From the NCBI GenBank assembly GCA_900317515.1, contig ONHA01000021.1:20823-84822 (forward strand): a stretch of 64,000 bases of DNA. Reading direction: 5' to 3'. Below are positions 1 to 64,000 of this stretch, piece after piece; the first letter of the stretch is position 1, and every line of letters begins with the position of its first letter. Below the pieces are notes generated by a model that worked only from the letters and a program-made list of their open reading frames with translations, made no database searches and had not been told where the DNA came from. This DNA comes from an uncultured Eubacteriales bacterium (GTDB lineage: Bacteria; Bacillota; Clostridia; Lachnospirales; Lachnospiraceae). The position numbers and the translations under genes were made by a program.

Positions 1-2
1 CC

Positions 3-884
3 GGGAAGAAAATGCTCGCCGGCCTCTTCGCCGCCGCGCTCCTCTGCGAGAGCGACCGGAACGAGCCCTGCGGGCGCTGCCTCTCCTGCCGGAAGGCGAA
101 GGACGGGAACCACCCGGACATCATCTGGGTGAAGCACGAGAAGCCGGAGCTCATTAAGATCGATGAGATCCGCGACCAGGTCGTCGGAACGGTTGACATA
201 AAACCCTATGAGAGCCGCTTCAAGATCTACATCATCCCGGACGCGGACAAGATGAATCCGCAGGCGCAGAATGCATTTTTAAAGACGATCGAGGAGCCGC
301 CGTCCTACGCGGTGATCATGCTCCTCGCGGACAACCCGGACGCACTCCTTGAGACCGTCAGGTCCCGCTGCGTGCGGCTCGACCTCCGGGCGGTCCCGGA
401 TGCGGAGGTGAAGGAGTATCTCACGGAGGAGCTTCACTGCTCCGCCGGCGAGGCTGCCCTCCTTGCCGCCTTCGGCCAGGGCAACATCGGGCGTGCGCGC
501 GCCGCGGCCCGGGATGAGGTCTTCCGGGAGATGCTGGACACCGCGATCCGCCTCATGAAGAGCATTCACGACATGCCGGTCGTCGAGATCGTGACGACGG
601 TGAAGATCCTGGCAGAACAGAAGGAGCGCATTTACGATTTCCTCGATATCCTGCTCCTGTGGTTCAGGGACGTCCTTCTGTACAAGGCCACACGGGATCT
701 CGACGGTCTTATTTTCAGAAATGAAGCCAGCGAGATCCGGCGCGAGTCGTCCGCCTGCTCCTACGAGGGGCTGGAGGAGATCCTTTCCTCCATCGAGAAA
801 GCGAAGACGCGTCTTCGCGCAAATGTTAATTTTGAACTCGCGGTCGAGCTCCTTACGCTCACGATCCGCGATAACCTGTCCTGA
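3..884 (+). CDS. holB: DNA polymerase III delta' subunit, 5' end cut by window
   Basis: Delta' subunit of the clamp loader, which helps load the beta clamp during replication. The frame is open to the left window edge, and GKKMLAG at the start is the tail of a degenerate P-loop, so the true start lies upstream; the ATG at 12 is internal. A zinc-finger-like Cys cluster (CGRCLSC, then GNHPD) follows, then the AAA+ core with PDADKMNPQAQNAFLKTIEEPP (a sensor/SRC-type region) and SRC further on. The C-terminal half matches the collar domain. In Bacillus holB is followed by ricT, as here (24 bp gap). Identification is secure; only the N-terminus is missing. Confidence 0.93.
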   Translation, partial: GKKMLAGLFAAALLCESDRNEPCGRCLSCRKAKDGNHPDIIWVKHEKPELIKIDEIRDQVVGTVDIKPYESRFKIYIIPDADKMNPQAQNAFLKTIEEPPSYAVIMLLADNPDALLETVRSRCVRLDLRAVPDAEVKEYLTEELHCSAGEAALLAAFGQGNIGRARAAARDEVFREMLDTAIRLMKSIHDMPVVEIVTTVKILAEQKERIYDFLDILLLWFRDVLLYKATRDLDGLIFRNEASEIRRESSACSYEGLEEILSSIEKAKTRLRANVNFELAVELLTLTIRDNLS

Positions 885-908
885 CGGGCGGGCTTTGGGA
901 GTTTATGT

Positions 909-2024
909 ATGACGAGAGTTGTTGGCGTTAAGTTTAAGAATGTTAGTAAAATTTATTATTTTGATCCCATGTCCTTTGAGATCCACTACGATGACCGGGT
1001 GATCGTCGAGACCGCCCGCGGCATCGAGTACGGCCAGGTGGTCATCGCTCCGATGGAGTTTCCGGATGAGCGGGTCCCGCAGCCGCTGAAGCCGATCCTC
1101 CGGATGGCGACGGCGGACGACCGGGAGCGGGCAGCGGAGAACCACCGGAAGGAGCGGGAGGCCTACTGGATCTGCAAGAGCAAGATCGCCGAGCGGGAGC
1201 TCGACATGAAGCTGATCAAGGCGGAGTACACATTTGACAACAGCAAGGTGCTCTTTTATTTCACGGCGGACGGAAGAATCGATTTCCGCGATCTCGTGAA
1301 GGATCTGGCGGGCATCTTCAAGACCAGGATCGAGCTTAGGCAGATCGGCGTGCGCGACGAGACCAAGCTGCTCGGCGGCATGGGCGTCTGCGGGCGGCCG
1401 CTCTGCTGCCACACGTTCCTCACCGAGTTCGCGCCGGTCTCCATCAAAATGGCCAAGGAGCAGAACCTCTCGCTCAACCCGACCAAGATCTCCGGCAGCT
1501 GCGGCCGGCTTATGTGCTGCCTCAAAAACGAGTCCGACATGTACGCCGAGCTCTCGAAGAACCTGCCGAACAAGGGCGACCAGATGACCGCCCCGGACGG
1601 CCGGCACGGCGAGGTCCAGTCCGTGGACATCCTTCGGCAGCGGGTGAAGTGCATCGTCGACATGGAGAACGACGAGAGGGAGCTTCAGGAGTACCATATC
1701 GACGAGATCACCTTCATCCCGCACTCGAAGCGGCCGAAGAACCAGCAGCCGAAGGCGGAGAAAGCCGCAAAGAAGGCTGAAAATGAAGGAAACGAGCCGA
1801 AAGAGAAGGGAAATGAAAAGAAAAACCCCGAAAAGCGGCCCGAGAAGCGCTCCGGCGAAAAGCCCGTGAAGGGAAAACCCGAGAAGGAGAACGCCGGCGG
1901 TGAAAAAGAACCGGCCGGAAAGCGCGAGCACGAGCGCCCGAAGAACAGGCGTCCGAAGCGGAAGAAGGGCGATTTCCAGCGCAGGGACGGCGAGTCCGCC
2001 CGGAAGGAAGCGGACGCGACATGA
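909..2024 (+). CDS. ricT: PSP1-domain RNase Y regulator RicT/YaaT
   Basis: Homologue of Bacillus YaaT/RicT, part of the Fe-S Y-complex that steers RNase Y mRNA processing and affects sporulation, competence and biofilm (family knowledge). The PSP1 core begins near residue 1 with VVGVKFKNVSKIYYFDP. Conserved Cys clusters CGRPLCC (about 155-162) and CGRLMCC (about 198-204) are intact, consistent with cluster binding. After residue 275 comes a tail of about 95 residues very rich in Lys, Glu and Pro, probably disordered; Bacillus RicT is about 275 aa, so this tail is an addition. GGGAG precedes the ATG at 909 by about 7 bases, favouring it over the ATG at 905. It overlaps the next gene by 4 bp. 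Bacillus has yabA next; it is absent here. Confidence 0.92.
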   Translation: MTRVVGVKFKNVSKIYYFDPMSFEIHYDDRVIVETARGIEYGQVVIAPMEFPDERVPQPLKPILRMATADDRERAAENHRKEREAYWICKSKIAERELDMKLIKAEYTFDNSKVLFYFTADGRIDFRDLVKDLAGIFKTRIELRQIGVRDETKLLGGMGVCGRPLCCHTFLTEFAPVSIKMAKEQNLSLNPTKISGSCGRLMCCLKNESDMYAELSKNLPNKGDQMTAPDGRHGEVQSVDILRQRVKCIVDMENDERELQEYHIDEITFIPHSKRPKNQQPKAEKAAKKAENEGNEPKEKGNEKKNPEKRPEKRSGEKPVKGKPEKENAGGEKEPAGKREHERPKNRRPKRKKGDFQRRDGESARKEADAT

Positions 2025-2749
2025 TCCGGAAAGACGACCTTCTGAACGGGAATTTCATTTTCCAGGATACCGAAGGCTTCCTCTTCGGGATGGACGCGGT
2101 GCTGCTGGCCCACTATCCGGTTCTGCGGCGGTGCGACAACGTGCTTGACCTCTGCACCGGGAACGGCGCGGTGCCGCTCATCATGGAGCCGGCGGGGCGG
2201 AGTATGGGGGTTCATTTTACGGGACTTGAGATCCAGAAAAGCGCGGTATCCCTCGCGGAAAAGTCCGTGGCTTATAACGGCCTTGGCGAAAGCATCCGCA
2301 TCATAGAAGGCGACGTGAAGGAAGCGGCGCGGCTTTTGCCGGCGGCTTCCTTTTCTCTTGTGACGGTGAACCCGCCTTACATGAAGGGCGGACACGGGCT
2401 CGCGGGGGAGAGTGAGGCGCGGACGATCGCGCGGCACGAGGTGCTCCTTACGCTCGCGGATGTGGCCCGGGAGGGCTCCCGCATGCTCAAAATGCACGGG
2501 CGGCTTGCCATGGTGCACCGGCCGGAGCGGCTGCCGGAGATATTTGCGGAGCTTTCGAAGAATCACCTGGAGCCGAAGCGGATGCGGCTTGTGTATCCGA
2601 CGGCGGACAAGGCCCCGAATATGGTGCTCATCGAGGCGGTGAAGGGCGGCAACCCGGGCCTTAAGATCGATCCGCCGCTTGTCGTCTACAATGAGGACAG
2701 GAGCTATACAGAGGAACTTAAACGCATTTACGGGATAAAGGAGGTATAG
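2021..2749 (+). CDS. TrmN6-like tRNA1(Val) adenine-N6-methyltransferase (YabB family)
   Basis: Class I SAM-dependent methyltransferase of the YabB/YfiC family, which methylates A37 of tRNA1(Val) in Escherichia coli. The SAM-binding loop appears as LDLCTGNGAVPL (about residues 41-52) and the catalytic N6-adenine motif as NPPY (about 116-119). Length 242 aa is normal. The start overlaps the ricT stop in an ATGA, so translation is probably coupled. The order ricT-yabB-rsmI follows Bacillus except that yabA and the GIY-YIG gene yazA are missing. Function in this organism is inferred from the family; the substrate base is not shown by sequence. Confidence 0.88.
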   Translation: MIRKDDLLNGNFIFQDTEGFLFGMDAVLLAHYPVLRRCDNVLDLCTGNGAVPLIMEPAGRSMGVHFTGLEIQKSAVSLAEKSVAYNGLGESIRIIEGDVKEAARLLPAASFSLVTVNPPYMKGGHGLAGESEARTIARHEVLLTLADVAREGSRMLKMHGRLAMVHRPERLPEIFAELSKNHLEPKRMRLVYPTADKAPNMVLIEAVKGGNPGLKIDPPLVVYNEDRSYTEELKRIYGIKEV

Positions 2750-3595
2750 ATGACCGGCACACTCTATCTCATCGGGACGCCGATCGGCAATCTGGAGGAC
2801 ATGACGTACCGCGCGGTGCGGGTCCTTGGTGAGGCGGACCTCATCGCCTGCGAGGACACGCGGACCTCGGGGGTGCTCCTTAAGCACTTTGACATTCACA
2901 CGCCGCTCATAAGCTACCACAAATTCAACGAAAATGAGCGCGGCGAGGAGCTCGTCGACAAGCTCCTTGCCGGGCAGAACATCGCCCTCATCACGGATGC
3001 GGGCATGCCGGGGATCTCGGATCCCGGGGAGGTGCTCGTCAGAATGTGCCACGAGGCGGGGATCACGGTCACGGCGGTGCCGGGCCCGTCCGCGGTGGTG
3101 ACGGCCCTCGCGCTCTCAGGCCGGGATACGAGGCGGTTTTCATTTGAGGGATTTCTCCCGCAGGAGAAGAAGGAGCGCGATCAGGTCCTCATGGAAATGA
3201 AAACCGAGACCCGCACGATGATCCTCTATGAGGCTCCCCACCGGCTTGCAAAGACACTGGGGGTCCTTAAGGAGACGCTCGGCGGAGAGCGGAAGATCTC
3301 GCTCTGCCGGGAACTGACGAAGAAGTTTGAGACGGTCACGGACACGACGATCGATGAGGCGATGGAGGCGCTCGAACTGACGCCGGCCCGCGGGGAGTAC
3401 GTGCTGGTCCTTGCCGGGCGGGACCCGGGCGAGGCCGAGGCGGAGCGGGCGGCGTCCTTTGCGGAGATTCCGCTCGCGGACCATGTGGCGTCCTACGAGG
3501 CGCAGGGCATGAGCCGCAAGGAGGCCATGAAGGCGGCGGCGAAGGACCGCGGGATAAGCCGGCGGGAGGTGTACCAGGCGCTGCTTGGGGAGTGA
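2750..3595 (+). CDS. rsmI: 16S rRNA (cytidine1402-2'-O)-methyltransferase
   Basis: RsmI adds the 2'-O-methyl group to C1402 in the decoding centre of 16S rRNA, using SAM. The tetrapyrrole-methylase fold is clear: GTLYLIGTPIGNLEDMT at the N-terminus, the ACEDTRTSG motif near residue 34, LITDAGMPGISDPG near residue 80 and VPGPSA near residue 108. Length 281 aa is typical. An AAAGGAGG site sits just before the ATG, which directly abuts the upstream stop codon. It is the last gene of this operon: a strong hairpin follows within 20 bases of the stop. Confidence 0.95.
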   Translation: MTGTLYLIGTPIGNLEDMTYRAVRVLGEADLIACEDTRTSGVLLKHFDIHTPLISYHKFNENERGEELVDKLLAGQNIALITDAGMPGISDPGEVLVRMCHEAGITVTAVPGPSAVVTALALSGRDTRRFSFEGFLPQEKKERDQVLMEMKTETRTMILYEAPHRLAKTLGVLKETLGGERKISLCRELTKKFETVTDTTIDEAMEALELTPARGEYVLVLAGRDPGEAEAERAASFAEIPLADHVASYEAQGMSRKEAMKAAAKDRGISRREVYQALLGE

Positions 3596-3605
3596 AGGCT
3601 TTTAA

Positions 3606-3657
3606 ACGCAATAAGGGACGATTCTCCGAAGAGGAGAATCGTCCCTTGCTTATGCGT
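3606..3657. terminator. Bidirectional intrinsic terminator
   Basis: A perfect 15-bp stem (3613-3627 with 3633-3647) closes a 5-base loop GAAGA. The flanks ACGCA and TGCGT (3606-3610, 3653-3657) extend it after a small internal loop. It lies between the converging rsmI and cytidylate-kinase-like genes, so it probably ends both transcripts. Confidence 0.85.
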
Positions 3658-3667
3658 TGCGTTTTGA

Positions 3668-4282
3668 TTATCTCTCGAGATACCCGAGTCTCTCCAGGAA
3701 GTCCTCGATGAACTTCACGGACTCCTCGAGCCCCAGGGCGGAAGAGTTCAGCATGAGGTCCTTGTTCTCCGGGGAGCCCCACTTCTGGTCCGTGTAGAAC
3801 TGGTAGTAGGCGCGGCGGGTCTTGTCGATCCGGCGGACGATCTTGTCGGCGGCCAGATTGTCGGCGATGCCCTCGACGACCATGATCCGTTTGATACGGT
3901 CAAGGCGCGGCGCATAGATGAAAATGTTCACGAGGCACGGATAATTCTGCAGCACATCGTCCGCGCAGCGGCCGACGAAGATCGCGGAGCCCTTGTTGGC
4001 CTCCTCGCGGATGATCTGGGCCTGGAGCGCATAGAGCCTGGACGAGCGGGACGCCGTGTCCACGCCGTAGGCGATGTAGGGTTCAAAGAACGGATTGGAG
4101 AGTCTCTCGTCGTCGGATTCGAGGTCTGCCTCGTCGAATCCGTGTTTTTCGGCGATCATGGTAATCATGTTCTTGTCGAAGACCGGGATATCGAGATCCT
4201 TGCCGAGCGCTTCGGCGATCATACGTCCGCCGCTCCCGTATTCACGGCCGATGGTGATCAGGACTTTTTGTGTGAGCTTCAT
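3668..4282 (-). CDS. Cytidylate-kinase-like family protein
   Basis: P-loop kinase-like protein of the family annotated as cytidylate-kinase-like. The N-terminus has ITIGREYGSGGRMIAEALG, a P-loop variant lacking the classical GK[ST] (GSGGR instead), followed by PVFDKNMI. Further on come a GRCADDVL segment and the Arg-rich LID-like stretch IVRRIDKTRRAYYQFYTDQ. Length is 204 aa. AAAGGAGG precedes the ATG. Upstream on the same strand is an extended -10 TGCTAAAAT (complement of 4318-4326). It stands alone between convergent rsmI and codirectional recQ. Real substrate unknown; many such proteins are annotated only by similarity. Confidence 0.82.
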   Translation of the reverse strand: MKLTQKVLITIGREYGSGGRMIAEALGKDLDIPVFDKNMITMIAEKHGFDEADLESDDERLSNPFFEPYIAYGVDTASRSSRLYALQAQIIREEANKGSAIFVGRCADDVLQNYPCLVNIFIYAPRLDRIKRIMVVEGIADNLAADKIVRRIDKTRRAYYQFYTDQKWGSPENKDLMLNSSALGLEESVKFIEDFLERLGYLER

Positions 4283-4387
4283 GGTATCGCCTCCTTTGGG
4301 GTATTTCTTTATGAGTATTTTAGCACAAATTGACGGAAAAATAAATAGATAATCGTGGAAGATTGTGAAAAATTACGAGCACGGTTC

Positions 4388-5911
4388 TCAGTGCGTCTCG
4401 ACGAACGCGCGGATCTCGTCGAGAAAGTAACGCCCGAAGCGGAGGGAGCGGAGGAGCCCTGCATTTTCCATGAGAAGGAGGTCCGGCAGTGTGGTCGGGC
4501 GGACGAGCGCCAGATCGTGCAGGGTCCGGTCGGAGAAGATCTTCCATGGAGGCGTGCCGGTCTCCTTTGAAAGGCGCTTTCGGAGGGCGACGAGCTCCCT
4601 GTGGAGCGCGGCGTTCTCGGTATCCGGCTGCACCCTGCGGGCGGAAAGCCCGGGGTCGGGCAGGCGGAGGCAGACCGAGCATTTTCCGCAGAAGGCCGGG
4701 GCGGCCTCACCGAAGGAGGTCAGCATGGCCTGCCGGAGGCAGGTCTTCCCGGCGGCGTAGCGCTGCATGTTCCGGAGCTTTCGAAGGCGGTAGTCCCGGA
4801 AGGTATTTTCGGGCCCGCGGGCTGTCAGAAAATGAAACTTCCGTATTTTTCCGCCGTCCTCGAGCTCTCCAGGGTGGTCAAGAAAGAAGCGGCAGACCGG
4901 CAGGTCCTTATCGTTCGTGAGAAGGATGCACTCCGAGGGCTTTCCGTCGCGCCCGGCGCGGCCGGCTTCCTGGTAGTAATTTTCCATGTCCATCGGGAGA
5001 TTGTAGTGGATGACAAAGCGCACGTCGGGCTTATCGATCCCCATGCCGAAGGCGTTGGTCGCGACCATGAGGAGGACGCGGCCGGCGAGCCAGTCCTCCT
5101 GGTTCTCCCGGCGGACCTTCTCGGGGAGGCCGGCGTGGTAGGGCCGGCAGGCGATCCCCCGACAGGCGAGCCGCTTTGCGAGGGCGTCCACGGTGCGGCG
5201 GGTCATGCAGTAGACGATCCCGCAGCTTCCCTTATATTTATGAAGAAATCCAAGGAGAGCCTGCCACTTGTCGGACGGGTGCTGCACCGTGAAGAAGAGA
5301 TTCGGCCGGTCGAAGCCGGTCGTAAGGCAGAAGGGGGCCCTGAGGCCGAGATTCCCGATGATATCTTCCTTTACCTCCCTTGTCGCGGTGGCGGTCAGGG
5401 CCAGAATGACCGGGCGTGTCTTGAGACGGGCGGCAAAATCGCCGATCCTCCGGTAGGAGGGGCGGAACTCGCGGCCCCAGTGGGAGATGCAGTGGGCTTC
5501 GTCGACGACAAGGAGGGAGATGTCTGCATTTTCCGCATATGAAAGAAACCGGGGCGAGGCGAGTCTCTCCGGGGAGACGTAGAGAAGGCGGAGTGCGCCT
5601 TTTGCGGCGAGGGTGAGAACCTCCTCCCGCTCGGACCGCGGCATTGCCGAGTTGATGAAGCGGGCGGGAATGCGGCGGCCCCGCAGCGATCCTGTCTGAT
5701 CCTCCATGAGGGAGATGAGGGGCGTCACGACGAGGGTGAGGCCCGGAAAAATGAGCGCGGGGATCTGGTAGCAGAGGGATTTGCCGGCGCCGGTCGGCAT
5801 GATGCCGAGCGCATCGCGCCCGGAGAGGACGGCGCGGATGAGAGACTCCTGGCCGGTGCGGAAGGAGTCGTAGCCGAAATAGGTCTTTAAAACGTTGTAA
5901 GCATCCTGCAT
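4388..5911 (-). CDS. recQ: RecQ-family ATP-dependent DNA helicase
   Basis: 3'-5' DNA helicase acting in recombination and repair. Motif I (MPTGAGKS, about residue 39), the DEAH box (VDEAHCISHWG, about 135) and motif VI (EAGRAGRDG, about 310) are present. A four-Cys zinc site follows (CLRQAM then CGKCSVC). The C-terminal roughly 80 residues (ALHRELVALRKRL onward, with DLALVRP) look like an HRDC domain. The RQC winged helix normally between zinc site and HRDC is absent, which explains the short length of 507 aa. No Shine-Dalgarno is visible before the ATG, and the start codon lies in a 7-bp hairpin (5906-5912 with 5919-5925). The gene is monocistronic. Confidence 0.92.
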   Translation of the reverse strand: MQDAYNVLKTYFGYDSFRTGQESLIRAVLSGRDALGIMPTGAGKSLCYQIPALIFPGLTLVVTPLISLMEDQTGSLRGRRIPARFINSAMPRSEREEVLTLAAKGALRLLYVSPERLASPRFLSYAENADISLLVVDEAHCISHWGREFRPSYRRIGDFAARLKTRPVILALTATATREVKEDIIGNLGLRAPFCLTTGFDRPNLFFTVQHPSDKWQALLGFLHKYKGSCGIVYCMTRRTVDALAKRLACRGIACRPYHAGLPEKVRRENQEDWLAGRVLLMVATNAFGMGIDKPDVRFVIHYNLPMDMENYYQEAGRAGRDGKPSECILLTNDKDLPVCRFFLDHPGELEDGGKIRKFHFLTARGPENTFRDYRLRKLRNMQRYAAGKTCLRQAMLTSFGEAAPAFCGKCSVCLRLPDPGLSARRVQPDTENAALHRELVALRKRLSKETGTPPWKIFSDRTLHDLALVRPTTLPDLLLMENAGLLRSLRFGRYFLDEIRAFVETH

Positions 5912-5939
5912 GGTTTTATGCAGGTGCGGCGCTTCTTGT

Positions 5940-5948
5940 ATTATAGCA
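5940..5948 (-). promoter_or_regulatory. Extended -10 promoter of recQ
   Basis: On the minus strand this reads TGCTATAAT, a perfect extended -10 element, about 30 bases upstream of the recQ start. No good -35 is seen, which extended -10 promoters do not need. Confidence 0.6.
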
Positions 5949-6040
5949 CAAAAAGCGCGGGAAAGAGGGGCTGATTTTCGACTTGTTAGGTTTCGCCGGA
6001 TAGTATAAGATGAAGGCAGGAAAAAGAGGGAGGTTATTGC

Positions 6041-6895
6041 ATGGCAAAGATCCTTAAGGGGGCGCCCGTCGCGGCGGCCATGACAGAGAAAATGAAAACC
6101 GACTCGGACCGGCTGCGTAAGGCGGGCATTGTCCCGACGCTCGCGATCCTGCGCGTCGGCGAGAGGGATGACGACCTCTCCTACGAGCGGGGCGCCATGA
6201 AGCGGGCGGAGAAGGCCGGCATCGAGGTGAAAAATGTGGTTTTTCCGGCGAACGTCTCCGGCGAAACATTTTTTAAGGCGCTCGAGGATTTAAACGAAGA
6301 CCCTCAAGTCCACGGGATCCTCATGTTCCGGCCGCTCTCGAAGCACCTTGACGGGGAGAAGGCGAGAAAGATGCTGGCCCCGGAGAAGGACGTGGACGGC
6401 TGCACCGACGGGTCGCTTGCCGGTGTTTTCACCAACACGCCGCTGGGATTTCCGCCCTGCACGGCCGAGGCGGTCATGGAGATCCTGCATTTTTATGATA
6501 TTGACATCAGGGGAAAGAGCGCGGCTGTAATCGGCCGCTCGCTCGTCATCGGCCGTCCGGTCGCGATGATGCTCATGCATGAAAACGCGACCGTCACGAT
6601 CTGCCACACAAAAACGCCGGATGTGCCGGCGGTGACGCGGGAGGCGGACATCGTGATCGCGGCCTCCGGGCAGATGCTGAGCGTGGGAAAAGAGTATCTT
6701 AAGGCCGGACAGACCGTCATCGACGTCGGGATCGGCTGGAATGAGGAACTCGGGAAGCTCTGCGGCGATGTGAAATTCGAGGAGGCGGAAACGATCGTGG
6801 ACGGAATCACCCCGGTGCCGGGCGGCGTCGGCGCGGTGACGACCGCGGTTTTGTGCCGGCATGTCATCATGGCGGCGGAAAGGAGTTTATCATGA
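6041..6895 (+). CDS. folD: Bifunctional methylenetetrahydrofolate dehydrogenase/cyclohydrolase
   Basis: FolD interconverts 5,10-methylene-THF, methenyl-THF and 10-formyl-THF, linking serine or formate carbon to purine and formyl-Met synthesis. Signatures visible: the substrate-site segment SYERGAMKRAEKAGI (the usual YxxxK is altered, with Y-E-R-G-A-M-K keeping Tyr and a Lys), PLSKHLDGEKARKMLAPEKDVDG, then the NADP site VIGRSLVIGRPVAMML and the C-terminal PVPGGVGAVTTAVL. Length 284 aa is normal. GGGAGG lies upstream of the ATG. It overlaps the next gene by an ATGA, giving a three-gene folate/formate operon. Confidence 0.95.
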   Translation: MAKILKGAPVAAAMTEKMKTDSDRLRKAGIVPTLAILRVGERDDDLSYERGAMKRAEKAGIEVKNVVFPANVSGETFFKALEDLNEDPQVHGILMFRPLSKHLDGEKARKMLAPEKDVDGCTDGSLAGVFTNTPLGFPPCTAEAVMEILHFYDIDIRGKSAAVIGRSLVIGRPVAMMLMHENATVTICHTKTPDVPAVTREADIVIAASGQMLSVGKEYLKAGQTVIDVGIGWNEELGKLCGDVKFEEAETIVDGITPVPGGVGAVTTAVLCRHVIMAAERSLS

Positions 6896-7518
6896 GTTAT
6901 CCGAAAACATTTGTGTCAGGAATTCTTGCCGGGATCGCGATCGCGCTCGGCGGCGTGATCTTTCTCTCGGTCGAGAATAAAATGCTGGGGGCCTTCCTCT
7001 TCACGGTCGGGCTCTTCTCGGTGTGCGGCTTCGGCTTTCACCTCTTCACCGGCAAGGTGTGCTACGTCTTCCGGAATGACCGGGAGTACGCGCTGCGCCT
7101 GCCCGTGATCTGGGTCGGAAACCTCCTCGGCACCGGCCTTGTCGCCGGAGCGGCAGCCCTGACAAGGTCGGGCGCGGCCCTCTCCGAGAAGGCGGCGGCG
7201 CTCGCGGCCGTAAAGAACGGCGACAGCCTCGTGAGCCTTTTCTTCCTGGGGCTCCTCTGCAATATTTTCATTTACATCGCGGTGGAGGGCTACGGCAAGC
7301 TGCCCCATGAGGTCGGAAAATACATGGCTCTCGTCTTCGGCGTCATGGGCTTTATCCTGTGCGGGACGGAGCACTGCGTCGCGGACATGTTCTACTTCTG
7401 GATGGGCGGCGCCTGGAGCGGCCGTGCGGTGCTCTCGATCCTTGTGATCACGGCGGGCAACTGCGCGGGCGGCGTGATTCTGCCGCTGCTTCGCTCCTAC
7501 ACGGGGAGCAAAAAGTGA
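6892..7518 (+). CDS. Formate/nitrite transporter family protein (short form)
   Basis: Channel-type membrane protein of the FNT family, which moves formate, nitrite or related small anions. The start at 6892 is chosen because AGGAG lies 5 bases upstream and the ATG overlaps the folD stop. Family marks are present: HLFTGK (the omega-loop LFTG) near residue 50 and GTEHCVADMFYF with the conserved central His near residue 155. Six hydrophobic segments can be drawn. At 208 aa it is well below the usual 260-285 aa. Its place between folD and the 5-formyl-THF enzyme points to formate exchange feeding or draining the folate pool, an inference from context. Substrate could instead be another monovalent anion. 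Confidence 0.85.
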   Translation: MSYPKTFVSGILAGIAIALGGVIFLSVENKMLGAFLFTVGLFSVCGFGFHLFTGKVCYVFRNDREYALRLPVIWVGNLLGTGLVAGAAALTRSGAALSEKAAALAAVKNGDSLVSLFFLGLLCNIFIYIAVEGYGKLPHEVGKYMALVFGVMGFILCGTEHCVADMFYFWMGGAWSGRAVLSILVITAGNCAGGVILPLLRSYTGSKK

Positions 7519-8060
7519 AAAACAAGCTTCGCCGCGAGAAGATCGCGGCCCGGGAGGCTCTCTCAGCCGGGGAACGGCAGGCAAAATCGGAGGAGATCGC
7601 CCGGCATATAGCGGCCCTGCCGGAGTTTCAGGCGGCCCGGACAGTGATGCTCTATCGGGGGATAAAAGGCGAGGTCCGGCTGGATCATCTCACCTGCCTT
7701 GCCCCGGAAAAGCGTTACGCCTACCCGCTGTGCCGGGACGGAGGGGAGATGCTTGCGCTTATCCCTGAGGACGAGACGGCGTTTAAGCCGGGTCCGTTCG
7801 GAATCCCGGAACCGGATTCCTCCCGGTCGGAGGAGGCTGAGCCGGAAGAGATCGATCTTGTGATCTGCCCCTGCACTTCCTTTGACGATGCGGGCCGAAG
7901 GCTCGGAATGGGCGGCGGCTATTACGACCGGTTTCTCCCGAGGTGCAACCGCGCGCACGTGATTGCGGCGGCCTTTGCCTGCCAGAGGGCGGAGGAGCTG
8001 CCCGAGGAGCCGCACGACGTGCGGATGGAGCTGGTGGTGACGGAAGAGGGAGTATTTTAA
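7515..8060 (+). CDS. 5-formyltetrahydrofolate cyclo-ligase
   Basis: Converts 5-formyl-THF to 5,10-methenyl-THF with ATP, returning a storage folate to the active pool. The start is taken as GTG at 7515, giving VKNKLRREKIAAREAL, because it overlaps the previous stop in a GTGA and removes a long N-terminal extension seen from the ATG at 7359. Family motifs: the Arg/Lys-rich N-terminus, LYRGIKGEV, CPCTSFDDAGRRLGMGGGYYDRFL with the signature GGGYYDR. Length 181 aa is normal. It closes the operon with a strong terminator 14 bases after the stop. Confidence 0.92.
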   Translation: MKNKLRREKIAAREALSAGERQAKSEEIARHIAALPEFQAARTVMLYRGIKGEVRLDHLTCLAPEKRYAYPLCRDGGEMLALIPEDETAFKPGPFGIPEPDSSRSEEAEPEEIDLVICPCTSFDDAGRRLGMGGGYYDRFLPRCNRAHVIAAAFACQRAEELPEEPHDVRMELVVTEEGVF

Positions 8061-8073
8061 CTAAACCTGATTA

Positions 8074-8116
8074 AAAAGGCAGGGTGAAATGTACAAACAG
8101 TTTCACCCTGCCTTTT
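8074..8116. terminator. Bidirectional intrinsic terminator
   Basis: Perfect 16-bp stem (8074-8089 with 8101-8116) around an 11-base loop, with A tract on the left and T tract on the right. It separates the convergent cyclo-ligase and CotH genes. Confidence 0.88.
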
Positions 8117-8128
8117 ATTTTTTTATGC

Positions 8129-11017
8129 TTACGCCGCGGTAAGCAGCCACTTCTGGGCCTTCGTCCCATTCGGTGTGTAGATCTGTACATTGGCGCCGTT
8201 TGCGTTCCTGCCGCCGGAGATGTCGAGAGCGAGTCCCGAGCAGACGCTGTAGATCGTCACGGTGTCGTCGGAACCTTTGACGAGGACCCACTTCTGGGCG
8301 GGCTTGCCCTTTCCGAACATGAACTGCTGTACGTTGGTGCCGGGCTTCGTCCCTGTGTTCTGGACGTCGAGGACGCGGCCGGACCAGGCGCTTTTTATGA
8401 TGCAGCTGCCGTCGGAATTCTGCTCAATCGTCCAGAGGGCGGTCTTGGAGACGTTCGCCGTCCAGATAAGGATATTGGCGTTGTTTGCCTTGCTCGATCC
8501 GGCGATGGAGAGACCCTTGTCACGGTTTCCCAGGTCGCTCACGATCCTGTAGGTGCCGGAGACATCCGGAATGGTGCCGACAGCTTCCGGTACCCAGCAC
8601 TGGGCCTTCGTGCCGTTCGGGGCATAGAGCTGTACGTTGGACCCGTCCGCTGTTCTTGCCCCGGCGACATCCAGCGCTTTGCCGCTGTTTGGATTGATGA
8701 TCTCGATCGAACCGTCGGCATTCCTGCTTACCGTGAAGCGCTGTGCCCGGGTTCCGTTGCCGGTATACTGGCGGATGTTGGTCCCGTTTGTCTTTTTGCC
8801 GCCCTCCGCGTCGAGCACCTTGCCGGAGCGCAGGTTCCTGATCGTGTAGGTTCCGTCGTCGTTGCGTTCAAAGCGCCAGAGGTCCTCGAGGTAGGGGCTT
8901 GCCGTCTCGATCTGGGCATTTCCCTTGTCGGAGAGAGAGCCGCCTTTGATGGTGAGCAGTTTATTTGTATTCAGCATAGATCTCAGCCGGTAGACGGCCG
9001 ACGTATCAAGCATCGGGTCGGTTGTGATCTTTGTACGGGCGACAAGTGTTCCGGTGAACTCGCCGATCCCCGAGAAGATGTATGTGACAGAGGATTCGGA
9101 GACGGAAGTCTCGAGCGTATAGTCGATTCCCTCGCGGAGAGCCGTGCCGTCAATATAGAGAGAGGGAACCGGCGGCTCTTCACTGTCCTTGATCGCCTCG
9201 GGAGCGTCCGTGGTCCCGTCGGAAACGCTCACGGCGGTTTTTGAGAGCGTGAAGGTCTGCGCGGAGACCGGTTTCCCGTTTGCGCCGATGTCGGCATAGC
9301 AGATGGAAAGTGAACCGTCCCCGGCCTGGGTCAGGAAAAGACCGGTCTCTTTCGAGACGATCGCTCCGTTCTCGAGCGGGAGCCATTTCTGCGCATCGGT
9401 ATTATTACGGGTGGCGTACCAGCGCACCGCAGCTCCCGAGGTTTTGCGTGCACCCGCTACGTCAAGGACATATCCCTTAAGGTTTGTGAGGACGTAGAAA
9501 CCGTCGTCCGTGCGCTCCGCCCGCACAGGCTCGCTTTTGTAGGGACCTTTCAGGAGAGAGAGACCCTCCGAGACATACGGAGTGCCGTAGAGGAGGTCGA
9601 AATATGCGGTACGGGAGCGCATATAGGATTGAACCGTGAGAGCTCTGTCGTAGCCGGACACACCGGGGTGCCATTTGTCGTGGTCTCTTGTGACGGCATC
9701 GTCCATTGAGGCTTCGCGGTACACGATATAGTCGTCAATGGCATCAAATGAGGAGCGGACAGAGCCTGTATAAAGGCTTCTTACGAGCTCCCGAAACTCC
9801 GGTATGTTCATAAGATACTCGTAGAGGGGGAACCAGTTTTTCGGCTCAATGGCGTTCGGCGCCTCCCGGGGATCCATATAAGCCCAGGTGCGGAGCGGGT
9901 TGGAAGATTCCGGTGCGAACTTGCTCCAGGTGTTTCCGAGCGACATATCGAAATCCCACATCGGACCGGCGTGGATCACGTCGTCATTGCCGTCCCTGAA
10001 CATATAGCAGGAGCTTCCGAACATATCCTGGTCGCCGGAGAAATCGGAGAGCAGGAAGAATTTTGCAAATGAAACCACATCGGAAACCGCCTGTACCGTC
10101 TCCCAGTCCTTATCGCGGGCTGCATTTTCCAGCTGATTGTAGGCAGCCATGAAGTTATCGAGGACGGCCTGCTGTTCTGCGGGGTCATCGGAGTCGATGA
10201 CGGTCTCCTTCAGCATGACCGTGCTTCCGTTGTCGGACTTCACATAGAGGTCGTCCGGGGTGTGCACCTGCTCGATCTCGACAAGGATGCCGTTATCATC
10301 CTGAAGCGGCACGGTGCCGACTTCTACCTTCCGGGTCAGGTAGTAGAGACCCTCGTAGACGCCGTCGAAGCAGACTTCGATGAAGCGGCCCTGCGGGAGG
10401 GTGCCCGGCATCCCGTTCTGGACAGCCAGACGGAGGGCAGCGTCATTGCGGATGTGCGAGAGGTCCGCGTAGTTGGCGAGAAGGATCCACTTTTTTGCCT
10501 TTCCCTGTCCGAAGAGCTCCTGCTTTTTGCTGAATTTGATCTGGAAGGGCTTTTTCGGCTTTCCCGCCCAGGTGGAGTTGCCCCGGCCCTTTACGGTTGC
10601 GTCCTCGTAGGAAGATGCGGAGCTTCCGTCGGAGATCTCGACGCCCGTACCTTCATATTTTGTTTCCTTGGAGCCGGCCTTGATCTCGTCCAGCGTCACC
10701 CCGTTCAGCGTGATATTGAGGACCGGCAGCCCGTTCGTGCCGTTCTCCAGGGCAACCCCGACGAGGGAAGCGTTTTCGGCCTCTTCGCCGGTAAGGAGCT
10801 CCTCGTCACTGTCGGTAAAACCGAGTTCGGCCTCGCCGACCGAACCGACTTCCCAGGGGGTATCGAGCTCCTCAAGTTCCTCGAGGATCTCTTCCTCGGT
10901 GGTCGGAACGGAGATCGCAATATCACTGTCTGCCGGAATTTCATCCGCAAGAAGGGGCGTCGTGCCTGTGAACAACAAAGATGCAAGTAACGTGACAGCC
11001 AGAAGATTTTTTTTCAT
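8129..11017 (-). CDS. Secreted CotH-family protein with ricin-type lectin repeats
   Basis: 962-aa exported protein. A signal peptide is plain at residues 1-24 (MKKN then a hydrophobic run to PLLA). Residues about 100-480 form a CotH domain: KGRGNSTWAGKPKKPFQIKF, the AKKWILLANYADLSHIRND segment and the GPMWDFDMSLGN motif; CotH proteins are atypical secreted protein kinases. One lectin-like unit follows (about 500-600), then a small YIDGTAL domain (about 615-665), then a C-terminal series of ricin-B units to the end, with motifs such as GKVLDAEGGKKTNGTNIRQYTGNGTRAQRF. The lectin units resemble those in the amidase at 18666. A weak AAAGGA site precedes the ATG. Likely a surface-attached or released protein; its target is unknown. 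Confidence 0.88.
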   Translation of the reverse strand: MKKNLLAVTLLASLLFTGTTPLLADEIPADSDIAISVPTTEEEILEELEELDTPWEVGSVGEAELGFTDSDEELLTGEEAENASLVGVALENGTNGLPVLNITLNGVTLDEIKAGSKETKYEGTGVEISDGSSASSYEDATVKGRGNSTWAGKPKKPFQIKFSKKQELFGQGKAKKWILLANYADLSHIRNDAALRLAVQNGMPGTLPQGRFIEVCFDGVYEGLYYLTRKVEVGTVPLQDDNGILVEIEQVHTPDDLYVKSDNGSTVMLKETVIDSDDPAEQQAVLDNFMAAYNQLENAARDKDWETVQAVSDVVSFAKFFLLSDFSGDQDMFGSSCYMFRDGNDDVIHAGPMWDFDMSLGNTWSKFAPESSNPLRTWAYMDPREAPNAIEPKNWFPLYEYLMNIPEFRELVRSLYTGSVRSSFDAIDDYIVYREASMDDAVTRDHDKWHPGVSGYDRALTVQSYMRSRTAYFDLLYGTPYVSEGLSLLKGPYKSEPVRAERTDDGFYVLTNLKGYVLDVAGARKTSGAAVRWYATRNNTDAQKWLPLENGAIVSKETGLFLTQAGDGSLSICYADIGANGKPVSAQTFTLSKTAVSVSDGTTDAPEAIKDSEEPPVPSLYIDGTALREGIDYTLETSVSESSVTYIFSGIGEFTGTLVARTKITTDPMLDTSAVYRLRSMLNTNKLLTIKGGSLSDKGNAQIETASPYLEDLWRFERNDDGTYTIRNLRSGKVLDAEGGKKTNGTNIRQYTGNGTRAQRFTVSRNADGSIEIINPNSGKALDVAGARTADGSNVQLYAPNGTKAQCWVPEAVGTIPDVSGTYRIVSDLGNRDKGLSIAGSSKANNANILIWTANVSKTALWTIEQNSDGSCIIKSAWSGRVLDVQNTGTKPGTNVQQFMFGKGKPAQKWVLVKGSDDTVTIYSVCSGLALDISGGRNANGANVQIYTPNGTKAQKWLLTAA

Positions 11018-11081
11018 ATATTCCTTTTTCCTTTAGGTGTTGTGAATGTTTTGGAAGGGATACATTAAATGAAGTTCCTTT

Positions 11082-11110
11082 ATTATGCCCCATCCGGTCC
11101 TTAATTACAA
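11082..11110 (-). promoter_or_regulatory. Promoter of the first CotH gene
   Basis: On the minus strand: -35 TTGTAA (complement of 11105-11110), 17-bp spacer, -10 CATAAT (complement of 11082-11087). It lies 65 bases upstream of the CotH start and just downstream of the terminators of the small upstream gene. Confidence 0.6.
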
Positions 11111-11114
11111 GAGC

Positions 11115-11140
11115 AAAAAAGAAGCGGTCCTGACGGACCG
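11115..11140 (-). terminator. Second intrinsic terminator behind the 27-codon gene
   Basis: Minus-strand hairpin CGGTCC/GGACCG with a 4-base loop (11125-11140), followed 4 bases later by six U residues (complement of 11115-11120). It backs up the terminator at 11154 and insulates the CotH promoter. Confidence 0.55.
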
Positions 11141-11153
11141 GCTGCAGGGACAT

Positions 11154-11183
11154 AAAAAAGACCGGCGCTCCCTCACGCCGGTC
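11154..11183 (-). terminator. Intrinsic terminator of the 27-codon gene
   Basis: Minus-strand stem GACCGGCG/CGCCGGTC (11160-11167 with 11176-11183), 8-base loop, then a run of six U (complement of 11154-11159). It lies 34 bases after the stop codon of the small gene on the same strand. Confidence 0.75.
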
Positions 11184-11216
11184 TCTTTCACGTTTATTTA
11201 CCCTTCTTTTCAGGTA

Positions 11217-11300
11217 TTATTTCAGTCTGTAGTCGTAGATGTGATACCTCTCGACGTAGTCGAAATACTCCTGAAGAATTCTCATAAGTTTCTTTTTCAT
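11217..11300 (-). CDS. Small protein of 27 residues, unknown function
   Basis: Short reading frame not recognised as a family. It encodes MKKKLMRILQEYFDYVERYH and seven further residues (IYDYRLK): a basic N-terminus and an aromatic-rich body with five Tyr, able to form one amphipathic helix. Support for being real: AAAGGGGAG lies 7 bases before the ATG, the stop is followed by two tandem intrinsic terminators, and no other gene occupies this 490-bp gap. A weak promoter fit is GGGACA, 17 bp, TATAAC (complement of 11358-11386). It could be a leader or regulatory peptide, a membrane-associated micropeptide, or part of a small RNA. Confidence 0.5.
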   Translation of the reverse strand: MKKKLMRILQEYFDYVERYHIYDYRLK

Positions 11301-11441
11301 AATGTTACTCCCCTTTCTGTCCGGCGGGATTTCTTTCGTTCCCTTCGGACAAGCAGTGTTATACATCAAACGCCCCCGCCTGTCCCGCCAAATGGAAACA
11401 AAAAGTGGTCAAATCTTGCAAACCGGTTCGGCTCTTTAGGC

Positions 11442-11470
11442 TTGCCTTTTGGGGCCGCAGGGTGTATAAA
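11442..11470 (+). promoter_or_regulatory. Promoter of pncB
   Basis: -35 TTGCCT (11442-11447), 17-bp spacer, -10 TATAAA (11465-11470), about 38 bases before the pncB start. Confidence 0.65.
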
Positions 11471-11507
11471 TTTCTTAATAACCTTATAAAAATGAAAGGA
11501 GGCAGCC

Positions 11508-12983
11508 ATGAGAGCTTCAAATCTCACGCTTCTCACCGATCTCTACGAACTGACCATGATGCAGGGCTATTTTAAGAATCCGACCGATCAGGTCGTCGTC
11601 TTTGACGCATTTTACCGCAAGAATCCCTGCGACGGCGGGTACGCGATCTGCTGTGGGCTGAACGACGTCATTGATTACATCAAGAATCTGCATTTTACAT
11701 ATGAGGATATCCAGTACTTAAAGAGCCTCAATATGTTTGAGGAGGATTTCCTCGAGTATCTGAAAGGGTTTCATTTTACGGGAGACATCTGGGGAATCCC
11801 GGAAGGCACGGTCATTTTCCCGCGTGAGCCCATGCTGAAGGTCATCGCGCCGATCAGCGAGGCCCAGCTCATCGAGACGGCTGTTCTGAACCTTTTAAAC
11901 CACCAGTCCCTGATCGCGACCAAGGCCGCCCGCGTCTGCTATGCGGCCAAGGGCGACGGCGTCATGGAGTTCGGACTCCGGCGCGCCCAGGGGCCGGACG
12001 CGGGTATCTACGGTGCGCGGGCCGCGGTCATCGCGGGCTGCGTCGGCACCTCCAACGTCCTTGCCGGCACGATGTTCAACATCCCGGTGCTCGGGACCCA
12101 CGCCCACAGCTGGATCATGAGCTTCCCGAGCGAGTACGAGGCTTTCAAGGCCTACGCAAAGATCTATCCGAATGCCTGCACGCTGCTCGTGGACACCTAC
12201 GATGTCTTAGGTTCCGGCGTCCCGAACGCGATCCGGGTCTTTAAGGAAATGCGCGAGGAAGGCATCAAGCTGACTAAATACGGCATCCGCATCGACTCGG
12301 GCGACCTTGCCTACCTCTCGAAGCAGGCCTACAGGATGCTGTGCGATGCGGGCTTCCCGGATGCGATCATCTCCGCGTCCTCGGACCTCGACGAGTACCT
12401 CATCGACTCCCTGAAGCAGCAGGGCGCGAAGATCAATTCCTGGGGCGTCGGCACCAACCTGATCACGGCCAAGGACAACCCTGCGTTCGGCGGCGTCTAC
12501 AAGCTGGCGGCGGTCAAAAACAGCGGCGATAAGGAGTTCACCCCGAAGATCAAGCTCTCGGAGAACACCGAGAAGGTCACGAATCCGGGAAATAAAAAGA
12601 TCGTCCGAATCTACGACAAGGAGAGCGGCAAGATCCGCGCCGACCTCATCTGCCTCGACGAGGAGACCTTCGATGAAAATGAAGACATGATCATCTTCGA
12701 TCCGATCGAGACCTGGAAGAAGACCAGGATCAAAGCCGGCACCTACACGCTCCGCGAGATCATGGTGCAGGTCTTCAGGCACGGCGAGTGCGTCTACGAG
12801 GAGACCGCCTCGACGATGGAGATCCGCAAACGGTGCCTTGAGGAGCAGGATACGCTCTGGGACGAGACCCGGAGACTTGTGAACCCGCACCAGATGTACG
12901 TGGACCTTTCGGATGAGCTTTATAAGATGAAGAGCGAGCTCCTCGAGAGGCTCAGCATGGAGCAGCTGGACAGAGAAGAGTAA
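11508..12983 (+). CDS. pncB: Nicotinate phosphoribosyltransferase
   Basis: Makes nicotinate mononucleotide from nicotinate and PRPP, the first step of NAD salvage. Diagnostic stretches: LLTDLYELTMMQGYF at the N-terminus, FGLRRAQGPDAG (about 150-161), GTHAHSWIMSF (about 199-209, containing the catalytic-type His) and LVDTYDVL then GIRIDSGDLAYLS for the phosphoribosyl site. Length 491 aa is normal. AAAGGAGG stands 6 bases before the ATG. The last 54 bases before its final codons are repeated exactly 496 bp downstream (13415-13468), where they are followed by a stop and terminator, so the present 3' end may have been rebuilt by an insertion. Confidence 0.95.
   Translation: MRASNLTLLTDLYELTMMQGYFKNPTDQVVVFDAFYRKNPCDGGYAICCGLNDVIDYIKNLHFTYEDIQYLKSLNMFEEDFLEYLKGFHFTGDIWGIPEGTVIFPREPMLKVIAPISEAQLIETAVLNLLNHQSLIATKAARVCYAAKGDGVMEFGLRRAQGPDAGIYGARAAVIAGCVGTSNVLAGTMFNIPVLGTHAHSWIMSFPSEYEAFKAYAKIYPNACTLLVDTYDVLGSGVPNAIRVFKEMREEGIKLTKYGIRIDSGDLAYLSKQAYRMLCDAGFPDAIISASSDLDEYLIDSLKQQGAKINSWGVGTNLITAKDNPAFGGVYKLAAVKNSGDKEFTPKIKLSENTEKVTNPGNKKIVRIYDKESGKIRADLICLDEETFDENEDMIIFDPIETWKKTRIKAGTYTLREIMVQVFRHGECVYEETASTMEIRKRCLEEQDTLWDETRRLVNPHQMYVDLSDELYKMKSELLERLSMEQLDREE
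12919..12972 (+). repeat. 54-bp direct repeat, copy 1 (inside pncB 3' end)
   Basis: These 54 bases, encoding YKMKSELLERLSMEQLD, are identical to 13415-13468. The reading frames then differ: this copy ends REE, the second ends KQ. Confidence 0.95.
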
Positions 12984-12999
12984 AAAGGAGGAGACAGCT

Positions 13000-13323
13000 A
13001 TGCTGACCGTGAACCTTCGCTACACCGGAAAAGACGGGGCTGCCCGCAGGTTCGCCGAGGAGATGACCTCCTCCGGCACCGTGGCGGCGATCCGGGCCGA
13101 GGCCGGAAACCTGCGCTATGAGTACTATCTCTCCATGGAGGATCCGGAGACGGTTCTCCTCATTGACAGCTGGGAAAACCAGGAGGCCATCGACGTGCAT
13201 CACGCGAGCCCGATGATGGGGACGATTGCGCGCCTGCGCGAAAAGTACGATCTTCACATGACGGTGGAGCGCTTCACCGGGATCGAGGATAACCCGGAGG
13301 ATGCGAAATTCATCAGAAAGTAA
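13000..13323 (+). CDS. Antibiotic-biosynthesis-monooxygenase (ABM) domain protein
   Basis: Small ferredoxin-like dimeric alpha-beta barrel protein of the ABM/YgiN type, 107 aa. Typical features: MLTVNLRYTGKDG, the AIRAEAGNLRYEYYLSMEDPETVLLIDSWENQEAIDVHHASP core with the conserved W-x-N/D-x-x-A-x-x-x-H, and a short hydrophobic C-terminal strand. Members include quinol monooxygenases, haem-degrading enzymes and many of unknown role. AAAGGAGG precedes the ATG. It follows pncB by 16 bp, so it is probably cotranscribed. It sits between the two copies of the 54-bp pncB-tail repeat, so it may be a later insertion. Substrate unknown. Confidence 0.8.
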   Translation: MLTVNLRYTGKDGAARRFAEEMTSSGTVAAIRAEAGNLRYEYYLSMEDPETVLLIDSWENQEAIDVHHASPMMGTIARLREKYDLHMTVERFTGIEDNPEDAKFIRK

Positions 13324-13346
13324 TTAAAAAAGGATTCTTCAGTCAA

Positions 13347-13386
13347 AAAGCCGACCTTGCGTGACAAAAAAGCAGCAGTCGGCTTT
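13347..13386 (+). terminator. Probable intrinsic terminator after the ABM gene
   Basis: 9-bp stem AAAGCCGAC (13347-13355) with GTCGGCTTT (13378-13386), a 22-base loop and then TGTTTTGTT. The loop is long, so strength is uncertain. Confidence 0.5.
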
Positions 13387-13407
13387 GTTTTGTTATCCGT
13401 GAGAAAA

Positions 13408-13476
13408 ATGAAAATTTATAAGATGAAGAGCGAGCTCCTCGAGAGGCTCAGCATGGAGCAGCTGGACAAACAGTAA
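13408..13476 (+). pseudogene. Detached pncB 3'-tail remnant (repeat copy 2, 22-codon frame)
   Basis: Bases 13415-13468 repeat 12919-12972 without mismatch. A frame from the ATG at 13408 gives MKIYKMKSELLERLSMEQLDKQ read in two parts: MKIYK, then the pncB-like tail. It has no good ribosome site of its own. The stop is followed 16 bases later by a strong terminator, the arrangement expected for the original end of pncB. Confidence 0.75.
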
Positions 13477-13491
13477 ATGCTGACAAAAGAG

Positions 13492-13514
13492 AACTGCCGC
13501 GGTGTGCGGCAGTT
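13492..13514 (+). terminator. Intrinsic terminator, probably the ancestral pncB terminator
   Basis: Perfect 9-bp stem AACTGCCGC/GCGGCAGTT with a 5-base loop GGTGT and a following T run. GGCAGTTTTTT here also recurs inverted at 13602-13612. Confidence 0.8.
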
Positions 13515-13619
13515 TTTTGATACGCGGCAAAGAAGTATTTCCGATTACGTTCGGTTTCACATAAAGCCTTGGCAATTCGGAAATTCCCGCTTGCGGCTGT
13601 AAAAAACTGCCATATGGTA

Positions 13620-13628
13620 TGGTATAAT
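13620..13628 (+). promoter_or_regulatory. Extended -10 promoter of the double-HTH regulator
   Basis: TGGTATAAT, a perfect extended -10 element, 43 bases upstream of the GTG start at 13672. No clear -35. Confidence 0.55.
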
Positions 13629-13671
13629 CAAATCGCATTTGTGATAATTTGACTTAAATGAGGATACAGCC

Positions 13672-15396
13672 GTGCATTTTCAAGAGCAATTAAACGCCTA
13701 CCTTGCGGAAATAAGGGCAAGCCAGAAGAGTCTGGCTGCCGCTTCGGGTCTCAGCCCCGCTACGGTCAGCCGGTATGTATCCGGTGTGCGTGAGCCGGAG
13801 CGGGACTCCCTGAAAATCCGCCAGCTGGCGGAGGGAATCGCTTCTCTTTCGGGCGGGACGCTTTCCGCGGAGACCGTCCTTGGCAAACTGAACGAAACCG
13901 TGAGAAAAGGACCGGTCAGCGACTACGACTGCTTTCTGTCCAATCTAAATGCGCTCCTTGCAAAGACCGGCATGCGCGGCAGCGAGCTCGCGCGGGCGCT
14001 CAACTACGATGCCTCGCACATCTCAAAGATCCTGTCGGGTGCGCGCCGGCCGGGAAATGTGCGGCAGTTCGCGGAGGACACCGCGGCCGCCATCACGCTG
14101 AAGTTAGCCGGCAGCCGCGAGAGCGGCAGCATTGCGGACCTTATCGGTTTGGAGGAGGCTGAGAGCGGCAGTCTGGCGGTCCTGAGGGAGCGTATTATCG
14201 ACTGGCTCGGTGCGGGCAGCACGCCGAAGAAAGAGGAGCCGGTCCCGCATTTTCTGAAAAAGCTGGATAATTTTGATTTAAATGAATATCTCACGGCGAT
14301 TCGCTTCAACGAGATCCGCCTGCCGGCAGCCGGGGAGCCGCTGCCGTTGACACGATCCTACTACGGGATCCGTGAAATGATGGAGGCTGAGCTGGATTTC
14401 ATGCGGGCGACCCTCCTGTCCGACTCGGCGGAGGATCTGATCCTCTACAGCGACATGCCGCTTGCGGAGATGGCGGCCGATCCGGAATTTCCGAAACAAT
14501 GGCTGCTTGGCCTTGCCATGCTGCTCAGGAAAGGCCTTCGTCTCCATATCATCCACGATGTGAACCGGCCTTTCGATGAGATGATGTTCGGACTCGAAAG
14601 TTACATCCCCCTGTATATGACCGGACAGATCGTTCCGTACTGCCTGCAGGTCCCGCAGGGATCCGTCTTCATGCACCTTCTGAAAGTTTCGGGGGCTGCC
14701 GCCCTGGAGGGTTCGGCCATCGCCGGCCGGCAGGAGGGCGGAAGATATTTCCTCTGCCGCGGAAAGGCAGAGGTGAAGCACTATATGCGGCGCGCGAAGG
14801 ACCTGATTCGTAAAGCCAGGCCGCTGATGCGGATCTATCGCAGGGAGCAGAAGGAGGAATTTTATGAGATGCTCGGCAATCTCCCCGGCGAAGAGGTCCT
14901 GACAATCGCTTCGTGTCTGCCGCTCTCGGCAATTTCGGGCGGGCTTCTGGAACGGATACTTGCGCGGACGGAGCTGCCGGATGCGGATAAGGACGCGGTC
15001 AGGGCTTTCCGCAAGACAGGCAGGGAGAGGATGTTTTCATTTTTAGAGAGAGGCCTGCCGGTCACGGTTGCGCTGCCGGAGCTTTCCGCGGAGACATTTG
15101 CGGAGGCGGGCGTGCGTCTTGCCCTCTCCGGCCTCTTCCTGGAAAGCGAGATCCTCTGTACCCGTGAGGAATATCTGGCTTATCTGGAGGATGTGCGGGT
15201 GCTTGCTGCGGAGCATCCGGGGTTCAGCGTCATCATGAATCCATCCCAGATCTTCCGCGGCATCAACTACACGATCTTCGGTGAAAAGATGGTGATCGTG
15301 TCGAAGGAGAAGTGCCCGGCGATCCATTTTGAGATCTGTCACGGGAGAATGGTGCAGGCGTTCAGGAATTTTATACCGCCGATCACAGAGATGTGA
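13672..15396 (+). CDS. Transcriptional regulator with two N-terminal HTH domains
   Basis: 574-aa protein of unrecognised overall family. Residues about 5-60 form a Cro/C1-type HTH (SQKSLAAASGLSPATVSRYVSG). A second one at about 88-130 reads TGMRGSELARALNYDASHISKILSG. The remaining roughly 430 residues show no membrane segment and no domain I can name; they may be a sensor or oligomerisation region. Start is GTG at 13672 with GAGGA upstream. The surface-protein gene begins only about 40 bp after its stop with no terminator between, so the two are probably cotranscribed and the regulator may control it. DNA binding is inferred from the HTH pair; ligand unknown. Confidence 0.7.
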   Translation: MHFQEQLNAYLAEIRASQKSLAAASGLSPATVSRYVSGVREPERDSLKIRQLAEGIASLSGGTLSAETVLGKLNETVRKGPVSDYDCFLSNLNALLAKTGMRGSELARALNYDASHISKILSGARRPGNVRQFAEDTAAAITLKLAGSRESGSIADLIGLEEAESGSLAVLRERIIDWLGAGSTPKKEEPVPHFLKKLDNFDLNEYLTAIRFNEIRLPAAGEPLPLTRSYYGIREMMEAELDFMRATLLSDSAEDLILYSDMPLAEMAADPEFPKQWLLGLAMLLRKGLRLHIIHDVNRPFDEMMFGLESYIPLYMTGQIVPYCLQVPQGSVFMHLLKVSGAAALEGSAIAGRQEGGRYFLCRGKAEVKHYMRRAKDLIRKARPLMRIYRREQKEEFYEMLGNLPGEEVLTIASCLPLSAISGGLLERILARTELPDADKDAVRAFRKTGRERMFSFLERGLPVTVALPELSAETFAEAGVRLALSGLFLESEILCTREEYLAYLEDVRVLAAEHPGFSVIMNPSQIFRGINYTIFGEKMVIVSKEKCPAIHFEICHGRMVQAFRNFIPPITEM

Positions 15397-15436
15397 ACCG
15401 GCCGGGAAAATCTGTAAAGAATGCGGGAAAATGCAA

Positions 15437-17617
15437 ATGCTTGAAGTAAACAATCAATATCCGGAATTTGCGGAACCTAACGAGCCCGTCAAGGGCGGAA
15501 AACATCATAAAGGACTCTACGGAGCGGGCGGAAAGAACCCGATGTTCTTTCTGTTCCGCTTTTTTATGCTCGCGGGACTCCTTCTGATTATCATGGCCAT
15601 TCGGATACCGCGGCTGCAGCTGAAAAACCCGGCAGGAGAAGGGGCTCCTCCGCCCAGTCCTGTCGTGACGGAGATGCCGGCAGAGCCGACAGTACCGCCG
15701 GTTGTCTCCCCGGGGCCGGAAAAAGGCCCCGATCCTGTCATACCGGAAGCGACGGAGACACCGACGCCGGAACCGACCGTGACAGTGACGCCGGAACCGA
15801 CCGTGACAGTGACGCCGACACCGACGGCAACCCCGAGGCCGACGGCAACCCCGAGGCCGACGGCAACCCCGAGGCCGACGGCAACTCCGAGGCCGACGGC
15901 AACCCCGAGGCCGACGGCAACCCCGAGGCCGACGGCAACCCCGAGGCCGACGGCAACCCCGAGGCCGACAAGTACCCCGCGACCGACGGCAACGCCGACG
16001 CCGACCGTGACGCCGACGCCGACCGTGACGCCGACACCGACCGTGACGCCGACACCGACGCCGGTGATTTACCGGAATCCGACGGCTTCCGTCTCCCACG
16101 TCTACTACTGGCCGTGCCTTAATCACATCGAAGTTGAGTATACGATCACGGCCAACGACGCGAAAAATATCACCTCGTCGGGGACGATCGCTTCCGTGGC
16201 GTTTCCGGACCTGATGTCGGATCTGCCGGGCAAGTCCGGCGCGGGGACGATCGATGCCAACATCGACGCCACCGACAAGATGTACCTGTTTAGCCTCGAC
16301 AGTTGGAAGACGGACATTACGCTGAACTACACCCTCAACGGGGCAGCGAAGACGCTCAAAGTGAGCGATACTCGCAGACCGGAGATCAAGGGGCGCCTCA
16401 ATTACTCGGACCTTGGCACGGGTGCCTTCGAGGACGCGGGAGAGAAATTCGTCTTCTCGAAGACAGCGTTCACCTATCCGAAGGATGACCGGCACACCTA
16501 CGACGTCGAGGTCACCGGCCTTTCCATCGGCTGGATGATCGAGCGAGAGGATTCGGGCAGCTACACCTATGAGAAGGTCGGAAGCACCCGGGTGCTCTGG
16601 GACGGCACGGGGGAGAGCCCGATCGAAGCGATGAAGCCCATGGAAGACGAAGATGAGATGGAGATCGTCTTCCTGTACGAGCACATGACGGACATCACGC
16701 CGCTGGATGATGCCGCGGACGCGACACATTTCTATCTCATCTACGAGATCGAGGGCACTGGAACCGACACGGACGGGACGGTCTACAGGATTGCGGACCC
16801 GACCGGCACGGAGACGTCGCCGGCATGGATCGAGGAGCCGAGCTACACCGAGCCGACGGTTTCCATTTCCGGCGTATACTTGTATACAAGCCTTCGGCAT
16901 GCGGAGGTGCGGTATTCGATCACCGCGAACGACGCGACCAACATCAAGTCGCAGGCTGAGATCTCGTGCGAATGGGGCAGTTATTATAAATCTAAGTGCA
17001 CGCTGCCGGAAATGACGGGCAGCGGCGATTTCACCGCCGACGCGAATTACGGAGACAACTTGCAGGGTGCCAGCGGCTCTACATGGGAAACCACGATCTA
17101 TATGAGCTACAATCTCGGTTCTTCGAGCCGGACAAGGACGTTCTCCATATCCGGGCGTCCGGAGATACGGTACTGCTACCTCGACTTCGCTTCCGATTAC
17201 TATGTAAGCGATGACATCACCGATATGAGCATCGGACGTGAGCTGAAGCTGGTGTTTATGAACGACGACCCGCACAAATACACCGCGGAGTTTAACAAGG
17301 TCGAGATCGAATGGTTCAAGTACGATTCCTACGGCAATGAAATCTCGGTCGGCAGGAGGGAGATCTGGGAGGGCAGCTTCACCGAGGGCGAAGGACCGGT
17401 CTTCTACGGGCCTTACGGGCCGATGACGGATACCGAGGACTCCTCGCAGCAGTGCTATGAGTACTCGTTCTGGTACACGAACCTTAATGCGACACCGCCG
17501 GATCCGGAGGCCGTGCTCTTCCGTCTGCATTTCTACGGCAAGATCAGCGGCAACGATTCCTATGACACGTCGGATGAGCTTTACGCCTACACGGAGGAAT
17601 ACATGGAGCTTCCGTAA
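15437..17617 (+). CDS. Membrane-anchored surface protein with Pro/Thr repeat stalk and duplicated domain
   Basis: About 726 aa. The start at 15437 (MLEVNNQYPEF) is preferred since GGGA lies 8 bases upstream; an ATG at 15431 is too close to it. Residues about 1-35 are polar, 36-53 form one membrane helix (FFLFRFFMLAGLLLIIMAI), then a Pro/Thr/Glu linker leads into nine hexapeptide units (TATPRP) and TPTVTP units. Two related domains follow: one starts ASVSHVYYWPCLNHIEVEYTITANDA, the other VSISGVYLYTSLRHAEVRYSITANDA, each about 230 aa, a clear internal duplication. Topology suggests the duplicated domains are held outside the cell on the stalk. No family or enzymatic motif recognised. Confidence 0.75.
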   Translation: MLEVNNQYPEFAEPNEPVKGGKHHKGLYGAGGKNPMFFLFRFFMLAGLLLIIMAIRIPRLQLKNPAGEGAPPPSPVVTEMPAEPTVPPVVSPGPEKGPDPVIPEATETPTPEPTVTVTPEPTVTVTPTPTATPRPTATPRPTATPRPTATPRPTATPRPTATPRPTATPRPTATPRPTSTPRPTATPTPTVTPTPTVTPTPTVTPTPTPVIYRNPTASVSHVYYWPCLNHIEVEYTITANDAKNITSSGTIASVAFPDLMSDLPGKSGAGTIDANIDATDKMYLFSLDSWKTDITLNYTLNGAAKTLKVSDTRRPEIKGRLNYSDLGTGAFEDAGEKFVFSKTAFTYPKDDRHTYDVEVTGLSIGWMIEREDSGSYTYEKVGSTRVLWDGTGESPIEAMKPMEDEDEMEIVFLYEHMTDITPLDDAADATHFYLIYEIEGTGTDTDGTVYRIADPTGTETSPAWIEEPSYTEPTVSISGVYLYTSLRHAEVRYSITANDATNIKSQAEISCEWGSYYKSKCTLPEMTGSGDFTADANYGDNLQGASGSTWETTIYMSYNLGSSSRTRTFSISGRPEIRYCYLDFASDYYVSDDITDMSIGRELKLVFMNDDPHKYTAEFNKVEIEWFKYDSYGNEISVGRREIWEGSFTEGEGPVFYGPYGPMTDTEDSSQQCYEYSFWYTNLNATPPDPEAVLFRLHFYGKISGNDSYDTSDELYAYTEEYMELP
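15824..15985 (+). repeat. Nine tandem 18-bp units in the stalk region
   Basis: Unit ACGGCAACCCCGAGGCCG, eight copies in register with one base change in the fourth, then a diverged ninth. Each unit codes TATPRP. Unit length is a multiple of three, so copy-number change would alter stalk length without a frameshift. Confidence 0.93.
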
Positions 17618-17678
17618 GGAGTTGTGGAGAAGGCACTTTATTTTTAACAGTAGTTCATTTTTAAGGAGGGGATAAAAA

Positions 17679-18596
17679 ATGAAGAACACAAAGACACTGG
17701 TCGGAACGATCATCGCCGTCCTGCTCATCGTCCTGCTGCTTAACCCGCAGTGGCTGCCGCTCTCCGAGGCGACGAGGGAGAGCGTGCGGGAGCTGGAGAA
17801 GACATTTTTCCTGATCGAGCGGAGCGGCAGGATCACGCTGGCGCATATCCTGACGCTGCTCCTCATGATCGCGGTGCTCTGGATCGTCAATACCGCTGTC
17901 CGCGCGATCATCCGGTACTTCGGGCAGAAGGGCCGCCGGGCGGAGACCGTCGCGAACATGTTCGCGGGAGCCTTCAATTATCTTATTGTGATCATCGGGG
18001 TGGTCTGGGGGCTTGCGATCCTCGGGGTCAACGCGACGGCGGTGCTGGCCGGCGTCGGGATCATCGGCCTGATCCTGGGCTTCGGCGCGCAGAGCCTGAT
18101 CGAGGACATCATTACGGGGGCCTTCATCATTTTCGAGGGCCAGTACGAGATCGGAGACATCATCATCCTGGATGATTTCCGGGGTGTTGTGCGGAACATC
18201 GGCGTCCGCACAACGACGATCGAGGACGCCGGCGGCAACCTCAAGGTCGTCAACAACTCGGATATCCGGAATTTCCAGAACCGCTCGCGCAATCAGTCGC
18301 TCGCAATCTGCGAGTGCGCGGTGGCCTACGACACGGACCTTAAGAAGCTGGACGCGGTGCTCGCGGCAGGCCTTCCGGCCATGTACGAGGCGCACAAAGA
18401 CCTGTACCTTGCACCGCCTCGCTGCCTCGGCGTCGAGACGCTGGCGGACAGCGGCGTGAACCTCAGGATCGTGGCGGATGTGAAGGAGGAAAATGTTTTT
18501 GCCGCAAGACGGCAGCTCAACAGGGATGTCCTGGCGTTGTTCAACGGAAACGGAATCGAGATCCCGTTCCCGCAGGTGGTTGTGCACAAGGCTTAA
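17679..18596 (+). CDS. mscS: Small-conductance mechanosensitive channel family protein
   Basis: MscS-type channel that opens under membrane tension to release solutes. Two N-terminal hydrophobic segments (about 8-24 and 45-68) precede the pore-lining helix region LAILGVNATAVLAGVGIIGLILGFGAQSLIEDIITG (about 110-146), with the Gly/Ala-packed pattern of TM3. The beta domain follows (FEGQYEIGDIIILDDFRGVVRNIGVRTTTI) and then a C-terminal alpha-beta domain. Length 305 aa is typical. AAGGAGGG precedes the ATG. The gene may be cotranscribed with the surface protein 60 bp upstream; a strong terminator follows. E. coli MscS is the reference; the gene symbol is by similarity. Confidence 0.9.
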   Translation: MKNTKTLVGTIIAVLLIVLLLNPQWLPLSEATRESVRELEKTFFLIERSGRITLAHILTLLLMIAVLWIVNTAVRAIIRYFGQKGRRAETVANMFAGAFNYLIVIIGVVWGLAILGVNATAVLAGVGIIGLILGFGAQSLIEDIITGAFIIFEGQYEIGDIIILDDFRGVVRNIGVRTTTIEDAGGNLKVVNNSDIRNFQNRSRNQSLAICECAVAYDTDLKKLDAVLAAGLPAMYEAHKDLYLAPPRCLGVETLADSGVNLRIVADVKEENVFAARRQLNRDVLALFNGNGIEIPFPQVVVHKA

Positions 18597-18610
18597 GGGA
18601 AGCATATAAT

Positions 18611-18639
18611 AAGGGGGCTGGTTTGAAACCAGCCCCCTT
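18611..18639. terminator. Bidirectional intrinsic terminator
   Basis: Near-perfect 14-bp palindrome AAGGGGGCTGGTTT (18611-18624) with AAACCAGCCCCCTT (18626-18639). It lies between the converging mscS and amidase genes. Confidence 0.82.
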
Positions 18640-18665
18640 ATTTGATTACCGCATTATTTAATTCT

Positions 18666-20306
18666 TTACTTGCCGAAGTAAGCGTCCACCCCGTTCGCCA
18701 GCCCGCGCGCAATCGCGCTCTGGCCGGCCTCGGAGGCCATGTAGAGGTCATCCTCCCGGTTGCTCATGAAGCCCATCTCGATGATGGATACCGGCATCGA
18801 GGCCCAGTTGATCCCGGTCATGTCGTCGCCGTCCAGGATCCCGCGGCTTAGGAACCCGGTCGCGGCACACTCGTTCGCAACGAGCAGCTCGGAGAGCCGC
18901 TGGGAATCCGCGATCACCGACGATGAGAGGTAACGGTTCGCGGAGGAGGGCTGGTAGGCCATGACACCCCGGACGGAGGGGCTGTCGGAGCTGTTGGCGT
19001 GGATGCGGATGAAGATATCCGCATGGGCAGCGGCGGCCATCTGCGCCCGCTCGGCATTGGAGAGGTCAACGTCGTGGGTCGTGCGGACCATGTAGACCGA
19101 GTAGCCGCGGGCTTCGAGCTCGGCTCTCAGCTTAAGGCCGACCCGGAGATTTAAGTCATACTCCTCGAGGCCGGACCAGAGGCCCTCGGTGCCGGAGGTC
19201 ACCCGGGCCTTCATGACGGAAGAGCCCGGCGCGTTGGGCTCGAGGGCAGAGCTGCCGTGCCGCTGGTGGCCCGGATCGATCGCGACGATGTACTGACGGC
19301 CCTGCGCAGGCGCCGGCGTATCCGCCGCAGTCGGTGCGGCCGGTATGACCGGCATAAATGAAAACCGCTGGGCCGCCGTGCCGTTTGCCGTATATGTCCG
19401 GATGTTGGTCCCGTTTTTCTGGCTTCCGCCGGCGATGTCCAGAGTTTTTCCGAGCGCGGAGACGATCGAGAAGGTGCCGCTTTCCCTTTCCTCAAAGCGC
19501 CATTTCTGGGCGGCTGTCTGATTGGAGGTGTAGAGCTGGATGTTGGCGCCGCTTGCGCGGGAGCCGCCGGCGACATCCAGAACTTTCTTTGCCTTCACGT
19601 TTGTGATCGTGTACCAGCCGTCGCCGAGGTAGGTGAGGGAGAACTGCTGGGCTGCCGTCCCGTTCGAGGAGTAGAGCTGCACGTTGGCCCCGTTTCGCGT
19701 GAGGCCCCCGTAAACGTCGATCACCTTCGAGGCGTTCAGCGCGGAGGTGAAGGTGAAGGTTCCGTCCGGCGCCACCCGCTGTCCGTCGATCTTTTCAAAT
19801 GAAAACCGCTGGGCCGCCGTGCCGTTCCCCGCATAGATGCGGACGTTGGTCCCGTTTTTTCGGCTTGCCCCCGCGATGTCGAGGCGGAAGCCCGGGGCAC
19901 AGACGGGTTCGATGCCGAAAGTCCCGTCCTCCGCGGGAATAAGGCGCCAGCGCTGGGCGCGTGTTCCGTTTGCGGTGTACTGGCGGACGTTGGTGCCGCT
20001 CGCCGCTTTTGCCCCCTCGACGTCGAGGGCGAGGGCGGAGCACACGGGGGAGATGTGACAGGTTCCGTCGGAAAGGCGGGTCAGCGTGAACTGCTGGGCC
20101 GCCGAGGCGTTGCCTTCGTAGATCTGAAGATTTCCGCCGCTTTTTTTCGAGGCGCCGGCGATGTCGAGCACTTTATTTTCCGCAAGAGCGGAATGAATCA
20201 CGTAGGTGCCGGAGGAGGGCAGCTCGTCGGCGGAGACGGTGCGGACGCGGCCGAAGGAGAGCAGAAAAACAAGCACTGTAAAAATAAATAAAAGTCTGCC
20301 TTTCAT
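18666..20306 (-). CDS. Secreted N-acetylmuramoyl-L-alanine amidase with ricin-type lectin repeats
   Basis: Peptidoglycan amidase of the Amidase_3 type. The start at 20306 is fixed by AAGGAGGT just upstream; residues 1-26 are a signal peptide ending VSA. Residues about 28-335 hold a series of ricin-B-like units with recurring NGTAAQRF/NGTAAQQF and VLDVAGGS motifs. The catalytic domain fills the C-terminus: IDPGH (zinc His), the LEEYDLN Glu ligand, RIHAN (zinc His) and IEMGF with the catalytic Glu. All expected residues are present. Lectin units probably bind cell-wall or capsular sugars. Two units carry an identical DNA stretch (19358-19384 and 19800-19826), a sign of recent duplication or conversion. 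Confidence 0.93.
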   Translation of the reverse strand: MKGRLLFIFTVLVFLLSFGRVRTVSADELPSSGTYVIHSALAENKVLDIAGASKKSGGNLQIYEGNASAAQQFTLTRLSDGTCHISPVCSALALDVEGAKAASGTNVRQYTANGTRAQRWRLIPAEDGTFGIEPVCAPGFRLDIAGASRKNGTNVRIYAGNGTAAQRFSFEKIDGQRVAPDGTFTFTSALNASKVIDVYGGLTRNGANVQLYSSNGTAAQQFSLTYLGDGWYTITNVKAKKVLDVAGGSRASGANIQLYTSNQTAAQKWRFEERESGTFSIVSALGKTLDIAGGSQKNGTNIRTYTANGTAAQRFSFMPVIPAAPTAADTPAPAQGRQYIVAIDPGHQRHGSSALEPNAPGSSVMKARVTSGTEGLWSGLEEYDLNLRVGLKLRAELEARGYSVYMVRTTHDVDLSNAERAQMAAAAHADIFIRIHANSSDSPSVRGVMAYQPSSANRYLSSSVIADSQRLSELLVANECAATGFLSRGILDGDDMTGINWASMPVSIIEMGFMSNREDDLYMASEAGQSAIARGLANGVDAYFGK

Positions 20307-20338
20307 GGCGAAACCTCCTTGTAAGGAATCTATCAAAA

Positions 20339-20368
20339 AGTATAGCACAGGCAAAAGCATCTTTACAA
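20339..20368 (-). promoter_or_regulatory. Promoter of the amidase gene
   Basis: Minus strand: -35 TTGTAA (complement of 20363-20368), 18-bp spacer, extended -10 TGCTATACT with hexamer at 20339-20344. Its -35 overlaps the -35 of the oppositely directed queT promoter. Confidence 0.65.
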
Positions 20369-20391
20369 TCCCCCCGCCCTTATGGTAGTAT
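20362..20391 (+). promoter_or_regulatory. Promoter of the queT unit
   Basis: -35 TTTACA (20362-20367), 18-bp spacer, -10 TAGTAT (20386-20391). Transcription would start near 20398, exactly at the beginning of the structured leader. Confidence 0.55.
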
Positions 20392-20398
20392 TGGCACC

Positions 20399-20458
20399 AG
20401 CAGGCAAAGCCTGCCGCGAGTTCGAAGTCCATCCTCGCGTAAATCAAAACCAGGAGAT
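20399..20458 (+). promoter_or_regulatory. Probable preQ1-type riboswitch upstream of queT
   Basis: The short leader holds a triloop hairpin (20400-20405 with 20409-20414), then a 6-bp hairpin CGCGAG/CTCGCG (20415-20420, 20434-20439) with a 13-base loop beginning TTC, then an A-rich tail running into the AGGAG ribosome site. Hairpin, loop beginning TTC and A-rich tail overlapping the Shine-Dalgarno resemble the layout of preQ1 class I switches. TCC in the loop could pair with GGA of the ribosome site. The downstream gene is a queuosine-precursor transporter. Class assignment is uncertain. Confidence 0.55.
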
Positions 20459-20464
20459 TTTTTT

Positions 20465-20962
20465 ATGTCCAAAAATACTGCTTTTATCACACATGCGGCC
20501 GCGATCGCCGCGATCTATGTCGTCCTGACGCTCATCTTTGCGCCGATCTCCTACGGCGAGGTGCAGGTCCGTATATCCGAGGCGCTCACGATCCTGCCGT
20601 TCTTTACGCCGGCGGCGATTCCGGGGCTCTTCATCGGATGCCTCATCGCCAATTTCCTCGGCGGGAGCATCATTCTCGACGTTATCTTCGGCAGCATCGC
20701 GACGCTCATCGGAGCGGCCGGCACCTATCTGCTTCGGAATAACCGCTGGCTTGCGCCGCTGCCGCCGATCATCTCCAATACGATCATCGTGCCGCTCGTC
20801 CTTCGCTACGGCTACGGCGTGCCGCTTCCGATCCCGATGCTCATGCTCTTCATCGCGATCGGCGAGATCATCAGCTGCTATGTGCTGGGCGAGATCGTCC
20901 TTGCGGCGCTTCTCCGCTACAGAGAGTATATTTTCAGCAAAAAAGGTGCAAGCAGCATCTGA
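20465..20962 (+). CDS. queT: QueT-family queuosine-precursor transporter
   Basis: Small membrane protein of the QueT family, thought to be the substrate-binding (S) component of an ECF transporter for preQ1 or related queuine precursors. Starts MSKNTAFITHAAAIAAIYVVLTLIFAPISYGEVQVRISEAL read in pieces; the segment Y-G-E-V-Q-V-R-I-S-E-A is the family hallmark. Five to six hydrophobic segments in 165 aa. CAGGAGA precedes the ATG and may be sequestered by the leader. No ECF module (EcfA/T) is in the window, so it would use a shared one. The gap to fumC is 24 bp. Confidence 0.88.
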   Translation: MSKNTAFITHAAAIAAIYVVLTLIFAPISYGEVQVRISEALTILPFFTPAAIPGLFIGCLIANFLGGSIILDVIFGSIATLIGAAGTYLLRNNRWLAPLPPIISNTIIVPLVLRYGYGVPLPIPMLMLFIAIGEIISCYVLGEIVLAALLRYREYIFSKKGASSI

Positions 20963-20986
20963 CAGGTTTTTTATAAGGAGGTCACT

Positions 20987-22363
20987 ATGGAATACCGCAT
21001 CGAACACGACTCCATGGGGGAAATGAAAGTCCCCGCCGACAGGTACTGGGCAGCCCAGACCGAGCGCAGCCACGAGAATTTCAGGATCGGCGTCGGCATC
21101 GAAACCATGCCGGAGGAGATCGTGCGGGCGTTCGGTATCCTGAAGGAGGCCGCGGCGCGGGCCAACCACGCCTTAAAGCCCGAAAAAATGACCGATGAAA
21201 AACTCGCCGTAATCGGCAGGGCGGCCCGCGAGGTGGCGGAGGGGAAGCTGATGGACCACTTTCCTCTCGTCGTCTGGCAGACCGGCTCCGGCACCCAGTC
21301 CAACATGAACGCCAACGAGGTCATCGCGAACCGGGCCAACGAGATGGCGGGCAAAAAGCTCTGCCACCCGAACGACGACATCAACATGAGCCAGTCCTCG
21401 AACGACACGTTCCCGACCGCGATGCACATCTCGGCGGTATGCGCGCTCGAGGATAAGCTTCTTCCGGCGGCGGAAGGACTCATCGAGGTATTTAAGAGGC
21501 TCGAGAAGGAAAATGAAGGGATCGTAAAAAGCGGCAGGACTCACCTGCAGGATGCGGTGCCGATTGCATTTTCCCAGGAGATCTCCGGCTGGAGGGCCTC
21601 CCTCGAGAGAGACGTCGAGCTCGTGAAGCTCTCCATGAGACCCCTCTCCGAGCTCGCACTCGGCGGCACGGCGGTCGGAACCGGCTTAAACGCGCCGGCA
21701 GGCTTTGATGTGAAGGTCGCGGAGGAAGTCTCGGCGCTCACGGGGAAGCATTTTGTGACCGCGGGCAACAAGTTCCATGCGCTGACCTCCAAGGACGAGA
21801 TCGTCTTTGCCCACGGGGCGGTCAAGGCGATGGCGGCGGACATGCTGAAGATCGCGAACGACGTCCGGTGGCTTGCAAGCGGGCCCAGATGCGGCCTCGG
21901 CGAGATCCGCATTCCGGAAAATGAGCCCGGCTCCTCCATCATGCCCGGCAAGGTCAACCCGACCCAGTGCGAGCAGGTGACCATGGTGGCCGTCCAGGTG
22001 ATGGGCAACGATGCGGCCATCGGCTTTGCCGCCTCCCAGGGCAACTTCGAACTCAACGTCTTCATGCCGGTGATCGCCTATAATTTCCTCCAGTCCGTGC
22101 GGCTCCTTGCCGAGTCGATCGTGTCCTTCACGGTCAACTGCGCGGTCGGGATCACGGCGGATGAGGAGAAGATGCGGCACAACCTCATGAATTCTCTTAT
22201 GCTGGTCACCGCCTTAAACCCCTACATCGGGTACGAGAACGCGGCGAAGACAGCAAAAAAGGCCTTCCGGGAAAATATTTCCCTTAAGGAGGCCTGTGTC
22301 AAGCTCGGGTTCCTCACGGAGGAACGGTTTGATGAGGTGTTCCATCCGGAGAAGATGATCTGA
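20987..22363 (+). CDS. fumC: Class II fumarate hydratase
   Basis: Reversible hydration of fumarate to L-malate; oxygen-stable, iron-independent class. Family signatures: QTGSGTQSNMNANEVIANRA (about 96-115), the active-site strip SSNDTFPTAMH (about 136-146), THLQDAVPIAFSQE (about 185-198) and the fumarase/aspartase signature GSSIMPGKVNP (about 315-325). Length 458 aa is normal. AAGGAGGTCACT stands before the ATG. It follows queT closely and may be cotranscribed despite no functional link. In an anaerobe it would serve C4-dicarboxylate interconversion, including oxaloacetate released by the citrate-lyase-type genes further on (inference). Confidence 0.95.
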   Translation: MEYRIEHDSMGEMKVPADRYWAAQTERSHENFRIGVGIETMPEEIVRAFGILKEAAARANHALKPEKMTDEKLAVIGRAAREVAEGKLMDHFPLVVWQTGSGTQSNMNANEVIANRANEMAGKKLCHPNDDINMSQSSNDTFPTAMHISAVCALEDKLLPAAEGLIEVFKRLEKENEGIVKSGRTHLQDAVPIAFSQEISGWRASLERDVELVKLSMRPLSELALGGTAVGTGLNAPAGFDVKVAEEVSALTGKHFVTAGNKFHALTSKDEIVFAHGAVKAMAADMLKIANDVRWLASGPRCGLGEIRIPENEPGSSIMPGKVNPTQCEQVTMVAVQVMGNDAAIGFAASQGNFELNVFMPVIAYNFLQSVRLLAESIVSFTVNCAVGITADEEKMRHNLMNSLMLVTALNPYIGYENAAKTAKKAFRENISLKEACVKLGFLTEERFDEVFHPEKMI

Positions 22364-22400
22364 AAATTAGGTGATGCAGTGATTCAGACCCCCCATTCGC

Positions 22401-22525
22401 AGCCGCTTTGCGGCTTGCTCATGTGGTCGGACAGAGGTGCTTCGCACCTTGTCCGCCCCATGTGTGAAGCTAAAACCAGTCTGAAATGCAAGCATTTCAT
22501 CCGTGGTTTTTCTTCACACATGGGG
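22401..22525. repeat. Multi-hairpin intergenic element
   Basis: Three consecutive inverted repeats fill the gap between fumC and csoR. First: 6-bp stem 22401-22406/22410-22415. Second: 11-bp stem with one bulge, 22429-22440/22444-22454. Third: 13-bp perfect stem 22456-22468/22513-22525 enclosing a 7-bp stem (AAAACCA/TGGTTTT) and an inner 8-bp stem (TGAAATGC/GCATTTCA). No U tract follows, so it is not a plain terminator. It could be a REP-like or MITE-like repeat or a structured RNA. Confidence 0.7.
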
Positions 22526-22536
22526 TGCTGATCCTT

Positions 22537-22833
22537 TTACAAGAATCGATCGATGGCGGACTTGAAGTCATCGATCGCTTTTTTATCTCCGTCCTCCGCC
22601 GCGTGGATGATGCAGTGGGAGATGTGCTCGCTGATGATGACCTTGCCGAGCGAGCGGATCGCGGCGCTGACGGCGGAGAGCTGGATGAGCACATCCGCGC
22701 AGTCCTCGTCCCGCTCGACCATGTCCTTCACCTTGTTTAAATGCCCGATGATCCGGGCCAGACGGTTGATAACACGCTTTTTGTGTTCCGGCGAGTGGTG
22801 ATGGGCGTGCATTTTCTTAAGCTCTTCGTTCAT
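22537..22833 (-). CDS. csoR: CsoR/FrmR-family metal-sensing repressor
   Basis: 98-aa all-helical repressor. The start at 22833 is supported by GGAAGGA upstream; a longer frame to 22941 has no ribosome site. The copper-sensor residue pattern is present: Cys in DCADVL, then His and Cys in EHISHCI, corresponding to the C-H-C thiolate/imidazole set of CsoR. A His-rich N-terminus (HAHHH) may bind extra metal. CsoR proteins release DNA on binding Cu(I) and usually sit with copA or copZ; neither is here, so it is an orphan. A formaldehyde (FrmR) or sulfide role is less likely given the three ligands. Confidence 0.85.
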   Translation of the reverse strand: MNEELKKMHAHHHSPEHKKRVINRLARIIGHLNKVKDMVERDEDCADVLIQLSAVSAAIRSLGKVIISEHISHCIIHAAEDGDKKAIDDFKSAIDRFL

Positions 22834-22860
22834 AACGCATCCTTCCGTTTTCGTACAAAC

Positions 22861-22889
22861 AGTGTAACACCGGGGAGGGAATCTGTAAA
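22861..22889 (-). promoter_or_regulatory. Promoter of csoR
   Basis: Minus strand: -35 TTTACA (complement of 22884-22889), 17-bp spacer rich in C and G, -10 TACACT (complement of 22861-22866). The spacer run CCCTCCCCGG could hold a CsoR operator, though symmetry is poor. Confidence 0.65.
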
Positions 22890-23073
22890 GATAATTGAAT
22901 CTTTTCAGGTTCCCGCAGGCCCTCCGGCCATGTGGACACACAGGTGGACACCGAATAATTGGGAAAAGACACCTTTCGTTTATTTACAGAAGTTTGCGAG
23001 AGGTGTATAATAATAAAACCCATGCTGACTTCATTATATTTAAAATTATTTAAGAGCCGAGAGCACAAAAGTA

Positions 23074-23082
23074 TGTTATACT
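23074..23082 (+). promoter_or_regulatory. Candidate promoter of the exopolysaccharide locus
   Basis: Extended -10 TGTTATACT, 41 bases before the first glycosyltransferase start, in a short AT-rich stretch. No convincing -35. Confidence 0.45.
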
Positions 23083-23123
23083 GTTAATATCAGCTTTTAT
23101 GCAGAGGAAGGTAAACGTCTCCC

Positions 23124-24350
23124 ATGAAGATCCTAATGGTCAATAAATTTCATCATGTGGTCGGTGGTTCGGAGCGCTATTTCTTCGGGCTTGGGGAGAT
23201 GTTTTCCGCCATGGGAGATGAGGTTCTTACATTTTCCATGAAAGACGAGCAGAATGTCCCGTCTCCTCAGTCCAGGTACTTTATCCGCCACATTGATTTC
23301 AACGAGCCGGCCGGGATTTTTACGCTTATTCACAACTCCATTCATGTACTCTATTCGTTCGAGGCGAAGAAGAATTTTTCAAGGCTCCTCGATGACGAAA
23401 AGCCCGATATCATCCATCTCAATATCTTCCAGAGCCAGCTGACCGCATCGATCGTCGACGCGGCGGTTTCCCGCGGGATCCCGATCGTCTACACCGCGCA
23501 CGAGATGAAGAGCATCTGTCCCAATTACCAGATGCTGAACCACGGCAGGATCTGCGAAAAATGCCTTGACGGCAACTACTGGCACTGCTTCAGGGAAGGC
23601 TGCATGAAGGACTCCCGCGCAAAGAGTCTGCTGGCCTCCATGGAGGCTTATGTCTACAAGATCCGGCAGACGTACAAAAAGATGAATCTGGTGATTACCC
23701 CCTCGGATTTCTACAGGCGAAAGATCGAGCAGGCCGGTGTCATGCAGTGCCCGGTGCGCTACATGAGGAATTTCCTGCCCGAGGAGACCGCTTACGACGG
23801 TTCCGCAAAGGACGGCGGATATCTTCTCTATTTCGGGAGGCTCTCCCGCGAGAAGGGGATCCTCACGCTGATTCGGAGCTATGCGGTGTCCGGCACGTCC
23901 TTAAAGCTCTATATTGCGGGCCAGGGCGCGATGGAGGAGAAGATATTTGCGCTGATCGACGAGCTGGGGCTTCAGGACCGGGTGATCGTGCTCGGATTTT
24001 TGTCCGGCGAGCGGCTCAGCGAGCTGGTTCGGGAGGCGACGGCCGTGTGTCTCACCAGCGAATGGTATGAGAACGGCCCCTACTCCATCATGGAAGCCCA
24101 GTCCTTCGGCCGGCCGGCGCTGGTGACGGACATCGGCGGTCTGCCGGAAGTTGTCGAGGACGGCAGGGACGGCGTGGTCTGCCGGATGGGCGATATCGCC
24201 TCCATCGCGGACGGAATTCGAAAGATCGAGGCGGGAAGACCCTGGGATACCATGGGGATCGCCGCGCGCGCCCGGGAAAAATACGATGCCCGCGCCTATG
24301 CGGAGGAACTTCGCAGACTCTATACGGAAATAATCGAGGCAGGTAAATGA
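23124..24350 (+). CDS. Family 4 glycosyltransferase
   Basis: GT-B retaining glycosyltransferase that transfers a sugar from a nucleotide donor to a growing repeat unit at the inner membrane. The N-terminal domain opens KILMVNKFHHVVGGSERYF, with the GG-SE pattern of GT4 enzymes, and contains a Cys-rich stretch around residues 132-160 (CPNYQM, CEKCLDG, CFREGCM) seen in a GT4 subgroup. The donor domain has YFGRLSREKGILTLI (about 240-254) and ENGPYSIMEAQSFGRPALVTDIGGLPEVV (about 315-343) with the E-x7-E motif. First gene of an approximately 17.7-kb one-strand locus; it overlaps the next gene by 4 bp. Sugar specificity cannot be read from sequence. Confidence 0.9.
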   Translation: MKILMVNKFHHVVGGSERYFFGLGEMFSAMGDEVLTFSMKDEQNVPSPQSRYFIRHIDFNEPAGIFTLIHNSIHVLYSFEAKKNFSRLLDDEKPDIIHLNIFQSQLTASIVDAAVSRGIPIVYTAHEMKSICPNYQMLNHGRICEKCLDGNYWHCFREGCMKDSRAKSLLASMEAYVYKIRQTYKKMNLVITPSDFYRRKIEQAGVMQCPVRYMRNFLPEETAYDGSAKDGGYLLYFGRLSREKGILTLIRSYAVSGTSLKLYIAGQGAMEEKIFALIDELGLQDRVIVLGFLSGERLSELVREATAVCLTSEWYENGPYSIMEAQSFGRPALVTDIGGLPEVVEDGRDGVVCRMGDIASIADGIRKIEAGRPWDTMGIAARAREKYDARAYAEELRRLYTEIIEAGK

Positions 24351-25318
24351 ACAGCACAAACGGTGAGAGAGCGGAAAAGACCCCGGCTGTCAGCATCGTC
24401 ATCCCGACCTGCAAGCGGGATGAGACGCTCAGGCGGGCAATAGAGAGTGCCCTTTTTCAGACATATCCGAATATTGAGGTGATCGTGGTTGACGACAACC
24501 CGCCCGGTTCATCGTTTCGGGAGGCGGCGGAGAAGGTCTGCGCGGAGTTTCAGGCGGACCCGCGGCTTCGCATTGTCAAAAACGAGCGGAATCTCGGCGG
24601 CGCGCTCACCCGCAACGCGGGGATCCTGGCGTCAAAAAGCGAGTACATCGCCTTCCTCGACGATGATGACGAGTACTACCCGGAGCGGATCGCGCATCAG
24701 CTTCCGGTTTTTCTCAACTCGAAAAATGAAAAACTGGCTCTTGTCTTTTGCGACGCCGAGATGACGGTCGGAAGAGATGTTTTCATGTGCTTCTCGGAGC
24801 CCCGCTACAAAGGATGCTGCCTCTATGAGGCGATGCGGGACAACTGTCTGGCCGCGACCTCCCAGTGGATGGCGAAAAAGTCGGCGCTCATCAGCGTCGG
24901 CATGTTCTCGGACGTCCCCTCCAAGCAGGACTCGACCCTCATCTTAAAGCTCCTTGCGGCGGGGTATGAGGTGGACCATGTGCCCGAAGTGCTCTCGAAA
25001 TACTGCTTCTACGAGGGTCCGAAGATCTCGGAGGGAGGCCCGAAAAACTTAAGGGGCGAGCTTCTCTATTATAAGAAGTGCCGGAGGCTCTTTGACCGGC
25101 TTTCGGGGGAGGAGCAGCGGCAGGTCAGGTATTCATTTGCCGAAATATTCTATAAGCTTTGCAGCGCGAACGGGGAGAAGGAGAAAGCAGACGCCGCGAT
25201 GCGCTACATGATGAGGACGCAGCCCGCAAGGACTGTCCGGAGCCTTGCGCGGAATGCCGCGCGGAAGGCCCGCTGGACCCTCTTTCCGAACGGACTGCCG
25301 GGGAGCACACGGAGATAG
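24347..25318 (+). CDS. Family 2 glycosyltransferase
   Basis: GT-A inverting glycosyltransferase. It begins with VSIVIPTCKRDETLRRAIES, then IEVIVVDDNPPGS (about 44-56) and the catalytic metal motif IAFLDDDDEYYPERIA (about 103-118, DDD). An NLGGALTRNAGI loop is also typical. Length 323 aa is normal. It starts inside the preceding stop (ATGA), indicating translational coupling, and is followed 3 bp later by the polymerase/ligase-like gene. It probably adds one sugar to the repeat unit; which one is unknown. Confidence 0.9.
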   Translation: MNSTNGERAEKTPAVSIVIPTCKRDETLRRAIESALFQTYPNIEVIVVDDNPPGSSFREAAEKVCAEFQADPRLRIVKNERNLGGALTRNAGILASKSEYIAFLDDDDEYYPERIAHQLPVFLNSKNEKLALVFCDAEMTVGRDVFMCFSEPRYKGCCLYEAMRDNCLAATSQWMAKKSALISVGMFSDVPSKQDSTLILKLLAAGYEVDHVPEVLSKYCFYEGPKISEGGPKNLRGELLYYKKCRRLFDRLSGEEQRQVRYSFAEIFYKLCSANGEKEKADAAMRYMMRTQPARTVRSLARNAARKARWTLFPNGLPGSTRR

Positions 25319-25320
25319 GT

Positions 25321-26535
25321 ATGGCAGAGAAAAAACTGACGAAAAATCTGATCTTTCTGATGTATTTTGTGACCATGACCATCCTGCTTCTCAACTGCAC
25401 GGACAATCTTCCGATCACATTCCAGCTCAGAAAAATAAAATACCTGTTTATCGCGCTTCTCATAGCGGATTTCATTTTCTCGGGTGATTATCTCGTCTCG
25501 AAGGTCTCGGCGTATGTGATCATCGGCTTCGCCGTCCATGCGCTGGTGTTCTGCCTGCTCTTTACCAATCAGAGGGTGGCCATGGACACCTATCTGCACC
25601 TCCGGGAGATGATCATCTATCTTGTCATGCTCTTTTTCCTGGTCAACGCGGTCGAGCGGTATCACGCGCTGACTCTCTTTACGGAGCTCACGGCCGTCTC
25701 GCTCATGGTCTTTCTTCTCTGGACCGGTTTCACCCACCTTCAGGATTTCGTCGCGCCCCGGTACTGGCTGCTCGTCTTTCTCCGGGACGCCCGCGTGCGG
25801 CACGAGTTCGGCCTGGTCCAGTACAACTACGCCGGTTTTTTCTGCACGGTCGGTCTCATCATCTTCTATACGGTATACAGACTGCATGAGAGGGCGGGGC
25901 GCGTTACCTACGGGGAGGCGGCTGCATTTTTTGCGATGGAGCTCTACACGGGCGCCATCCTTCTTTCGACAGGCTCCCGCGGCTCCATTCTCATGGCGGC
26001 GGTCTTTTTTGCGACTGCGTTCGTGCGGAGCAGGACCTTCCGGGAGCTCGGCCGGCGGCGATACGTTGTCGTGCTCCTCATGCTCTTTTTCGCGGGCGTT
26101 ATCCTGTATGCCAACCGGTCCTTCCTGAACGCCCAGGGCACCCGGCTTGAGAATTTCACGGTCAACTGGCCCTTCTTCCTTGAGGAGGGGCGCTACTTCA
26201 CGGGGATGGGCTACATGGAGAGCTCGGCCTTCATCGACCAGTCCTACGGCTACGCGACCTGGCCGGTCGATATCTATTACCTCTATATTTTCTTCTCGAC
26301 GGGCATACTCGGTTTTCTTATGGTTATGGCGATCCTGCTCTTTCTCTTTGCAAGGCTTGCAAAGGACCACAGCTGGTTCATCTACAACATCAGCTTTCCG
26401 CTCTACCTCGCGTCGCTCGTGAGCGCGCTGGGCCAGGTCAATCTCTTTACCTACCGCTATATCGCGGCGCTCTTTACCGCGGTTCTGTTTCTTGCGCCCT
26501 TCGGCATTGAGGGCAGAAGGGAAGCCGGGCGATGA
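25321..26535 (+). CDS. Polytopic membrane protein, probable polysaccharide polymerase (Wzy/O-antigen ligase type)
   Basis: 404-aa membrane protein with 10 or more hydrophobic segments. The start at 25321 (MAEKKLTKN) is taken because it follows the upstream stop directly and avoids an N-terminal hydrophilic artefact in the longer frame. Between the middle helices is ILLSTGSRGSILMAA, the S-R-G-x motif common to Wzy/WaaL proteins, followed by a large loop (about residues 265-320) containing GYATWPVDIYYLY. Position between glycosyltransferases and flippase fits the polymerase of a Wzx/Wzy system. Sequence conservation in this family is poor, so the function is inferred from topology and place. 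Confidence 0.75.
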   Translation: MAEKKLTKNLIFLMYFVTMTILLLNCTDNLPITFQLRKIKYLFIALLIADFIFSGDYLVSKVSAYVIIGFAVHALVFCLLFTNQRVAMDTYLHLREMIIYLVMLFFLVNAVERYHALTLFTELTAVSLMVFLLWTGFTHLQDFVAPRYWLLVFLRDARVRHEFGLVQYNYAGFFCTVGLIIFYTVYRLHERAGRVTYGEAAAFFAMELYTGAILLSTGSRGSILMAAVFFATAFVRSRTFRELGRRRYVVVLLMLFFAGVILYANRSFLNAQGTRLENFTVNWPFFLEEGRYFTGMGYMESSAFIDQSYGYATWPVDIYYLYIFFSTGILGFLMVMAILLFLFARLAKDHSWFIYNISFPLYLASLVSALGQVNLFTYRYIAALFTAVLFLAPFGIEGRREAGR

Positions 26536-28052
26536 GTGAGTCAAGGACAACGAAGGCAATGCGGAACATCCGCTTCGGAATGGGTCTTATGCTGGTCACG
26601 ACACTGCTCTCCTTTGCCGTGCGCACCGTGCTCATACGGGCGGTCGGCATCGAGCTTGTAGGCCTGAACGGGCTCTTCACCGAGGTGATCGGAGCGCTCT
26701 CCTTAGCGGAGCTCGGGGTCGGCTCATCGATCGCCTACAGCCTCTATGCACCGCTCGCGGAGGGAAATGAAGAGCGTGTATCCCAGCTCATGCAGATCTA
26801 CAGGCGGGCCTACACGGCGATTGCCGGGGTGACGCTTATTCTGGGCCTTGCCATCACGCCCTTTGTGCACCTCATGGTGCGAAAGGTGGACATCCCGGTA
26901 TCCTACATCCGGATCGTCTACGTGCTCTTCGTAGTGCAGCTCTCGTCCTCCTACCTCTTTTCCTACAAGACGGCCCTCTTAAACGTCGACCAGAAGAACT
27001 ACATCTTCTCCTTCGTGCAGGGGTGCGTGAAGATCGCGGGGACGATCCTGCAGCTGGTCCTGGTTGCCCTGACGAAGAATTATCTCTTCTATGTGGCGGG
27101 GCTTATCTTCATTTCCCTCGCGACCAACGTGATCTGCGCGCGGATCGCCGACCGGCAGTATCCCTGCCTTGCCATGAAGACCGATCCGCTGCCTCCGGAG
27201 GAGAGAAAACACGTCTTTGCCAACATGCGGGACATCTTCATCAAGAGCGTCTCGGGAAAGATTACGGGCTCGACCGATAATATTCTCATATCAACGTTGA
27301 TTTCCACCGCACTTGTGGGGTATTATACCAACTATAATCTGGTATTTAATGTGGTGAGGACATTTGCCGCGCTCATCTACGGCGGCGTGGTGAACAGCGT
27401 CGGCAACATGATGGCGACCGAGAGCGACGAGCGCTCGGAGGAGGTCTTCAGGAAGCTTTCCTGGTTCTTCTATGCGGCTGCCGCGGTGTGCTCGGCCTGC
27501 ATTTTCACCTGCATGGAGCCGTTTGTCCGCCTCTGGCTCGGGGAGGATTTTCTTCTGCCGACCGGCGTTCTCTTTGTGACATCGCTGGTCATCTTCCTCG
27601 AGGTCGCGACGAAGCCGCTCTGGCTCATCATGGAGGTTTCCGGGCTCTTTTCGAGGGATAAATACGCCTCGATCATCGGCTCGGCGGTCAACCTTGTCAC
27701 GTCGATCGTGCTGGGACTTCGGATCGGGATGGCGGGCATCTTTATCGGGACCTGCCTCACCTACGCGATCCAGTTTGCCATGAAGGCGTACTTTCTATAC
27801 CGCCTTAAGTGGAATAGATCCCCGATGCGGTACTGCCTGACATTTGCGGGGAGAACGGCGCTTCTTGTGGCCCTTATGCTGGCGGCGCGTGCGGTGACGG
27901 ACCGCCTGCCCGTGACCGGCGATCTTCCGGCATTTCTGATAAACGGATGTCTTACGGCGGGGGCCGCAGCAGCGGTCCTCATCGGCACGAGTGCGGGAAC
28001 GCCCGAATTTGCCTATGCGAAAGAACTGATCATTAAGAGACTGCGAGGATAG
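26532..28052 (+). CDS. Polysaccharide flippase (Wzx/MOP superfamily)
   Basis: 506-aa integral membrane protein with about 12-14 hydrophobic segments, of the polysaccharide-transport branch of the MOP superfamily. It would flip lipid-linked repeat units to the outer leaflet. Visible family features: an N-terminal TKAMRNIRFGMGL helix start, FAVRTVLIRAVGIELVGLNGLF (the conserved G-x-E-x-x-G-L-x-G-L-F pattern), and SLAELGVGSSIAYSLYAPLA. It overlaps the polymerase gene by 4 bp and precedes the GT32-type fusion by 2 bp, so the whole set is tightly coupled. Confidence 0.88.
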   Translation: MSESRTTKAMRNIRFGMGLMLVTTLLSFAVRTVLIRAVGIELVGLNGLFTEVIGALSLAELGVGSSIAYSLYAPLAEGNEERVSQLMQIYRRAYTAIAGVTLILGLAITPFVHLMVRKVDIPVSYIRIVYVLFVVQLSSSYLFSYKTALLNVDQKNYIFSFVQGCVKIAGTILQLVLVALTKNYLFYVAGLIFISLATNVICARIADRQYPCLAMKTDPLPPEERKHVFANMRDIFIKSVSGKITGSTDNILISTLISTALVGYYTNYNLVFNVVRTFAALIYGGVVNSVGNMMATESDERSEEVFRKLSWFFYAAAAVCSACIFTCMEPFVRLWLGEDFLLPTGVLFVTSLVIFLEVATKPLWLIMEVSGLFSRDKYASIIGSAVNLVTSIVLGLRIGMAGIFIGTCLTYAIQFAMKAYFLYRLKWNRSPMRYCLTFAGRTALLVALMLAARAVTDRLPVTGDLPAFLINGCLTAGAAAAVLIGTSAGTPEFAYAKELIIKRLRG

Positions 28053-28054
28053 GG

Positions 28055-29902
28055 ATGGAGAAGATTCCCCATATAATCCATTACTGCTGGTTTGGTCCGA
28101 AAAAGCCGCCCCGGGTGGAGCGGTTTATCGCCGACTGGAAAAAGAAGCTTCCGGACTACACCTTCATGGAGTGGAATGAGGAGAATACGGATATAAGCGG
28201 GTGCGCCTACGCACGGGAGGCGCTTTCGGCGGGCAAATACGCCTTCGTCTCCGACTATGTGCGGGTGAAGCGCCTTGTCGAGTACGGCGGCGTCTACATG
28301 GACACCGACGTGAAGATCATCCGCCGGTTCGATGAGTTTCTTCAGGGTGCCGGCGCGGTCCTCTCCATGGAGCGGCCCGGGTGCCTTTCGACCGCCTTTA
28401 TGGCGGCGGCCCCCGGACAGGCGCTTTTTGCGGAGTTTCTCGCCTCCTACGAGGAGCGGCACTTTATAAAAAGCGACGGGACGGAGGACCTCACGACGAT
28501 CAATGACGCTCTGACCGCCCTCTTTGTGCGGCACGGCCTGATCGGCCGGGCACGGGAGACGGAGGTCCTGCCCGGAAATGTATATATCTACCCGCCGGAA
28601 TACTTCTCGGCGTTCGACATGGACTACTGGAACCCCGAGGTCACGGAGAACACGCGGACTGTGGAGACGGAGAAGCCGGGGGAGAACGAAAGCGTTGTCT
28701 TAAAGCTCCTCGGTCACCTGCTCTTTAAGGCTCCCTTTGAGGCGGAGGCAGGCACCGACTGGGCGGCGGTCTTCGGGGAAATGAAAAACCACGCGCTCGC
28801 CCTCCTTGCGGCGGACATGCTTTCCGATCTGCCCCTGCCCGAAGATGTCCGGCGCGATTTTGAGGATGAGTCGATGGCGGCCTTCGGCCGGAACGCGCTG
28901 ATGCGGTACGGGCAGGATGATCTTGTGCGGGTGCTCTCAGATGCCGGGATCCGTTTTGCGATCCTCAAGGGGAACGCGGCGGGCATCTATTATCCGGTCC
29001 CCGAGTACCGGGTATCCGGCGACGTCGACGTGATCGTGTCCGGGGAGGATTTCGAGAGAGCCTGCGCCGTTCTCCGGGAGAACGGCTTCAGGGACGCCTT
29101 CACGGAGCAGAATACAGACCGCCACCTCAACTTTGAGAAGGACGGGATCCAGTTTGAGGTGCACAGGCGGTTTTCATTTGTCAACGACCCGAAGACGGCG
29201 CTGAGAATCGATGCGCTCATCGAGAGGGGACTTATGAAGACGAAGACCGTCCGGATCGGCGGCTCCGCGTTCCCGGTGCTCCCGGAGGCCCTGAACGGGC
29301 TTGTGCTGCTCCTCCATATCGGGCAGCACCTGGAGACGGGGCTCGGACTCCGGCAGATCCTGGACTATCTGATGTTTGTCCGCGCCAGAGTGGACGACTC
29401 CTTCTGGGAGCGGAAAATGAAGCCCCTGACCGAAGCCGTGGGCCTGACCGAACTCGCCGTCACCGTGACGAGGCTCGGACAGCTCTATTTCTCCCTTCCG
29501 GAGGAGGGGCACGCGTTTGCCCTCTCCGGGGACGATAAGGCGGCCCGTGAGCTCATGAGGATCGTGCTCTCCGACGGAAATTTCGGGCGCAAGGACGCCG
29601 AGCGGGTCAATGCGGTCCGCATTTTAAGTGCCGGTCTTACGGTGAGGGGATTTTTCGGAAACCTTGAGAGCGCGGGTCTTGCCAACTGGAAGGCGGCCCG
29701 GCGGCATCATTTCTTAAGGCCGTTCGCGTGGATCTACCAGTTTTGCCGCTATGTCTCCCAGCTCATTGCCACGAGGCATACGCCGGCGGGGTTCTTTGAG
29801 GAGATCAGGGAGACCGGAAGGCGGGCCGTGCTTCTTAAAAAGCTGCATGTCACCCGCAGGTCGAGAGGCATCGTATCTTCGAGAAGGGATAAGAGACTAT
29901 GA
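28055..29902 (+). CDS. Fusion of GT32-type glycosyltransferase and nucleotidyltransferase-like domain
   Basis: 615 aa, two domains. Residues about 1-245 are a GT32/capsular-type glycosyltransferase: IPHIIHYCWFGPKKPP, W-N-E-E-N-T, AFVSDYVRVKRLVEYGGVYMDTDVK with the DTD metal motif near 89. Residues about 265-560 match the NTP_transf_5 type: FAILKGNAAGIYYP (about 303-316), YRVSGDVDVIVSGEDF with the D-x-D pair, then QFEVHRRFSF. Such nucleotidyltransferases often accompany modified-peptide clusters with PqqD or HPr-kinase-like proteins, both present about 5-9 kb downstream. The fusion is unusual to me. The domain could transfer a nucleotide or act on a sugar; unknown. Confidence 0.8.
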   Translation: MEKIPHIIHYCWFGPKKPPRVERFIADWKKKLPDYTFMEWNEENTDISGCAYAREALSAGKYAFVSDYVRVKRLVEYGGVYMDTDVKIIRRFDEFLQGAGAVLSMERPGCLSTAFMAAAPGQALFAEFLASYEERHFIKSDGTEDLTTINDALTALFVRHGLIGRARETEVLPGNVYIYPPEYFSAFDMDYWNPEVTENTRTVETEKPGENESVVLKLLGHLLFKAPFEAEAGTDWAAVFGEMKNHALALLAADMLSDLPLPEDVRRDFEDESMAAFGRNALMRYGQDDLVRVLSDAGIRFAILKGNAAGIYYPVPEYRVSGDVDVIVSGEDFERACAVLRENGFRDAFTEQNTDRHLNFEKDGIQFEVHRRFSFVNDPKTALRIDALIERGLMKTKTVRIGGSAFPVLPEALNGLVLLLHIGQHLETGLGLRQILDYLMFVRARVDDSFWERKMKPLTEAVGLTELAVTVTRLGQLYFSLPEEGHAFALSGDDKAARELMRIVLSDGNFGRKDAERVNAVRILSAGLTVRGFFGNLESAGLANWKAARRHHFLRPFAWIYQFCRYVSQLIATRHTPAGFFEEIRETGRRAVLLKKLHVTRRSRGIVSSRRDKRL

Positions 29903-30729
29903 AGTATTTGAGAATACTCCTTTTTGCGCTGCTTGCCGTGTCGATCGCGGCATTCGGCGTGGCAAAGGTACAGGAGATTTCCGCGAGAAATGCCCATGTG
30001 CCGGTAATTGAGAGTGAGGATGGAACGCTGGAGCTCCCCTGTGATTACACGGAGGAGGAGCTTCTTGCCGGCGTGTCCGCCTTTGACGAGGAGGACGGCA
30101 ACCTGACGGACAAGATCCTGGTCGGGTCATTTTCCCGTTTTGTCGAGCAGGGGACCTGCACGGTCACCTATGTCGTGTTTGACAGCGCAAATGCGGCGGC
30201 GACCTGCACGAGAAAGGTGCATTTTACGGATTACGAATCGCCGAGGATCCTCCTTTCTGAGCCGCTGGTCTTTACGGCCGGAAGCGGTTCCACCGATGAA
30301 GTGCGGGACCGCCTTCTCATCGAGGACAAACTGGACGGAAATCTGGCCGGGACGGCCCGGTTCTCCAACATCAGCGTCTACTATGATTATGAGGGCAGCT
30401 ATTCCCTCACGGTGACCGCCTCGAACAGCTTCGGCGACACGGTGAGCGAGACGCTGCCGATCCATATCATCGACAAGCGGCTGACCGGTCTCATGATCTC
30501 CCTTTCCCAGCCGGTCGTCTACATCCCGAAGGGGAGCGGTTTTGAGCCGATGTCCTATGTGACCGGTGTCCGGGACCTGGGCGGGATCGCCTACACGGCG
30601 GAGGATCATGTGACGTGCGAGACGGACGTCGACACGTCGGTGCCCGGCGTCTACGAGGTTCGCTACGATGCGTCGAATGCCGGCGGCTCGGTCGGCACAA
30701 CCTGGCTGACAGTCATTGTGGAGGAGTGA
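29899..30729 (+). CDS. Exported protein with Ig-like (DUF5011-type) domains
   Basis: 276 aa. An N-terminal hydrophobic helix (YLRILLFALLAVSIAAFGVA, residues 3-22) acts as signal or anchor. The rest is beta-rich with two or three Ig-like repeats: FDEEDGNLTDKILVGSF, SRFVEQGTCTVTYVVFDSAN and VPGVYEVRYDASNAGGS, the pattern (DG-LT-I, G-Y-V-Y-A-D-G) of bacterial Ig-like/DUF5011 domains. It starts inside the preceding stop and ends 1 bp before the next gene. In an export locus it may be a wall-side scaffold. No catalytic motif seen. Confidence 0.75.
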   Translation: MKYLRILLFALLAVSIAAFGVAKVQEISARNAHVPVIESEDGTLELPCDYTEEELLAGVSAFDEEDGNLTDKILVGSFSRFVEQGTCTVTYVVFDSANAAATCTRKVHFTDYESPRILLSEPLVFTAGSGSTDEVRDRLLIEDKLDGNLAGTARFSNISVYYDYEGSYSLTVTASNSFGDTVSETLPIHIIDKRLTGLMISLSQPVVYIPKGSGFEPMSYVTGVRDLGGIAYTAEDHVTCETDVDTSVPGVYEVRYDASNAGGSVGTTWLTVIVEE

Positions 30730-30730
30730 G

Positions 30731-32098
30731 ATGAACCAGAGAATTACGGAAGGAAGCATGAGCCTCCGGGGATTTGTGAAGGATGTTCTCCGCAATTTCT
30801 GGATGGTGGTGCTCTCGGGCGTCATAGTGTTTTTCGGCCTGACGGGTGCGGCCGGGCTCACGGAGAAGCCGGTCTACGAATCGAAGGCTACGCTCGTCAT
30901 CAGTTCAAAGGAGAGCTACAGCTCGCTGACATCCCTGCAGACCGCGGCCCAGATGGCGGCAGTCTTCAGCGAGGTGTTTCAGAGCGATTCACTGAAGAAA
31001 AATATCATGGAGACGGCAGGCGAGGAGATGAACGTGGATATCACCTGCCGGCAGGTCGAGGCGACCAACCTTCTCGCGCTCACGGCAGCCTCCGAGAATC
31101 CGCGCCACGCCTACCTCATGCTGCGCGCGGCCATCGAGAATTACGGGGAGGTGTCCGGCTACGTGTTCGGGCAGGCCGACCTCGTCGTGCTCACACCGCC
31201 GGATGTCCCGACGGAGCCCGCCCAGCGGACGACGCTTCTTTCCTACCGGAAGATCCTGATCCCGGCCGCGATGCTCCTCATGGTATTCGTGATCGGCCTC
31301 TTTTATCTCTTCCGCTTCACGGTTAAGACTACCCGCGGGGCGAGACGGCAGCTGGAGGGGACGATCCTCGGGACGATCCCGTTTGAGAAGTCCGTCTTCG
31401 GCCGCGGCAGAAAGAACACGAGGCACCTGATCGGAGGGGCCTCCTCGACGATGGCATTTTCCGAATCCGTCCGCAGGGCGGCCCAGAACATCCAGCAGCA
31501 CATGAACAAGAAGGAGGCGAAGGTCCTGCTGGTCACCTCGGCGACGCCGAACGAGGGCAAGACCATGACTGCCGCCAATATCGCGGTCTCCCTGGCGGAG
31601 AAGAAGGCCAGAGTCCTCATCATCGACGGGGACTTCCTGAATCCCTCCCTGGGCAGGATCTTTGAGCCGGCTCCGGGAGCAGGCACGATCTCGGATATTC
31701 TCTCCGGGAAAATGAAACTCGGCGACGCGGTCTCCTACGACCGGAAATACCGCCTCTTCAAGCTCTACCAGGGCGACGGCCGGCAGGGACGAAACGCGGC
31801 GGGCGACCGGGACCGGATCGAGGCCATTGTGAACATCTGCAGGCGGGAGATGGACTACGTGATCATCGACAGCTCGCCCGTGACGGTCTCCGCGGACGCG
31901 GAGATGTGGATGGGCCTTTCCGACACGGCCCTCCTGGTCGTCCGGCAGGACTGGGCGGACGTCAGGATCATCAACGATGCGGTCGACATGATCTGGACCA
32001 ACACCGGCGATTTCACGGGGTTTGTCCTGAACGCGTTCGAACCCGAATGGGGAAGCGCGGGCAGATCGCAGCACTACGGTTATGAGAGCTACGCCTGA
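30731..32098 (+). CDS. Wzz/BY-kinase fusion protein, copy 1
   Basis: 455 aa. Two membrane helices (about 26-48 and 172-194) bracket a Wzz-type chain-length domain. After that a bacterial tyrosine-kinase domain follows: Walker A TPNEGKTMTAAN (about 269-280), Walker A' VLIIDGDFLNPSLG (about 296-309) and Walker B VIIDSSPV (about 377-384). The start at 30731 follows GGAGG. The C-terminus has only two Tyr (YGYESY), a much smaller cluster than in the next gene. Wzz and kinase are usually separate CpsC/CpsD in Firmicutes; here they are fused in one chain. No cognate tyrosine phosphatase gene lies in the window. Confidence 0.87.
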   Translation: MNQRITEGSMSLRGFVKDVLRNFWMVVLSGVIVFFGLTGAAGLTEKPVYESKATLVISSKESYSSLTSLQTAAQMAAVFSEVFQSDSLKKNIMETAGEEMNVDITCRQVEATNLLALTAASENPRHAYLMLRAAIENYGEVSGYVFGQADLVVLTPPDVPTEPAQRTTLLSYRKILIPAAMLLMVFVIGLFYLFRFTVKTTRGARRQLEGTILGTIPFEKSVFGRGRKNTRHLIGGASSTMAFSESVRRAAQNIQQHMNKKEAKVLLVTSATPNEGKTMTAANIAVSLAEKKARVLIIDGDFLNPSLGRIFEPAPGAGTISDILSGKMKLGDAVSYDRKYRLFKLYQGDGRQGRNAAGDRDRIEAIVNICRREMDYVIIDSSPVTVSADAEMWMGLSDTALLVVRQDWADVRIINDAVDMIWTNTGDFTGFVLNAFEPEWGSAGRSQHYGYESYA

Positions 32099-32119
32099 TT
32101 GGATACGGAAGGATAGGAC

Positions 32120-33601
32120 ATGGAGAGAGGAAGACAACACACGGAGGATGCGGGCCTTCGGGATTTCATAGATTTCGGCCAGCTGTTTCGGGACTTTCTG
32201 CGCTACCTGCGGAAATACTGGCACATCCTGCTCATTATGACCGTGCTTTGCGGCGCGGGCTACACGGCTTTCCGGATCGGCACGACGAAGCCTGTCTACC
32301 GGAGCGAGGCGACCTTCACGGTCGGCCTTGTCGGCGCGCAGAATTCAAATACATCCTATTATTATTCGACGACGGCTGCGGCCCAGATGTCGAGCACGTT
32401 CCCCTATATCCTGGAGAGTGATTATTTTAGGAGTCTTCTTCTGGAGGAGCTGGGGGAGAGCGAGCTCGGCGGCTCGATCGGGGCTTCCGTGATCGAGAGC
32501 TCCAACATGGTCACCATGTCGGCGGAGGCGCCGACCGCGGAGGAGGCGGCGAGGATCCTGAAGGGGGCCATGGCGGTTTACCCGAAGGCGGCCTATTTCG
32601 TGCTCGGCAGCATTGAATTTTACGTGATCAACGCGCCGAACCTGCCCGAGACGCCCGTCAACGTGAGCTCTCCGGTGCGGCTGGCCGTGATCGGCGGGAT
32701 CGCCGGCCTCTTTCTTGCCTGCTTTGTCATTCTGCTCCTCACGATCATCCGGCGCGATGTGCGCTCGGAGGAGGACGTGGCGAAAGTGTCGGATATGAAG
32801 CTTCTGGGTCAGCTTCCGCTCATCACCGGAAAGGCGAGGAGCACGGGGAGAGCCAGAAAGCTCTGGTCCGTGTTTGATGAGCGGACCCCCTATGAGTACA
32901 GAGAGAGCATCCGTTCGCTGGCCGGACGTCTCCTCAACACGCTGCGTAGGATGGACGGCGAGGAAACGGAGAGCGGCGAGGGCAGAGTGATCCTCGTGAC
33001 CGGCACGGCTCCGGGTGAAGGCAAATCGTCCCTGTCGGTCAATCTCGCGGAGGAGCTGACCCGCGAGGGCAAGAAGGTTGTCCTGGTGGATGCGGACCTC
33101 CGCAAGCAGGGCGATGCCGACCTCGTGGATGCCCCGGAGGATGCGATCGGCCTTGTGGATATCCTGTCCGGCGGTCGGGAGGTCTATGTAAAGAGGGCTC
33201 CGGCGGGGTTTGCATTTATCGGAAATGCACAGCGCGTCCTGAAGAACCCGGTCAGGCTCCTCTCCGACGAGCGCATGCATGACGTGGTGGAGAGCCTCCG
33301 GAAGAGCGCCGACATCGTGATCTTCGACACACCGCCGGCGGGCGCTTTCCAGGATGCCTCCATTCTCGCACCTTACGCCGACGGGATCCTCTACGTGATC
33401 CGCTGCGGCGAGCTGACCCAGGACGAGCTCGGCGAGGCGCTCTACTCCCTCGCGGAATCGCCCGCCCCGCTTCTCGGCTACGTGCTGAACGCATGCCCGG
33501 AGTCGGAAGGCAGCTACGGCTACGGAAGGTACGGCTACGGCCGCTACGGTTATGGTTACGGGTACGGCTACGGGAAAAACTACGGGTACGGAAAAGACTG
33601 A
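32120..33601 (+). CDS. Wzz/BY-kinase fusion protein, copy 2, Tyr-rich tail
   Basis: 493 aa, same architecture as the preceding gene: membrane helices at about 35-55 and 192-215, then kinase domain with Walker A GTAPGEGKSSLSVN (about 291-304) and Walker A' VVLVDADLRKQGD (about 320-332), plus Walker B IVIFDTPP. The tail is a striking Tyr/Gly cluster of about 30 residues beginning GSYGYGRYGYGRYGYG, with about 12 Tyr, the usual autophosphorylation site. In family models, phosphorylation of this cluster regulates polymer length. The paralogue upstream has almost no cluster, so the two may differ in regulation. Last gene before a promoter and leader region. Confidence 0.9.
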   Translation: MERGRQHTEDAGLRDFIDFGQLFRDFLRYLRKYWHILLIMTVLCGAGYTAFRIGTTKPVYRSEATFTVGLVGAQNSNTSYYYSTTAAAQMSSTFPYILESDYFRSLLLEELGESELGGSIGASVIESSNMVTMSAEAPTAEEAARILKGAMAVYPKAAYFVLGSIEFYVINAPNLPETPVNVSSPVRLAVIGGIAGLFLACFVILLLTIIRRDVRSEEDVAKVSDMKLLGQLPLITGKARSTGRARKLWSVFDERTPYEYRESIRSLAGRLLNTLRRMDGEETESGEGRVILVTGTAPGEGKSSLSVNLAEELTREGKKVVLVDADLRKQGDADLVDAPEDAIGLVDILSGGREVYVKRAPAGFAFIGNAQRVLKNPVRLLSDERMHDVVESLRKSADIVIFDTPPAGAFQDASILAPYADGILYVIRCGELTQDELGEALYSLAESPAPLLGYVLNACPESEGSYGYGRYGYGRYGYGYGYGYGKNYGYGKD

Positions 33602-33641
33602 AAAAGTTTTTTAAAAATATATCGCATACTTGAAAAACATG

Positions 33642-33650
33642 TGCTATACT
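33642..33650 (+). promoter_or_regulatory. Extended -10 promoter of the peptide-modification cassette
   Basis: TGCTATACT, extended -10, with hexamer 33645-33650. It gives the pqqD-led genes their own start of transcription inside the locus. No good -35 at the right distance; TTGAAA at 33630 is too close. Confidence 0.6.
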
Positions 33651-33664
33651 GACACTATCTGTAG

Positions 33665-33694
33665 GCAGGTGCCTGCAGTGTTTGGATTGCAGGC
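33665..33694 (+). promoter_or_regulatory. Leader with two overlapping hairpin options before pqqD
   Basis: GCAGG (33665-33669) can pair with CCTGC (33672-33676), or GCCTGCA (33671-33677) with TGCAGGC (33688-33694). The two share bases and exclude each other. The second ends at the GGAG ribosome site (33695-33698). This could be an attenuator-like or operator-type control; function untested. Confidence 0.4.
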
Positions 33695-33702
33695 GGAGCG
33701 AT

Positions 33703-33969
33703 ATGAAGGTTAAAAGCGGATTTATACTTCGAAAGATAGGCTCAAAATACATGGCGGTCCCCGTCGGGGAGCGCACGCGGGACGTTCACGGCATGGTTGC
33801 CCTGAACGAGACGGGCGCATTTATCTGGCAGCTTCTTGAGGAGGATCGGACCGGGGAAGAGGTCATCGAAAAGATCCTTGAGGAGTACGATGTCGACCGT
33901 GAGACCGCAGCCGGAGCACTCGCCCGCTTTAAGGCGAAGCTGGCGGAGGAAGGGGTTCTCGGCGAATGA
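33703..33969 (+). CDS. pqqD: PqqD-family peptide-binding protein (RRE)
   Basis: 88-aa winged-helix RiPP recognition element of the PqqD family, which holds the leader of a precursor peptide for a partner enzyme. The protein opens MKVKSGFILRKIGSKYMAVPVG, then VALNETGAFIWQLLEEDRTGEEVIEKILEEYDV, the typical N-E-T/S-A-x-x-I/L-W-x-x-L pattern, and a final helix. The start at 33703 is chosen over an in-frame TTG at 33682 because GGAG sits 4 bases before it. It overlaps the radical SAM gene by ATGA. The symbol refers to the family; there is no PQQ pathway here. Confidence 0.9.
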   Translation: MKVKSGFILRKIGSKYMAVPVGERTRDVHGMVALNETGAFIWQLLEEDRTGEEVIEKILEEYDVDRETAAGALARFKAKLAEEGVLGE

Positions 33970-35018
33970 GCGACTGTGATTTTCTTGCGGGGACGCTGGA
34001 TCATTTTACAGAGGAGCTTAAGGAGATTGCCCGGCGGGACGCGATCCCGGTGAACGGCATCTTCGAGCTCACCGCAAGATGCAATTTCGACTGCCGCATG
34101 TGCTACGTGCACCTTACCCCCGACGAGATCCGGAAGCAGGGCCGCGAGCTCACGAATGCAGAGTGGCTTGCCATCGCCGAAAAGGCGAGGGAGCGCGGGA
34201 TGCTCGAGCTCACGCTGACCGGCGGCGAGATCTTCGTCCGGAGGGACTTTCGGGAACTCTACACCGAGCTCAAGCAGATGGGTTTTCTCATCAATCTCAT
34301 GAGCAACGGGTATCTCGTCGATGAGCGGGTGATGGAATGGCTTGCCGAGGATCCGCCCTACGCGATGCGCTTTACGCTTTACGGCGCCTCCAACGAGACC
34401 TACCGGGCGGTGACCGGGATCCCGGACGGATTTGACCGCGTAAGCCATGCGATCGATCTTGTGAAAGAGGCTGATATCCCCTTCTATCTGATGGGGCTTA
34501 TCATAAAGGAAAACAATGCGGACCTGCTGAAAATGTATGAGTTCGCAAGGGAAAAGAAGGTTTACTTCCGTCATTCCATCGCGCTTGTGCCCCCGGTCAG
34601 GGGAGCGAAGCAGGACGCAGCGGCTCACCGGGTGGATTTCACAAAGTTTCCGAAGGAGGCTTTTAAGGATCTCCCGAAGGCGGAGAGGATCTACAGACAT
34701 CATCCACGTCAGCTGCTTGACTGTGCACACTACCGGCGCGGGTTTGTCGTGACCTGGAACGGAAAGATGCAGCTCTGCAGCTTTCTCTCCGATCCGGCGG
34801 AGGATGTGAGGGAACTTGGCTTTGACAGGGCCTGGGAGAAGCTTCTTTCGGATCTTGAGCAGCTTCCCGAGCCGGAGAAATGCGGAACCTGCAGGTACGA
34901 AGGCTTCTGCAGACGATGTCCCGGGGTGCTGGCGGCGGAAAGCGGCAGTACCGGTCGGGTGACGGACTCTTACTGCAGGCAGGCAGAGTTTGTATATGGG
35001 ATTTACCACAATGAGTAG
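33966..35018 (+). CDS. Radical SAM/SPASM peptide-modifying enzyme
   Basis: 350 aa. The radical SAM cluster motif CNFDCRMC occupies residues 39-46 (CX3CX2C), with TLTGGEIFVRRDF (GGE motif) near 80. A full C-terminal SPASM domain follows: CAHYRRGF, a GKMQLC (GX4C), CGTC, then FCRRC and a last Cys in SYCRQ, enough for two auxiliary [4Fe-4S] clusters. Such enzymes install thioether, carbon-carbon or epimer modifications in ribosomal peptides. It is coupled to pqqD by overlap and followed 12 bp later by the 121-aa candidate precursor. The chemistry cannot be assigned from sequence. Confidence 0.92.
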   Translation: MSDCDFLAGTLDHFTEELKEIARRDAIPVNGIFELTARCNFDCRMCYVHLTPDEIRKQGRELTNAEWLAIAEKARERGMLELTLTGGEIFVRRDFRELYTELKQMGFLINLMSNGYLVDERVMEWLAEDPPYAMRFTLYGASNETYRAVTGIPDGFDRVSHAIDLVKEADIPFYLMGLIIKENNADLLKMYEFAREKKVYFRHSIALVPPVRGAKQDAAAHRVDFTKFPKEAFKDLPKAERIYRHHPRQLLDCAHYRRGFVVTWNGKMQLCSFLSDPAEDVRELGFDRAWEKLLSDLEQLPEPEKCGTCRYEGFCRRCPGVLAAESGSTGRVTDSYCRQAEFVYGIYHNE

Positions 35019-35030
35019 GAGGAGCAGATA

Positions 35031-35396
35031 ATGAAAAGAACATTTGAGGAGCCGGAAGTCAGGAAGATTCTGATCAACCTCAGGGAGAGCATTGCCGACG
35101 GTTCCGGCGGTCCGGATGCCCATGTCTCCATCATTTTTGCGACCGTGCAGGCGATGGCAGGCTGCACCGACCTGATCAATGACACGCTGCCGAATCCGGG
35201 TGTTATTTCCGGAAATACGCTCATGGATTGGATCATCGCAAATGCGGCCGCCCTTGCGAATTGCTCGACGATCGGCGTGGAGCCGGAGACGAACGTGCGG
35301 CTTTTCGCAGCGGCACCGGCGCAGACCGGCGGCAGGGGAACCGTGGTCTACGATGTGCCGAAGGATATCGCGGATACCTACGGCATGAAGTATTGA
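35031..35396 (+). CDS. Candidate modified-peptide precursor or partner protein, 121 aa
   Basis: Not a family I recognise. The N-terminus MKRTFEEPEVRKILINL has the F/Y-x-x-P-x-hydrophobic pattern seen in RRE-bound leaders (compare YxxPxL of lasso leaders). The middle is Gly/Ala/Asn rich with two Cys (MAGCTDL about residue 45 and ANCSTIG about 82). The C-terminal segment AAAPAQTGGRGTVVYDVPKD and YGMKY is uncharged-rich. AGGAGGAGC precedes the ATG. Its place just after pqqD and the radical SAM gene, with a terminator after it, is the usual position of a highly expressed precursor. At 121 aa it is long for one; it could instead be a scaffold protein. Confidence 0.6.
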   Translation: MKRTFEEPEVRKILINLRESIADGSGGPDAHVSIIFATVQAMAGCTDLINDTLPNPGVISGNTLMDWIIANAAALANCSTIGVEPETNVRLFAAAPAQTGGRGTVVYDVPKDIADTYGMKY

Positions 35397-35430
35397 TGCC
35401 GTCTTCAAAAGCTGAATATACCGACACCGT

Positions 35431-35468
35431 AAAGAATCCTGCTTTGACACTGGGCGGCAGGATTCTTT
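35431..35468 (+). terminator. Intrinsic terminator/attenuator between candidate precursor and exporter
   Basis: Perfect 12-bp stem AAAGAATCCTGC (35431-35442) with GCAGGATTCTTT (35457-35468), 14-base loop, and a T-rich end. Placed 34 bases after the 121-aa gene, it would raise that transcript above the exporter genes. Confidence 0.8.
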
Positions 35469-35497
35469 CTTGTGCTTAAGGGGTTGTAAGGCAAAGG

Positions 35498-37267
35498 ATG
35501 AACACAGCCGGGAAAATAAGAGGCAAACTGAACAGGGAAAAGACGGGGGCTTTCCTCTCGGAGATGCGCTGGCTTGCCGGCTACAGCTGGAAATACCGCC
35601 TTCGGATGGTCTGGTACGCCCTGTGCGGGCTCATCAGCACGGGCCTTGGCCTCGCCGGGTCGGTCATCAGCAAGCATATCATCGATGCGGTGACCGGGGC
35701 TGACTCGGGAGGGCTTGTTCTGGCGGTTGCCTTCTACGTGTTCTCCCAGGTAACATCCATCGCGATGAATGCGGCCGGAAGCAGGATCTCCGCAAAGATC
35801 AGTATCGATGTCGAGCAGGAGATCCGGGCGGATGTCTATGACAAGGTCATGAACGCGGACTGGCAGGCGATGACCCGCTTCCACTCGGGCGACATCATCA
35901 CCCGCGTCGAGGGGGATGTCGGAACCGTCTCGGGCACCGTGCTCACCTGGCTGCCGAACCTTGTGACAAGGCTGATCCAGCTTGCCGGCGCGTTCTTTAT
36001 CATTTTTCGCTATGACCGCATGCTGGCGGTCCTGGCGCTCCTCACCGCGCCGATCTCCCTCCTGCTCTCGAGGGTCGTTCTCCCCCGCATGAAGCGCTAC
36101 AACGAGGAGATGCGGCAGATGAACGCAGAGATGATGGTATTCAAGGAAGAGTCTTTCCACAACCTGGAGAGCCTGAAATCCCTGGGACTCACCCGGGCTT
36201 ACGGAGAGAAATTCCGTTCTGTCCAGAAAAAATACCGCACCATGCGGCTTGACTACAATGCATTTACGATCCTGACTCAGGCGCTCATGTCGGGAGCGGC
36301 CATGCTGGTCGGGCTCGTCTGCTTCATCTGGGGCGTCTACCGCCTCTGGAGCGGCGCGATCACCTACGGAACGATGACGCTGTTCCTGCAGATGGCCTCC
36401 CAGCTCTCGTCCTCCTTCTCCGTCCTGGCCGGCATGGTTCCGGGCATGATCCAGGCGGCGACGGCGGCCGGCCGCATCATCGCGGTCACGGAGCTGCCCG
36501 AGGAGAAAAATGAAGACCGCGAAGCCTCCGAAGAGCTCCTTCATGAGAACCCGGACGGCATGGCGGTCTTTATGCGCGGCGTGACATTTCGCTATGCGGG
36601 CGGCGGAACCGTATTTGAGCAGGCGGACCTTGAAGCCCGCCCGGGCCGGATCATCGGGGTCATAGGCCCTTCGGGCGGCGGCAAGACGACGCTTATGCGG
36701 CTGCTTCTCGGGATCGTTGCCCCCGAAAAAGGGGAACTGTACGCCGAGGGAGCGACAACCGGCGGAAGACTGACTGTTTCCGCATCGACGAGAAATTTAT
36801 TTTCCTATGTACCCCAGGGCAACACCATGCTGACCGGAACCGTGGCGGAGAATCTCCGCGTCATGGATGGGAAGGCGGATGAGGGCAGACTCATCGAGGT
36901 GCTCCGCCGGGCGGGTGCGTATGATTTTGTCGCGGCGAAGCCCGAGGGGCTTGACGCGAAGGTGAGGGAGCGCGGCGGCGGCTTCTCCGAGGGCCAGATC
37001 CAGCGGCTTGCGATCGCGCGGGCGCTGCTTTCCGACGCGCCGGTCCTGCTGCTCGACGAGGCGACCAGCGCGCTCGACCCGGAGACGGAGCGGCTCGTGC
37101 TCGCGGGGATCCTCGGGTTTGACAGGACAAAGACCGTGATCGTGACGACCCATCGCCCGTCGGTCCTCGGCTCCTGCGATGCGGTTTACCGGATCGCGGA
37201 CGGGACGATACGGGAGATCGCAAGAGAGGAAGCTGTTCGGCTTATGGAGGGGCAGGAAGAAAAATGA
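35498..37267 (+). CDS. ABC exporter, fused permease and ATPase
   Basis: 589 aa. Five to six membrane helices (residues about 30-310) form a type IV ABC exporter permease, then the ATPase: Walker A GPSGGGKTTLM (about 389-399), an altered signature FSEGQIQRLAIARAL (SEGQ rather than SGGQ) and Walker B VLLLDEATSALD. No C39 peptidase domain is attached, so leader removal would need another protease. It lies between the candidate precursor and the HPr-kinase-like gene, overlapping the latter by 4 bp. Export of the modified peptide is the likeliest role; multidrug or lipid export cannot be excluded. Confidence 0.88.
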   Translation: MNTAGKIRGKLNREKTGAFLSEMRWLAGYSWKYRLRMVWYALCGLISTGLGLAGSVISKHIIDAVTGADSGGLVLAVAFYVFSQVTSIAMNAAGSRISAKISIDVEQEIRADVYDKVMNADWQAMTRFHSGDIITRVEGDVGTVSGTVLTWLPNLVTRLIQLAGAFFIIFRYDRMLAVLALLTAPISLLLSRVVLPRMKRYNEEMRQMNAEMMVFKEESFHNLESLKSLGLTRAYGEKFRSVQKKYRTMRLDYNAFTILTQALMSGAAMLVGLVCFIWGVYRLWSGAITYGTMTLFLQMASQLSSSFSVLAGMVPGMIQAATAAGRIIAVTELPEEKNEDREASEELLHENPDGMAVFMRGVTFRYAGGGTVFEQADLEARPGRIIGVIGPSGGGKTTLMRLLLGIVAPEKGELYAEGATTGGRLTVSASTRNLFSYVPQGNTMLTGTVAENLRVMDGKADEGRLIEVLRRAGAYDFVAAKPEGLDAKVRERGGGFSEGQIQRLAIARALLSDAPVLLLDEATSALDPETERLVLAGILGFDRTKTVIVTTHRPSVLGSCDAVYRIADGTIREIAREEAVRLMEGQEEK

Positions 37268-38130
37268 AAAGCTGGTTCCGTATCGCCGGAAAAAACATCC
37301 TCATAGAAGGCGCCGGCAGCAGGGCAAGACGTTTCTTCCGGGGCTTCGAGTCCGGGGAGGGCGAGCCGTTCATGACATTTAAGGCAGAGCTTCCCGGTGA
37401 GGAAGCAATATCGAGCGGATCCGAGGAGGAGCTCCTCTTCGGCCTTCGGGTGACATACATGGAAGGTTCCTGGCCCTGGAGATTCGACGCCAGGCAAAGC
37501 TCCCGCGAGTATCTGCTCGCTTCCTCTGATTTTACATCCTGCCGGATCATTTCCAAACCGATCATCACGGGTGAGATGCCGGATGATCCCGCCGACGAGC
37601 CCCGCTGGAGGGGCCTCATCCTCGGCGCGATGGCGGCAAAGGGAGCGCTCTCCGGCATGCTCCTCGCCCATGCCTCCGCGGTGGAATACGAGGGGGAGGC
37701 AGTCATCTTTACGGCTCCGTCCGGGAGCGGCAAGACGACGCAGGCCGAGCTCTGGAACAGGTATCTTAAGGCGCGGATCCTGAACGGGGACAAGGTGTTC
37801 ATTTCCCGGGAGGAGGACGGATTTTACGCGTACGGCTCCCCCTGGGCGGGCTCATCGCCCTACCGGGAGAACCACGGGGCTCCGATGCGGGCCGTCATCG
37901 TCCTTCAAAAGGGGGAGAAAAATGAAATCCGGCGCCTTCGAGGCGAGGAGCTCCTCCGCTTCTTTGTTCCGAACATCTTTCTTCCCTACTGGGAGGGGAC
38001 GCTTCTTGACGCGGCGCTCGGAACGCTGGACGCCCTTGTCTCAGCCGTTCCGGTGTACCTTCTCACCTGCCGCGCGGACGAGGAGGCGGTCCTCCTCACA
38101 AAAAAGGCTGTTTTCGGGGATCAGATGTGA
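37264..38130 (+). CDS. HPr-kinase-like protein of a peptide cluster
   Basis: 288 aa. A P-loop TAPSGSGKTTQ sits at residues 150-160, with a preceding AHASAVEYEGEAVIF strand, as in the HprK-related proteins of lasso-peptide clusters; the N-terminal HprK domain is absent. Downstream features: NGDKVFISRE, YGSPWAGSSPYRENH (a conserved S-P-W-x-G/S motif of this group). In some lasso clusters a member phosphorylates the peptide's C-terminal Ser. Overlap with the ABC exporter gene supports action on the same peptide. No lasso cyclase or B2 protease gene is present, so the substrate is inferred, not shown. Confidence 0.82.
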   Translation: MKSWFRIAGKNILIEGAGSRARRFFRGFESGEGEPFMTFKAELPGEEAISSGSEEELLFGLRVTYMEGSWPWRFDARQSSREYLLASSDFTSCRIISKPIITGEMPDDPADEPRWRGLILGAMAAKGALSGMLLAHASAVEYEGEAVIFTAPSGSGKTTQAELWNRYLKARILNGDKVFISREEDGFYAYGSPWAGSSPYRENHGAPMRAVIVLQKGEKNEIRRLRGEELLRFFVPNIFLPYWEGTLLDAALGTLDALVSAVPVYLLTCRADEEAVLLTKKAVFGDQM

Positions 38131-38150
38131 CCCCGCTGGAGATGTAAGCG

Positions 38151-39161
38151 ATGCATATTTCCGGTAAAATAAAAAAATATATGCGGCGAAGCGCCGACGA
38201 ACTTCTTTTTTCGCGCGAGCTCGCCGAAAAGTATTCCCTGCGGGATTCGGCGGTCGTCCTCGCGGCCAAGGCCGATATCCAGAGGAGTGTCCGCTCGGGC
38301 AACCTCGAGACGCCGGCCATGAGGCGGCGGCTCATGTACAAGCACAGGGTGATGAGCCGCTATTTTGCGGAGGAGTTCGGGGAATTCCTTCGGAGGTATG
38401 ATTTCGGGAAGGCGCTCCCGCCGGCGGATCCGGCTTTTGAGGATACGATCTGGGTCCTCTGGTGGCAGGGAGAAGAAAATGCCCCGGAGACCGTTAAAAA
38501 GTGCCTCGCCTCCGTGCGGCGCTGCGCGGGAGACCACCCGGTGGTCCTCCTTGACGAGCGGAACTTCCGCGATTACGTGACCGTACCGGACTGGGCCACG
38601 GAGAGACTTTCGGCCGGGTCGATCTCGGTCACGCATGTGTCGGATATCATCCGGATAACGCTTCTTGCGGAAAAAGGCGGGCTCTGGCTCGACTCGACGA
38701 TCCTCTGCACCGGAAGCCTTGAGGAAGCATTTGCTCACCCGGTCTGGTCGATCCGCCGCCCGGGATATCTTCATCTTTCGCCCGCCTGCGGGCGGTTTGC
38801 CAATTATGCGCTCTCGGCCAGGGGCGAGGGGAGACGTTCATTTTCCATCATAAGAGACCTCCTTTATCACTACTGGGAGACGACGGCGAGGATGAACGAC
38901 TATCTGTTCCTCGACTACCTGATCCTGCTTGCGCAGCACGCGGATGCGCGGACGCGGGAGCTCTTCCGGGCGATCCCGGCCAACAATCCGCGGTGCGACG
39001 ACCTTCTCATAAACTTCGGACAGGCCTTTGACGCCGAAGCCTGGGAGGAAATGAAAAAAGACACGCAGCTCTTTAAACTGACCTGGAAGCTGAATTTCAG
39101 GGAGGAAAAGCAGGGCAGAACCACATTCTGCGGGATGATGCGGAGAGGAGAACTGTTTTAA
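38151..39161 (+). CDS. Capsular-polysaccharide-type glycosyltransferase
   Basis: 336 aa, Caps_synth/GT32-like fold. Marks: DTIWVLWWQGEENAPETVKKCLASVRR (about 100-126), VVLLDERNF, then ISVTHVSDIIRITLLAEKGGLWLDSTI with the G-G-x-W-x-D-S/T-T donor-site motif (about 157-183). Similar proteins occur in Gram-positive capsule loci, where they transfer hexoses. It follows the HPr-kinase-like gene by 20 bp, so polysaccharide and peptide genes share transcripts. A basic, Arg-rich N-terminus with no signal peptide suggests it acts at the cytoplasmic face. Confidence 0.82.
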   Translation: MHISGKIKKYMRRSADELLFSRELAEKYSLRDSAVVLAAKADIQRSVRSGNLETPAMRRRLMYKHRVMSRYFAEEFGEFLRRYDFGKALPPADPAFEDTIWVLWWQGEENAPETVKKCLASVRRCAGDHPVVLLDERNFRDYVTVPDWATERLSAGSISVTHVSDIIRITLLAEKGGLWLDSTILCTGSLEEAFAHPVWSIRRPGYLHLSPACGRFANYALSARGEGRRSFSIIRDLLYHYWETTARMNDYLFLDYLILLAQHADARTRELFRAIPANNPRCDDLLINFGQAFDAEAWEEMKKDTQLFKLTWKLNFREEKQGRTTFCGMMRRGELF

Positions 39162-39162
39162 A

Positions 39163-39726
39163 ATGGGTAAGATAAGGCGCCTTAGCCGCAACCAGATGCG
39201 GGTACTTAAGGGGATTTGTTTTTTCGTGGACATGAGATTCCGGACAAAGCTGCTGAAAAAGCTGCATATCTTCGCCGGATTCGGGGAGGACTGTGTCTAC
39301 GGTTCCAGAAACATTCCGGAAGAGCCCTATATGATAAAGATTCACAATAACGTGTTCATCACGCCGGAGACGATCTTTCTGCCGCACGACAGCATTCCCG
39401 AGATGCTTGCCAGAATGAAGAATGTAAAGCCCGGCACGGTCTTTCCTGAGTATCACATGGGCACGATCGAGGTGTTTGACAACGTCTTCATCGGCACGGG
39501 CAGCCTGATCCTGAACGGCGTGAAGATCGGGCCGAACGCGATCGTGGCCGCGGGCAGCGTGGTCACGAAGGACGTCCCCGAGGGGACGATCGTGGGCGGC
39601 AACCCGGCGAAGGTAATCGGAACGGTGGACAACTTCATCGAGAAGAGAAAGAAAATGATGGACCGTCCGATCGACCGGGATCCGCTCTCGAAGATCATGA
39701 AATATTACTGGGGTGAGAAGCACTGA
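39163..39726 (+). CDS. Hexapeptide-repeat O-acetyltransferase
   Basis: 187 aa left-handed beta-helix acyltransferase of the maltose/galactoside O-acetyltransferase group. The repeated hexapeptide pattern is visible in MGTIEVFDNVFIGTGSLILNGVKIGPNAIVAAGSVVTKDVPEGTIVGGNPAKVIG, read as short turns such as NGVKIG and AAGSVV. A HYDS/H-D-S region (LPHDSIPEM) and EYHMGTI may hold the catalytic His. It would decorate a sugar of the repeat unit with acetyl from acetyl-CoA. One base separates it from the previous stop, and it overlaps the next gene at the TGATG. Confidence 0.88.
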   Translation: MGKIRRLSRNQMRVLKGICFFVDMRFRTKLLKKLHIFAGFGEDCVYGSRNIPEEPYMIKIHNNVFITPETIFLPHDSIPEMLARMKNVKPGTVFPEYHMGTIEVFDNVFIGTGSLILNGVKIGPNAIVAAGSVVTKDVPEGTIVGGNPAKVIGTVDNFIEKRKKMMDRPIDRDPLSKIMKYYWGEKH

Positions 39727-40778
39727 TGGCAGCGGCAGCGGTTCTTTTTGCGGCGGCAATCCTTCTTTCCGCAAGGAAAAAGACAGGGGGAGAGTGGCTT
39801 TCCAGGGAGGACACGTCGGCGCTTCGGGGCGTCATGGCGGTTTTTATCCTGTTTGTCCATCTCCCGGACGTATGCTCTTTCCTGAATGAAAACTATGCGG
39901 CGACGTTTGAGCCCTTTATATTCCAGGGGCACCTCGCCGTCGGTCTCTTCTTTGCGCTCTCCGGCTACGGACTGGCCCTCTCTGCGGAGAAAGGCTTCTC
40001 CGGGTTCTTCCGAAGACGGTTTTTCGAGGTGCTTCTGCCCTATTTTCTCTGCAATCTTGTCTTTCTCTTTGCCATCAGGGCCGGGGGAAAGGAGATCGGC
40101 ATGCTTGACATGCTCGGTTCCTGGTTTACCGGGGACCCGATGGTCACCTACAGCTGGTACGTTGTCACCCAGCTTATTTTCTATGTGTTCTTTTATATAG
40201 CCTTCCGGTGCTTTAACGGCCGGGCGATGAAGATCGCCGCGCTCTACATATTCGTATCGGTCTATATGCGCTGGGCTCCGCACTTCGGATGGCCGCTGGT
40301 CACGACGCGGGGGTGCTTCTGCTTTGTCCTCGGGGCTTCTGTCGGCGCCTTGAAGAGAGAGATCGACATGATCCTGGCCCGGAGAAAGACCGGACTCATG
40401 CTGGCTGTTTCGGGAGTTCTCTTCCTGATCTCCCATGTTCTCTATTTTGCGGTTCCGCTTATTAAGGAGACTCCCCTTTTTGACGGCTCGTCCGTTTTCT
40501 TCGTGGTTTTCATTTTCCTCCTAAACCGTGTTTTTGTGCTTGCTCCGCCTTTCTTTCACGTGCTGGGAAAGTGCAGCCTCGAGATCTACCTCTACCAGAA
40601 TCTTGCCTTTATCCTGATGAGAAGGGTCTTTGTCATGCTGGGGTCGGACAATGTGTTTGCCTACGCGTGCGCCTCGATTGCGTTTGCGGCGGCGGGGGCG
40701 GCAGCGGTTCATTTTGCATACGGCACCGTGAAGGGGCTTCTTGTGAAATTTCCCGTTTTTCAGGATAAATCTGCCTGA
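39726..40778 (+). CDS. Membrane acyltransferase (acyltransferase 3 family)
   Basis: 350-aa polytopic protein with 9-10 hydrophobic segments. The N-terminus has RGVMAVFILFVHLPDVC (R-G-x-x-A-x-x-V-x-x-x-H, the conserved Arg/His pair of the family), then GHLAVGLFFALSGYGL. These enzymes move acetyl or other acyl groups across the membrane onto extracytoplasmic sugars. It is the last gene of the locus and partners the soluble acetyltransferase just upstream. About 100 bp of non-coding DNA with a strong promoter follow before carB. Confidence 0.88.
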   Translation: MAAAAVLFAAAILLSARKKTGGEWLSREDTSALRGVMAVFILFVHLPDVCSFLNENYAATFEPFIFQGHLAVGLFFALSGYGLALSAEKGFSGFFRRRFFEVLLPYFLCNLVFLFAIRAGGKEIGMLDMLGSWFTGDPMVTYSWYVVTQLIFYVFFYIAFRCFNGRAMKIAALYIFVSVYMRWAPHFGWPLVTTRGCFCFVLGASVGALKREIDMILARRKTGLMLAVSGVLFLISHVLYFAVPLIKETPLFDGSSVFFVVFIFLLNRVFVLAPPFFHVLGKCSLEIYLYQNLAFILMRRVFVMLGSDNVFAYACASIAFAAAGAAAVHFAYGTVKGLLVKFPVFQDKSA

Positions 40779-40809
40779 AAATTTAGCTTAATTTTTTAAA
40801 GAGTTTTCT

Positions 40810-40838
40810 TTGCCCGGAGGGGTAAGACAGTATATAAT
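40810..40838 (+). promoter_or_regulatory. Promoter of carB
   Basis: -35 TTGCCC (40810-40815), 17-bp spacer, -10 TATAAT (40833-40838), 43 bases before the start codon. Confidence 0.68.
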
Positions 40839-40881
40839 AGTACGGATAAAGTAGTGAACCCGTGTTTTAAGGAGGTAGAAC

Positions 40882-44103
<3,222 letters not shown>

Positions 44104-44118
44104 GTAATTGACCGAAAA

Positions 44119-44147
44119 AAGCGGTTCCGGCTGAGCCGGGACCGCTT
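44119..44147 (+). terminator. Intrinsic terminator of carB
   Basis: 13-bp stem with one G-T pair (44119-44131 with 44135-44147), 3-base loop TGA, then ATTTTTG. Confidence 0.82.
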
Positions 44148-44174
44148 ATTTTTGAAACGGAGTTTATTCATAAA

Positions 44175-44885
44175 ATGAGAATCGACAAATTTCTCTCGGA
44201 CATGGGTGCCGGCACCCGGACCGAGATCAAAAAGGCGATAAAGGCCGGCCGCGTGTCGGCGGGCGGATTGTTGGTGAAGGACCCCGGGATGCACTTTGAG
44301 GGCGGCGAGGTCGTCTACTGCGGCCGGACATACGCCTATGAGCCCTTCGTCTACTATATGCTGAACAAGCCCGCCGGGGTGGTCACCGCGACGGAGGACA
44401 AACGGCAGAAGACGGTCCTCGACCTCATAGAGGAGCCGAAGCGGAAGGATATATTTCCGGTCGGCCGTCTCGACAAGGATACGGAGGGCCTCCTTCTCAT
44501 CACCAACGACGGGGGCCTGGCCCACAACCTGCTCTCTCCGAAGAAGCATGCGGACAAGGTCTATTACGTGCGGGTTTCGGGCCTTGTGACGGAGGAGGAT
44601 GTGTCTTTATTTTCCGCAGGTCTCTGTGTCGATGAGACGCTGACCGCGCTGCCGGCGGAGCTGGTGATCCTTTCCTCCGATGAAAATGAAAACACCAGCG
44701 AGTGTGAGATCACGATCCGCGAGGGCAAGTTCCATCAGGTGAAGCGGATGTTTGCGGCGGTCGGCAAGGAGGTTCTTTACTTAAAACGCCTCCGGATGGG
44801 GCCTCTTACGCTCGATCCGGCGCTTCCCGTTGGGGCGTGGCGCCGGCTGACGGCGGAGGAAATCCGGGCGCTCACGGAGCAGTGA
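44175..44885 (+). CDS. Small-subunit rRNA pseudouridine synthase (RsuA family)
   Basis: 236 aa. An N-terminal S4 RNA-binding domain (MRIDKFLSDMGAGTRTEIKKAIKAGRVS, residues 1-28) is followed by the RsuA/RluB/E/F catalytic core with GRLDKDTEGLLLITND (about 97-112, catalytic Asp in GRLDKDT). It ends with the KFHQVKRMFAAVGKEVLYLKRLRMG motif. RsuA isomerises U516 of 16S rRNA; RluB/E/F act on 23S, and the exact site cannot be settled from this sequence. It converges on the RpiB-like gene with only 15 bp between stops. Confidence 0.9.
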   Translation: MRIDKFLSDMGAGTRTEIKKAIKAGRVSAGGLLVKDPGMHFEGGEVVYCGRTYAYEPFVYYMLNKPAGVVTATEDKRQKTVLDLIEEPKRKDIFPVGRLDKDTEGLLLITNDGGLAHNLLSPKKHADKVYYVRVSGLVTEEDVSLFSAGLCVDETLTALPAELVILSSDENENTSECEITIREGKFHQVKRMFAAVGKEVLYLKRLRMGPLTLDPALPVGAWRRLTAEEIRALTEQ

Positions 44886-44900
44886 AAACCGGTCTTTCTT

Positions 44901-45362
44901 TTATTTTACCGGAACACAGTGCCGGTCGTTGATATCCTTTACCTTCGCGACCCTCTTCACATATTTCTCCGCCGTGAAGGCGTCTGTCGTCATCCAGGTC
45001 TTCACGATCTCCGTGGAGATGAGGGTGCCGATAATTTTGGCCCCGAGGCAGAGCACGTTCGTATCGTTGTGCTGGCGGGAGAGCGCCGCGCACAGCGGGT
45101 CCTGGCATACCGCGGCGTAGATCCCGCAGATTTTGTTCGCGATCATCGCGCTGCCGTAGCCGACGCCGTCGACGAAAATGCCCCTGTCGCACTCGCCTCT
45201 CGCGACCGCGAGTGCCGCCGGGTAGACATAGTCGGGCAGGTCGGCGGCATTTTCGTCATAGGTTCCGAAATCCACCACTTCATGCCCCATGTTCTCAAGG
45301 AGAGCCTTGATTTCATATTTCATTCTGGTTCCCGCGTGATCATTTGCCATTGCAATTTTCAT
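44901..45362 (-). CDS. RpiB/LacA/B-family sugar-phosphate isomerase, catalytic Cys lost
   Basis: 153 aa. The N-terminal MKIAMANDHAGTRMKYEIKALLENMGHEVVDFGTY is typical of ribose-5-phosphate isomerase B (N-D/S-H-A-G). The usual catalytic loop CGTGIG is replaced by VDGVGYGS, so the Cys base of RpiB is missing. RQHND(T)NVLCLGAKIIG is conserved. LacA/LacB or another isomerase of this fold may be the nearer relative; some members lack the Cys. No other pentose or galactose genes lie beside it. Substrate and activity are uncertain. Confidence 0.8.
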   Translation of the reverse strand: MKIAMANDHAGTRMKYEIKALLENMGHEVVDFGTYDENAADLPDYVYPAALAVARGECDRGIFVDGVGYGSAMIANKICGIYAAVCQDPLCAALSRQHNDTNVLCLGAKIIGTLISTEIVKTWMTTDAFTAEKYVKRVAKVKDINDRHCVPVK

Positions 45363-45408
45363 AGCTTACCTCCGCTTTTCTGTGCGTGATAGTTGCTGCT
45401 TCGCTTCT

Positions 45409-45438
45409 ATTGTACCGCGGCTTTGCAGGGTCCGTCAA
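45409..45438 (-). promoter_or_regulatory. Promoter of the RpiB-like gene
   Basis: Minus strand: -35 TTGACG (complement of 45433-45438), 18-bp spacer, -10 TACAAT (complement of 45409-45414), about 46 bases before the start. Confidence 0.65.
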
Positions 45439-45490
45439 TTCCATTAATATGCACTGCGGCAGCTATGCGGCAGCCGATCCCCGATAACAC

Positions 45491-45523
45491 AAAAACGGCA
45501 TGGCCCGAAAGCCATGTCGTTTT
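45491..45523 (-). terminator. Intrinsic terminator of the phasin-like gene
   Basis: Stem AAAACGRCATGGC/GCCATGYCGTTTT with one G-T pair (45492-45504 with 45511-45523), 6-base loop and U tract on the minus strand. Confidence 0.75.
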
Positions 45524-45562
45524 CTCAATGATCAATCTTTGTTTAAGCACGTTCCCGGAGAA

Positions 45563-46087
45563 TTACTCTTCGGTCTTCTCGAAAGCCTCCTCAACGGCTT
45601 CCTTGACCTCCTGGGCAGCTTCCTTTACGCCCTCGCAGGCTTCGCAGACAGCTTCTTCAGCATCCTCGGCTTCAGCCTTGATCTCCTCGATGATCGCATC
45701 CTCAACGTCGGCCTCGTCGGCAGCTTCGGCAGCGGCCTCTTCCTCGGCAGCCTTCGCAGCGGCTTCCTCTTCGGCCTTGTCGAGAGCGTCGAGCTTGGAG
45801 CGGATCTCATCGCGGGCTTCCTTAGTCATGTTCTCCAGATTCAGGAGAGCGTCGCGGACCTTCTTTGCGACCTTGTCCGGTGTATACTCCTGAGCTTTCT
45901 CGTCAAACTTCTCGGCCTTCTCGTTGAATTTCTTCGCGAGATCCTCGTTGATGACCTTGCCCTCCTCGACGGTGAGCTCGCCCTTCCTGACGAGGTCGTC
46001 AACCAGCTGTTTGGACTTCTCGGCAGTGATTGCCACTGCGCCTACGCCTGCCAGGAATACTGTCTTTAAACCTTCTGATAACTTCAT
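45563..46087 (-). CDS. Phasin-like Ala/Glu-rich coiled-coil protein
   Basis: 174 aa. The first 35 residues resemble the phasin/poly-granule-associated start (MKLSEGLKTVFLAGVGAVAITAEKSKQLVDDLV), with a short hydrophobic stretch and a K-S-x-x-L-V-D-D-L motif. The remainder is highly charged and helical, with about 60 residues almost entirely Ala, Glu, Asp and Lys (EEEAAAKAAEEEAAAEAADE), followed by two Cys in VCEACEG. Such proteins occur in many Clostridia with no polyhydroxyalkanoate genes; a stress or surface-coating function is only guessed. A terminator follows. Confidence 0.7.
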   Translation of the reverse strand: MKLSEGLKTVFLAGVGAVAITAEKSKQLVDDLVRKGELTVEEGKVINEDLAKKFNEKAEKFDEKAQEYTPDKVAKKVRDALLNLENMTKEARDEIRSKLDALDKAEEEAAAKAAEEEAAAEAADEADVEDAIIEEIKAEAEDAEEAVCEACEGVKEAAQEVKEAVEEAFEKTEE

Positions 46088-46222
46088 TTTCTATACCCCT
46101 TTCTTAATGCGTGTCTGCGGAAGCAGAATCACTTACTTTCTTAAGTATAGTCCAAATTGCGGAAAAGAAAAGAGTATTTAGAAAAAATTTTTAATGTTCA
46201 CAATTATTTCAAACATTTCCGG

Positions 46223-48307
46223 TTATTCAAAAGCTTCGGAGCCGATCCTGCCTTCCGCACGGCCCGACCGGCAGTAATGGATGTAAAACTTTGTGAGATC
46301 GGACGTTCCGTAGTGCTCGGCGAGGTCCGGGTATGTCTCGATATAGTACTCCGGGTCGAAGAGCAGGCTGCCCTGACGTCCCTCTTTCATCCCGTACTCG
46401 ATGAAGTGGCGCAGGAGCACCCGGGGATCCGAGTGGCAGACCGCGGCGACGTCCGGATAGCGCTCCATGTAGTAGACCGGGTTGAACACCGCACGGTAGT
46501 TGATCCCGTAGCGGGTGTAGTCCATTGCAGGGATGTAGGAGAGGCTGAAGGAGCGCTCCGTGAGCGGTGTGCTCGAACGGGTTGAGCAGACCTCCACGTT
46601 GTAAAGTCCGTCGGCACTGAAATCGAGGAGGTCGACCCGGGCGTGCCAGCGCCCGTACTCGTCCTGCTCGGCGGTGTACTCTTTCGGTTCGTCATCGGTC
46701 AGCTTCTCGGCTTTCACCTTAAAGATGATCCCGGAAAAGCTTCCTTTCCCCCGGAAATAAAGATCCGCAAAGCGGTTGCCCTCGGAAATGCGGGTCTCGA
46801 GATACACAGGCCGGCGCTTCGCGCAGAAGGCACCGACGCTGAAGTGCTCGGCGCGCTCCGAGAGCCATTCATACTGCTCGGCCATATTTTCTTCCCAGGT
46901 CTCGAGAAAATAGTGACTTTTCGCGTCGACGGTGCCCAGCGTGTCATAACGCATGAAATTTACGGCAGCGGAGGAGGCAATCTCCAGCTGCAGGGCTTTC
47001 TGGGCCGCGGCGGTGTTTTTGAGCGCCGGTCCGTACTCTGCGTAAACGCGCTGGAGGATGTCCTCGAACTCGTCGAAGTCGACAAGCTGCAGATAGTAAG
47101 GGTTCTGGAAGACATAGTAGGCTGTCGGGACATCCTCGACGGCCATGCAGGTGTCGAAATCCCACACGGGGCCGGCACATAAGTCTCCGGATTCGCCGTC
47201 CATGTACCAGTAAAAACTTGTCGTCGCGGATTCGCGGTTGGCGAAATATTCGTTGACGAGCAGGGCGCAGGCGAAGGATTCCTCATCGATGAGCCCCGAG
47301 ACCGAGGTCCAGTTGTCGGCCCGAAGCGCCCGGATGAGCGCGTTCACCTTGTCCTCAAAGACCTTAAAGTCGGCTTCCGGGTCGTCGCCCTGCGCGTCTT
47401 TCAGCGAAAAGAACTGCTCGGAATCGTCCTCGAACCAGTAATCCTCGCCCGAGTAGAAGGCGTTGTCGAATTCGGCGAGCACGCCGTGGCCGCTTGTGAG
47501 GGCCAGCCGGTCGGAGCCGATCTCCGCCTTCTCCGTGATGAGGTAGAGTCCGCGGTAGTCGCCGTTGATCCAGAGGTCGGCATATTCCGCTTTGGGTGTG
47601 AAGAGGAAGGGCAGGCTTGCCGCCGCATCGAGTGCGAGCTTGGTCCGCACCAGCGTGGAGTCGGAGGCTCCCGCTAAGAGGGTCCATTTTTTTGCGGCGG
47701 GCATGCCGAGAACGGAGGTCTCCTCGGAGAGCTTCAGCTGGTAGCCCTTCTTATCATAATAGACCCAGGAGGAGTTGCCGCGTCCCTTGAATTCGCCGCC
47801 GGAGACGGCAAGGTCATGGTCTGCATTTTTCGGATCATAGACCGTCGTCAGGGCCACGGTGTGCTTCGCATCCTTGTCCTCGTGGACGTCGTCCAGTGTG
47901 CTGTCGTAGAGCGTTATGGCCATGGACGGAAGGGAGGAGGATTCGGCAAGGAGGGAGGTTTCTGAGCCGTCCGCAAATGTGACGCTGACCGACCGCCCTT
48001 TAAGGTTCCCCCTGATTGTGCCGGATCCGGGGTTCATGGTGCCGCAGGAGGCGGTTTTTATTTTCACATCGGAAATGCAGGTCACGGTGAGATCGGCGGT
48101 ATTGAAATCCGCCGGCAGAAAGAGGACGTGCGTTCCGTCCTCGCTCTTAAAGGAATGGAAGACGTCGCCGTTGTTCCGGGTGCAGGTGAATACGGCCGTA
48201 TCGGCGGCCGTGAGCGGCTCTTCAACCTCGTCGTCCGCGGCGGCAGACGCCGGGAAGGAGAAGAGCATTATTAAAAATAAAACAGAAAACCAAAAAGAAT
48301 GTTTCAT
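46223..48307 (-). CDS. Second secreted CotH-family protein
   Basis: 694 aa. The start at 48307 is set by AGGGAG upstream; residues 1-22 are a signal peptide (KHSFWFSVLFLIMLFSFPASA). A CotH domain (about 140-530) contains KGRGNSSWVYYDKKGYQLKL, KKWTLLAGASDSTLVRTKLA and GPVWDFDTCMAVED, matching the metal and ATP motifs of the CotH kinase family. There are no lectin repeats. Instead the C-terminus has two copies of an F-(D/N)-P-x-Y-Y-x-E-x-Y-P-D-(V/L)-A repeat of about 40 residues each, common in secreted Clostridia proteins. It is transcribed away from the GPH transporter from a promoter with a palindromic spacer. Confidence 0.86.
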   Translation of the reverse strand: MKHSFWFSVLFLIMLFSFPASAAADDEVEEPLTAADTAVFTCTRNNGDVFHSFKSEDGTHVLFLPADFNTADLTVTCISDVKIKTASCGTMNPGSGTIRGNLKGRSVSVTFADGSETSLLAESSSLPSMAITLYDSTLDDVHEDKDAKHTVALTTVYDPKNADHDLAVSGGEFKGRGNSSWVYYDKKGYQLKLSEETSVLGMPAAKKWTLLAGASDSTLVRTKLALDAAASLPFLFTPKAEYADLWINGDYRGLYLITEKAEIGSDRLALTSGHGVLAEFDNAFYSGEDYWFEDDSEQFFSLKDAQGDDPEADFKVFEDKVNALIRALRADNWTSVSGLIDEESFACALLVNEYFANRESATTSFYWYMDGESGDLCAGPVWDFDTCMAVEDVPTAYYVFQNPYYLQLVDFDEFEDILQRVYAEYGPALKNTAAAQKALQLEIASSAAVNFMRYDTLGTVDAKSHYFLETWEENMAEQYEWLSERAEHFSVGAFCAKRRPVYLETRISEGNRFADLYFRGKGSFSGIIFKVKAEKLTDDEPKEYTAEQDEYGRWHARVDLLDFSADGLYNVEVCSTRSSTPLTERSFSLSYIPAMDYTRYGINYRAVFNPVYYMERYPDVAAVCHSDPRVLLRHFIEYGMKEGRQGSLLFDPEYYIETYPDLAEHYGTSDLTKFYIHYCRSGRAEGRIGSEAFE

Positions 48308-48415
48308 GGAACTCCCTATAATAAAATAAAGAAGTAAGCGACTTGAAATACGTTGTTTAACTATACCCCCGTTTGCGCGATAGCGCAAGCAGAAGAATGG
48401 ACAGTTGGCGGGAGA

Positions 48416-48443
48416 TGTATAAAAAATTGTACAATTTCGACAA
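48416..48443 (-). promoter_or_regulatory. Promoter of the second CotH gene with operator-like palindrome
   Basis: Minus strand: -35 TTGTCG (complement of 48438-48443), 16-bp spacer, -10 TATACA (complement of 48416-48421). The spacer holds the perfect 14-bp palindrome AAATTGTACAATTT (48424-48437), a good site for a repressor. A small hairpin TTGCGC/GCGCAA (48371-48386 region) lies in the leader. Confidence 0.5.
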
Positions 48444-48449
48444 GCGCAA

Positions 48450-48478
48450 TTGCCTTCTTTGTGAAGCTGTTTTATAAT
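48450..48478 (+). promoter_or_regulatory. Promoter of the GPH transporter gene
   Basis: -35 TTGCCT (48450-48455), 17-bp spacer, -10 TATAAT (48473-48478), 34 bases before the ATG. It begins 12 bases past the palindrome at 48424-48437, so one regulator could affect both directions. Confidence 0.68.
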
Positions 48479-48512
48479 ATTACTATATACATTCAATCCG
48501 GAGGGACGTTAT

Positions 48513-50222
48513 ATGGACAAATTCTTTCAGAACCCGGCACTGAAAACAAAAATCAATTCATCCAGTGTCAAGATTCAGGAGATGCTGATCGGGTACTTCC
48601 TCGCGCCGCTCTGCGCGATGATGGCGAACTCGATCTTCAGCGCCTACCTTACACGTTACTATGCCGACGTCATCGGACTCACCGATAAACAGTTCGGAAT
48701 CTTCTCGATGGCGCTGCCGATCGTCTCGACGGTCTTCGTCATCGCCGGCAACATCCTGGTCGGCCAGTGGATCGACAACACGAGAACGCCGGCCGGCAAG
48801 GCCCGCCCGTACCTCTTCCTGGCGGCCCCGATCATGGCGGTCGCGATCATCCTGCTCTTCATGACGCCGGGCGGCGACAATGTCCAGTCGACCAACTACC
48901 TCATGAAGATGATCTGGATCGCGGTTTCCTTCAACCTCTTCTATGCGATCGGCTATCCGTGCTACTACACGGCTCACAGCTCCATGGTTGCGCTCTCCAC
49001 GAGAAACGGCGGCCAGAGAGGTCTTCTTGCAACCCTCTCCAACGCGTCCATGGTCGCGGCGGCCGGCGTCGGCGCCTCCATCCTGGTCCCGATCCTGCTG
49101 CAGCCGATCATGTTCGTGACCGGCGCTGACGGCACGATCGACCGCGCGGCCAGCTACAACAACTGGCGCATGCTCGGCATCGCCCTGGCGGTCCTGACTT
49201 TCCTCGGCATCATGCTCGAGTATTTCTTCACGAGAGAGCGCATCACCGAGGAGACGATGAACCTCAATGTGAAGGAAGAGAAGATCCCGATGAGAAAGCA
49301 CATCGAGGTCTGCACGAAGGAGAAATTCTGGTGGATGGTCGTCATCTACATCCTCTTCTTCCAGATGGGCCAGCTGGTCAAGAACACATCCATGAGCTTC
49401 TATGCGAGATGGATGTTTGACAGCGTTCTGTCCTCCTCCAACCCGGAGGCAACCTCAGGCGCCCTCATGTCCACCCTCGGCCTGGTCGGAGGTCTTCCGT
49501 CCGCGGTCGGCATGGTCATCGCGTGGCCGCTGGCATCCAAGCTCGGCAAGAAGCGCGCGGTTGTCCTGGGCCTCATCCTCTCCCTGATCGGCGGTATCGT
49601 GGCGTTCATCAACGTCCACAGCTTCCCGATCGTCACCTTCGGCGTCGTCCTGAAGGCGGTCGGCATCATTCCGTCCCAGTACGTCATGGTTGCGATCCTC
49701 TCGGACGTCCTTGATCACCTGGAAGCGAAGAACGGCTTCAGAAGCGACGGCTTCACGATGTCGATCTACGGCGCGACCATGGTCGGTCTCGCGGTTCTCT
49801 CGATGGGTATCGTCAACATCTTCTTAAGCTCGATGGGCTACGACGCATCCCTGACGACGCAGCCGGCATCGGCCCAGACCGGCATGGTCATCGCGTATCT
49901 CTGCATGGATATGATCGGGTTTGTCATTTCCATCGCCGCTCTCTGGGGCATGAACGTTGAGAAGTATCTCGACGAGGACAAGGAGAAGATCCTTGAAAGT
50001 CAGAAGGCAGCGGTCATCGCCGAGGGCGGCACATGGATCCCGCCCGAAGAGCGCGAGCGCATGGAGACCGAGAAGGCGGAGCGCGAGGCCGAGGAGGAGC
50101 GCATCAAGGAGCTGAAGGCGAAGTGCGCAAAGCAGGGCCTTAACTTCGAGGAGGAAAATAAAAAGTACCTCGAAGCCCAGGAGAAGCGCAAGAACAGCCT
50201 GATCGGAAAGCTGCTCGGCTGA
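48513..50222 (+). CDS. GPH-family (MFS) sugar/glycoside transporter
   Basis: 569 aa with 12 membrane segments, of the glycoside-pentoside-hexuronide:cation symporter family. Marks: MLIGYFLAPLCAMMANSIFSAYLTRYYADVIGLT, then VGQWIDNTRTPAGKARPYLF (the D-N-T-R-T-x-x-G-K/R-x-R-P-Y motif) near residues 85-104. The C-terminal tail of about 85 residues is long, charged and helical (EEERIKELKAKCAKQGL), cytoplasmic and of unknown role. GGAGGGAC precedes the ATG. No glycosidase gene is beside it, so the sugar is unknown. It is divergent from the CotH gene. Confidence 0.88.
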   Translation: MDKFFQNPALKTKINSSSVKIQEMLIGYFLAPLCAMMANSIFSAYLTRYYADVIGLTDKQFGIFSMALPIVSTVFVIAGNILVGQWIDNTRTPAGKARPYLFLAAPIMAVAIILLFMTPGGDNVQSTNYLMKMIWIAVSFNLFYAIGYPCYYTAHSSMVALSTRNGGQRGLLATLSNASMVAAAGVGASILVPILLQPIMFVTGADGTIDRAASYNNWRMLGIALAVLTFLGIMLEYFFTRERITEETMNLNVKEEKIPMRKHIEVCTKEKFWWMVVIYILFFQMGQLVKNTSMSFYARWMFDSVLSSSNPEATSGALMSTLGLVGGLPSAVGMVIAWPLASKLGKKRAVVLGLILSLIGGIVAFINVHSFPIVTFGVVLKAVGIIPSQYVMVAILSDVLDHLEAKNGFRSDGFTMSIYGATMVGLAVLSMGIVNIFLSSMGYDASLTTQPASAQTGMVIAYLCMDMIGFVISIAALWGMNVEKYLDEDKEKILESQKAAVIAEGGTWIPPEERERMETEKAEREAEEERIKELKAKCAKQGLNFEEENKKYLEAQEKRKNSLIGKLLG

Positions 50223-50232
50223 TAAGATAATA

Positions 50233-50272
50233 AAAATGAGAGGCACGGCGTATTGCCGGCCTCTCATTTTTA
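50233..50272. terminator. Bidirectional intrinsic terminator
   Basis: 13-bp stem AAAAATGAGAGGC (50233-50245) with GCCTCTCATTTTT (50260-50272), with an inner CGGC/GCCG pairing. It ends the transporter gene and the convergent thiT. Confidence 0.85.
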
Positions 50273-50312
50273 TTTGCCTTATATACTTCCGGGATAATGG
50301 GTTATTAATTCA

Positions 50313-50951
50313 TCAGTTGAGAGCCTGGGTCTTGACGGTTGCGAGCGCCTTCTTCACGGCCGGCACACAGAGCAGGATGATCGTGATCGCCGCCTCCGTC
50401 GCGAGGTAGGAGCCGTTGTAGACGATGGCGTAGACGAGCGGGGACATTCCCTCCGGTGCGTACATTCCGAAGAAGATGACACCGGAGAGAACGGCAAATA
50501 CAAACCGTCCGAACACCGAGACGATGTAGCCGATGATCATGCCGTTCTTTTTCTCCGAGAAGAGACCGGAGAGCCCGAGGGCGCCGAATGCAAACGGGTA
50601 GTCGATCAGCATCTGCGGCAGGCTGATGATGTAGGGATCGAGGATCATCTGGAGAAGTCCGTAGGCGACGCCGGCCATGATGCCGACCGTGGGTCCGTAC
50701 CAGTATCCGATCAGGGTGACGAAGAACATCGAGAAGAGCGTGACGGAACCGCCCATCGGGAGATGGAACAGCTTGATGTAGGATGTCACGATGGCAAGCG
50801 CGAGGGCACCCGCCGCGAAGGCGAGCTGCTTGGCGTTTACCGTTTTCTTTTTTCCCGCAAGTGTGGAAATGAGAATGAGAAGTGCAAAGACGGCTACGGC
50901 TGTCAGCACGTAGCCCGCGGTCGTGAGACCGCCATCGGCATTATAAAACAT
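50313..50951 (-). CDS. thiT: ECF thiamine transporter substrate-binding subunit
   Basis: 212-aa membrane S-component that binds thiamine and works with a shared ECF module. Six hydrophobic segments. Family marks: FHLPMGGSVTLFSMFFVTLIGYWYGP and GVAYGLLQMILDPYIISLPQMLIDYPFAF, where Trp, Tyr and Glu/Asp side chains line the thiamine site in known ThiT. A TPP riboswitch overlaps its ribosome site, so translation would fall when TPP is abundant. No EcfA1/A2/T genes are here. The combination of sequence and riboswitch makes this one of the firmest assignments in the window. Confidence 0.96.
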   Translation of the reverse strand: MFYNADGGLTTAGYVLTAVAVFALLILISTLAGKKKTVNAKQLAFAAGALALAIVTSYIKLFHLPMGGSVTLFSMFFVTLIGYWYGPTVGIMAGVAYGLLQMILDPYIISLPQMLIDYPFAFGALGLSGLFSEKKNGMIIGYIVSVFGRFVFAVLSGVIFFGMYAPEGMSPLVYAIVYNGSYLATEAAITIILLCVPAVKKALATVKTQALN

Positions 50952-50957
50952 ATGATA

Positions 50958-51038
50958 CCTCCTTACGCCGGCATTGCCCGGATCAAGTATTAGGGGTTCG
51001 CATGAGCGTCTCAGCCTGTGGCACCCCCGGCAATGAGA
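50958..51038 (-). promoter_or_regulatory. TPP riboswitch controlling thiT
   Basis: On the minus strand the leader contains GGGGUGCC, GGCUGAGA, the C-A-U-G-C-G-A-A-C-C-C-C segment, ACUUGAUCCGGG, AAUGCCGGCG and then AAGGAGG. These are the conserved blocks of the THI element in the right order. AAGGAGG lies directly behind the 3' arm, so control is probably translational. Confidence 0.95.
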
Positions 51039-51040
51039 AT

Positions 51041-51069
51041 ACTATAAAGCTTTTTACGAGGCTTGTCAA
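51041..51069 (-). promoter_or_regulatory. Promoter of the thiT transcript
   Basis: Minus strand: consensus -35 TTGACA (complement of 51064-51069), 17-bp spacer, -10 TATAGT (complement of 51041-51046), immediately ahead of the riboswitch. Confidence 0.8.
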
Positions 51070-51143
51070 CTTTTTCAGAAAAATTAAAAAACAAAGAAAA
51101 TACAGACAATTTAAAAATAAATTGCAAATAATCAAAAAACCGC

Positions 51144-51172
51144 TTGACAAATCAGGGATTAGGGTGTAAGAT
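51144..51172 (+). promoter_or_regulatory. Strong promoter of the orphan AT-rich transcript
   Basis: Consensus -35 TTGACA (51144-51149), exact 17-bp spacer, -10 TAAGAT (51167-51172). It is divergent from the thiT promoter about 75 bp away. Confidence 0.75.
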
Positions 51173-51455
51173 AAGTTCAACAAAAGAAAAGAGACAAACA
51201 AAACAAAGAAAAAAAGAAAGGAGGTACAGTCCATTGGCATAGCAAAACTTCCTTAAAAGAATTTCTTCTTCCAGAAAGTTTAAAATCCGGATAAAAACCA
51301 AAGGGAGATGATTCCATTGAAAGGAAAAAGCAAGAGTCCATAGGAACTGAACCAACCGGGAAAAAGAAATATTTATTCTCCCAAATAAATCTTATTCCTG
51401 AAGAATAAAAACTTCTTTCTTCCAGATAACAGAATAAAGCAAAGGAGGTTATAAA

Positions 51456-51479
51456 GTGAAACTTCAGAATATTCATTAA
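51456..51479 (+). CDS. Putative seven-residue micropeptide at the end of the orphan transcript
   Basis: GTG start with AAAGGAGG 7 bases upstream, coding MKLQNIH, stop at 51477-51479. The terminator stem begins 3 bases later. Ideal spacing is the only evidence; a regulatory ribosome-binding event without a functional product is equally possible. Confidence 0.3.
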   Translation: MKLQNIH

Positions 51480-51481
51480 AG

Positions 51482-51525
51482 GGGCTGTTCGATGACGAGA
51501 AAGTCGGACAGCCCTAAATTATTTT
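51482..51525 (+). terminator. Intrinsic terminator of the orphan transcript
   Basis: 11-bp stem with one wobble pair, GGGCTGTTCGA (51482-51492) with TCGGACAGCCC (51504-51514), then TAAATTATTTTTA. Confidence 0.75.
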
Positions 51526-51618
51526 TATGGGAGATGAGTGAGGCGTTTGCCTTTCTTTTTTTTGCCTTTTTTCCGGCCGCGATGTATAATAATAAAAAGT
51601 TTTATGCAGGAGGCACTT

Positions 51619-52191
51619 ATGTTACTCGATCTCGTAAAAAAGAACCGCAGCTACCGCGGCTATGACCACTCCAGGAAAATCACCGGGGAGGAGCTTCTCT
51701 CCTTTGTGGAGGCCGCCCGTCTCTGCCCGTCGAGCGTGAACGTACAGCCGCTCAAATACTTCCTCGCATGCGAGGAGGGTGTCGTCGCGGCCGTGCAGGC
51801 GGAGACAAACTGGGCGAAGGGCCTGCCGGACCTTGTACTCCCGCATCCGGGCAAGGAGCCGACCGCCTTTATCGTGATCTGCCAGGATCTGAACATCTCC
51901 GATAACCTGGCCCGCTTCCAGAGGGATGTGGGAATCGTCGCCCAGACCATGCTTCTTGCGGCGGTCGAGCAGGGGCTCGGCGGCTGCATGATCGGGAACT
52001 TCAAGGCCGGGTCGGTCAGTAAGGTCCTGGGCCTGCCGGAGCATATCCGCCCGATGCTCATCGTGGCGTTCGGGAAGCCGGACGAGGAGGTGGTCCTCAC
52101 GGACGTGGTCGACGGGAAGACCGCTTATTACCGGGATGCGGAGGACAGGCACTACGTGCCGAAGAGGGCGCTTTCGGAGATTGTTCTCTGA
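51619..52191 (+). CDS. Nitroreductase family protein
   Basis: 190-aa FMN-dependent oxidoreductase fold. The start at 51619 is chosen from GCAGGAGG upstream. N-terminus LLDLVKKNRSYRGYDHSRKI has the R-S-x-R FMN-phosphate pattern; AARLCPSSVNVQPLKYFLA follows near residue 36, and GLGGCMIGNFKAGSVSKVLGLPEHIRPMLIVAFGKPDE covers the C-terminal FMN-binding region. Reactions in the family include reduction of nitro compounds, quinones and flavins. Single-gene unit: AT-rich DNA upstream, strong terminator downstream. Substrate unknown. Confidence 0.88.
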   Translation: MLLDLVKKNRSYRGYDHSRKITGEELLSFVEAARLCPSSVNVQPLKYFLACEEGVVAAVQAETNWAKGLPDLVLPHPGKEPTAFIVICQDLNISDNLARFQRDVGIVAQTMLLAAVEQGLGGCMIGNFKAGSVSKVLGLPEHIRPMLIVAFGKPDEEVVLTDVVDGKTAYYRDAEDRHYVPKRALSEIVL

Positions 52192-52195
52192 CAAA

Positions 52196-52234
52196 AAGAA
52201 AGACGGTTCGCACCGGCTGCGAACCGTCTTTCTT
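52196..52234. terminator. Bidirectional intrinsic terminator
   Basis: Perfect 17-bp stem (52196-52212 with 52218-52234), 5-base loop CCGGC, between the converging nitroreductase and DUF6773-like genes. Confidence 0.88.
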
Positions 52235-52245
52235 ATTTACAACTT

Positions 52246-52716
52246 TCACATTTCATCCGCGTCGGAAGGCTCCTCATCCAGCTCGGCCTTCCGCTTTTTT
52301 GTCGCCCGCATGCTCACCGTGAGCGCGAAGAAGCAGAGCACAGCCGTCAGCAGGGCCGAAAAGATCCCCGCGGCAACGGACCCGACAGGCTTTCCGTAGT
52401 TTCTGAAAGACATAATGCCCATCAATGCGCCGTTCGCCAGACCCGCAATGACGGAAACGATCAGATTCGTCTTTGCATTCATGGGGATGTGCCGGTCCCA
52501 GATCCCTTTGCGCGCGCAGGCGTATGCGAGATAGACACCCAGCACCATAAGCACGCACCATTCGCCGGCGAGGGTCCGGGGCTCCATGGCTCCGCCGGTA
52601 AGATTCTGCACCACGATCGCGATGATGAGACCCCAGAATGCGATCCAGCATCCGTTGTGCTCAATCTTGAGAAGTTCCAGTTCCTGCATTTCATCCAGAT
52701 TATTTTTCCTCTTCAT
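52246..52716 (-). CDS. DUF6773-type membrane protein
   Basis: 156 aa with four hydrophobic segments (about 22-42, 50-66, 82-104 and 108-133), a charged N-terminus (MKRKNNLDEMQELELLKIEHNG) and an acidic tail (ELDEEPSDADEM). Matches in outline the four-helix proteins of unknown function found paired with small Xre regulators in Clostridia. It starts inside the end of the Xre gene (17-bp overlap), so the two form one translational unit. Role is unknown; a membrane sensor or stress protein controlled by its partner is a reasonable guess. Confidence 0.7.
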   Translation of the reverse strand: MKRKNNLDEMQELELLKIEHNGCWIAFWGLIIAIVVQNLTGGAMEPRTLAGEWCVLMVLGVYLAYACARKGIWDRHIPMNAKTNLIVSVIAGLANGALMGIMSFRNYGKPVGSVAAGIFSALLTAVLCFFALTVSMRATKKRKAELDEEPSDADEM

Positions 52717-52915
52717 TTTCTTCTTCCTCCCAGAAAATATCGTTAAGTGTCACGCCGAGTGCCCGGCAGATCTTATTGCAAAGTTTGATTGAGGGATTGA
52801 ATTCCCCGGCTTCGATGAGACCGATCGTCTGCCTGGTCACGTCGACTCTTTTGGCCAGCTCGGTCTGCGAGATGTCTAATTCGATCCGCCGGAATTTCAT
52901 TTTCAGATTCCTCAT
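52700..52915 (-). CDS. Xre-family HTH regulator, 71 aa
   Basis: Compact Cro/C1-type DNA-binding protein. The start at 52915 follows AAAGGAGGTGAT; a longer frame to 52984 runs through the promoter. The HTH reads DISQTELAKRVDVTRQTIGLIEAG, then SIKLCNKICRALGVTLNDIFW, the YozG/SinR-like minimal form. The C-terminus is very acidic (EEEENEEEK). It overlaps the membrane-protein gene by 17 bp; such pairs often regulate themselves. Confidence 0.9.
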   Translation of the reverse strand: MRNLKMKFRRIELDISQTELAKRVDVTRQTIGLIEAGEFNPSIKLCNKICRALGVTLNDIFWEEEENEEEK

Positions 52916-52955
52916 CCGATCACCTCCTTTCCTTAAGTGGCTCCTTCTGATGTTC

Positions 52956-52984
52956 AATATACCACTATATTTTTTGAATGTCAA
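52956..52984 (-). promoter_or_regulatory. Promoter of the xre-membrane protein pair
   Basis: Minus strand: consensus -35 TTGACA (complement of 52979-52984), 17-bp AT-rich spacer, -10 TATATT (complement of 52956-52961). ACTATAT recurs on both sides, a possible autorepressor site. Confidence 0.75.
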
Positions 52985-53048
52985 CTATATGTTGCAAATA
53001 AATTATTTACAGGGCAGATACAATCCGTGAGTGTGTTTTATTTGGGAG

Positions 53049-53077
53049 TTGCAATCCTCCTTGGAAAGGTCTATAAT
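53049..53077 (+). promoter_or_regulatory. Promoter of the chromate-locus LysR gene
   Basis: -35 TTGCAA (53049-53054), 17-bp spacer, -10 TATAAT (53072-53077). An inverted repeat AGATAT/ATATCT (53097-53102, 53111-53116) lies in the leader, possibly an autoregulatory site. Confidence 0.65.
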
Positions 53078-53139
53078 TGAAGCGTTATTAAATGTGAGAT
53101 ATAATAAGCAATATCTTATATGAACAAGGGGTGGGAAAA

Positions 53140-54072
53140 ATGAACATCCGCCAAATGAAATACTGCCTCGAGATCCACCGCGCGGGCAGCCTCCAGAAAG
53201 CCGCCCAGAACCTGGGGCTCACCCAGCCGGCGCTGACCCAGCAGCTCCAGCGCATCGAGAAGGAGCTGGACGTGCGCATTTTTAAAAGAGACGCAAGGCC
53301 GATCGCGCTGACGCGGGAGGGAGAGTACTGCATCCGGTCCTTTGAGAAAATGGTCTTCGAGTACGACCGCATGAACCACCGGATCGCCGACATGAAGAAC
53401 CTCGCGAAGACGGAAATCACAATTGGAATCCCGCCGGTGAGGGCCCAGCAGTTCCTGCCGCTCATCATCCCGGCTTTCCGCGCGGCCTACCCGCAGATCC
53501 GGATCAACTACCGGGAGATCGTCTCCGAGCAGCTCCCGGACGCCCTTAAAAGCGGCAGCATCGACCTTGCGGTCATGGTCCTTGAGAAGTTCGCGAAAGG
53601 GTTCGCCTTCGTCCCGATGGGGACGGACCGGTCCGTGCTCGTCGCGAAGCACCTCTCGCCCTACGCGGCCCTCATCGAGGATAATCTAAAGCCTGACGGG
53701 AGTCTTGATTTTGCCTGCATGAGGGACGTGCCGTTCATTCTGCTCCCGAAGGGGTCCCACCAGCGGAAGACCGCGGATGCGATTTTTGAGAAATACGGGA
53801 TCGAGCCGCCCGTCATCATGGAATCGCACACGGCGGATCTGGCTGTCTCGCTGGCCTCCCTGGGGGAGGGCTGCGCGTTCTGCGGCGAGACCTATCTCTA
53901 TTTCTCAAAAATGAAAAACCTGGACGTGCTCCCGCTCGATGCGGACACGGAGCCTTACCGCTTCGGCGTCGCGGTGCGGTCCGGGATGGAGGACAGCAAG
54001 GCCGCCCATGTATTCATTGACTTCTGCAGGGACATCGTAAGACCGCTGCCGTTCTCGGCGACCGGAGACTGA
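53140..54072 (+). CDS. LysR-type regulator beside the chromate transporter
   Basis: 310 aa. N-terminal winged HTH (MNIRQMKYCLEIHRAGSLQKAAQNLGLTQPALTQQLQRIEKELD) and a periplasmic-binding-like effector domain from about residue 92 (ITIGIPPVRAQQFLPLIIPAFRA). The ATG at 53140 with AAGGGG upstream is preferred to the in-frame GTG at 53131. It lies 28 bp ahead of the two transporter genes in the same direction, so they may be cotranscribed, unlike the usual divergent LysR arrangement. Effector unknown; an anion related to chromate or sulfate is a guess. Confidence 0.9.
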   Translation: MNIRQMKYCLEIHRAGSLQKAAQNLGLTQPALTQQLQRIEKELDVRIFKRDARPIALTREGEYCIRSFEKMVFEYDRMNHRIADMKNLAKTEITIGIPPVRAQQFLPLIIPAFRAAYPQIRINYREIVSEQLPDALKSGSIDLAVMVLEKFAKGFAFVPMGTDRSVLVAKHLSPYAALIEDNLKPDGSLDFACMRDVPFILLPKGSHQRKTADAIFEKYGIEPPVIMESHTADLAVSLASLGEGCAFCGETYLYFSKMKNLDVLPLDADTEPYRFGVAVRSGMEDSKAAHVFIDFCRDIVRPLPFSATGD

Positions 54073-54100
54073 CGCGGAGCCATAATCGGAGTGACAGACT

Positions 54101-54673
54101 ATGAAAAAGAACAACTTGAAAACCGCCGCCATGATCTTCCTCACCTTCTTCAGGATCGGCTGCTTCACTTTCGGCGGCGGCTGGGCCATCGTGGCCCAGA
54201 TGGAAGAAGAATTTGTCAATAAAAGAAAGCTCATCACCAAGGATGAGCTTCTCGATATCGTCGCGGTCGGAAAATCGCTGCCCGGCATCATGATCACGAA
54301 CGATGCGATGCTCTTCGGCTGCCAGGTGGCCGGGATCCCCGGCGGGATCGCGGCGGTCCTCGGCATCACGGCTCCGGCGGTGATCATTTTGTCGATCGTG
54401 ACGGTCTTCTACGGGCTGTTAAAGGACAATCACTGGGTGAAATCGGCCCTCTCCGGGATCCAGGCGGCGGTCGTCCCGATCATCGTGACGGCGGCCATGT
54501 CCCTGGGCGGGGAGATCGTGAAGGAGCGGCGGAAGATGATCACATTCCTCGTCGCGATCGCGCTTCTTCTCTTTGCCCACGTCGGCAATGTGCCGGTCAT
54601 CTTCCTCGCGGTCGCCGCAGCGCTCGTCTGGAGGACCTTTATCAAGAAGAAAGAGGAAGGAGGCGCGCTCTGA
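54101..54673 (+). CDS. Chromate transporter, first half (CHR domain)
   Basis: 190 aa, a single CHR domain of about six helices. Family signature FFRIGCFTFGGGWAIVAQMEEEFVN (residues about 13-37) and the LLDIVAVGKSLPGIMITNDAM segment that follows (GxxPGP-like turn altered to SLPGI). Single-domain members function as pairs in antiparallel orientation, and the next gene supplies the partner, sharing one base pair overlap (TGATG). Known members export chromate, but most genomic pairs have unproven substrates. Confidence 0.9.
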   Translation: MKKNNLKTAAMIFLTFFRIGCFTFGGGWAIVAQMEEEFVNKRKLITKDELLDIVAVGKSLPGIMITNDAMLFGCQVAGIPGGIAAVLGITAPAVIILSIVTVFYGLLKDNHWVKSALSGIQAAVVPIIVTAAMSLGGEIVKERRKMITFLVAIALLLFAHVGNVPVIFLAVAAALVWRTFIKKKEEGGAL

Positions 54674-55209
54674 TGGTCTTTCTCGAACTCTTTATCTCCT
54701 TCATGAAAATAGGCTTCACAAGCTTCGGCGGCCTCTCCATGGTTCCGCTCATCCTGGATGAAATGCGGACCCACGGCTGGATGACGACCCAGGATCTCCA
54801 GAACCTCATCGGCATCGCGGAGATGACGCCGGGTCCCCTCGGGATCAACTGTGCGACCTTTGCGGGCACCCGCACGGCGGGCTTTTTGGGAGGCCTCGCG
54901 GCGGTTTTCGGCGTTCTCATGCCGGCCTTCACGCTCACGCTCATCGTCTCGCTCTTCTTCGTGAAATTCCGGAAGTCCAGCCTCATGACGGACATCTTAA
55001 GCTTCGTGCGCCCGGCCTGCATCGGCATGATCGCCGCGGTGGCGATCGAGCTCTCCGGGGAGAATTTCTTCACGGCATCCGGCATCAACTTCAGGGCGAT
55101 CATCATCGCCGCGGCGGCCTTCTTCGCTCTTCTTAAGATGAAGTGGACGGTGCCGAAGACGATCATCCTCTCATCTCTTATGGGGGTTCTGCTTTACGGG
55201 ATATTGTAA
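54673..55209 (+). CDS. Chromate transporter, second half (CHR domain)
   Basis: 178 aa, partner CHR domain. FISFMKIGFTSFGGLSMVPLILDEM (about residues 7-31) and LIGIAEMTPGPLGINCATFAGTRTAG (with the conserved PGP) are typical. It starts one base inside the upstream stop, so the two halves are probably made in equal amounts. The stop lies 8 bp from the end of the convergent LysR gene with no visible terminator between, so read-through in either direction could create antisense RNA. Confidence 0.9.
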   Translation: MVFLELFISFMKIGFTSFGGLSMVPLILDEMRTHGWMTTQDLQNLIGIAEMTPGPLGINCATFAGTRTAGFLGGLAAVFGVLMPAFTLTLIVSLFFVKFRKSSLMTDILSFVRPACIGMIAAVAIELSGENFFTASGINFRAIIIAAAAFFALLKMKWTVPKTIILSSLMGVLLYGIL

Positions 55210-55217
55210 AATGACGA

Positions 55218-56129
55218 TCACAGCTCCCCGATCTCCTCATGCATGATGCGCGCAAGCTCCTGCGCGGCCTTTGACCGGTAGCCCGAGGGCGGAAACGCGA
55301 GTGCAAGCTCAAGGTAGACGCCGTCCCTTCCTATGGAGAGGTATTCGGTGCTGCCGCGGGCTACGGTTACGGAGGCGTAGGTGAGGCAGAGTCCGAGGCC
55401 CCGTCGGGCCATGGCGAGGGCCAGCGCGGCGGAGATGTTTTCATTTTTCACGATGGGGGTCTTTTTGCAGGCGGAGAAAAGCTGACGCGCGATGTGCCCG
55501 AGGCGCGTGTTCACGTCCCCCAGGATAAATTCAAACCTCGCGGCATCCTTAAAATCGATCCATGTGCGGCCATCCGCATCGGTATGGACATACCGGTGGA
55601 CAGGATGGTCTTTTTTTGCCGCGACGACGACCTCGTCGTTGATCAGGAGTTCGACGTTGGCGTCATTTTTCAGCTTGCGCAGCGGGAAGGCGACGACACC
55701 GAGGTCGAGGGACCCGTCCAGGATGCTGTTCTCGAGCAGGATACTGTCGAGCTCCGTGATCTGGACCGAGACGTCGGGGTAGAGCTCGTAGAACTTTTTG
55801 AGCGCCGGCGGCAGCAGGGACTGGGCCCGGAAGGTGGAGATGCCGAGGCGGACGGTGCCGGTTTTCATTTTCGAGATGTCGTGCATCTGCTCCATGGAGC
55901 TGTGGTAAATGTTGCGGATCTTCTGTGCGTCCGCAAGGAAGATCTCGCCGGCCGGCGTGGGCACCACGCCCCGGGAGGTTCTAAGGAAAAGCTTAGTGCC
56001 GAGCTCGCTCTCGTACTGGGAGAGAAACTGGGAGAGGGAGGGCTGGGCGATCATCAGCCGCTCGGCGGCTCCCCGTATGGAGCCGGTCTCATGGATCGTG
56101 AGAAGGTATTCGATTTCGCGAAGTTCCAT
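55218..56129 (-). CDS. LysR-type regulator divergent from the carboxylate operon
   Basis: 303 aa. HTH at the N-terminus (MELREIEYLLTIHETGSIRGAAERLMIAQPSLSQFLSQYESELG), effector domain from about residue 90 (TVRLGISTFRAQSLLPPALKKFYE). It is read away from the amidohydrolase gene across a 150-bp gap containing a perfect dyad of the LysR T-N11-A type (56166-56182), the classical layout for a divergent activator. The likely inducer is the substrate of the amidohydrolase/transporter/hydratase/lyase gene set (inference). E. coli ybhD occupies a similar place beside ybhI-ybhJ-type genes. Confidence 0.9.
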   Translation of the reverse strand: MELREIEYLLTIHETGSIRGAAERLMIAQPSLSQFLSQYESELGTKLFLRTSRGVVPTPAGEIFLADAQKIRNIYHSSMEQMHDISKMKTGTVRLGISTFRAQSLLPPALKKFYELYPDVSVQITELDSILLENSILDGSLDLGVVAFPLRKLKNDANVELLINDEVVVAAKKDHPVHRYVHTDADGRTWIDFKDAARFEFILGDVNTRLGHIARQLFSACKKTPIVKNENISAALALAMARRGLGLCLTYASVTVARGSTEYLSIGRDGVYLELALAFPPSGYRSKAAQELARIMHEEIGEL

Positions 56130-56165
56130 GTCTGCCTCCGTATAACAAAAATCTATAATTAAACA

Positions 56166-56182
56166 TATAGGCTGTGCCTATA
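56166..56182. promoter_or_regulatory. LysR-type operator, T-N11-A dyad
   Basis: TATAGGC-TGT-GCCTATA is a perfect 17-bp inverted repeat; T at 56168 and A at 56180 are spaced by 11. It lies between the divergent LysR and amidohydrolase genes, 37 bases from the LysR start. Confidence 0.65.
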
Positions 56183-56279
56183 GCCAGTATACCATATTCG
56201 CCCTTTCGGGACAAGGAGGTTCGGACTATGATAAGGACAGGAAAAACGACAGGAAAGTCGTAAAAAAAGGAGGAGCATC

Positions 56280-57161
56280 ATGGAAAACACAAGACAGGGC
56301 TTTCAGGTTCCCTACTGCACCGGCAGAAACTTCCCGAAATACGAGATCCCGGAAGGCGCATGCGACTGCCATCACCACATCTACGACCCGGTCCGGTTCC
56401 CGTACCGTCCGGAGGACGTCCGCAACCAGCCGCCCGCAACGGTGGACTGCTACCGCCTGCTTCAGAAGAAGCTCGGGACGACCCGCAACGTGATCGTCCA
56501 GCCGTCGGCCTACGCGATGGACAACTCCTGCACGCTGGCGGCCCTCAAAGAGATGGGAAAGGGAAACACCCGCGCGGTCGTCGTCATCGACAACTCCGTG
56601 ACCGACGAGGAGCTGAAGGAGATGGACGAGATGGGCGTCATCGGCCTTCGCTTCAACTTAAACTCCGGCGGCGGCCCGAGCAAGCTGGATGAGATCCGGA
56701 AGCTCGCGGAGCGCGTGGCGCCCCTCGGATGGTCCATCAGCTTCTTCATGGCAGCCGACCTTGTGGTCTCCATGGAGCAGTTCCTCCGCGATCTCCCCTG
56801 CGAGGTCGTGATCGACCACAGAGGACACCTTCCGGCAGACCAGGGCATCAATCACCCGGCATTCCCGGTCCTCTCGAGCCTCCTTCGCGACAACAAGATC
56901 TGGCTCAAGCTCACCGGACTCTACATCGACTCCGCAAAGGAAGGCTTCGCGGACACGATCGCGGTAGGAAAAGCGCTCTGCGCCGTGAACCCGGACCGCT
57001 GCATCTGGGGCACCGACTGGCCGCACCCGATCGTCTACGACCGCCACGACCCGATGCCGAACGACGCTTCGATGCTGGACGCTCTCTTTGAGCAGGCAGG
57101 AGACGAGGAGACCGCAAGAAAGATCCTCGTCGACAATCCGGCGAAGCTTTACAGATTCTGA
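56280..57161 (+). CDS. Amidohydrolase-family lactonase/hydrolase
   Basis: 293 aa TIM-barrel hydrolase of the amidohydrolase_2 type, closest in style to 2-pyrone-4,6-dicarboxylate lactonase (LigI) and D-galactarolactone isomerase. The N-terminal CDCHHHIYDP (about residues 30-39) carries the H-x-H type motif, IDHRGHLP (about 183-190) a further His, and GTDWPHP (about 244-250) the catalytic Asp. VIVQPSAYAMDN is also typical. LigI-type enzymes work without a metal, so not all four ligands are required. AAAGGAGG sits before the ATG. It leads the operon ahead of a carboxylate transporter; opening of a carboxylated lactone is the likely task. Confidence 0.85.
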   Translation: MENTRQGFQVPYCTGRNFPKYEIPEGACDCHHHIYDPVRFPYRPEDVRNQPPATVDCYRLLQKKLGTTRNVIVQPSAYAMDNSCTLAALKEMGKGNTRAVVVIDNSVTDEELKEMDEMGVIGLRFNLNSGGGPSKLDEIRKLAERVAPLGWSISFFMAADLVVSMEQFLRDLPCEVVIDHRGHLPADQGINHPAFPVLSSLLRDNKIWLKLTGLYIDSAKEGFADTIAVGKALCAVNPDRCIWGTDWPHPIVYDRHDPMPNDASMLDALFEQAGDEETARKILVDNPAKLYRF

Positions 57162-57196
57162 TGGTATTTAGTTTAAAAAGAACGGGGGAATAAAAA

Positions 57197-58510
57197 ATGT
57201 TAGGAATCGTCATCATCGCGGCCATCGCGCTCGCCATCTTCCTCGGTGCCCGCACCAAGATCAACACAGGTCTCTTCTGTATGGTATTTGCCTACATCAT
57301 CGGCTGCTTCGTCATGGGCTTAAAACCCAAGGCGATCATCGGCTACTGGCCGACCAGCACGATGTTCGTCATCCTGTCAGTATCGCTTTTCTACAACGTC
57401 GCCGCGATCAACGGCACGCTTGAGAAAATGTCCAGCTCCCTCCTCTACGCCTGCCGCAAATTCCCGGGCCTTCTGCCCTACGCGCTGCTCGCGGTCGCGG
57501 TCATTCTCTCGGTCATGGGAGCCACCTACTTCACGGTTCTAGCCTTCCTGGCCCCGATCACCCTCCTCATCTGCGAGGAGTCCAAGATGGACAAATTAAC
57601 CGGCGCGATCGCCATCAACTGCGGCGCTCTGGCCGGCGGCAACTTCCCGACCTCCAACCTCGGCGTCGTGTTCCGCGGCCTTGCGGACACCGCCTATGAG
57701 AACAATCCGGATCTCACCGCGATCGACACCTTCGGCGCGGAAATGCAGATCTTCCTCTTCGCCGTCGTCTTCTCGATCATCCTGGTCACGATCGTCCGCT
57801 TCGGCTTCAAGAGCAACCGCAACATCGGCAAGGGCGTCGAGTTCAAAAAGCCGGAAGCCTTCACCGCTCCGCAGAAGACTACTCTTACGCTGATGATCGC
57901 GATGATGGTCGTGGTTCTCATTTTCCCGCTGCTCAAAGTCCTTATGCCGGCAAATGAAGCCATCTCCTCCATCGCCGGCAAGGTCGATGTCGGCCTCGTC
58001 GCCATCATCTTCGCGGTCATCGCGCTGCTTCTCAAGCTCGCTCCGCAGAAGGAAGCGATCGCCCGCATCCCGTGGAACACCATCATCATGATCGCCGGCG
58101 CGGGCATGCTCATCGCCGTCGCGGTCGAAGCCGGCACGATCGAGGCGCTCTCGAACTGGATCGGCTCCAACGTTCCGAGATTCCTCGTACCGATCGCCTT
58201 CAGCATCGTCGGCGCGATCATGAGCTTCTTCAGCTCCACGACGGGCGTTGTCGCCCCGGCTCTCTTCCCGCTGATCCCGGGTCTTGCCGAGGCTACCGGC
58301 CTCTCCGCGATCAGCCTCTTCGCCTGCACGGTCCTGGGCGCCCAGTCGAGCGCGATCAGCCCGTTCTCGTCCGGCGGCAGCCTGATCCTCGGCTCCTGCG
58401 GCAATGAGGAGGAGAGAAACACTCTCTTCAACCGCCTGCTCTTTGTGGCGGTCCCGATCAGCGTCGGCGTCGCGGCGGTCTTCAACTTCATCGTAGCCAT
58501 GATCCTGTGA
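57197..58510 (+). CDS. Di/tricarboxylate transporter (MatC/DASS-type)
   Basis: 437-aa membrane protein of the ion-transporter superfamily. About 11 hydrophobic segments; the N-terminal MLGIVIIAAIALAIFLGARTKINTGLFCM matches MatC-type dicarboxylate carriers. The two halves have SxxG-rich re-entrant loops: NCGALAGGNFPTSNLG (about 140-155) and SSTTGVVAPALFPLIPG (about 354-370). GGGGGAAT precedes the ATG. It lies 35 bp after the amidohydrolase gene and before a 12-bp hairpin. The probable substrate is a C4-C6 di- or tricarboxylate (or its lactone) for the adjacent enzymes. Confidence 0.85.
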   Translation: MLGIVIIAAIALAIFLGARTKINTGLFCMVFAYIIGCFVMGLKPKAIIGYWPTSTMFVILSVSLFYNVAAINGTLEKMSSSLLYACRKFPGLLPYALLAVAVILSVMGATYFTVLAFLAPITLLICEESKMDKLTGAIAINCGALAGGNFPTSNLGVVFRGLADTAYENNPDLTAIDTFGAEMQIFLFAVVFSIILVTIVRFGFKSNRNIGKGVEFKKPEAFTAPQKTTLTLMIAMMVVVLIFPLLKVLMPANEAISSIAGKVDVGLVAIIFAVIALLLKLAPQKEAIARIPWNTIIMIAGAGMLIAVAVEAGTIEALSNWIGSNVPRFLVPIAFSIVGAIMSFFSSTTGVVAPALFPLIPGLAEATGLSAISLFACTVLGAQSSAISPFSSGGSLILGSCGNEEERNTLFNRLLFVAVPISVGVAAVFNFIVAMIL

Positions 58511-58517
58511 TAAAAGG

Positions 58518-58548
58518 TGCTCCTCATAGAATTCATCTATGAGGAGCA
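58518..58548 (+). other. 12-bp hairpin after the transporter gene
   Basis: Perfect stem TGCTCCTCATAG (58518-58529) with CTATGAGGAGCA (58537-58548), 7-base loop. TTCGAAAAT follows rather than a U tract, so it may protect or process the upstream mRNA rather than terminate. A weak -10-like TATAAT (58586-58591) lies between it and the next gene. Confidence 0.6.
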
Positions 58549-58632
58549 TTCGAAAATAAGTAAGTGCATTTTTCCCGTATTCATGTATAATAAATACATC
58601 AGCTAATTCCAGAAATGAAAGGAGAATCACAC

Positions 58633-60897
58633 ATGGTTAAACTCTACGACGGCGGTGTCTATCTCGTAAACGGCACGGAAATCATGACCGATGCGGCGGA
58701 AGTTGCAGCCAAAACCGGCAAAAATGTCTGTCCGGAAGAGGCCCTGAAGGGCACGATGGCTTACGGGATCCTCGCAGCCCACAACAAGTCCGGCGACATG
58801 GAGCATCTGGAAATGAAATTCGACTCCATGACCAGCCACGACATCACCTATGTCGGCATCATCCAGACGGCCAGAGCTTCCGGAATGAAGGAGTTCCCGA
58901 TGCCCTACGTCCTCACCAACTGCCACAACTCCCTCTGCGCGGTCGGCGGCACGATCAACGAGGATGACCATATGTTTGCGCTCTCCGCGGCGCATAAGTA
59001 CGGCGGCATCTACGTTCCGACCAACATGGCCGTTATCCACAGCGTAAACCGCGAGCTCATGAGCGGCTGCGGCCGCATGATCCTCGGCTCCGACAGCCAC
59101 ACCCGCTACGGCGCTCTCGGAACCCTGGCGGTCGGCGAAGGCGGCGGCGAGCTCGCCAAGCAGCTGGTCGGACGCACCTACGACGTTGCCCGCCCGGGCG
59201 TTGTCGCGATCTACCTCACCGGTGCTCCGAAGCCGGGTGTCGGCCCGCAGGACGTCGCGCTCTCCATCATCGGCGCGGTCTATGCGAACGGCTACGTCAA
59301 GAACAAAGTCATGGAATTCGTCGGCCCGGGCATCGCAAGCCTGCCGGTCGAGTACAGAAACGGCATCGACGTCATGACGACCGAGACCACCTGCTGGTCC
59401 TCCATCTGGGTCACCGATGAGAAGACGGAAGAGTATTTCGCAATTCACGGCCGTCCGGAAGCCTACAGGAAGATGGATCCGGCGGAGATCACCTACTACG
59501 ACGGCTGCGTCTATGTCGATCTCTCCACCATCGAGTGCACAATCGCGCTTCCGATGCATCCCTCCTACGCAATGCCGATCCGCGAGCTCCTCGAGAACCC
59601 GGCAGAGATCATGCACGAGTACCAGGAGAAGGCCAACAAGCAGATCAAGGGCGCCACGATGGACCTCGATTCCAAGGTTCACGGCAAGGAGATCTGGGTC
59701 GACCAGGGTCTCGTAGCGGGCTGCTCCGGCGGTACGTTCGACAATGTCTGCGCGGTTGCGGACATCCTTCGCGGCAGAAGCTGCGGCAACGGCACATTTA
59801 CGATGAGCGTCTATCCGGGCTCCATGCCGGCTTACAGAGCGCTTCTTAAGAACGGCGCCCTCTACGACATCGCAGGCGCCGGCGCGATCATCCGCGAGTG
59901 CTTCTGCGGCCCGTGCTTCGGCGCAGGCGACACACCGGCGAACGGCGAGTTCTCGATCCGCCACACCACCAGAAACTTCCCGAACCGCGAAGGCTCCAAG
60001 CCGGGTGAAGGCCAGATGGCCAGCGTCGCCCTCATGGATGCCCGCTCGATCGCGGCTACGGCCGTCAACGGCGGAAGGCTTACTCCGGCTACCGACCTTG
60101 ACATCGAGTACACGACTCCGAAGTACTTCTTCGACGGCAGCGTCTACGAGAAGAGAATCTACAACGGCTACGGCAAGGCAGAGCCGGACTACGAGCTCAA
60201 GATGGGCCCGAACATCAAGGACTGGCCGGAGCAGCCGGCTCTCTCCGAGGACCTGCTCGTGAAGGTCGTCTCCTACATCACGGATCCGGTCACAACTACC
60301 GACGAGCTGATCCCGTCCGGTGAGACCTCCTCCTACCGCTCGAACCCGCTTCGCCTCGCAGAGTTTGCCCTTTCCCGCAAGGATCCGGCATACGTCGGCC
60401 GCGCGAAGGAAGTCCACGAAGTGGAAATCGCCCGTGAGAAGGGCGAGGGACTTCCGGAGGAAGTGAAGAACGTCTATGCAGCGCTTGAGAAAGTCGTCGC
60501 GGTTGATCCGGAAAATACGGTCATCGGCTCCACGATCTTCGCCAACAAGCCGGGCGACGGTTCCGCCCGCGAGCAGGCTGCCTCCTGCCAGAGAGTGCTC
60601 GGCGCTGCCGCCAACATCGCTCTCGAGTACGCGACCAAGCGCTATCGCTCCAACTGCATCAACTGGGGCATGGCGCCGCTCCTCACCAGGGAGCCGGATG
60701 CGTTCGAGCTCGGCGACTATGTCTTCGTTCCGGGCCTTCGAAAGAACATCCTCGGCAAGGTCAACGACTTTGACGCCTATGCGGTCAAGGCCGACGGCAC
60801 CGTGAGGAAGTTCGCGGTTTCCACCGGCGATCTTACGGACGCCGAGAGACAGATCATCGCGGACGGCTGCCTCATCAACTACTATCGCAATAACTGA
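58633..60897 (+). CDS. Aconitase-family hydratase, YbhJ-like
   Basis: 754 aa [4Fe-4S] hydratase. The ATG at 58633 follows AAAGGAGA; an upstream in-frame ATG at 58615 overlaps this site. The aconitase pattern is kept: GSDSHTRYGALGTLAVGEGG (about 149-168), first cluster Cys in AGCSGGTFDN (about 363-372), CGPCFGAG (about 433-440) and substrate-binding TTRNFPNREG. The C-terminal swivel domain appears from about residue 620. It is closer to E. coli YbhJ, an aconitase-family protein of undefined substrate, than to AcnA/B. Adjacent citDEF and the transporter suggest hydration or isomerisation of a tricarboxylate. Confidence 0.85.
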   Translation: MVKLYDGGVYLVNGTEIMTDAAEVAAKTGKNVCPEEALKGTMAYGILAAHNKSGDMEHLEMKFDSMTSHDITYVGIIQTARASGMKEFPMPYVLTNCHNSLCAVGGTINEDDHMFALSAAHKYGGIYVPTNMAVIHSVNRELMSGCGRMILGSDSHTRYGALGTLAVGEGGGELAKQLVGRTYDVARPGVVAIYLTGAPKPGVGPQDVALSIIGAVYANGYVKNKVMEFVGPGIASLPVEYRNGIDVMTTETTCWSSIWVTDEKTEEYFAIHGRPEAYRKMDPAEITYYDGCVYVDLSTIECTIALPMHPSYAMPIRELLENPAEIMHEYQEKANKQIKGATMDLDSKVHGKEIWVDQGLVAGCSGGTFDNVCAVADILRGRSCGNGTFTMSVYPGSMPAYRALLKNGALYDIAGAGAIIRECFCGPCFGAGDTPANGEFSIRHTTRNFPNREGSKPGEGQMASVALMDARSIAATAVNGGRLTPATDLDIEYTTPKYFFDGSVYEKRIYNGYGKAEPDYELKMGPNIKDWPEQPALSEDLLVKVVSYITDPVTTTDELIPSGETSSYRSNPLRLAEFALSRKDPAYVGRAKEVHEVEIAREKGEGLPEEVKNVYAALEKVVAVDPENTVIGSTIFANKPGDGSAREQAASCQRVLGAAANIALEYATKRYRSNCINWGMAPLLTREPDAFELGDYVFVPGLRKNILGKVNDFDAYAVKADGTVRKFAVSTGDLTDAERQIIADGCLINYYRNN

Positions 60898-60907
60898 ACT
60901 TAAGAGA

Positions 60908-60945
60908 AATGCCGGGAAGCGGGCCTCATGGCCTGCCCCGGCATT
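60908..60945 (+). terminator. Probable terminator after the hydratase gene
   Basis: Stem AATGCCGGG (60908-60916) with CCCGGCATT (60937-60945), enclosing a second GGCC-rich pairing, then CTTTG. The U tract is weak, so it may only attenuate. Confidence 0.6.
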
Positions 60946-60967
60946 CTTTGAAAGGCGAGATCGCAAA

Positions 60968-60985
60968 CCTTAATAATTATTAAGG
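60968..60985. promoter_or_regulatory. 18-bp perfect palindrome upstream of citDEF
   Basis: CCTTAATAATTATTAAGG equals its own reverse complement. It stands 33 bases before a -10-like TATAAT (61018-61023) and 78 bases before citD, a good position for an operator. Confidence 0.6.
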
Positions 60986-61062
60986 GAATTGCCCTCTTTT
61001 TCTTAAGATTGAACTTTTATAATAAGCGCAACATGAATTTCTACAATAAAGGAGGAATGCAA

Positions 61063-61362
61063 ATGGAAATCATTAAGCCTGCGGCAGCAGGGACCCTCGA
61101 GTCCAGCGACTGCCAGGTCACAGTGGAAAAGGGCGACGGCGGCATTGACTTCTCTCTTGAGAGCGCAGTCATCAACCAGTACGGCAACCAGATCCGGAAG
61201 GTCGTGTTCGAGACCCTCGAGAATCTCGGCATCGACAACGTGAAGATCAGGATCGTGGACAAGGGCGCTCTGGACTGCACGATCAAGGCCCGCATTGAAG
61301 GCGCCGTGTATCGCTCCGTTGACCAGTATGATAATCTTCCGTGGGGAGGTGCCATTCGATGA
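61063..61362 (+). CDS. citD: Citrate lyase acyl-carrier protein (gamma subunit)
   Basis: 99 aa. The carrier protein holds a phosphoribosyl-dephospho-CoA arm that passes acetyl groups between CitF and CitE. Starting at 61063, MEIIKPAAAGTLESSDCQV places the modified Ser at position 14, as in known CitD; GGAGG lies 7 bases before this ATG. The alternative ATG at 61057 would shift the Ser to 16. DNVKIRIVDKGALDCTIKARIEGAVYR is the conserved core. It overlaps citE by ATGA. The synthesis and attachment genes citX, citG and the ligase citC are not in this window. Confidence 0.94.
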   Translation: MEIIKPAAAGTLESSDCQVTVEKGDGGIDFSLESAVINQYGNQIRKVVFETLENLGIDNVKIRIVDKGALDCTIKARIEGAVYRSVDQYDNLPWGGAIR

Positions 61363-62261
61363 AAAACCCGAACAAACAGCGCTTAAGAAGAACCATGATG
61401 TTCCTGAACGCCCAGAAGCCTTCTCTGATCAAGGATCCTTATATCTACAAGCCGGACTCCATCATGCTTGACCTTGAGGATGCCGTTGCCGAGAATCAGA
61501 AGGACGCGGCCCGTTTCTCTCTGTATCACGCCTTAAAGACGATCGATTACAGAGGATGTGAGAGAGTCGTCCGTATCAACGGTCTGGACACTCCTTACTG
61601 GAAAGAAGACATCCGCTGCTCGGTCGCAGGCGGCGCGGACACGATCCGTATCCCGAAGACCGAGAGCGCACAGGACGTCAAGATGGTTGAATGGGAAATC
61701 GAGAAGGCAGAGAAGGAATTCGGACGTCCGGAAGGCTCCACCCTGATTATGGCCGCTCTGGAATCCGCCCGCGGCGTTATGAGAGCCCTCGATATCTGCG
61801 ACGCTTCCGAGCGTATGATGGGTATCGCCCTCTCCGGCGGCGACTACACCAAGGACCTCATGACCCATATCACCGGCACCGGCGTCGAGCTTATGGGCGC
61901 CCGCCAGAATATGATCATCGCAGCCCGTGCGGCTCACGTACAGTGCTTCGACACGGTCTTCACAAACCTCGACGATATGGAAGGCTTCCGCAAGGAAGTT
62001 GAGACGATCCACCTTATGGGCTTTGACGGCAAATCCATCATCAACCCGCGCCAGATCGACATCGTCCACGAGATCTTCACGCCGACCCAGAAGGAAATCA
62101 TCTTCGCTGAGAAGGTCGTCACCGAGATCGATACCAAGAAAGCCCAGGGCATCGGCGTATTCACGGTTGACGGCAAGATGATCGACATCGCTTTCTATGA
62201 CGGCGCTAAGAGAACCTTGAGACTGGCCAAAGCAGCAGGCGTTTATAAGGGGGAAGTGTGA
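61359..62261 (+). CDS. citE: Citrate lyase beta subunit (citryl-ACP lyase)
   Basis: 300 aa TIM-barrel HpcH/HpaI-type lyase that splits citryl-ACP to acetyl-ACP and oxaloacetate. RRTMMFLNAQKPSLI at the N-terminus, DSIMLDLEDAVAENQKDAAR (metal Glu/Asp, about residues 33-52), GCERVVRINGLDTPYW and ESARGVMRALDICDASERMMGIALSGGDYTKDL are typical. The start at 61359 has GGGGAGG upstream and overlaps the citD stop. Length is normal. Relatives act on citramalyl or malyl groups, so citrate itself is probable but not certain as substrate. Confidence 0.93.
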   Translation: MKNPNKQRLRRTMMFLNAQKPSLIKDPYIYKPDSIMLDLEDAVAENQKDAARFSLYHALKTIDYRGCERVVRINGLDTPYWKEDIRCSVAGGADTIRIPKTESAQDVKMVEWEIEKAEKEFGRPEGSTLIMAALESARGVMRALDICDASERMMGIALSGGDYTKDLMTHITGTGVELMGARQNMIIAARAAHVQCFDTVFTNLDDMEGFRKEVETIHLMGFDGKSIINPRQIDIVHEIFTPTQKEIIFAEKVVTEIDTKKAQGIGVFTVDGKMIDIAFYDGAKRTLRLAKAAGVYKGEV

Positions 62262-62262
62262 A

Positions 62263-63828
62263 ATGATTAATGCAGTAGGAAGAGAGATTCCGGATTATAT
62301 TTTAAATCAGACCGGCAAAAAGCCGTTCCAGGGCAGCTTCCATTATGACGGGACTATTTTCAAAAAGCACGGCCCGAACGTGAAAGTCGTCATGAACAAC
62401 AGCGGCAGCAAGCTGGTTCCGACCATCGACGAAGTCCTCGACAAGTGCGATGCCCATGACGGCATGGTCGTCAGCTTCCATCATCATTTCCGTGACGGCG
62501 ACAAGGTTGTCTGCCAGGTCATGGAAGCCATCCACAGAAGGGGCCTCAAGGACATCACGATCTGCGCGAGCTCCCTCGGCAAGGCTCACGATGCGCTCGT
62601 CCCGATGATCGAGGACGGCACCATCACCAACATCCAGTCTTCGGGTGTCCGCGGCAAGATCGGCCAGGCCATCTCCGAAGGCAAGCTGAAAGGCCTTGCG
62701 ATCATGCGCAGCCACGGCGGCCGTGTCCGCGCCCTGATGACCGGCGAAGTCAAGATCGACATCGCGTTCATCGGCTCTCCGACGGCTGACGAGTACGGCA
62801 ACCTCCGCGCGATCGGCGGCAAGAGCGACTGCGGCGTCCTTTCCTACGCGATGCCGGATTCGTTCCACGCAAACTGGGTCGTCGGCATCACGGACTGCCT
62901 TGTCCCGTACCCGAACTTCCCGGCTCACATCGGCCAGACCCGCGTCGACTATGTCGTCGTCGTCGACGAGATCGGCGATCCGAAGAAGATCGCGACCGGC
63001 GCAGCGAAGCCGACCACTGACCAGAGAAAGCTTCTCATGGCCGAGTACTGCACGCAGTTCGTCGTCAATACGCCCTACTTCAAGGACGGTTTCTCCTACC
63101 AGACCGGTGTCGGCGGCGCTTCCATCGCCTCCACTCTGTCCCTGACCAAGATCATGAAGGAGAGAAACATCCGCATGGGCTTCGGCGTCGGCGGTCTTAC
63201 CAAGGCTATGTGCGATCTTCTCCGCAATGACCAGGTCAACTGCCTGCTCGACGTTCAGGACTTTGATACATCGGCGGTTGAGTCTGTCAAGAACCTGAAG
63301 CATTTCCGCATTTCCGCGAGTGAGTACGCGAACCCGTTCAACAAGGGCGCGGTCGTCAACAAGCTCGACTTCGTCATCCTTGCAGCCCTCGAAGTTGACG
63401 TCAACTTCAACTGCAACGTCGTCGTCGGCTCCGACGGTGTCATCACGGGCGCGCAGGGCGGCCATCCGGATACGGCAGCCGGCGCAAAGTGCGCGATCGT
63501 CATCGCTCCGCTCCTTCAGGGCCGTATCCCGGCGATCTGCTCGGAAGTCACAACTGTTACCACACCGGGCGAGACGGTTGACGTTGTCGTCACCGATTAC
63601 GGTATCGCGATCAACCCGCGCCGCCAGGACCTCATCGAGTGCATGAAGGACGTCGATCTTCCGTTCAAGACGATCGAAGAGCTCCGCGACATCGCTTACT
63701 CGATCGTAGGCGAGCCGGAGAAGGTTCAGTTCGAGGACCGCATCGTCGGCATCATCGAGGCCCGCGACGGCACGATCATGGACGTCGTCCGCCAGATCAA
63801 GCCGTTTGAGTTCAGAGAAGAAGTATAA
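62263..63828 (+). CDS. citF: Citrate lyase alpha subunit (citrate:acetyl-ACP transferase)
   Basis: 521 aa. Swaps acetate on the carrier for citrate, beginning each cycle. CitF features: N-terminal MINAVGREIPDYILN, then HGPNVKVVMNNSGSKLVPTIDEVLDKCDAHDGMVVSFHHHFRDGD, the CoA-transferase-like fold with SHGGRVRALMTGEVKIDIAFIGSPTADEYGN, and SYQTGVGGASIAST. The stop of citE is 1 bp upstream of its ATG. The gene is followed by a good terminator, so the unit ends here and lacks the usual citXG downstream. Confidence 0.95.
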   Translation: MINAVGREIPDYILNQTGKKPFQGSFHYDGTIFKKHGPNVKVVMNNSGSKLVPTIDEVLDKCDAHDGMVVSFHHHFRDGDKVVCQVMEAIHRRGLKDITICASSLGKAHDALVPMIEDGTITNIQSSGVRGKIGQAISEGKLKGLAIMRSHGGRVRALMTGEVKIDIAFIGSPTADEYGNLRAIGGKSDCGVLSYAMPDSFHANWVVGITDCLVPYPNFPAHIGQTRVDYVVVVDEIGDPKKIATGAAKPTTDQRKLLMAEYCTQFVVNTPYFKDGFSYQTGVGGASIASTLSLTKIMKERNIRMGFGVGGLTKAMCDLLRNDQVNCLLDVQDFDTSAVESVKNLKHFRISASEYANPFNKGAVVNKLDFVILAALEVDVNFNCNVVVGSDGVITGAQGGHPDTAAGAKCAIVIAPLLQGRIPAICSEVTTVTTPGETVDVVVTDYGIAINPRRQDLIECMKDVDLPFKTIEELRDIAYSIVGEPEKVQFEDRIVGIIEARDGTIMDVVRQIKPFEFREEV

Positions 63829-63845
63829 AACACCAAAATAAAAAA

Positions 63846-63871
63846 GGCGGCGGAGCAATCCGCCGCTTTTT
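63846..63871. terminator. Bidirectional intrinsic terminator
   Basis: 8-bp GC stem GCGGCGGA/TCCGCCGC (63847-63854 with 63859-63866), GCAA loop, flanked by A and T tracts, between converging citF and the response regulator gene. Confidence 0.85.
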
Positions 63872-63892
63872 CTTAGATAAATTGTTTCGTCT

Positions 63893-64000
63893 TTACGGGA
63901 CGAAGCGGTAGCCCAGCCCACGCACCGTCACGATGTGCTGAGGCCTCTTGCTGTCGTCCTCGATCTTGCCGCGAAGGCGGTTGACGTAGACCATGATCGC
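63893..64000 (-). CDS. OmpR/PhoB-type response regulator, C-terminal fragment
   Basis: Only the last 35 codons are in the window. They read [20 protein letters not shown] followed by [10 protein letters not shown] and VP, the recognition helix and wing of the Trans_reg_C winged helix (R-x-K-I/L and T-V-R-G-x-G-Y-x-F). The receiver domain and start lie beyond the right edge. It converges on citF. Target genes unknown. Confidence 0.88.

Follow-up and report, generated by a model that had tools for sequence, protein, structure and literature searches.

A putative radical SAM-containing peptide-modification cassette within a Lachnospiraceae exopolysaccharide operon

Linear polyphosphorylated peptides (LPPs) are the closest known system to the locus described below (PMC13381572). 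Their precursors span 35–200 aa, with a conserved N-terminal xxP leader (consensus YxxPxVLxHQxIxFETxxS) and a variable C-terminus; an SpI-like leader peptidase in the cluster helps define the class, LppK phosphorylates Ser, Ser3 of the core is polyphosphorylated, and D70 of LppB bonds the leader Tyr (PMC13381572). The addition of a hexose by PsmN is likewise published. Paeninodin-like phosphorylated lasso peptides combine a RiPP recognition element (RRE), an HprK-like kinase, an NTP transferase and an ABC exporter, as does the locus studied here, and their clusters are often near capsule genes (PMC9266682, PMC13381572).

We analysed a 64,000-nucleotide stretch, hereafter the window, of contig ONHA01000021.1 (positions 20,823 to 84,822; assembly GCA_900317515.1) from an uncultured Eubacteriales bacterium of the Lachnospiraceae. 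An earlier note, made from the sequence alone, had described a row of five genes in it, and all of them were found on the forward strand in the order claimed: PqqD-like RRE, radical SAM enzyme, 121-aa ORF, ABC exporter and HprK-like kinase (Table 1). The row lies within an exopolysaccharide operon, and its flanking by polysaccharide genes on the same strand (glycosyltransferase, Wzx-like, Wzz, Caps_synth and acyltransferase genes) proved correct as well. The 4-bp overlaps reported for the row exist at the PqqD/radical SAM and ABC/HprK junctions; elsewhere in the row, neighbouring genes are 12 and 101 bp apart. The cassette had further been credited with its own promoter and leader. This is supported in part and, for the promoter, weakly: a consensus scan detected no pair of promoter hexamers before PqqD, and a separate cassette promoter was not confirmed. 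A box reading TGTGyTATACTG lies there and is shared with the same-genus relative, and a stem-loop lies at 33659–33678. Downstream of the precursor gene, the hairpin that precedes the exporter gene is not significant (z −0.99; 33 of 200 shuffles folded equally well).

Table 1. Coordinates of the cassette and neighbouring features in the window, with the evidence for each.
Feature	Position	Strand	Evidence
Glycosyltransferase (GT4/GT1 type), polysaccharide operon	23124..24350	+	Pfam Glycos_transf_1 114.4 bits
Wzy/O-antigen-ligase-like membrane protein, start uncertain	25159..26535	+	Wzy_C 18.9 bits, below cut-off 31.7
Wzx-like flippase	26532..28052	+	NCBIfam WZX_like 23.1 bits, below cut-off 300; no Pfam match
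Glycosyltransferase–NTP_transf_5 nucleotidyltransferase fusion (LppN/PsmN-like domain)	28055..29902	+	Pfam Gly_transf_sug 44.1, NTP_transf_5 130.4 bits
Ig-like surface protein	29899..30729	+	Pfam Bact_surface_Ig-like 59.2 bits
Wzz chain-length protein fused to BY-kinase-like ATPase, copy 1	30716..32098	+	Pfam Wzz 30.2, AAA_31 32.1 bits
Wzz/BY-kinase-like, copy 2, Tyr/Gly-rich tail	32120..33601	+	Pfam AAA_31 37.3 bits; Wzz 18.3 bits, below cut-off
Possible extended -10 box TGTGCTATACTG, candidate promoter only	33639..33651	+	Common to window and same-genus relative
Stem-loop 5' of PqqD	33659..33678	+	Single terminator-like site in scan; shuffle average 2.4
PqqD-like RRE	33703..33969 (ATG 33703)	+	Pfam PqqD 64.8 bits (cut-off 23.4)
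Radical SAM enzyme with SPASM-type cysteines	33966..35018	+	Pfam Radical_SAM 77.8 bits (cut-off 29.5)
121-aa candidate precursor peptide	35031..35396	+	Position after radical SAM, family conservation, coding signal
Likely leader part (FxxP motif, E19, I21, A22, S25)	35031..35108	+	15-precursor alignment
12-bp perfect inverted repeat, precursor–exporter gap; possible attenuator	35431..35468	+	Not significant by shuffles
MsbA-like ABC exporter	35498..37267	+	Pfam ABC_membrane 110.1 (cut-off 28), ABC_tran 89.6 (25) bits
HprK-like kinase	37264..38130	+	Weak profile matches; predicted fold
Caps_synth glycosyltransferase	38151..39161	+	Pfam 229.9 bits
Hexapeptide acyltransferase	39163..39726	+	Pfam Hexapep 34.9 bits
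Acyl_transf_3 membrane acyltransferase	39726..40778	+	Pfam 76.5 bits

The best reading of the 121-aa protein is that of a RiPP precursor, given the [F/Y/W]xxP leader motif, the conserved E-x-I-A, two conserved cysteines and a variable remainder. P8, E19, I21, A22 and C45 are invariant in all 15 aligned precursors, and C78 is kept in at least 90% of them. Differences from the same-genus homologue are distributed 34/26/72 over the three codon positions, which marks the ORF as coding; dS between the two genes is saturated. No Pfam family matched the protein at E ≤ 0.1, a PDB sequence search gave no match, and its predicted structure is of low confidence (pLDDT 44.8). Precursor cores are highly variable between relatives (58 to 151 aa), and a Cys stands among the last 11 residues in 55/58 precursors (2000 shuffles: mean 9.6, maximum 21), the window precursor being one of the three that have none near the C-terminus. 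Ser or Thr follows I-A within 4 residues in 15 of 19 precursors, a count confined to class A and made without shuffle control. When 397 same-family genomes were searched with a precursor profile, 6 of them yielded a total of 8 matches. Seven of these matches adjoin radical SAM and/or HprK genes of a cassette, and the eighth, in G045, has no such neighbours; the wide occurrence away from such genes that the earlier note had named as counter-evidence was thus not seen. Searching with the single sequence returned 3 of 299 genomes, two of the matches being weak (G271 and G234, E 0.007–0.009), and a plasmid search gave a single weak archaeal match (E 5e-3).

The RRE and the leader match at one position. 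The window RRE, whose sequence as scored against Pfam and NCBIfam began at 33706, one codon after the ATG, retains the equivalents of LppB N33 and F74 and has Ala at the D70 equivalent. Among relatives from the best 80 of 267, the residue facing the leader Tyr, which corresponds to LppB D70, is Asp in 15/15 cases with a YxxP leader; at the same position Ala or Ser is found in 4/4 FxxP cases and, read by eye, in 3/3 WxxP cases. FxxP and WxxP RREs cluster in the tree with moderate support (80/82), so the difference between Asp and Ala/Ser possibly goes back to a single switch event.

In the radical SAM enzyme, C253-x12-G266-x4-C271, C306-x2-C309-x5-C315-x2-C318 and C337 are invariant in 8/8 aligned relatives, and the features by which a radical SAM/SPASM peptide maturase is recognised, CxxxCxxC plus SPASM-type cysteines, are present in the same 8/8. 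The last SPASM cysteine spacing is usually x3 and here is x2; the Pfam SPASM model gave no match for the window enzyme. The exporter has MsbA_lipidA as its top NCBIfam model (237.6 bits, below the cut-off of 602) and no match to a C39 peptidase domain. The HprK-like identity of the last protein rests on weak profile matches together with fold matches to PEPCK and HprK/P (E 2.5e-6 and 3.1e-5; structure model pLDDT 92.8). No Pfam family matched the window protein at E ≤ 0.1, PF07475 being found in 5/9 aligned relatives and not in this protein itself, and of the published kinase motif, His-Lys-Asp-Asp, only H136, K157 and D176 could be assigned.

Many other Clostridia have the same genes together as a unit; the lack of conservation that the earlier note had named as counter-evidence was not seen. 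The locus frequencies below refer to the best 80 of 267 relatives, and the profile seeds were partly drawn from the loci being counted. A comparable small ORF follows the radical SAM gene in 56/80 loci by script, and in one more (L080) by eye; the class counts leave out 13 HprK–radical SAM loci, which served as the control group, together with 4 WxxP loci and another 7 of the 80. The 56 were chosen by a PqqD gene nearby and an HprK gene adjoining the small ORF, so both are present by construction, and they include two near-identical loci (L083 and L086), both counted. Class B (39 loci) takes in all other loci that have a small ORF between the radical SAM and HprK genes, and 38 of its members carry a G-[FYIV]-[TS]-G-x-x-W-like segment, a broad pattern scored without shuffle control. 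Within about 8 kb, the 80 loci have PqqD in 73, HprK-like in 74, ABC in 63, CpsCD in 50, NTP_transf_5 in 37 and SpI-like genes in 16. Wzz/BY-kinase genes accompany 48/56 loci and a relative of the Ig-like surface protein stands beside 47/56. CpsCD lies within the same distance in 47/56 loci versus 1/13 HprK–radical SAM–PqqD loci (Fisher p 3.7e-7), and in 32/36 versus 1/6 (p 8e-4) when only loci with full flanks are counted. A complete LPP gene set plus the radical SAM gene is found in 9/56, Catenibacillus scindens (L075; radical SAM 55% identical) among them. On the other hand, a close radical SAM ortholog occurs in just 1/41 same-genus genomes, the window's own aside, and the cassette is accordingly patchy.

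Several known labels were considered. The SynChlorMet cassette, which brings together PqqD-like, HprK-like and radical SAM proteins as the window does, was rejected on NCBIfam scores far below the cut-offs (ScmD 22.3 of 100, ScmE 63.4 of 400, ScmF 44.4 of 400, ScmC 15.9 of 125), and PQQ biosynthesis likewise (PqqD model 20.7 of 46, PqqE 79.4 of 381). A lasso label fails because the RRE scores far below the lasso cut-offs; in a Pfam scan of the genes from 23124 to 40778, neither a macrolactam cyclase nor a B2 protease was found, in line with the absence of these and of C39 noted earlier. The accompanying remark that the cassette matches no known class was half right, since LPPs have the majority of these parts and, like the cassette, are placed in capsular polysaccharide loci (PMC13381572). 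Shared with them are a discrete RRE, an HprK-like kinase, an MsbA-like exporter, an NTP transferase and a precursor with an N-terminal xxP leader and variable C-terminus. In contrast to LPPs as described there, the window has FxxP for YxxP, Ala for Asp70 and an NTP transferase fused to a glycosyltransferase; it also has a radical SAM enzyme, and the main text of the LPP paper uses neither "radical sam" nor "rsam" (PMC13381572). Its leader, FEEPEVRKILINLRESIADGS, keeps xxP and lacks the Tyr and the HQ/FET parts, and a 3-seed profile found no SpI-like gene among window ORFs of at least 60 aa, although three lie elsewhere in the genome. LPP membership was rejected on the absent SpI gene in the window and the incomplete leader; because the SpI peptidase is missing from the window, we call the cassette a radical SAM variant working like LPPs, not an LPP member. 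A literature search, with subscription journals and bioRxiv mostly outside its scope, found no report on a radical SAM enzyme plus an HprK-like kinase in polysaccharide loci.

The cassette probably makes a RiPP within the exopolysaccharide programme, in an LPP-like manner with an added radical SAM step; the earlier reading of a RiPP-kind cassette in an exopolysaccharide operon stands to that extent, and the 121-aa protein is the likely substrate. The product, chemistry and role that we infer would run as follows. By analogy with its relatives, the PqqD-like RRE would bind the FxxP leader of the precursor, and the radical SAM enzyme would alter the core, perhaps by forming a bond with a conserved cysteine, which is pure conjecture as to chemistry. 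The HprK-like kinase, judging again from relatives, may phosphorylate a Ser shortly after the leader (the S25 region), the glycosyltransferase–NTP_transf_5 protein encoded about 4 kb upstream of the cassette may then add a sugar to that phosphate, and the MsbA-like exporter would carry the product outside. Any route of leader removal and any tie between peptide and polysaccharide, including the attachment or control suggested in the earlier note, are equally conjectural.

Other readings account for part of the evidence. As happens in PQQ or mycofactocin biosynthesis, the 121-aa protein might only be the source of a small molecule, a cofactor or signal, that is then exported. The top curated radical SAM models are indeed of AhbD, PqqE, NirJ and mycofactocin types, although none comes near its cut-off. 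Cores so variable in length and sequence, however, ill suit one fixed small molecule, and to our knowledge the PQQ and mycofactocin pathways have no kinase or NTP_transf_5 genes, which makes this reading very unlikely. Slighter still is the chance that the 121-aa protein is an accessory and that a different product of the operon is the enzymes' target: the Ig-like surface protein and the Tyr-rich tail of the second Wzz/BY-kinase are encoded close by, but it is the 121-aa family whose leader has the RRE-bound motif, matched by its own RRE, and whose gene lies directly 3' of the radical SAM gene.

More weight, though still doubtful, belongs to the possibility of an antimicrobial or signalling peptide merely riding in the polysaccharide locus, both being surface traits under similar selection. 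Its patchy distribution and hypervariable cores would fit this, as would the many gains and losses of LPP and paeninodin clusters recounted in PMC13381572; against it, Wzz/BY-kinase and Ig-like genes adjoin the cassette in 47/56 loci, an association more specific than a shared island needs. We also regard as improbable a more ambitious extension of the preferred RiPP reading, namely an undescribed large superfamily of radical-SAM-modified phosphoglycopeptides in Clostridial exopolysaccharide machines, with a phosphate-linked sugar, in which the peptide would serve as covalent cap, primer or surface anchor of the polysaccharide and the Ig-like and Wzz/BY-kinase proteins as partners.

The RiPP cassette proposed here would extend to Clostridia the association of phosphorylated RiPPs with capsule loci that was newly described in Bacilli, and add a radical SAM step to it. 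Its relatives offer dozens of natural precursor–enzyme sets, which could be used in a test of RRE–leader pairing. The reason for peptide genes in capsule operons was left open by the LPP authors (PMC13381572); should the peptide prove to act on the polysaccharide, the cassette would give a first handle on why such genes are present there.

A RiPP-type cassette with a 121-aa protein as its precursor is well supported for this locus. The earlier note had described five genes in a row, encoding a PqqD protein, a radical SAM/SPASM enzyme, the 121-aa protein, an ABC exporter and an HprK-like kinase, and this order was confirmed within a single plus-strand operon of polysaccharide genes. Upstream lie genes for a glycosyltransferase, Wzy-like and Wzx-like proteins (both weak matches), a glycosyltransferase-NTP_transf_5 fusion, an Ig-like surface protein and two Wzz/BY-kinase-like proteins. 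On the downstream side the operon continues with genes for a Caps_synth glycosyltransferase, a hexapeptide acyltransferase and an Acyl_transf_3 protein. The genome amounts to 2.72 Mb, its nearest named relative being a Lachnospiraceae metagenome-assembled genome of the same genus.

Pfam and NCBIfam searches placed the 121-aa protein in no family, and AlphaFold gave no confident fold. A 119-aa homologue occupies the same place in G312, a same-genus genome whose polysaccharide operon otherwise matches; the two genes differ by 34/26/72 according to codon position, which shows coding constraint on the ORF. At the place of the window's inverted repeat (see table), G312 has another stem-loop instead, accompanied by a T run. 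P8, E19, I21, A22 and C45 are invariant in an alignment of 15 precursors (window, G312 and 13 further), and C78 nearly so; the C-terminal extension beyond C78 is common to the window and G312, and absent or shorter in the other 13.

Eight aligned radical SAM proteins, used as query against the genome collection, yielded 267 relatives, the best 80 of which were kept. Within ~8 kb of these 80 genes we counted PqqD at 73, HprK-like at 74, ABC exporter at 63, CpsCD (Wzz/BY-kinase genes) at 50, NTP_transf_5 at 37 and SpI-like peptidase at 16, using neighbour-gene profiles seeded partly from the very loci counted. A small ORF follows the radical SAM gene, and HprK comes next (after the exporter in L071), in 56 of the best 80; these loci were selected for PqqD and HprK, so the presence of either gene there is no evidence. 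One more, L080, was recognised by eye. The order PqqD-rSAM-precursor-HprK-ABC prevails (38/56), ABC-PqqD-rSAM-precursor-HprK occurs in 10/56, and the window's exporter-before-kinase order recurs only in L071, whose contig is identical to that of G312. CpsCD lies anywhere in the locus in 48/56 and within ~8 kb in 47/56, vs 1/13 HprK-rSAM-PqqD control loci (32/36 vs 1/6 with full flanks only); the control loci are more distantly related and often sit on shorter contigs. An Ig-like protein occurs in 47/56 loci, each time together with CpsCD.

Precursors fall into class A, with YxxP (15) or FxxP (4) leaders, and class B, from the 39 remaining loci. Of the 58 precursors, 55 have a cysteine among their final 11 residues, vs a shuffle mean of 9.6 (39/39 class B, 15/15 YxxP, 1/4 FxxP); the window, G312 and Catenibacillus scindens precursors are the exceptions. 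Ser/Thr follows I-A within four residues in 15/19 class A precursors, and SG falls within the first 60 residues in 36/39 of class B, both as raw counts with no shuffle control. These count only as candidate sites. Class B precursors (L091-L146) have no xxP leader and share SG, a GxTGxGW-like segment and the near-C-terminal Cys; they may form a peptide family of their own.

Among 397 same-family genomes, the precursor profile matched in 6, at eight places, seven of which adjoin radical SAM and/or HprK cassette genes while the eighth does not. HprK-like relatives were found in 72/299 same-family genomes, and a close radical SAM ortholog in 1/41 genus genomes besides the window's own. The latter also holds a second cassette of the FxxP radical SAM kind, located at the end of a contig, with its HprK-like gene split over two contigs; a third cassette, of HprK-rSAM-PqqD-NTP type, adjoins this second one.

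Features and their coordinates (G000, genome of the window)
Feature	Location	Remark
Perfect 12-bp inverted repeat	window 35431-35468	between precursor gene and exporter gene
Large secreted-looking protein, CotH kinase domain and ricin-type lectin repeats	window 8129-11017 (-)	
Second FxxP cassette region	L051 (G000:C73:80000-91517), L052 (G000:C30:1-8000)	
LPP-like sets	L054 (G000:C39:109000-121000), L053 (G000:C25:90000-103000)	PqqD, HprK-like, SpI-like genes
HprK-like kinase-PqqD-like RRE fusion	L061 6500-7723; L062 5579-6751 (-)	YxxP precursor adjoining
WxxP precursor family (MxxWxxPEVKVFxVKMDENIAASG type)	L065 14646-17228; L072, L073, L074, L076	adjoin close radical SAM relative and glycosyltransferase; some in one cluster with LPP gene set

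In the structure of LppB, the RRE of linear polyphosphorylated peptides (LPP), with its leader, D70 forms a bond to the leader tyrosine and N33 fixes the kink at the proline (PMC13381572). At the D70 position, Asp stands in 15/15 systems with a YxxP precursor, and Ala, Ala, Ala and Ser in the four FxxP systems including the window. By eye, the residue is Ser, Ser and Ala in the WxxP systems L065, L073 and L076, where the precursor lies ~6-7 kb from the RRE gene, Val in the WxxP case L057, and Asp in the YxxP cases L061 and L062, with RRE fused to kinase. Asp also stands in all 39 class B RREs and 17 others. Since FxxP and WxxP RREs form one group in the tree (support 80/82), the residue change may be one switch. 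The N33 position does not track the proline, because it is Asn in the FxxP group and Ser or Thr in 12/15 YxxP cases.

Sequence matches of the HprK-like kinase were weak; in fold comparison its model (pLDDT 92.8) matched PEPCK and HprK/P, the TM-scores being modest (~0.3-0.55). H136, K157 and D176 are conserved in 36/36 such kinases and D272 in 34/36, with no second Asp after D176. Lasso kinases, by published description, carry a His-Lys-Asp-Asp motif.

LPP clusters, which sit in capsule loci, combine SpI and an RRE with an HprK-like kinase, an NTP transferase and an MsbA-like exporter; the kinase LppK phosphorylates a serine of the core (PMC13381572). The window's cluster has a radical SAM gene, and a profile search of the window found no SpI-like gene. 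Three SpI-like genes lie elsewhere in the genome, two adjoining PqqD and HprK-like genes; at the LPP-like sets L053 and L054, there was no radical SAM match. The full LPP gene set together with radical SAM occurs in 9/56 loci, including that of C. scindens, close to the window, and radical SAM relatives cluster with PqqD, SpI-like, HprK and ABC genes in L065, L073 and L076. On this basis the window counts as an LPP-like variant with radical SAM, its own SpI lost or never present. Ordered by analogy with LPP and pseudomycoidin, the inferred steps would be radical SAM chemistry, peptide phosphorylation and sugar addition; any tie between the peptide and the polysaccharide is likewise an inference.
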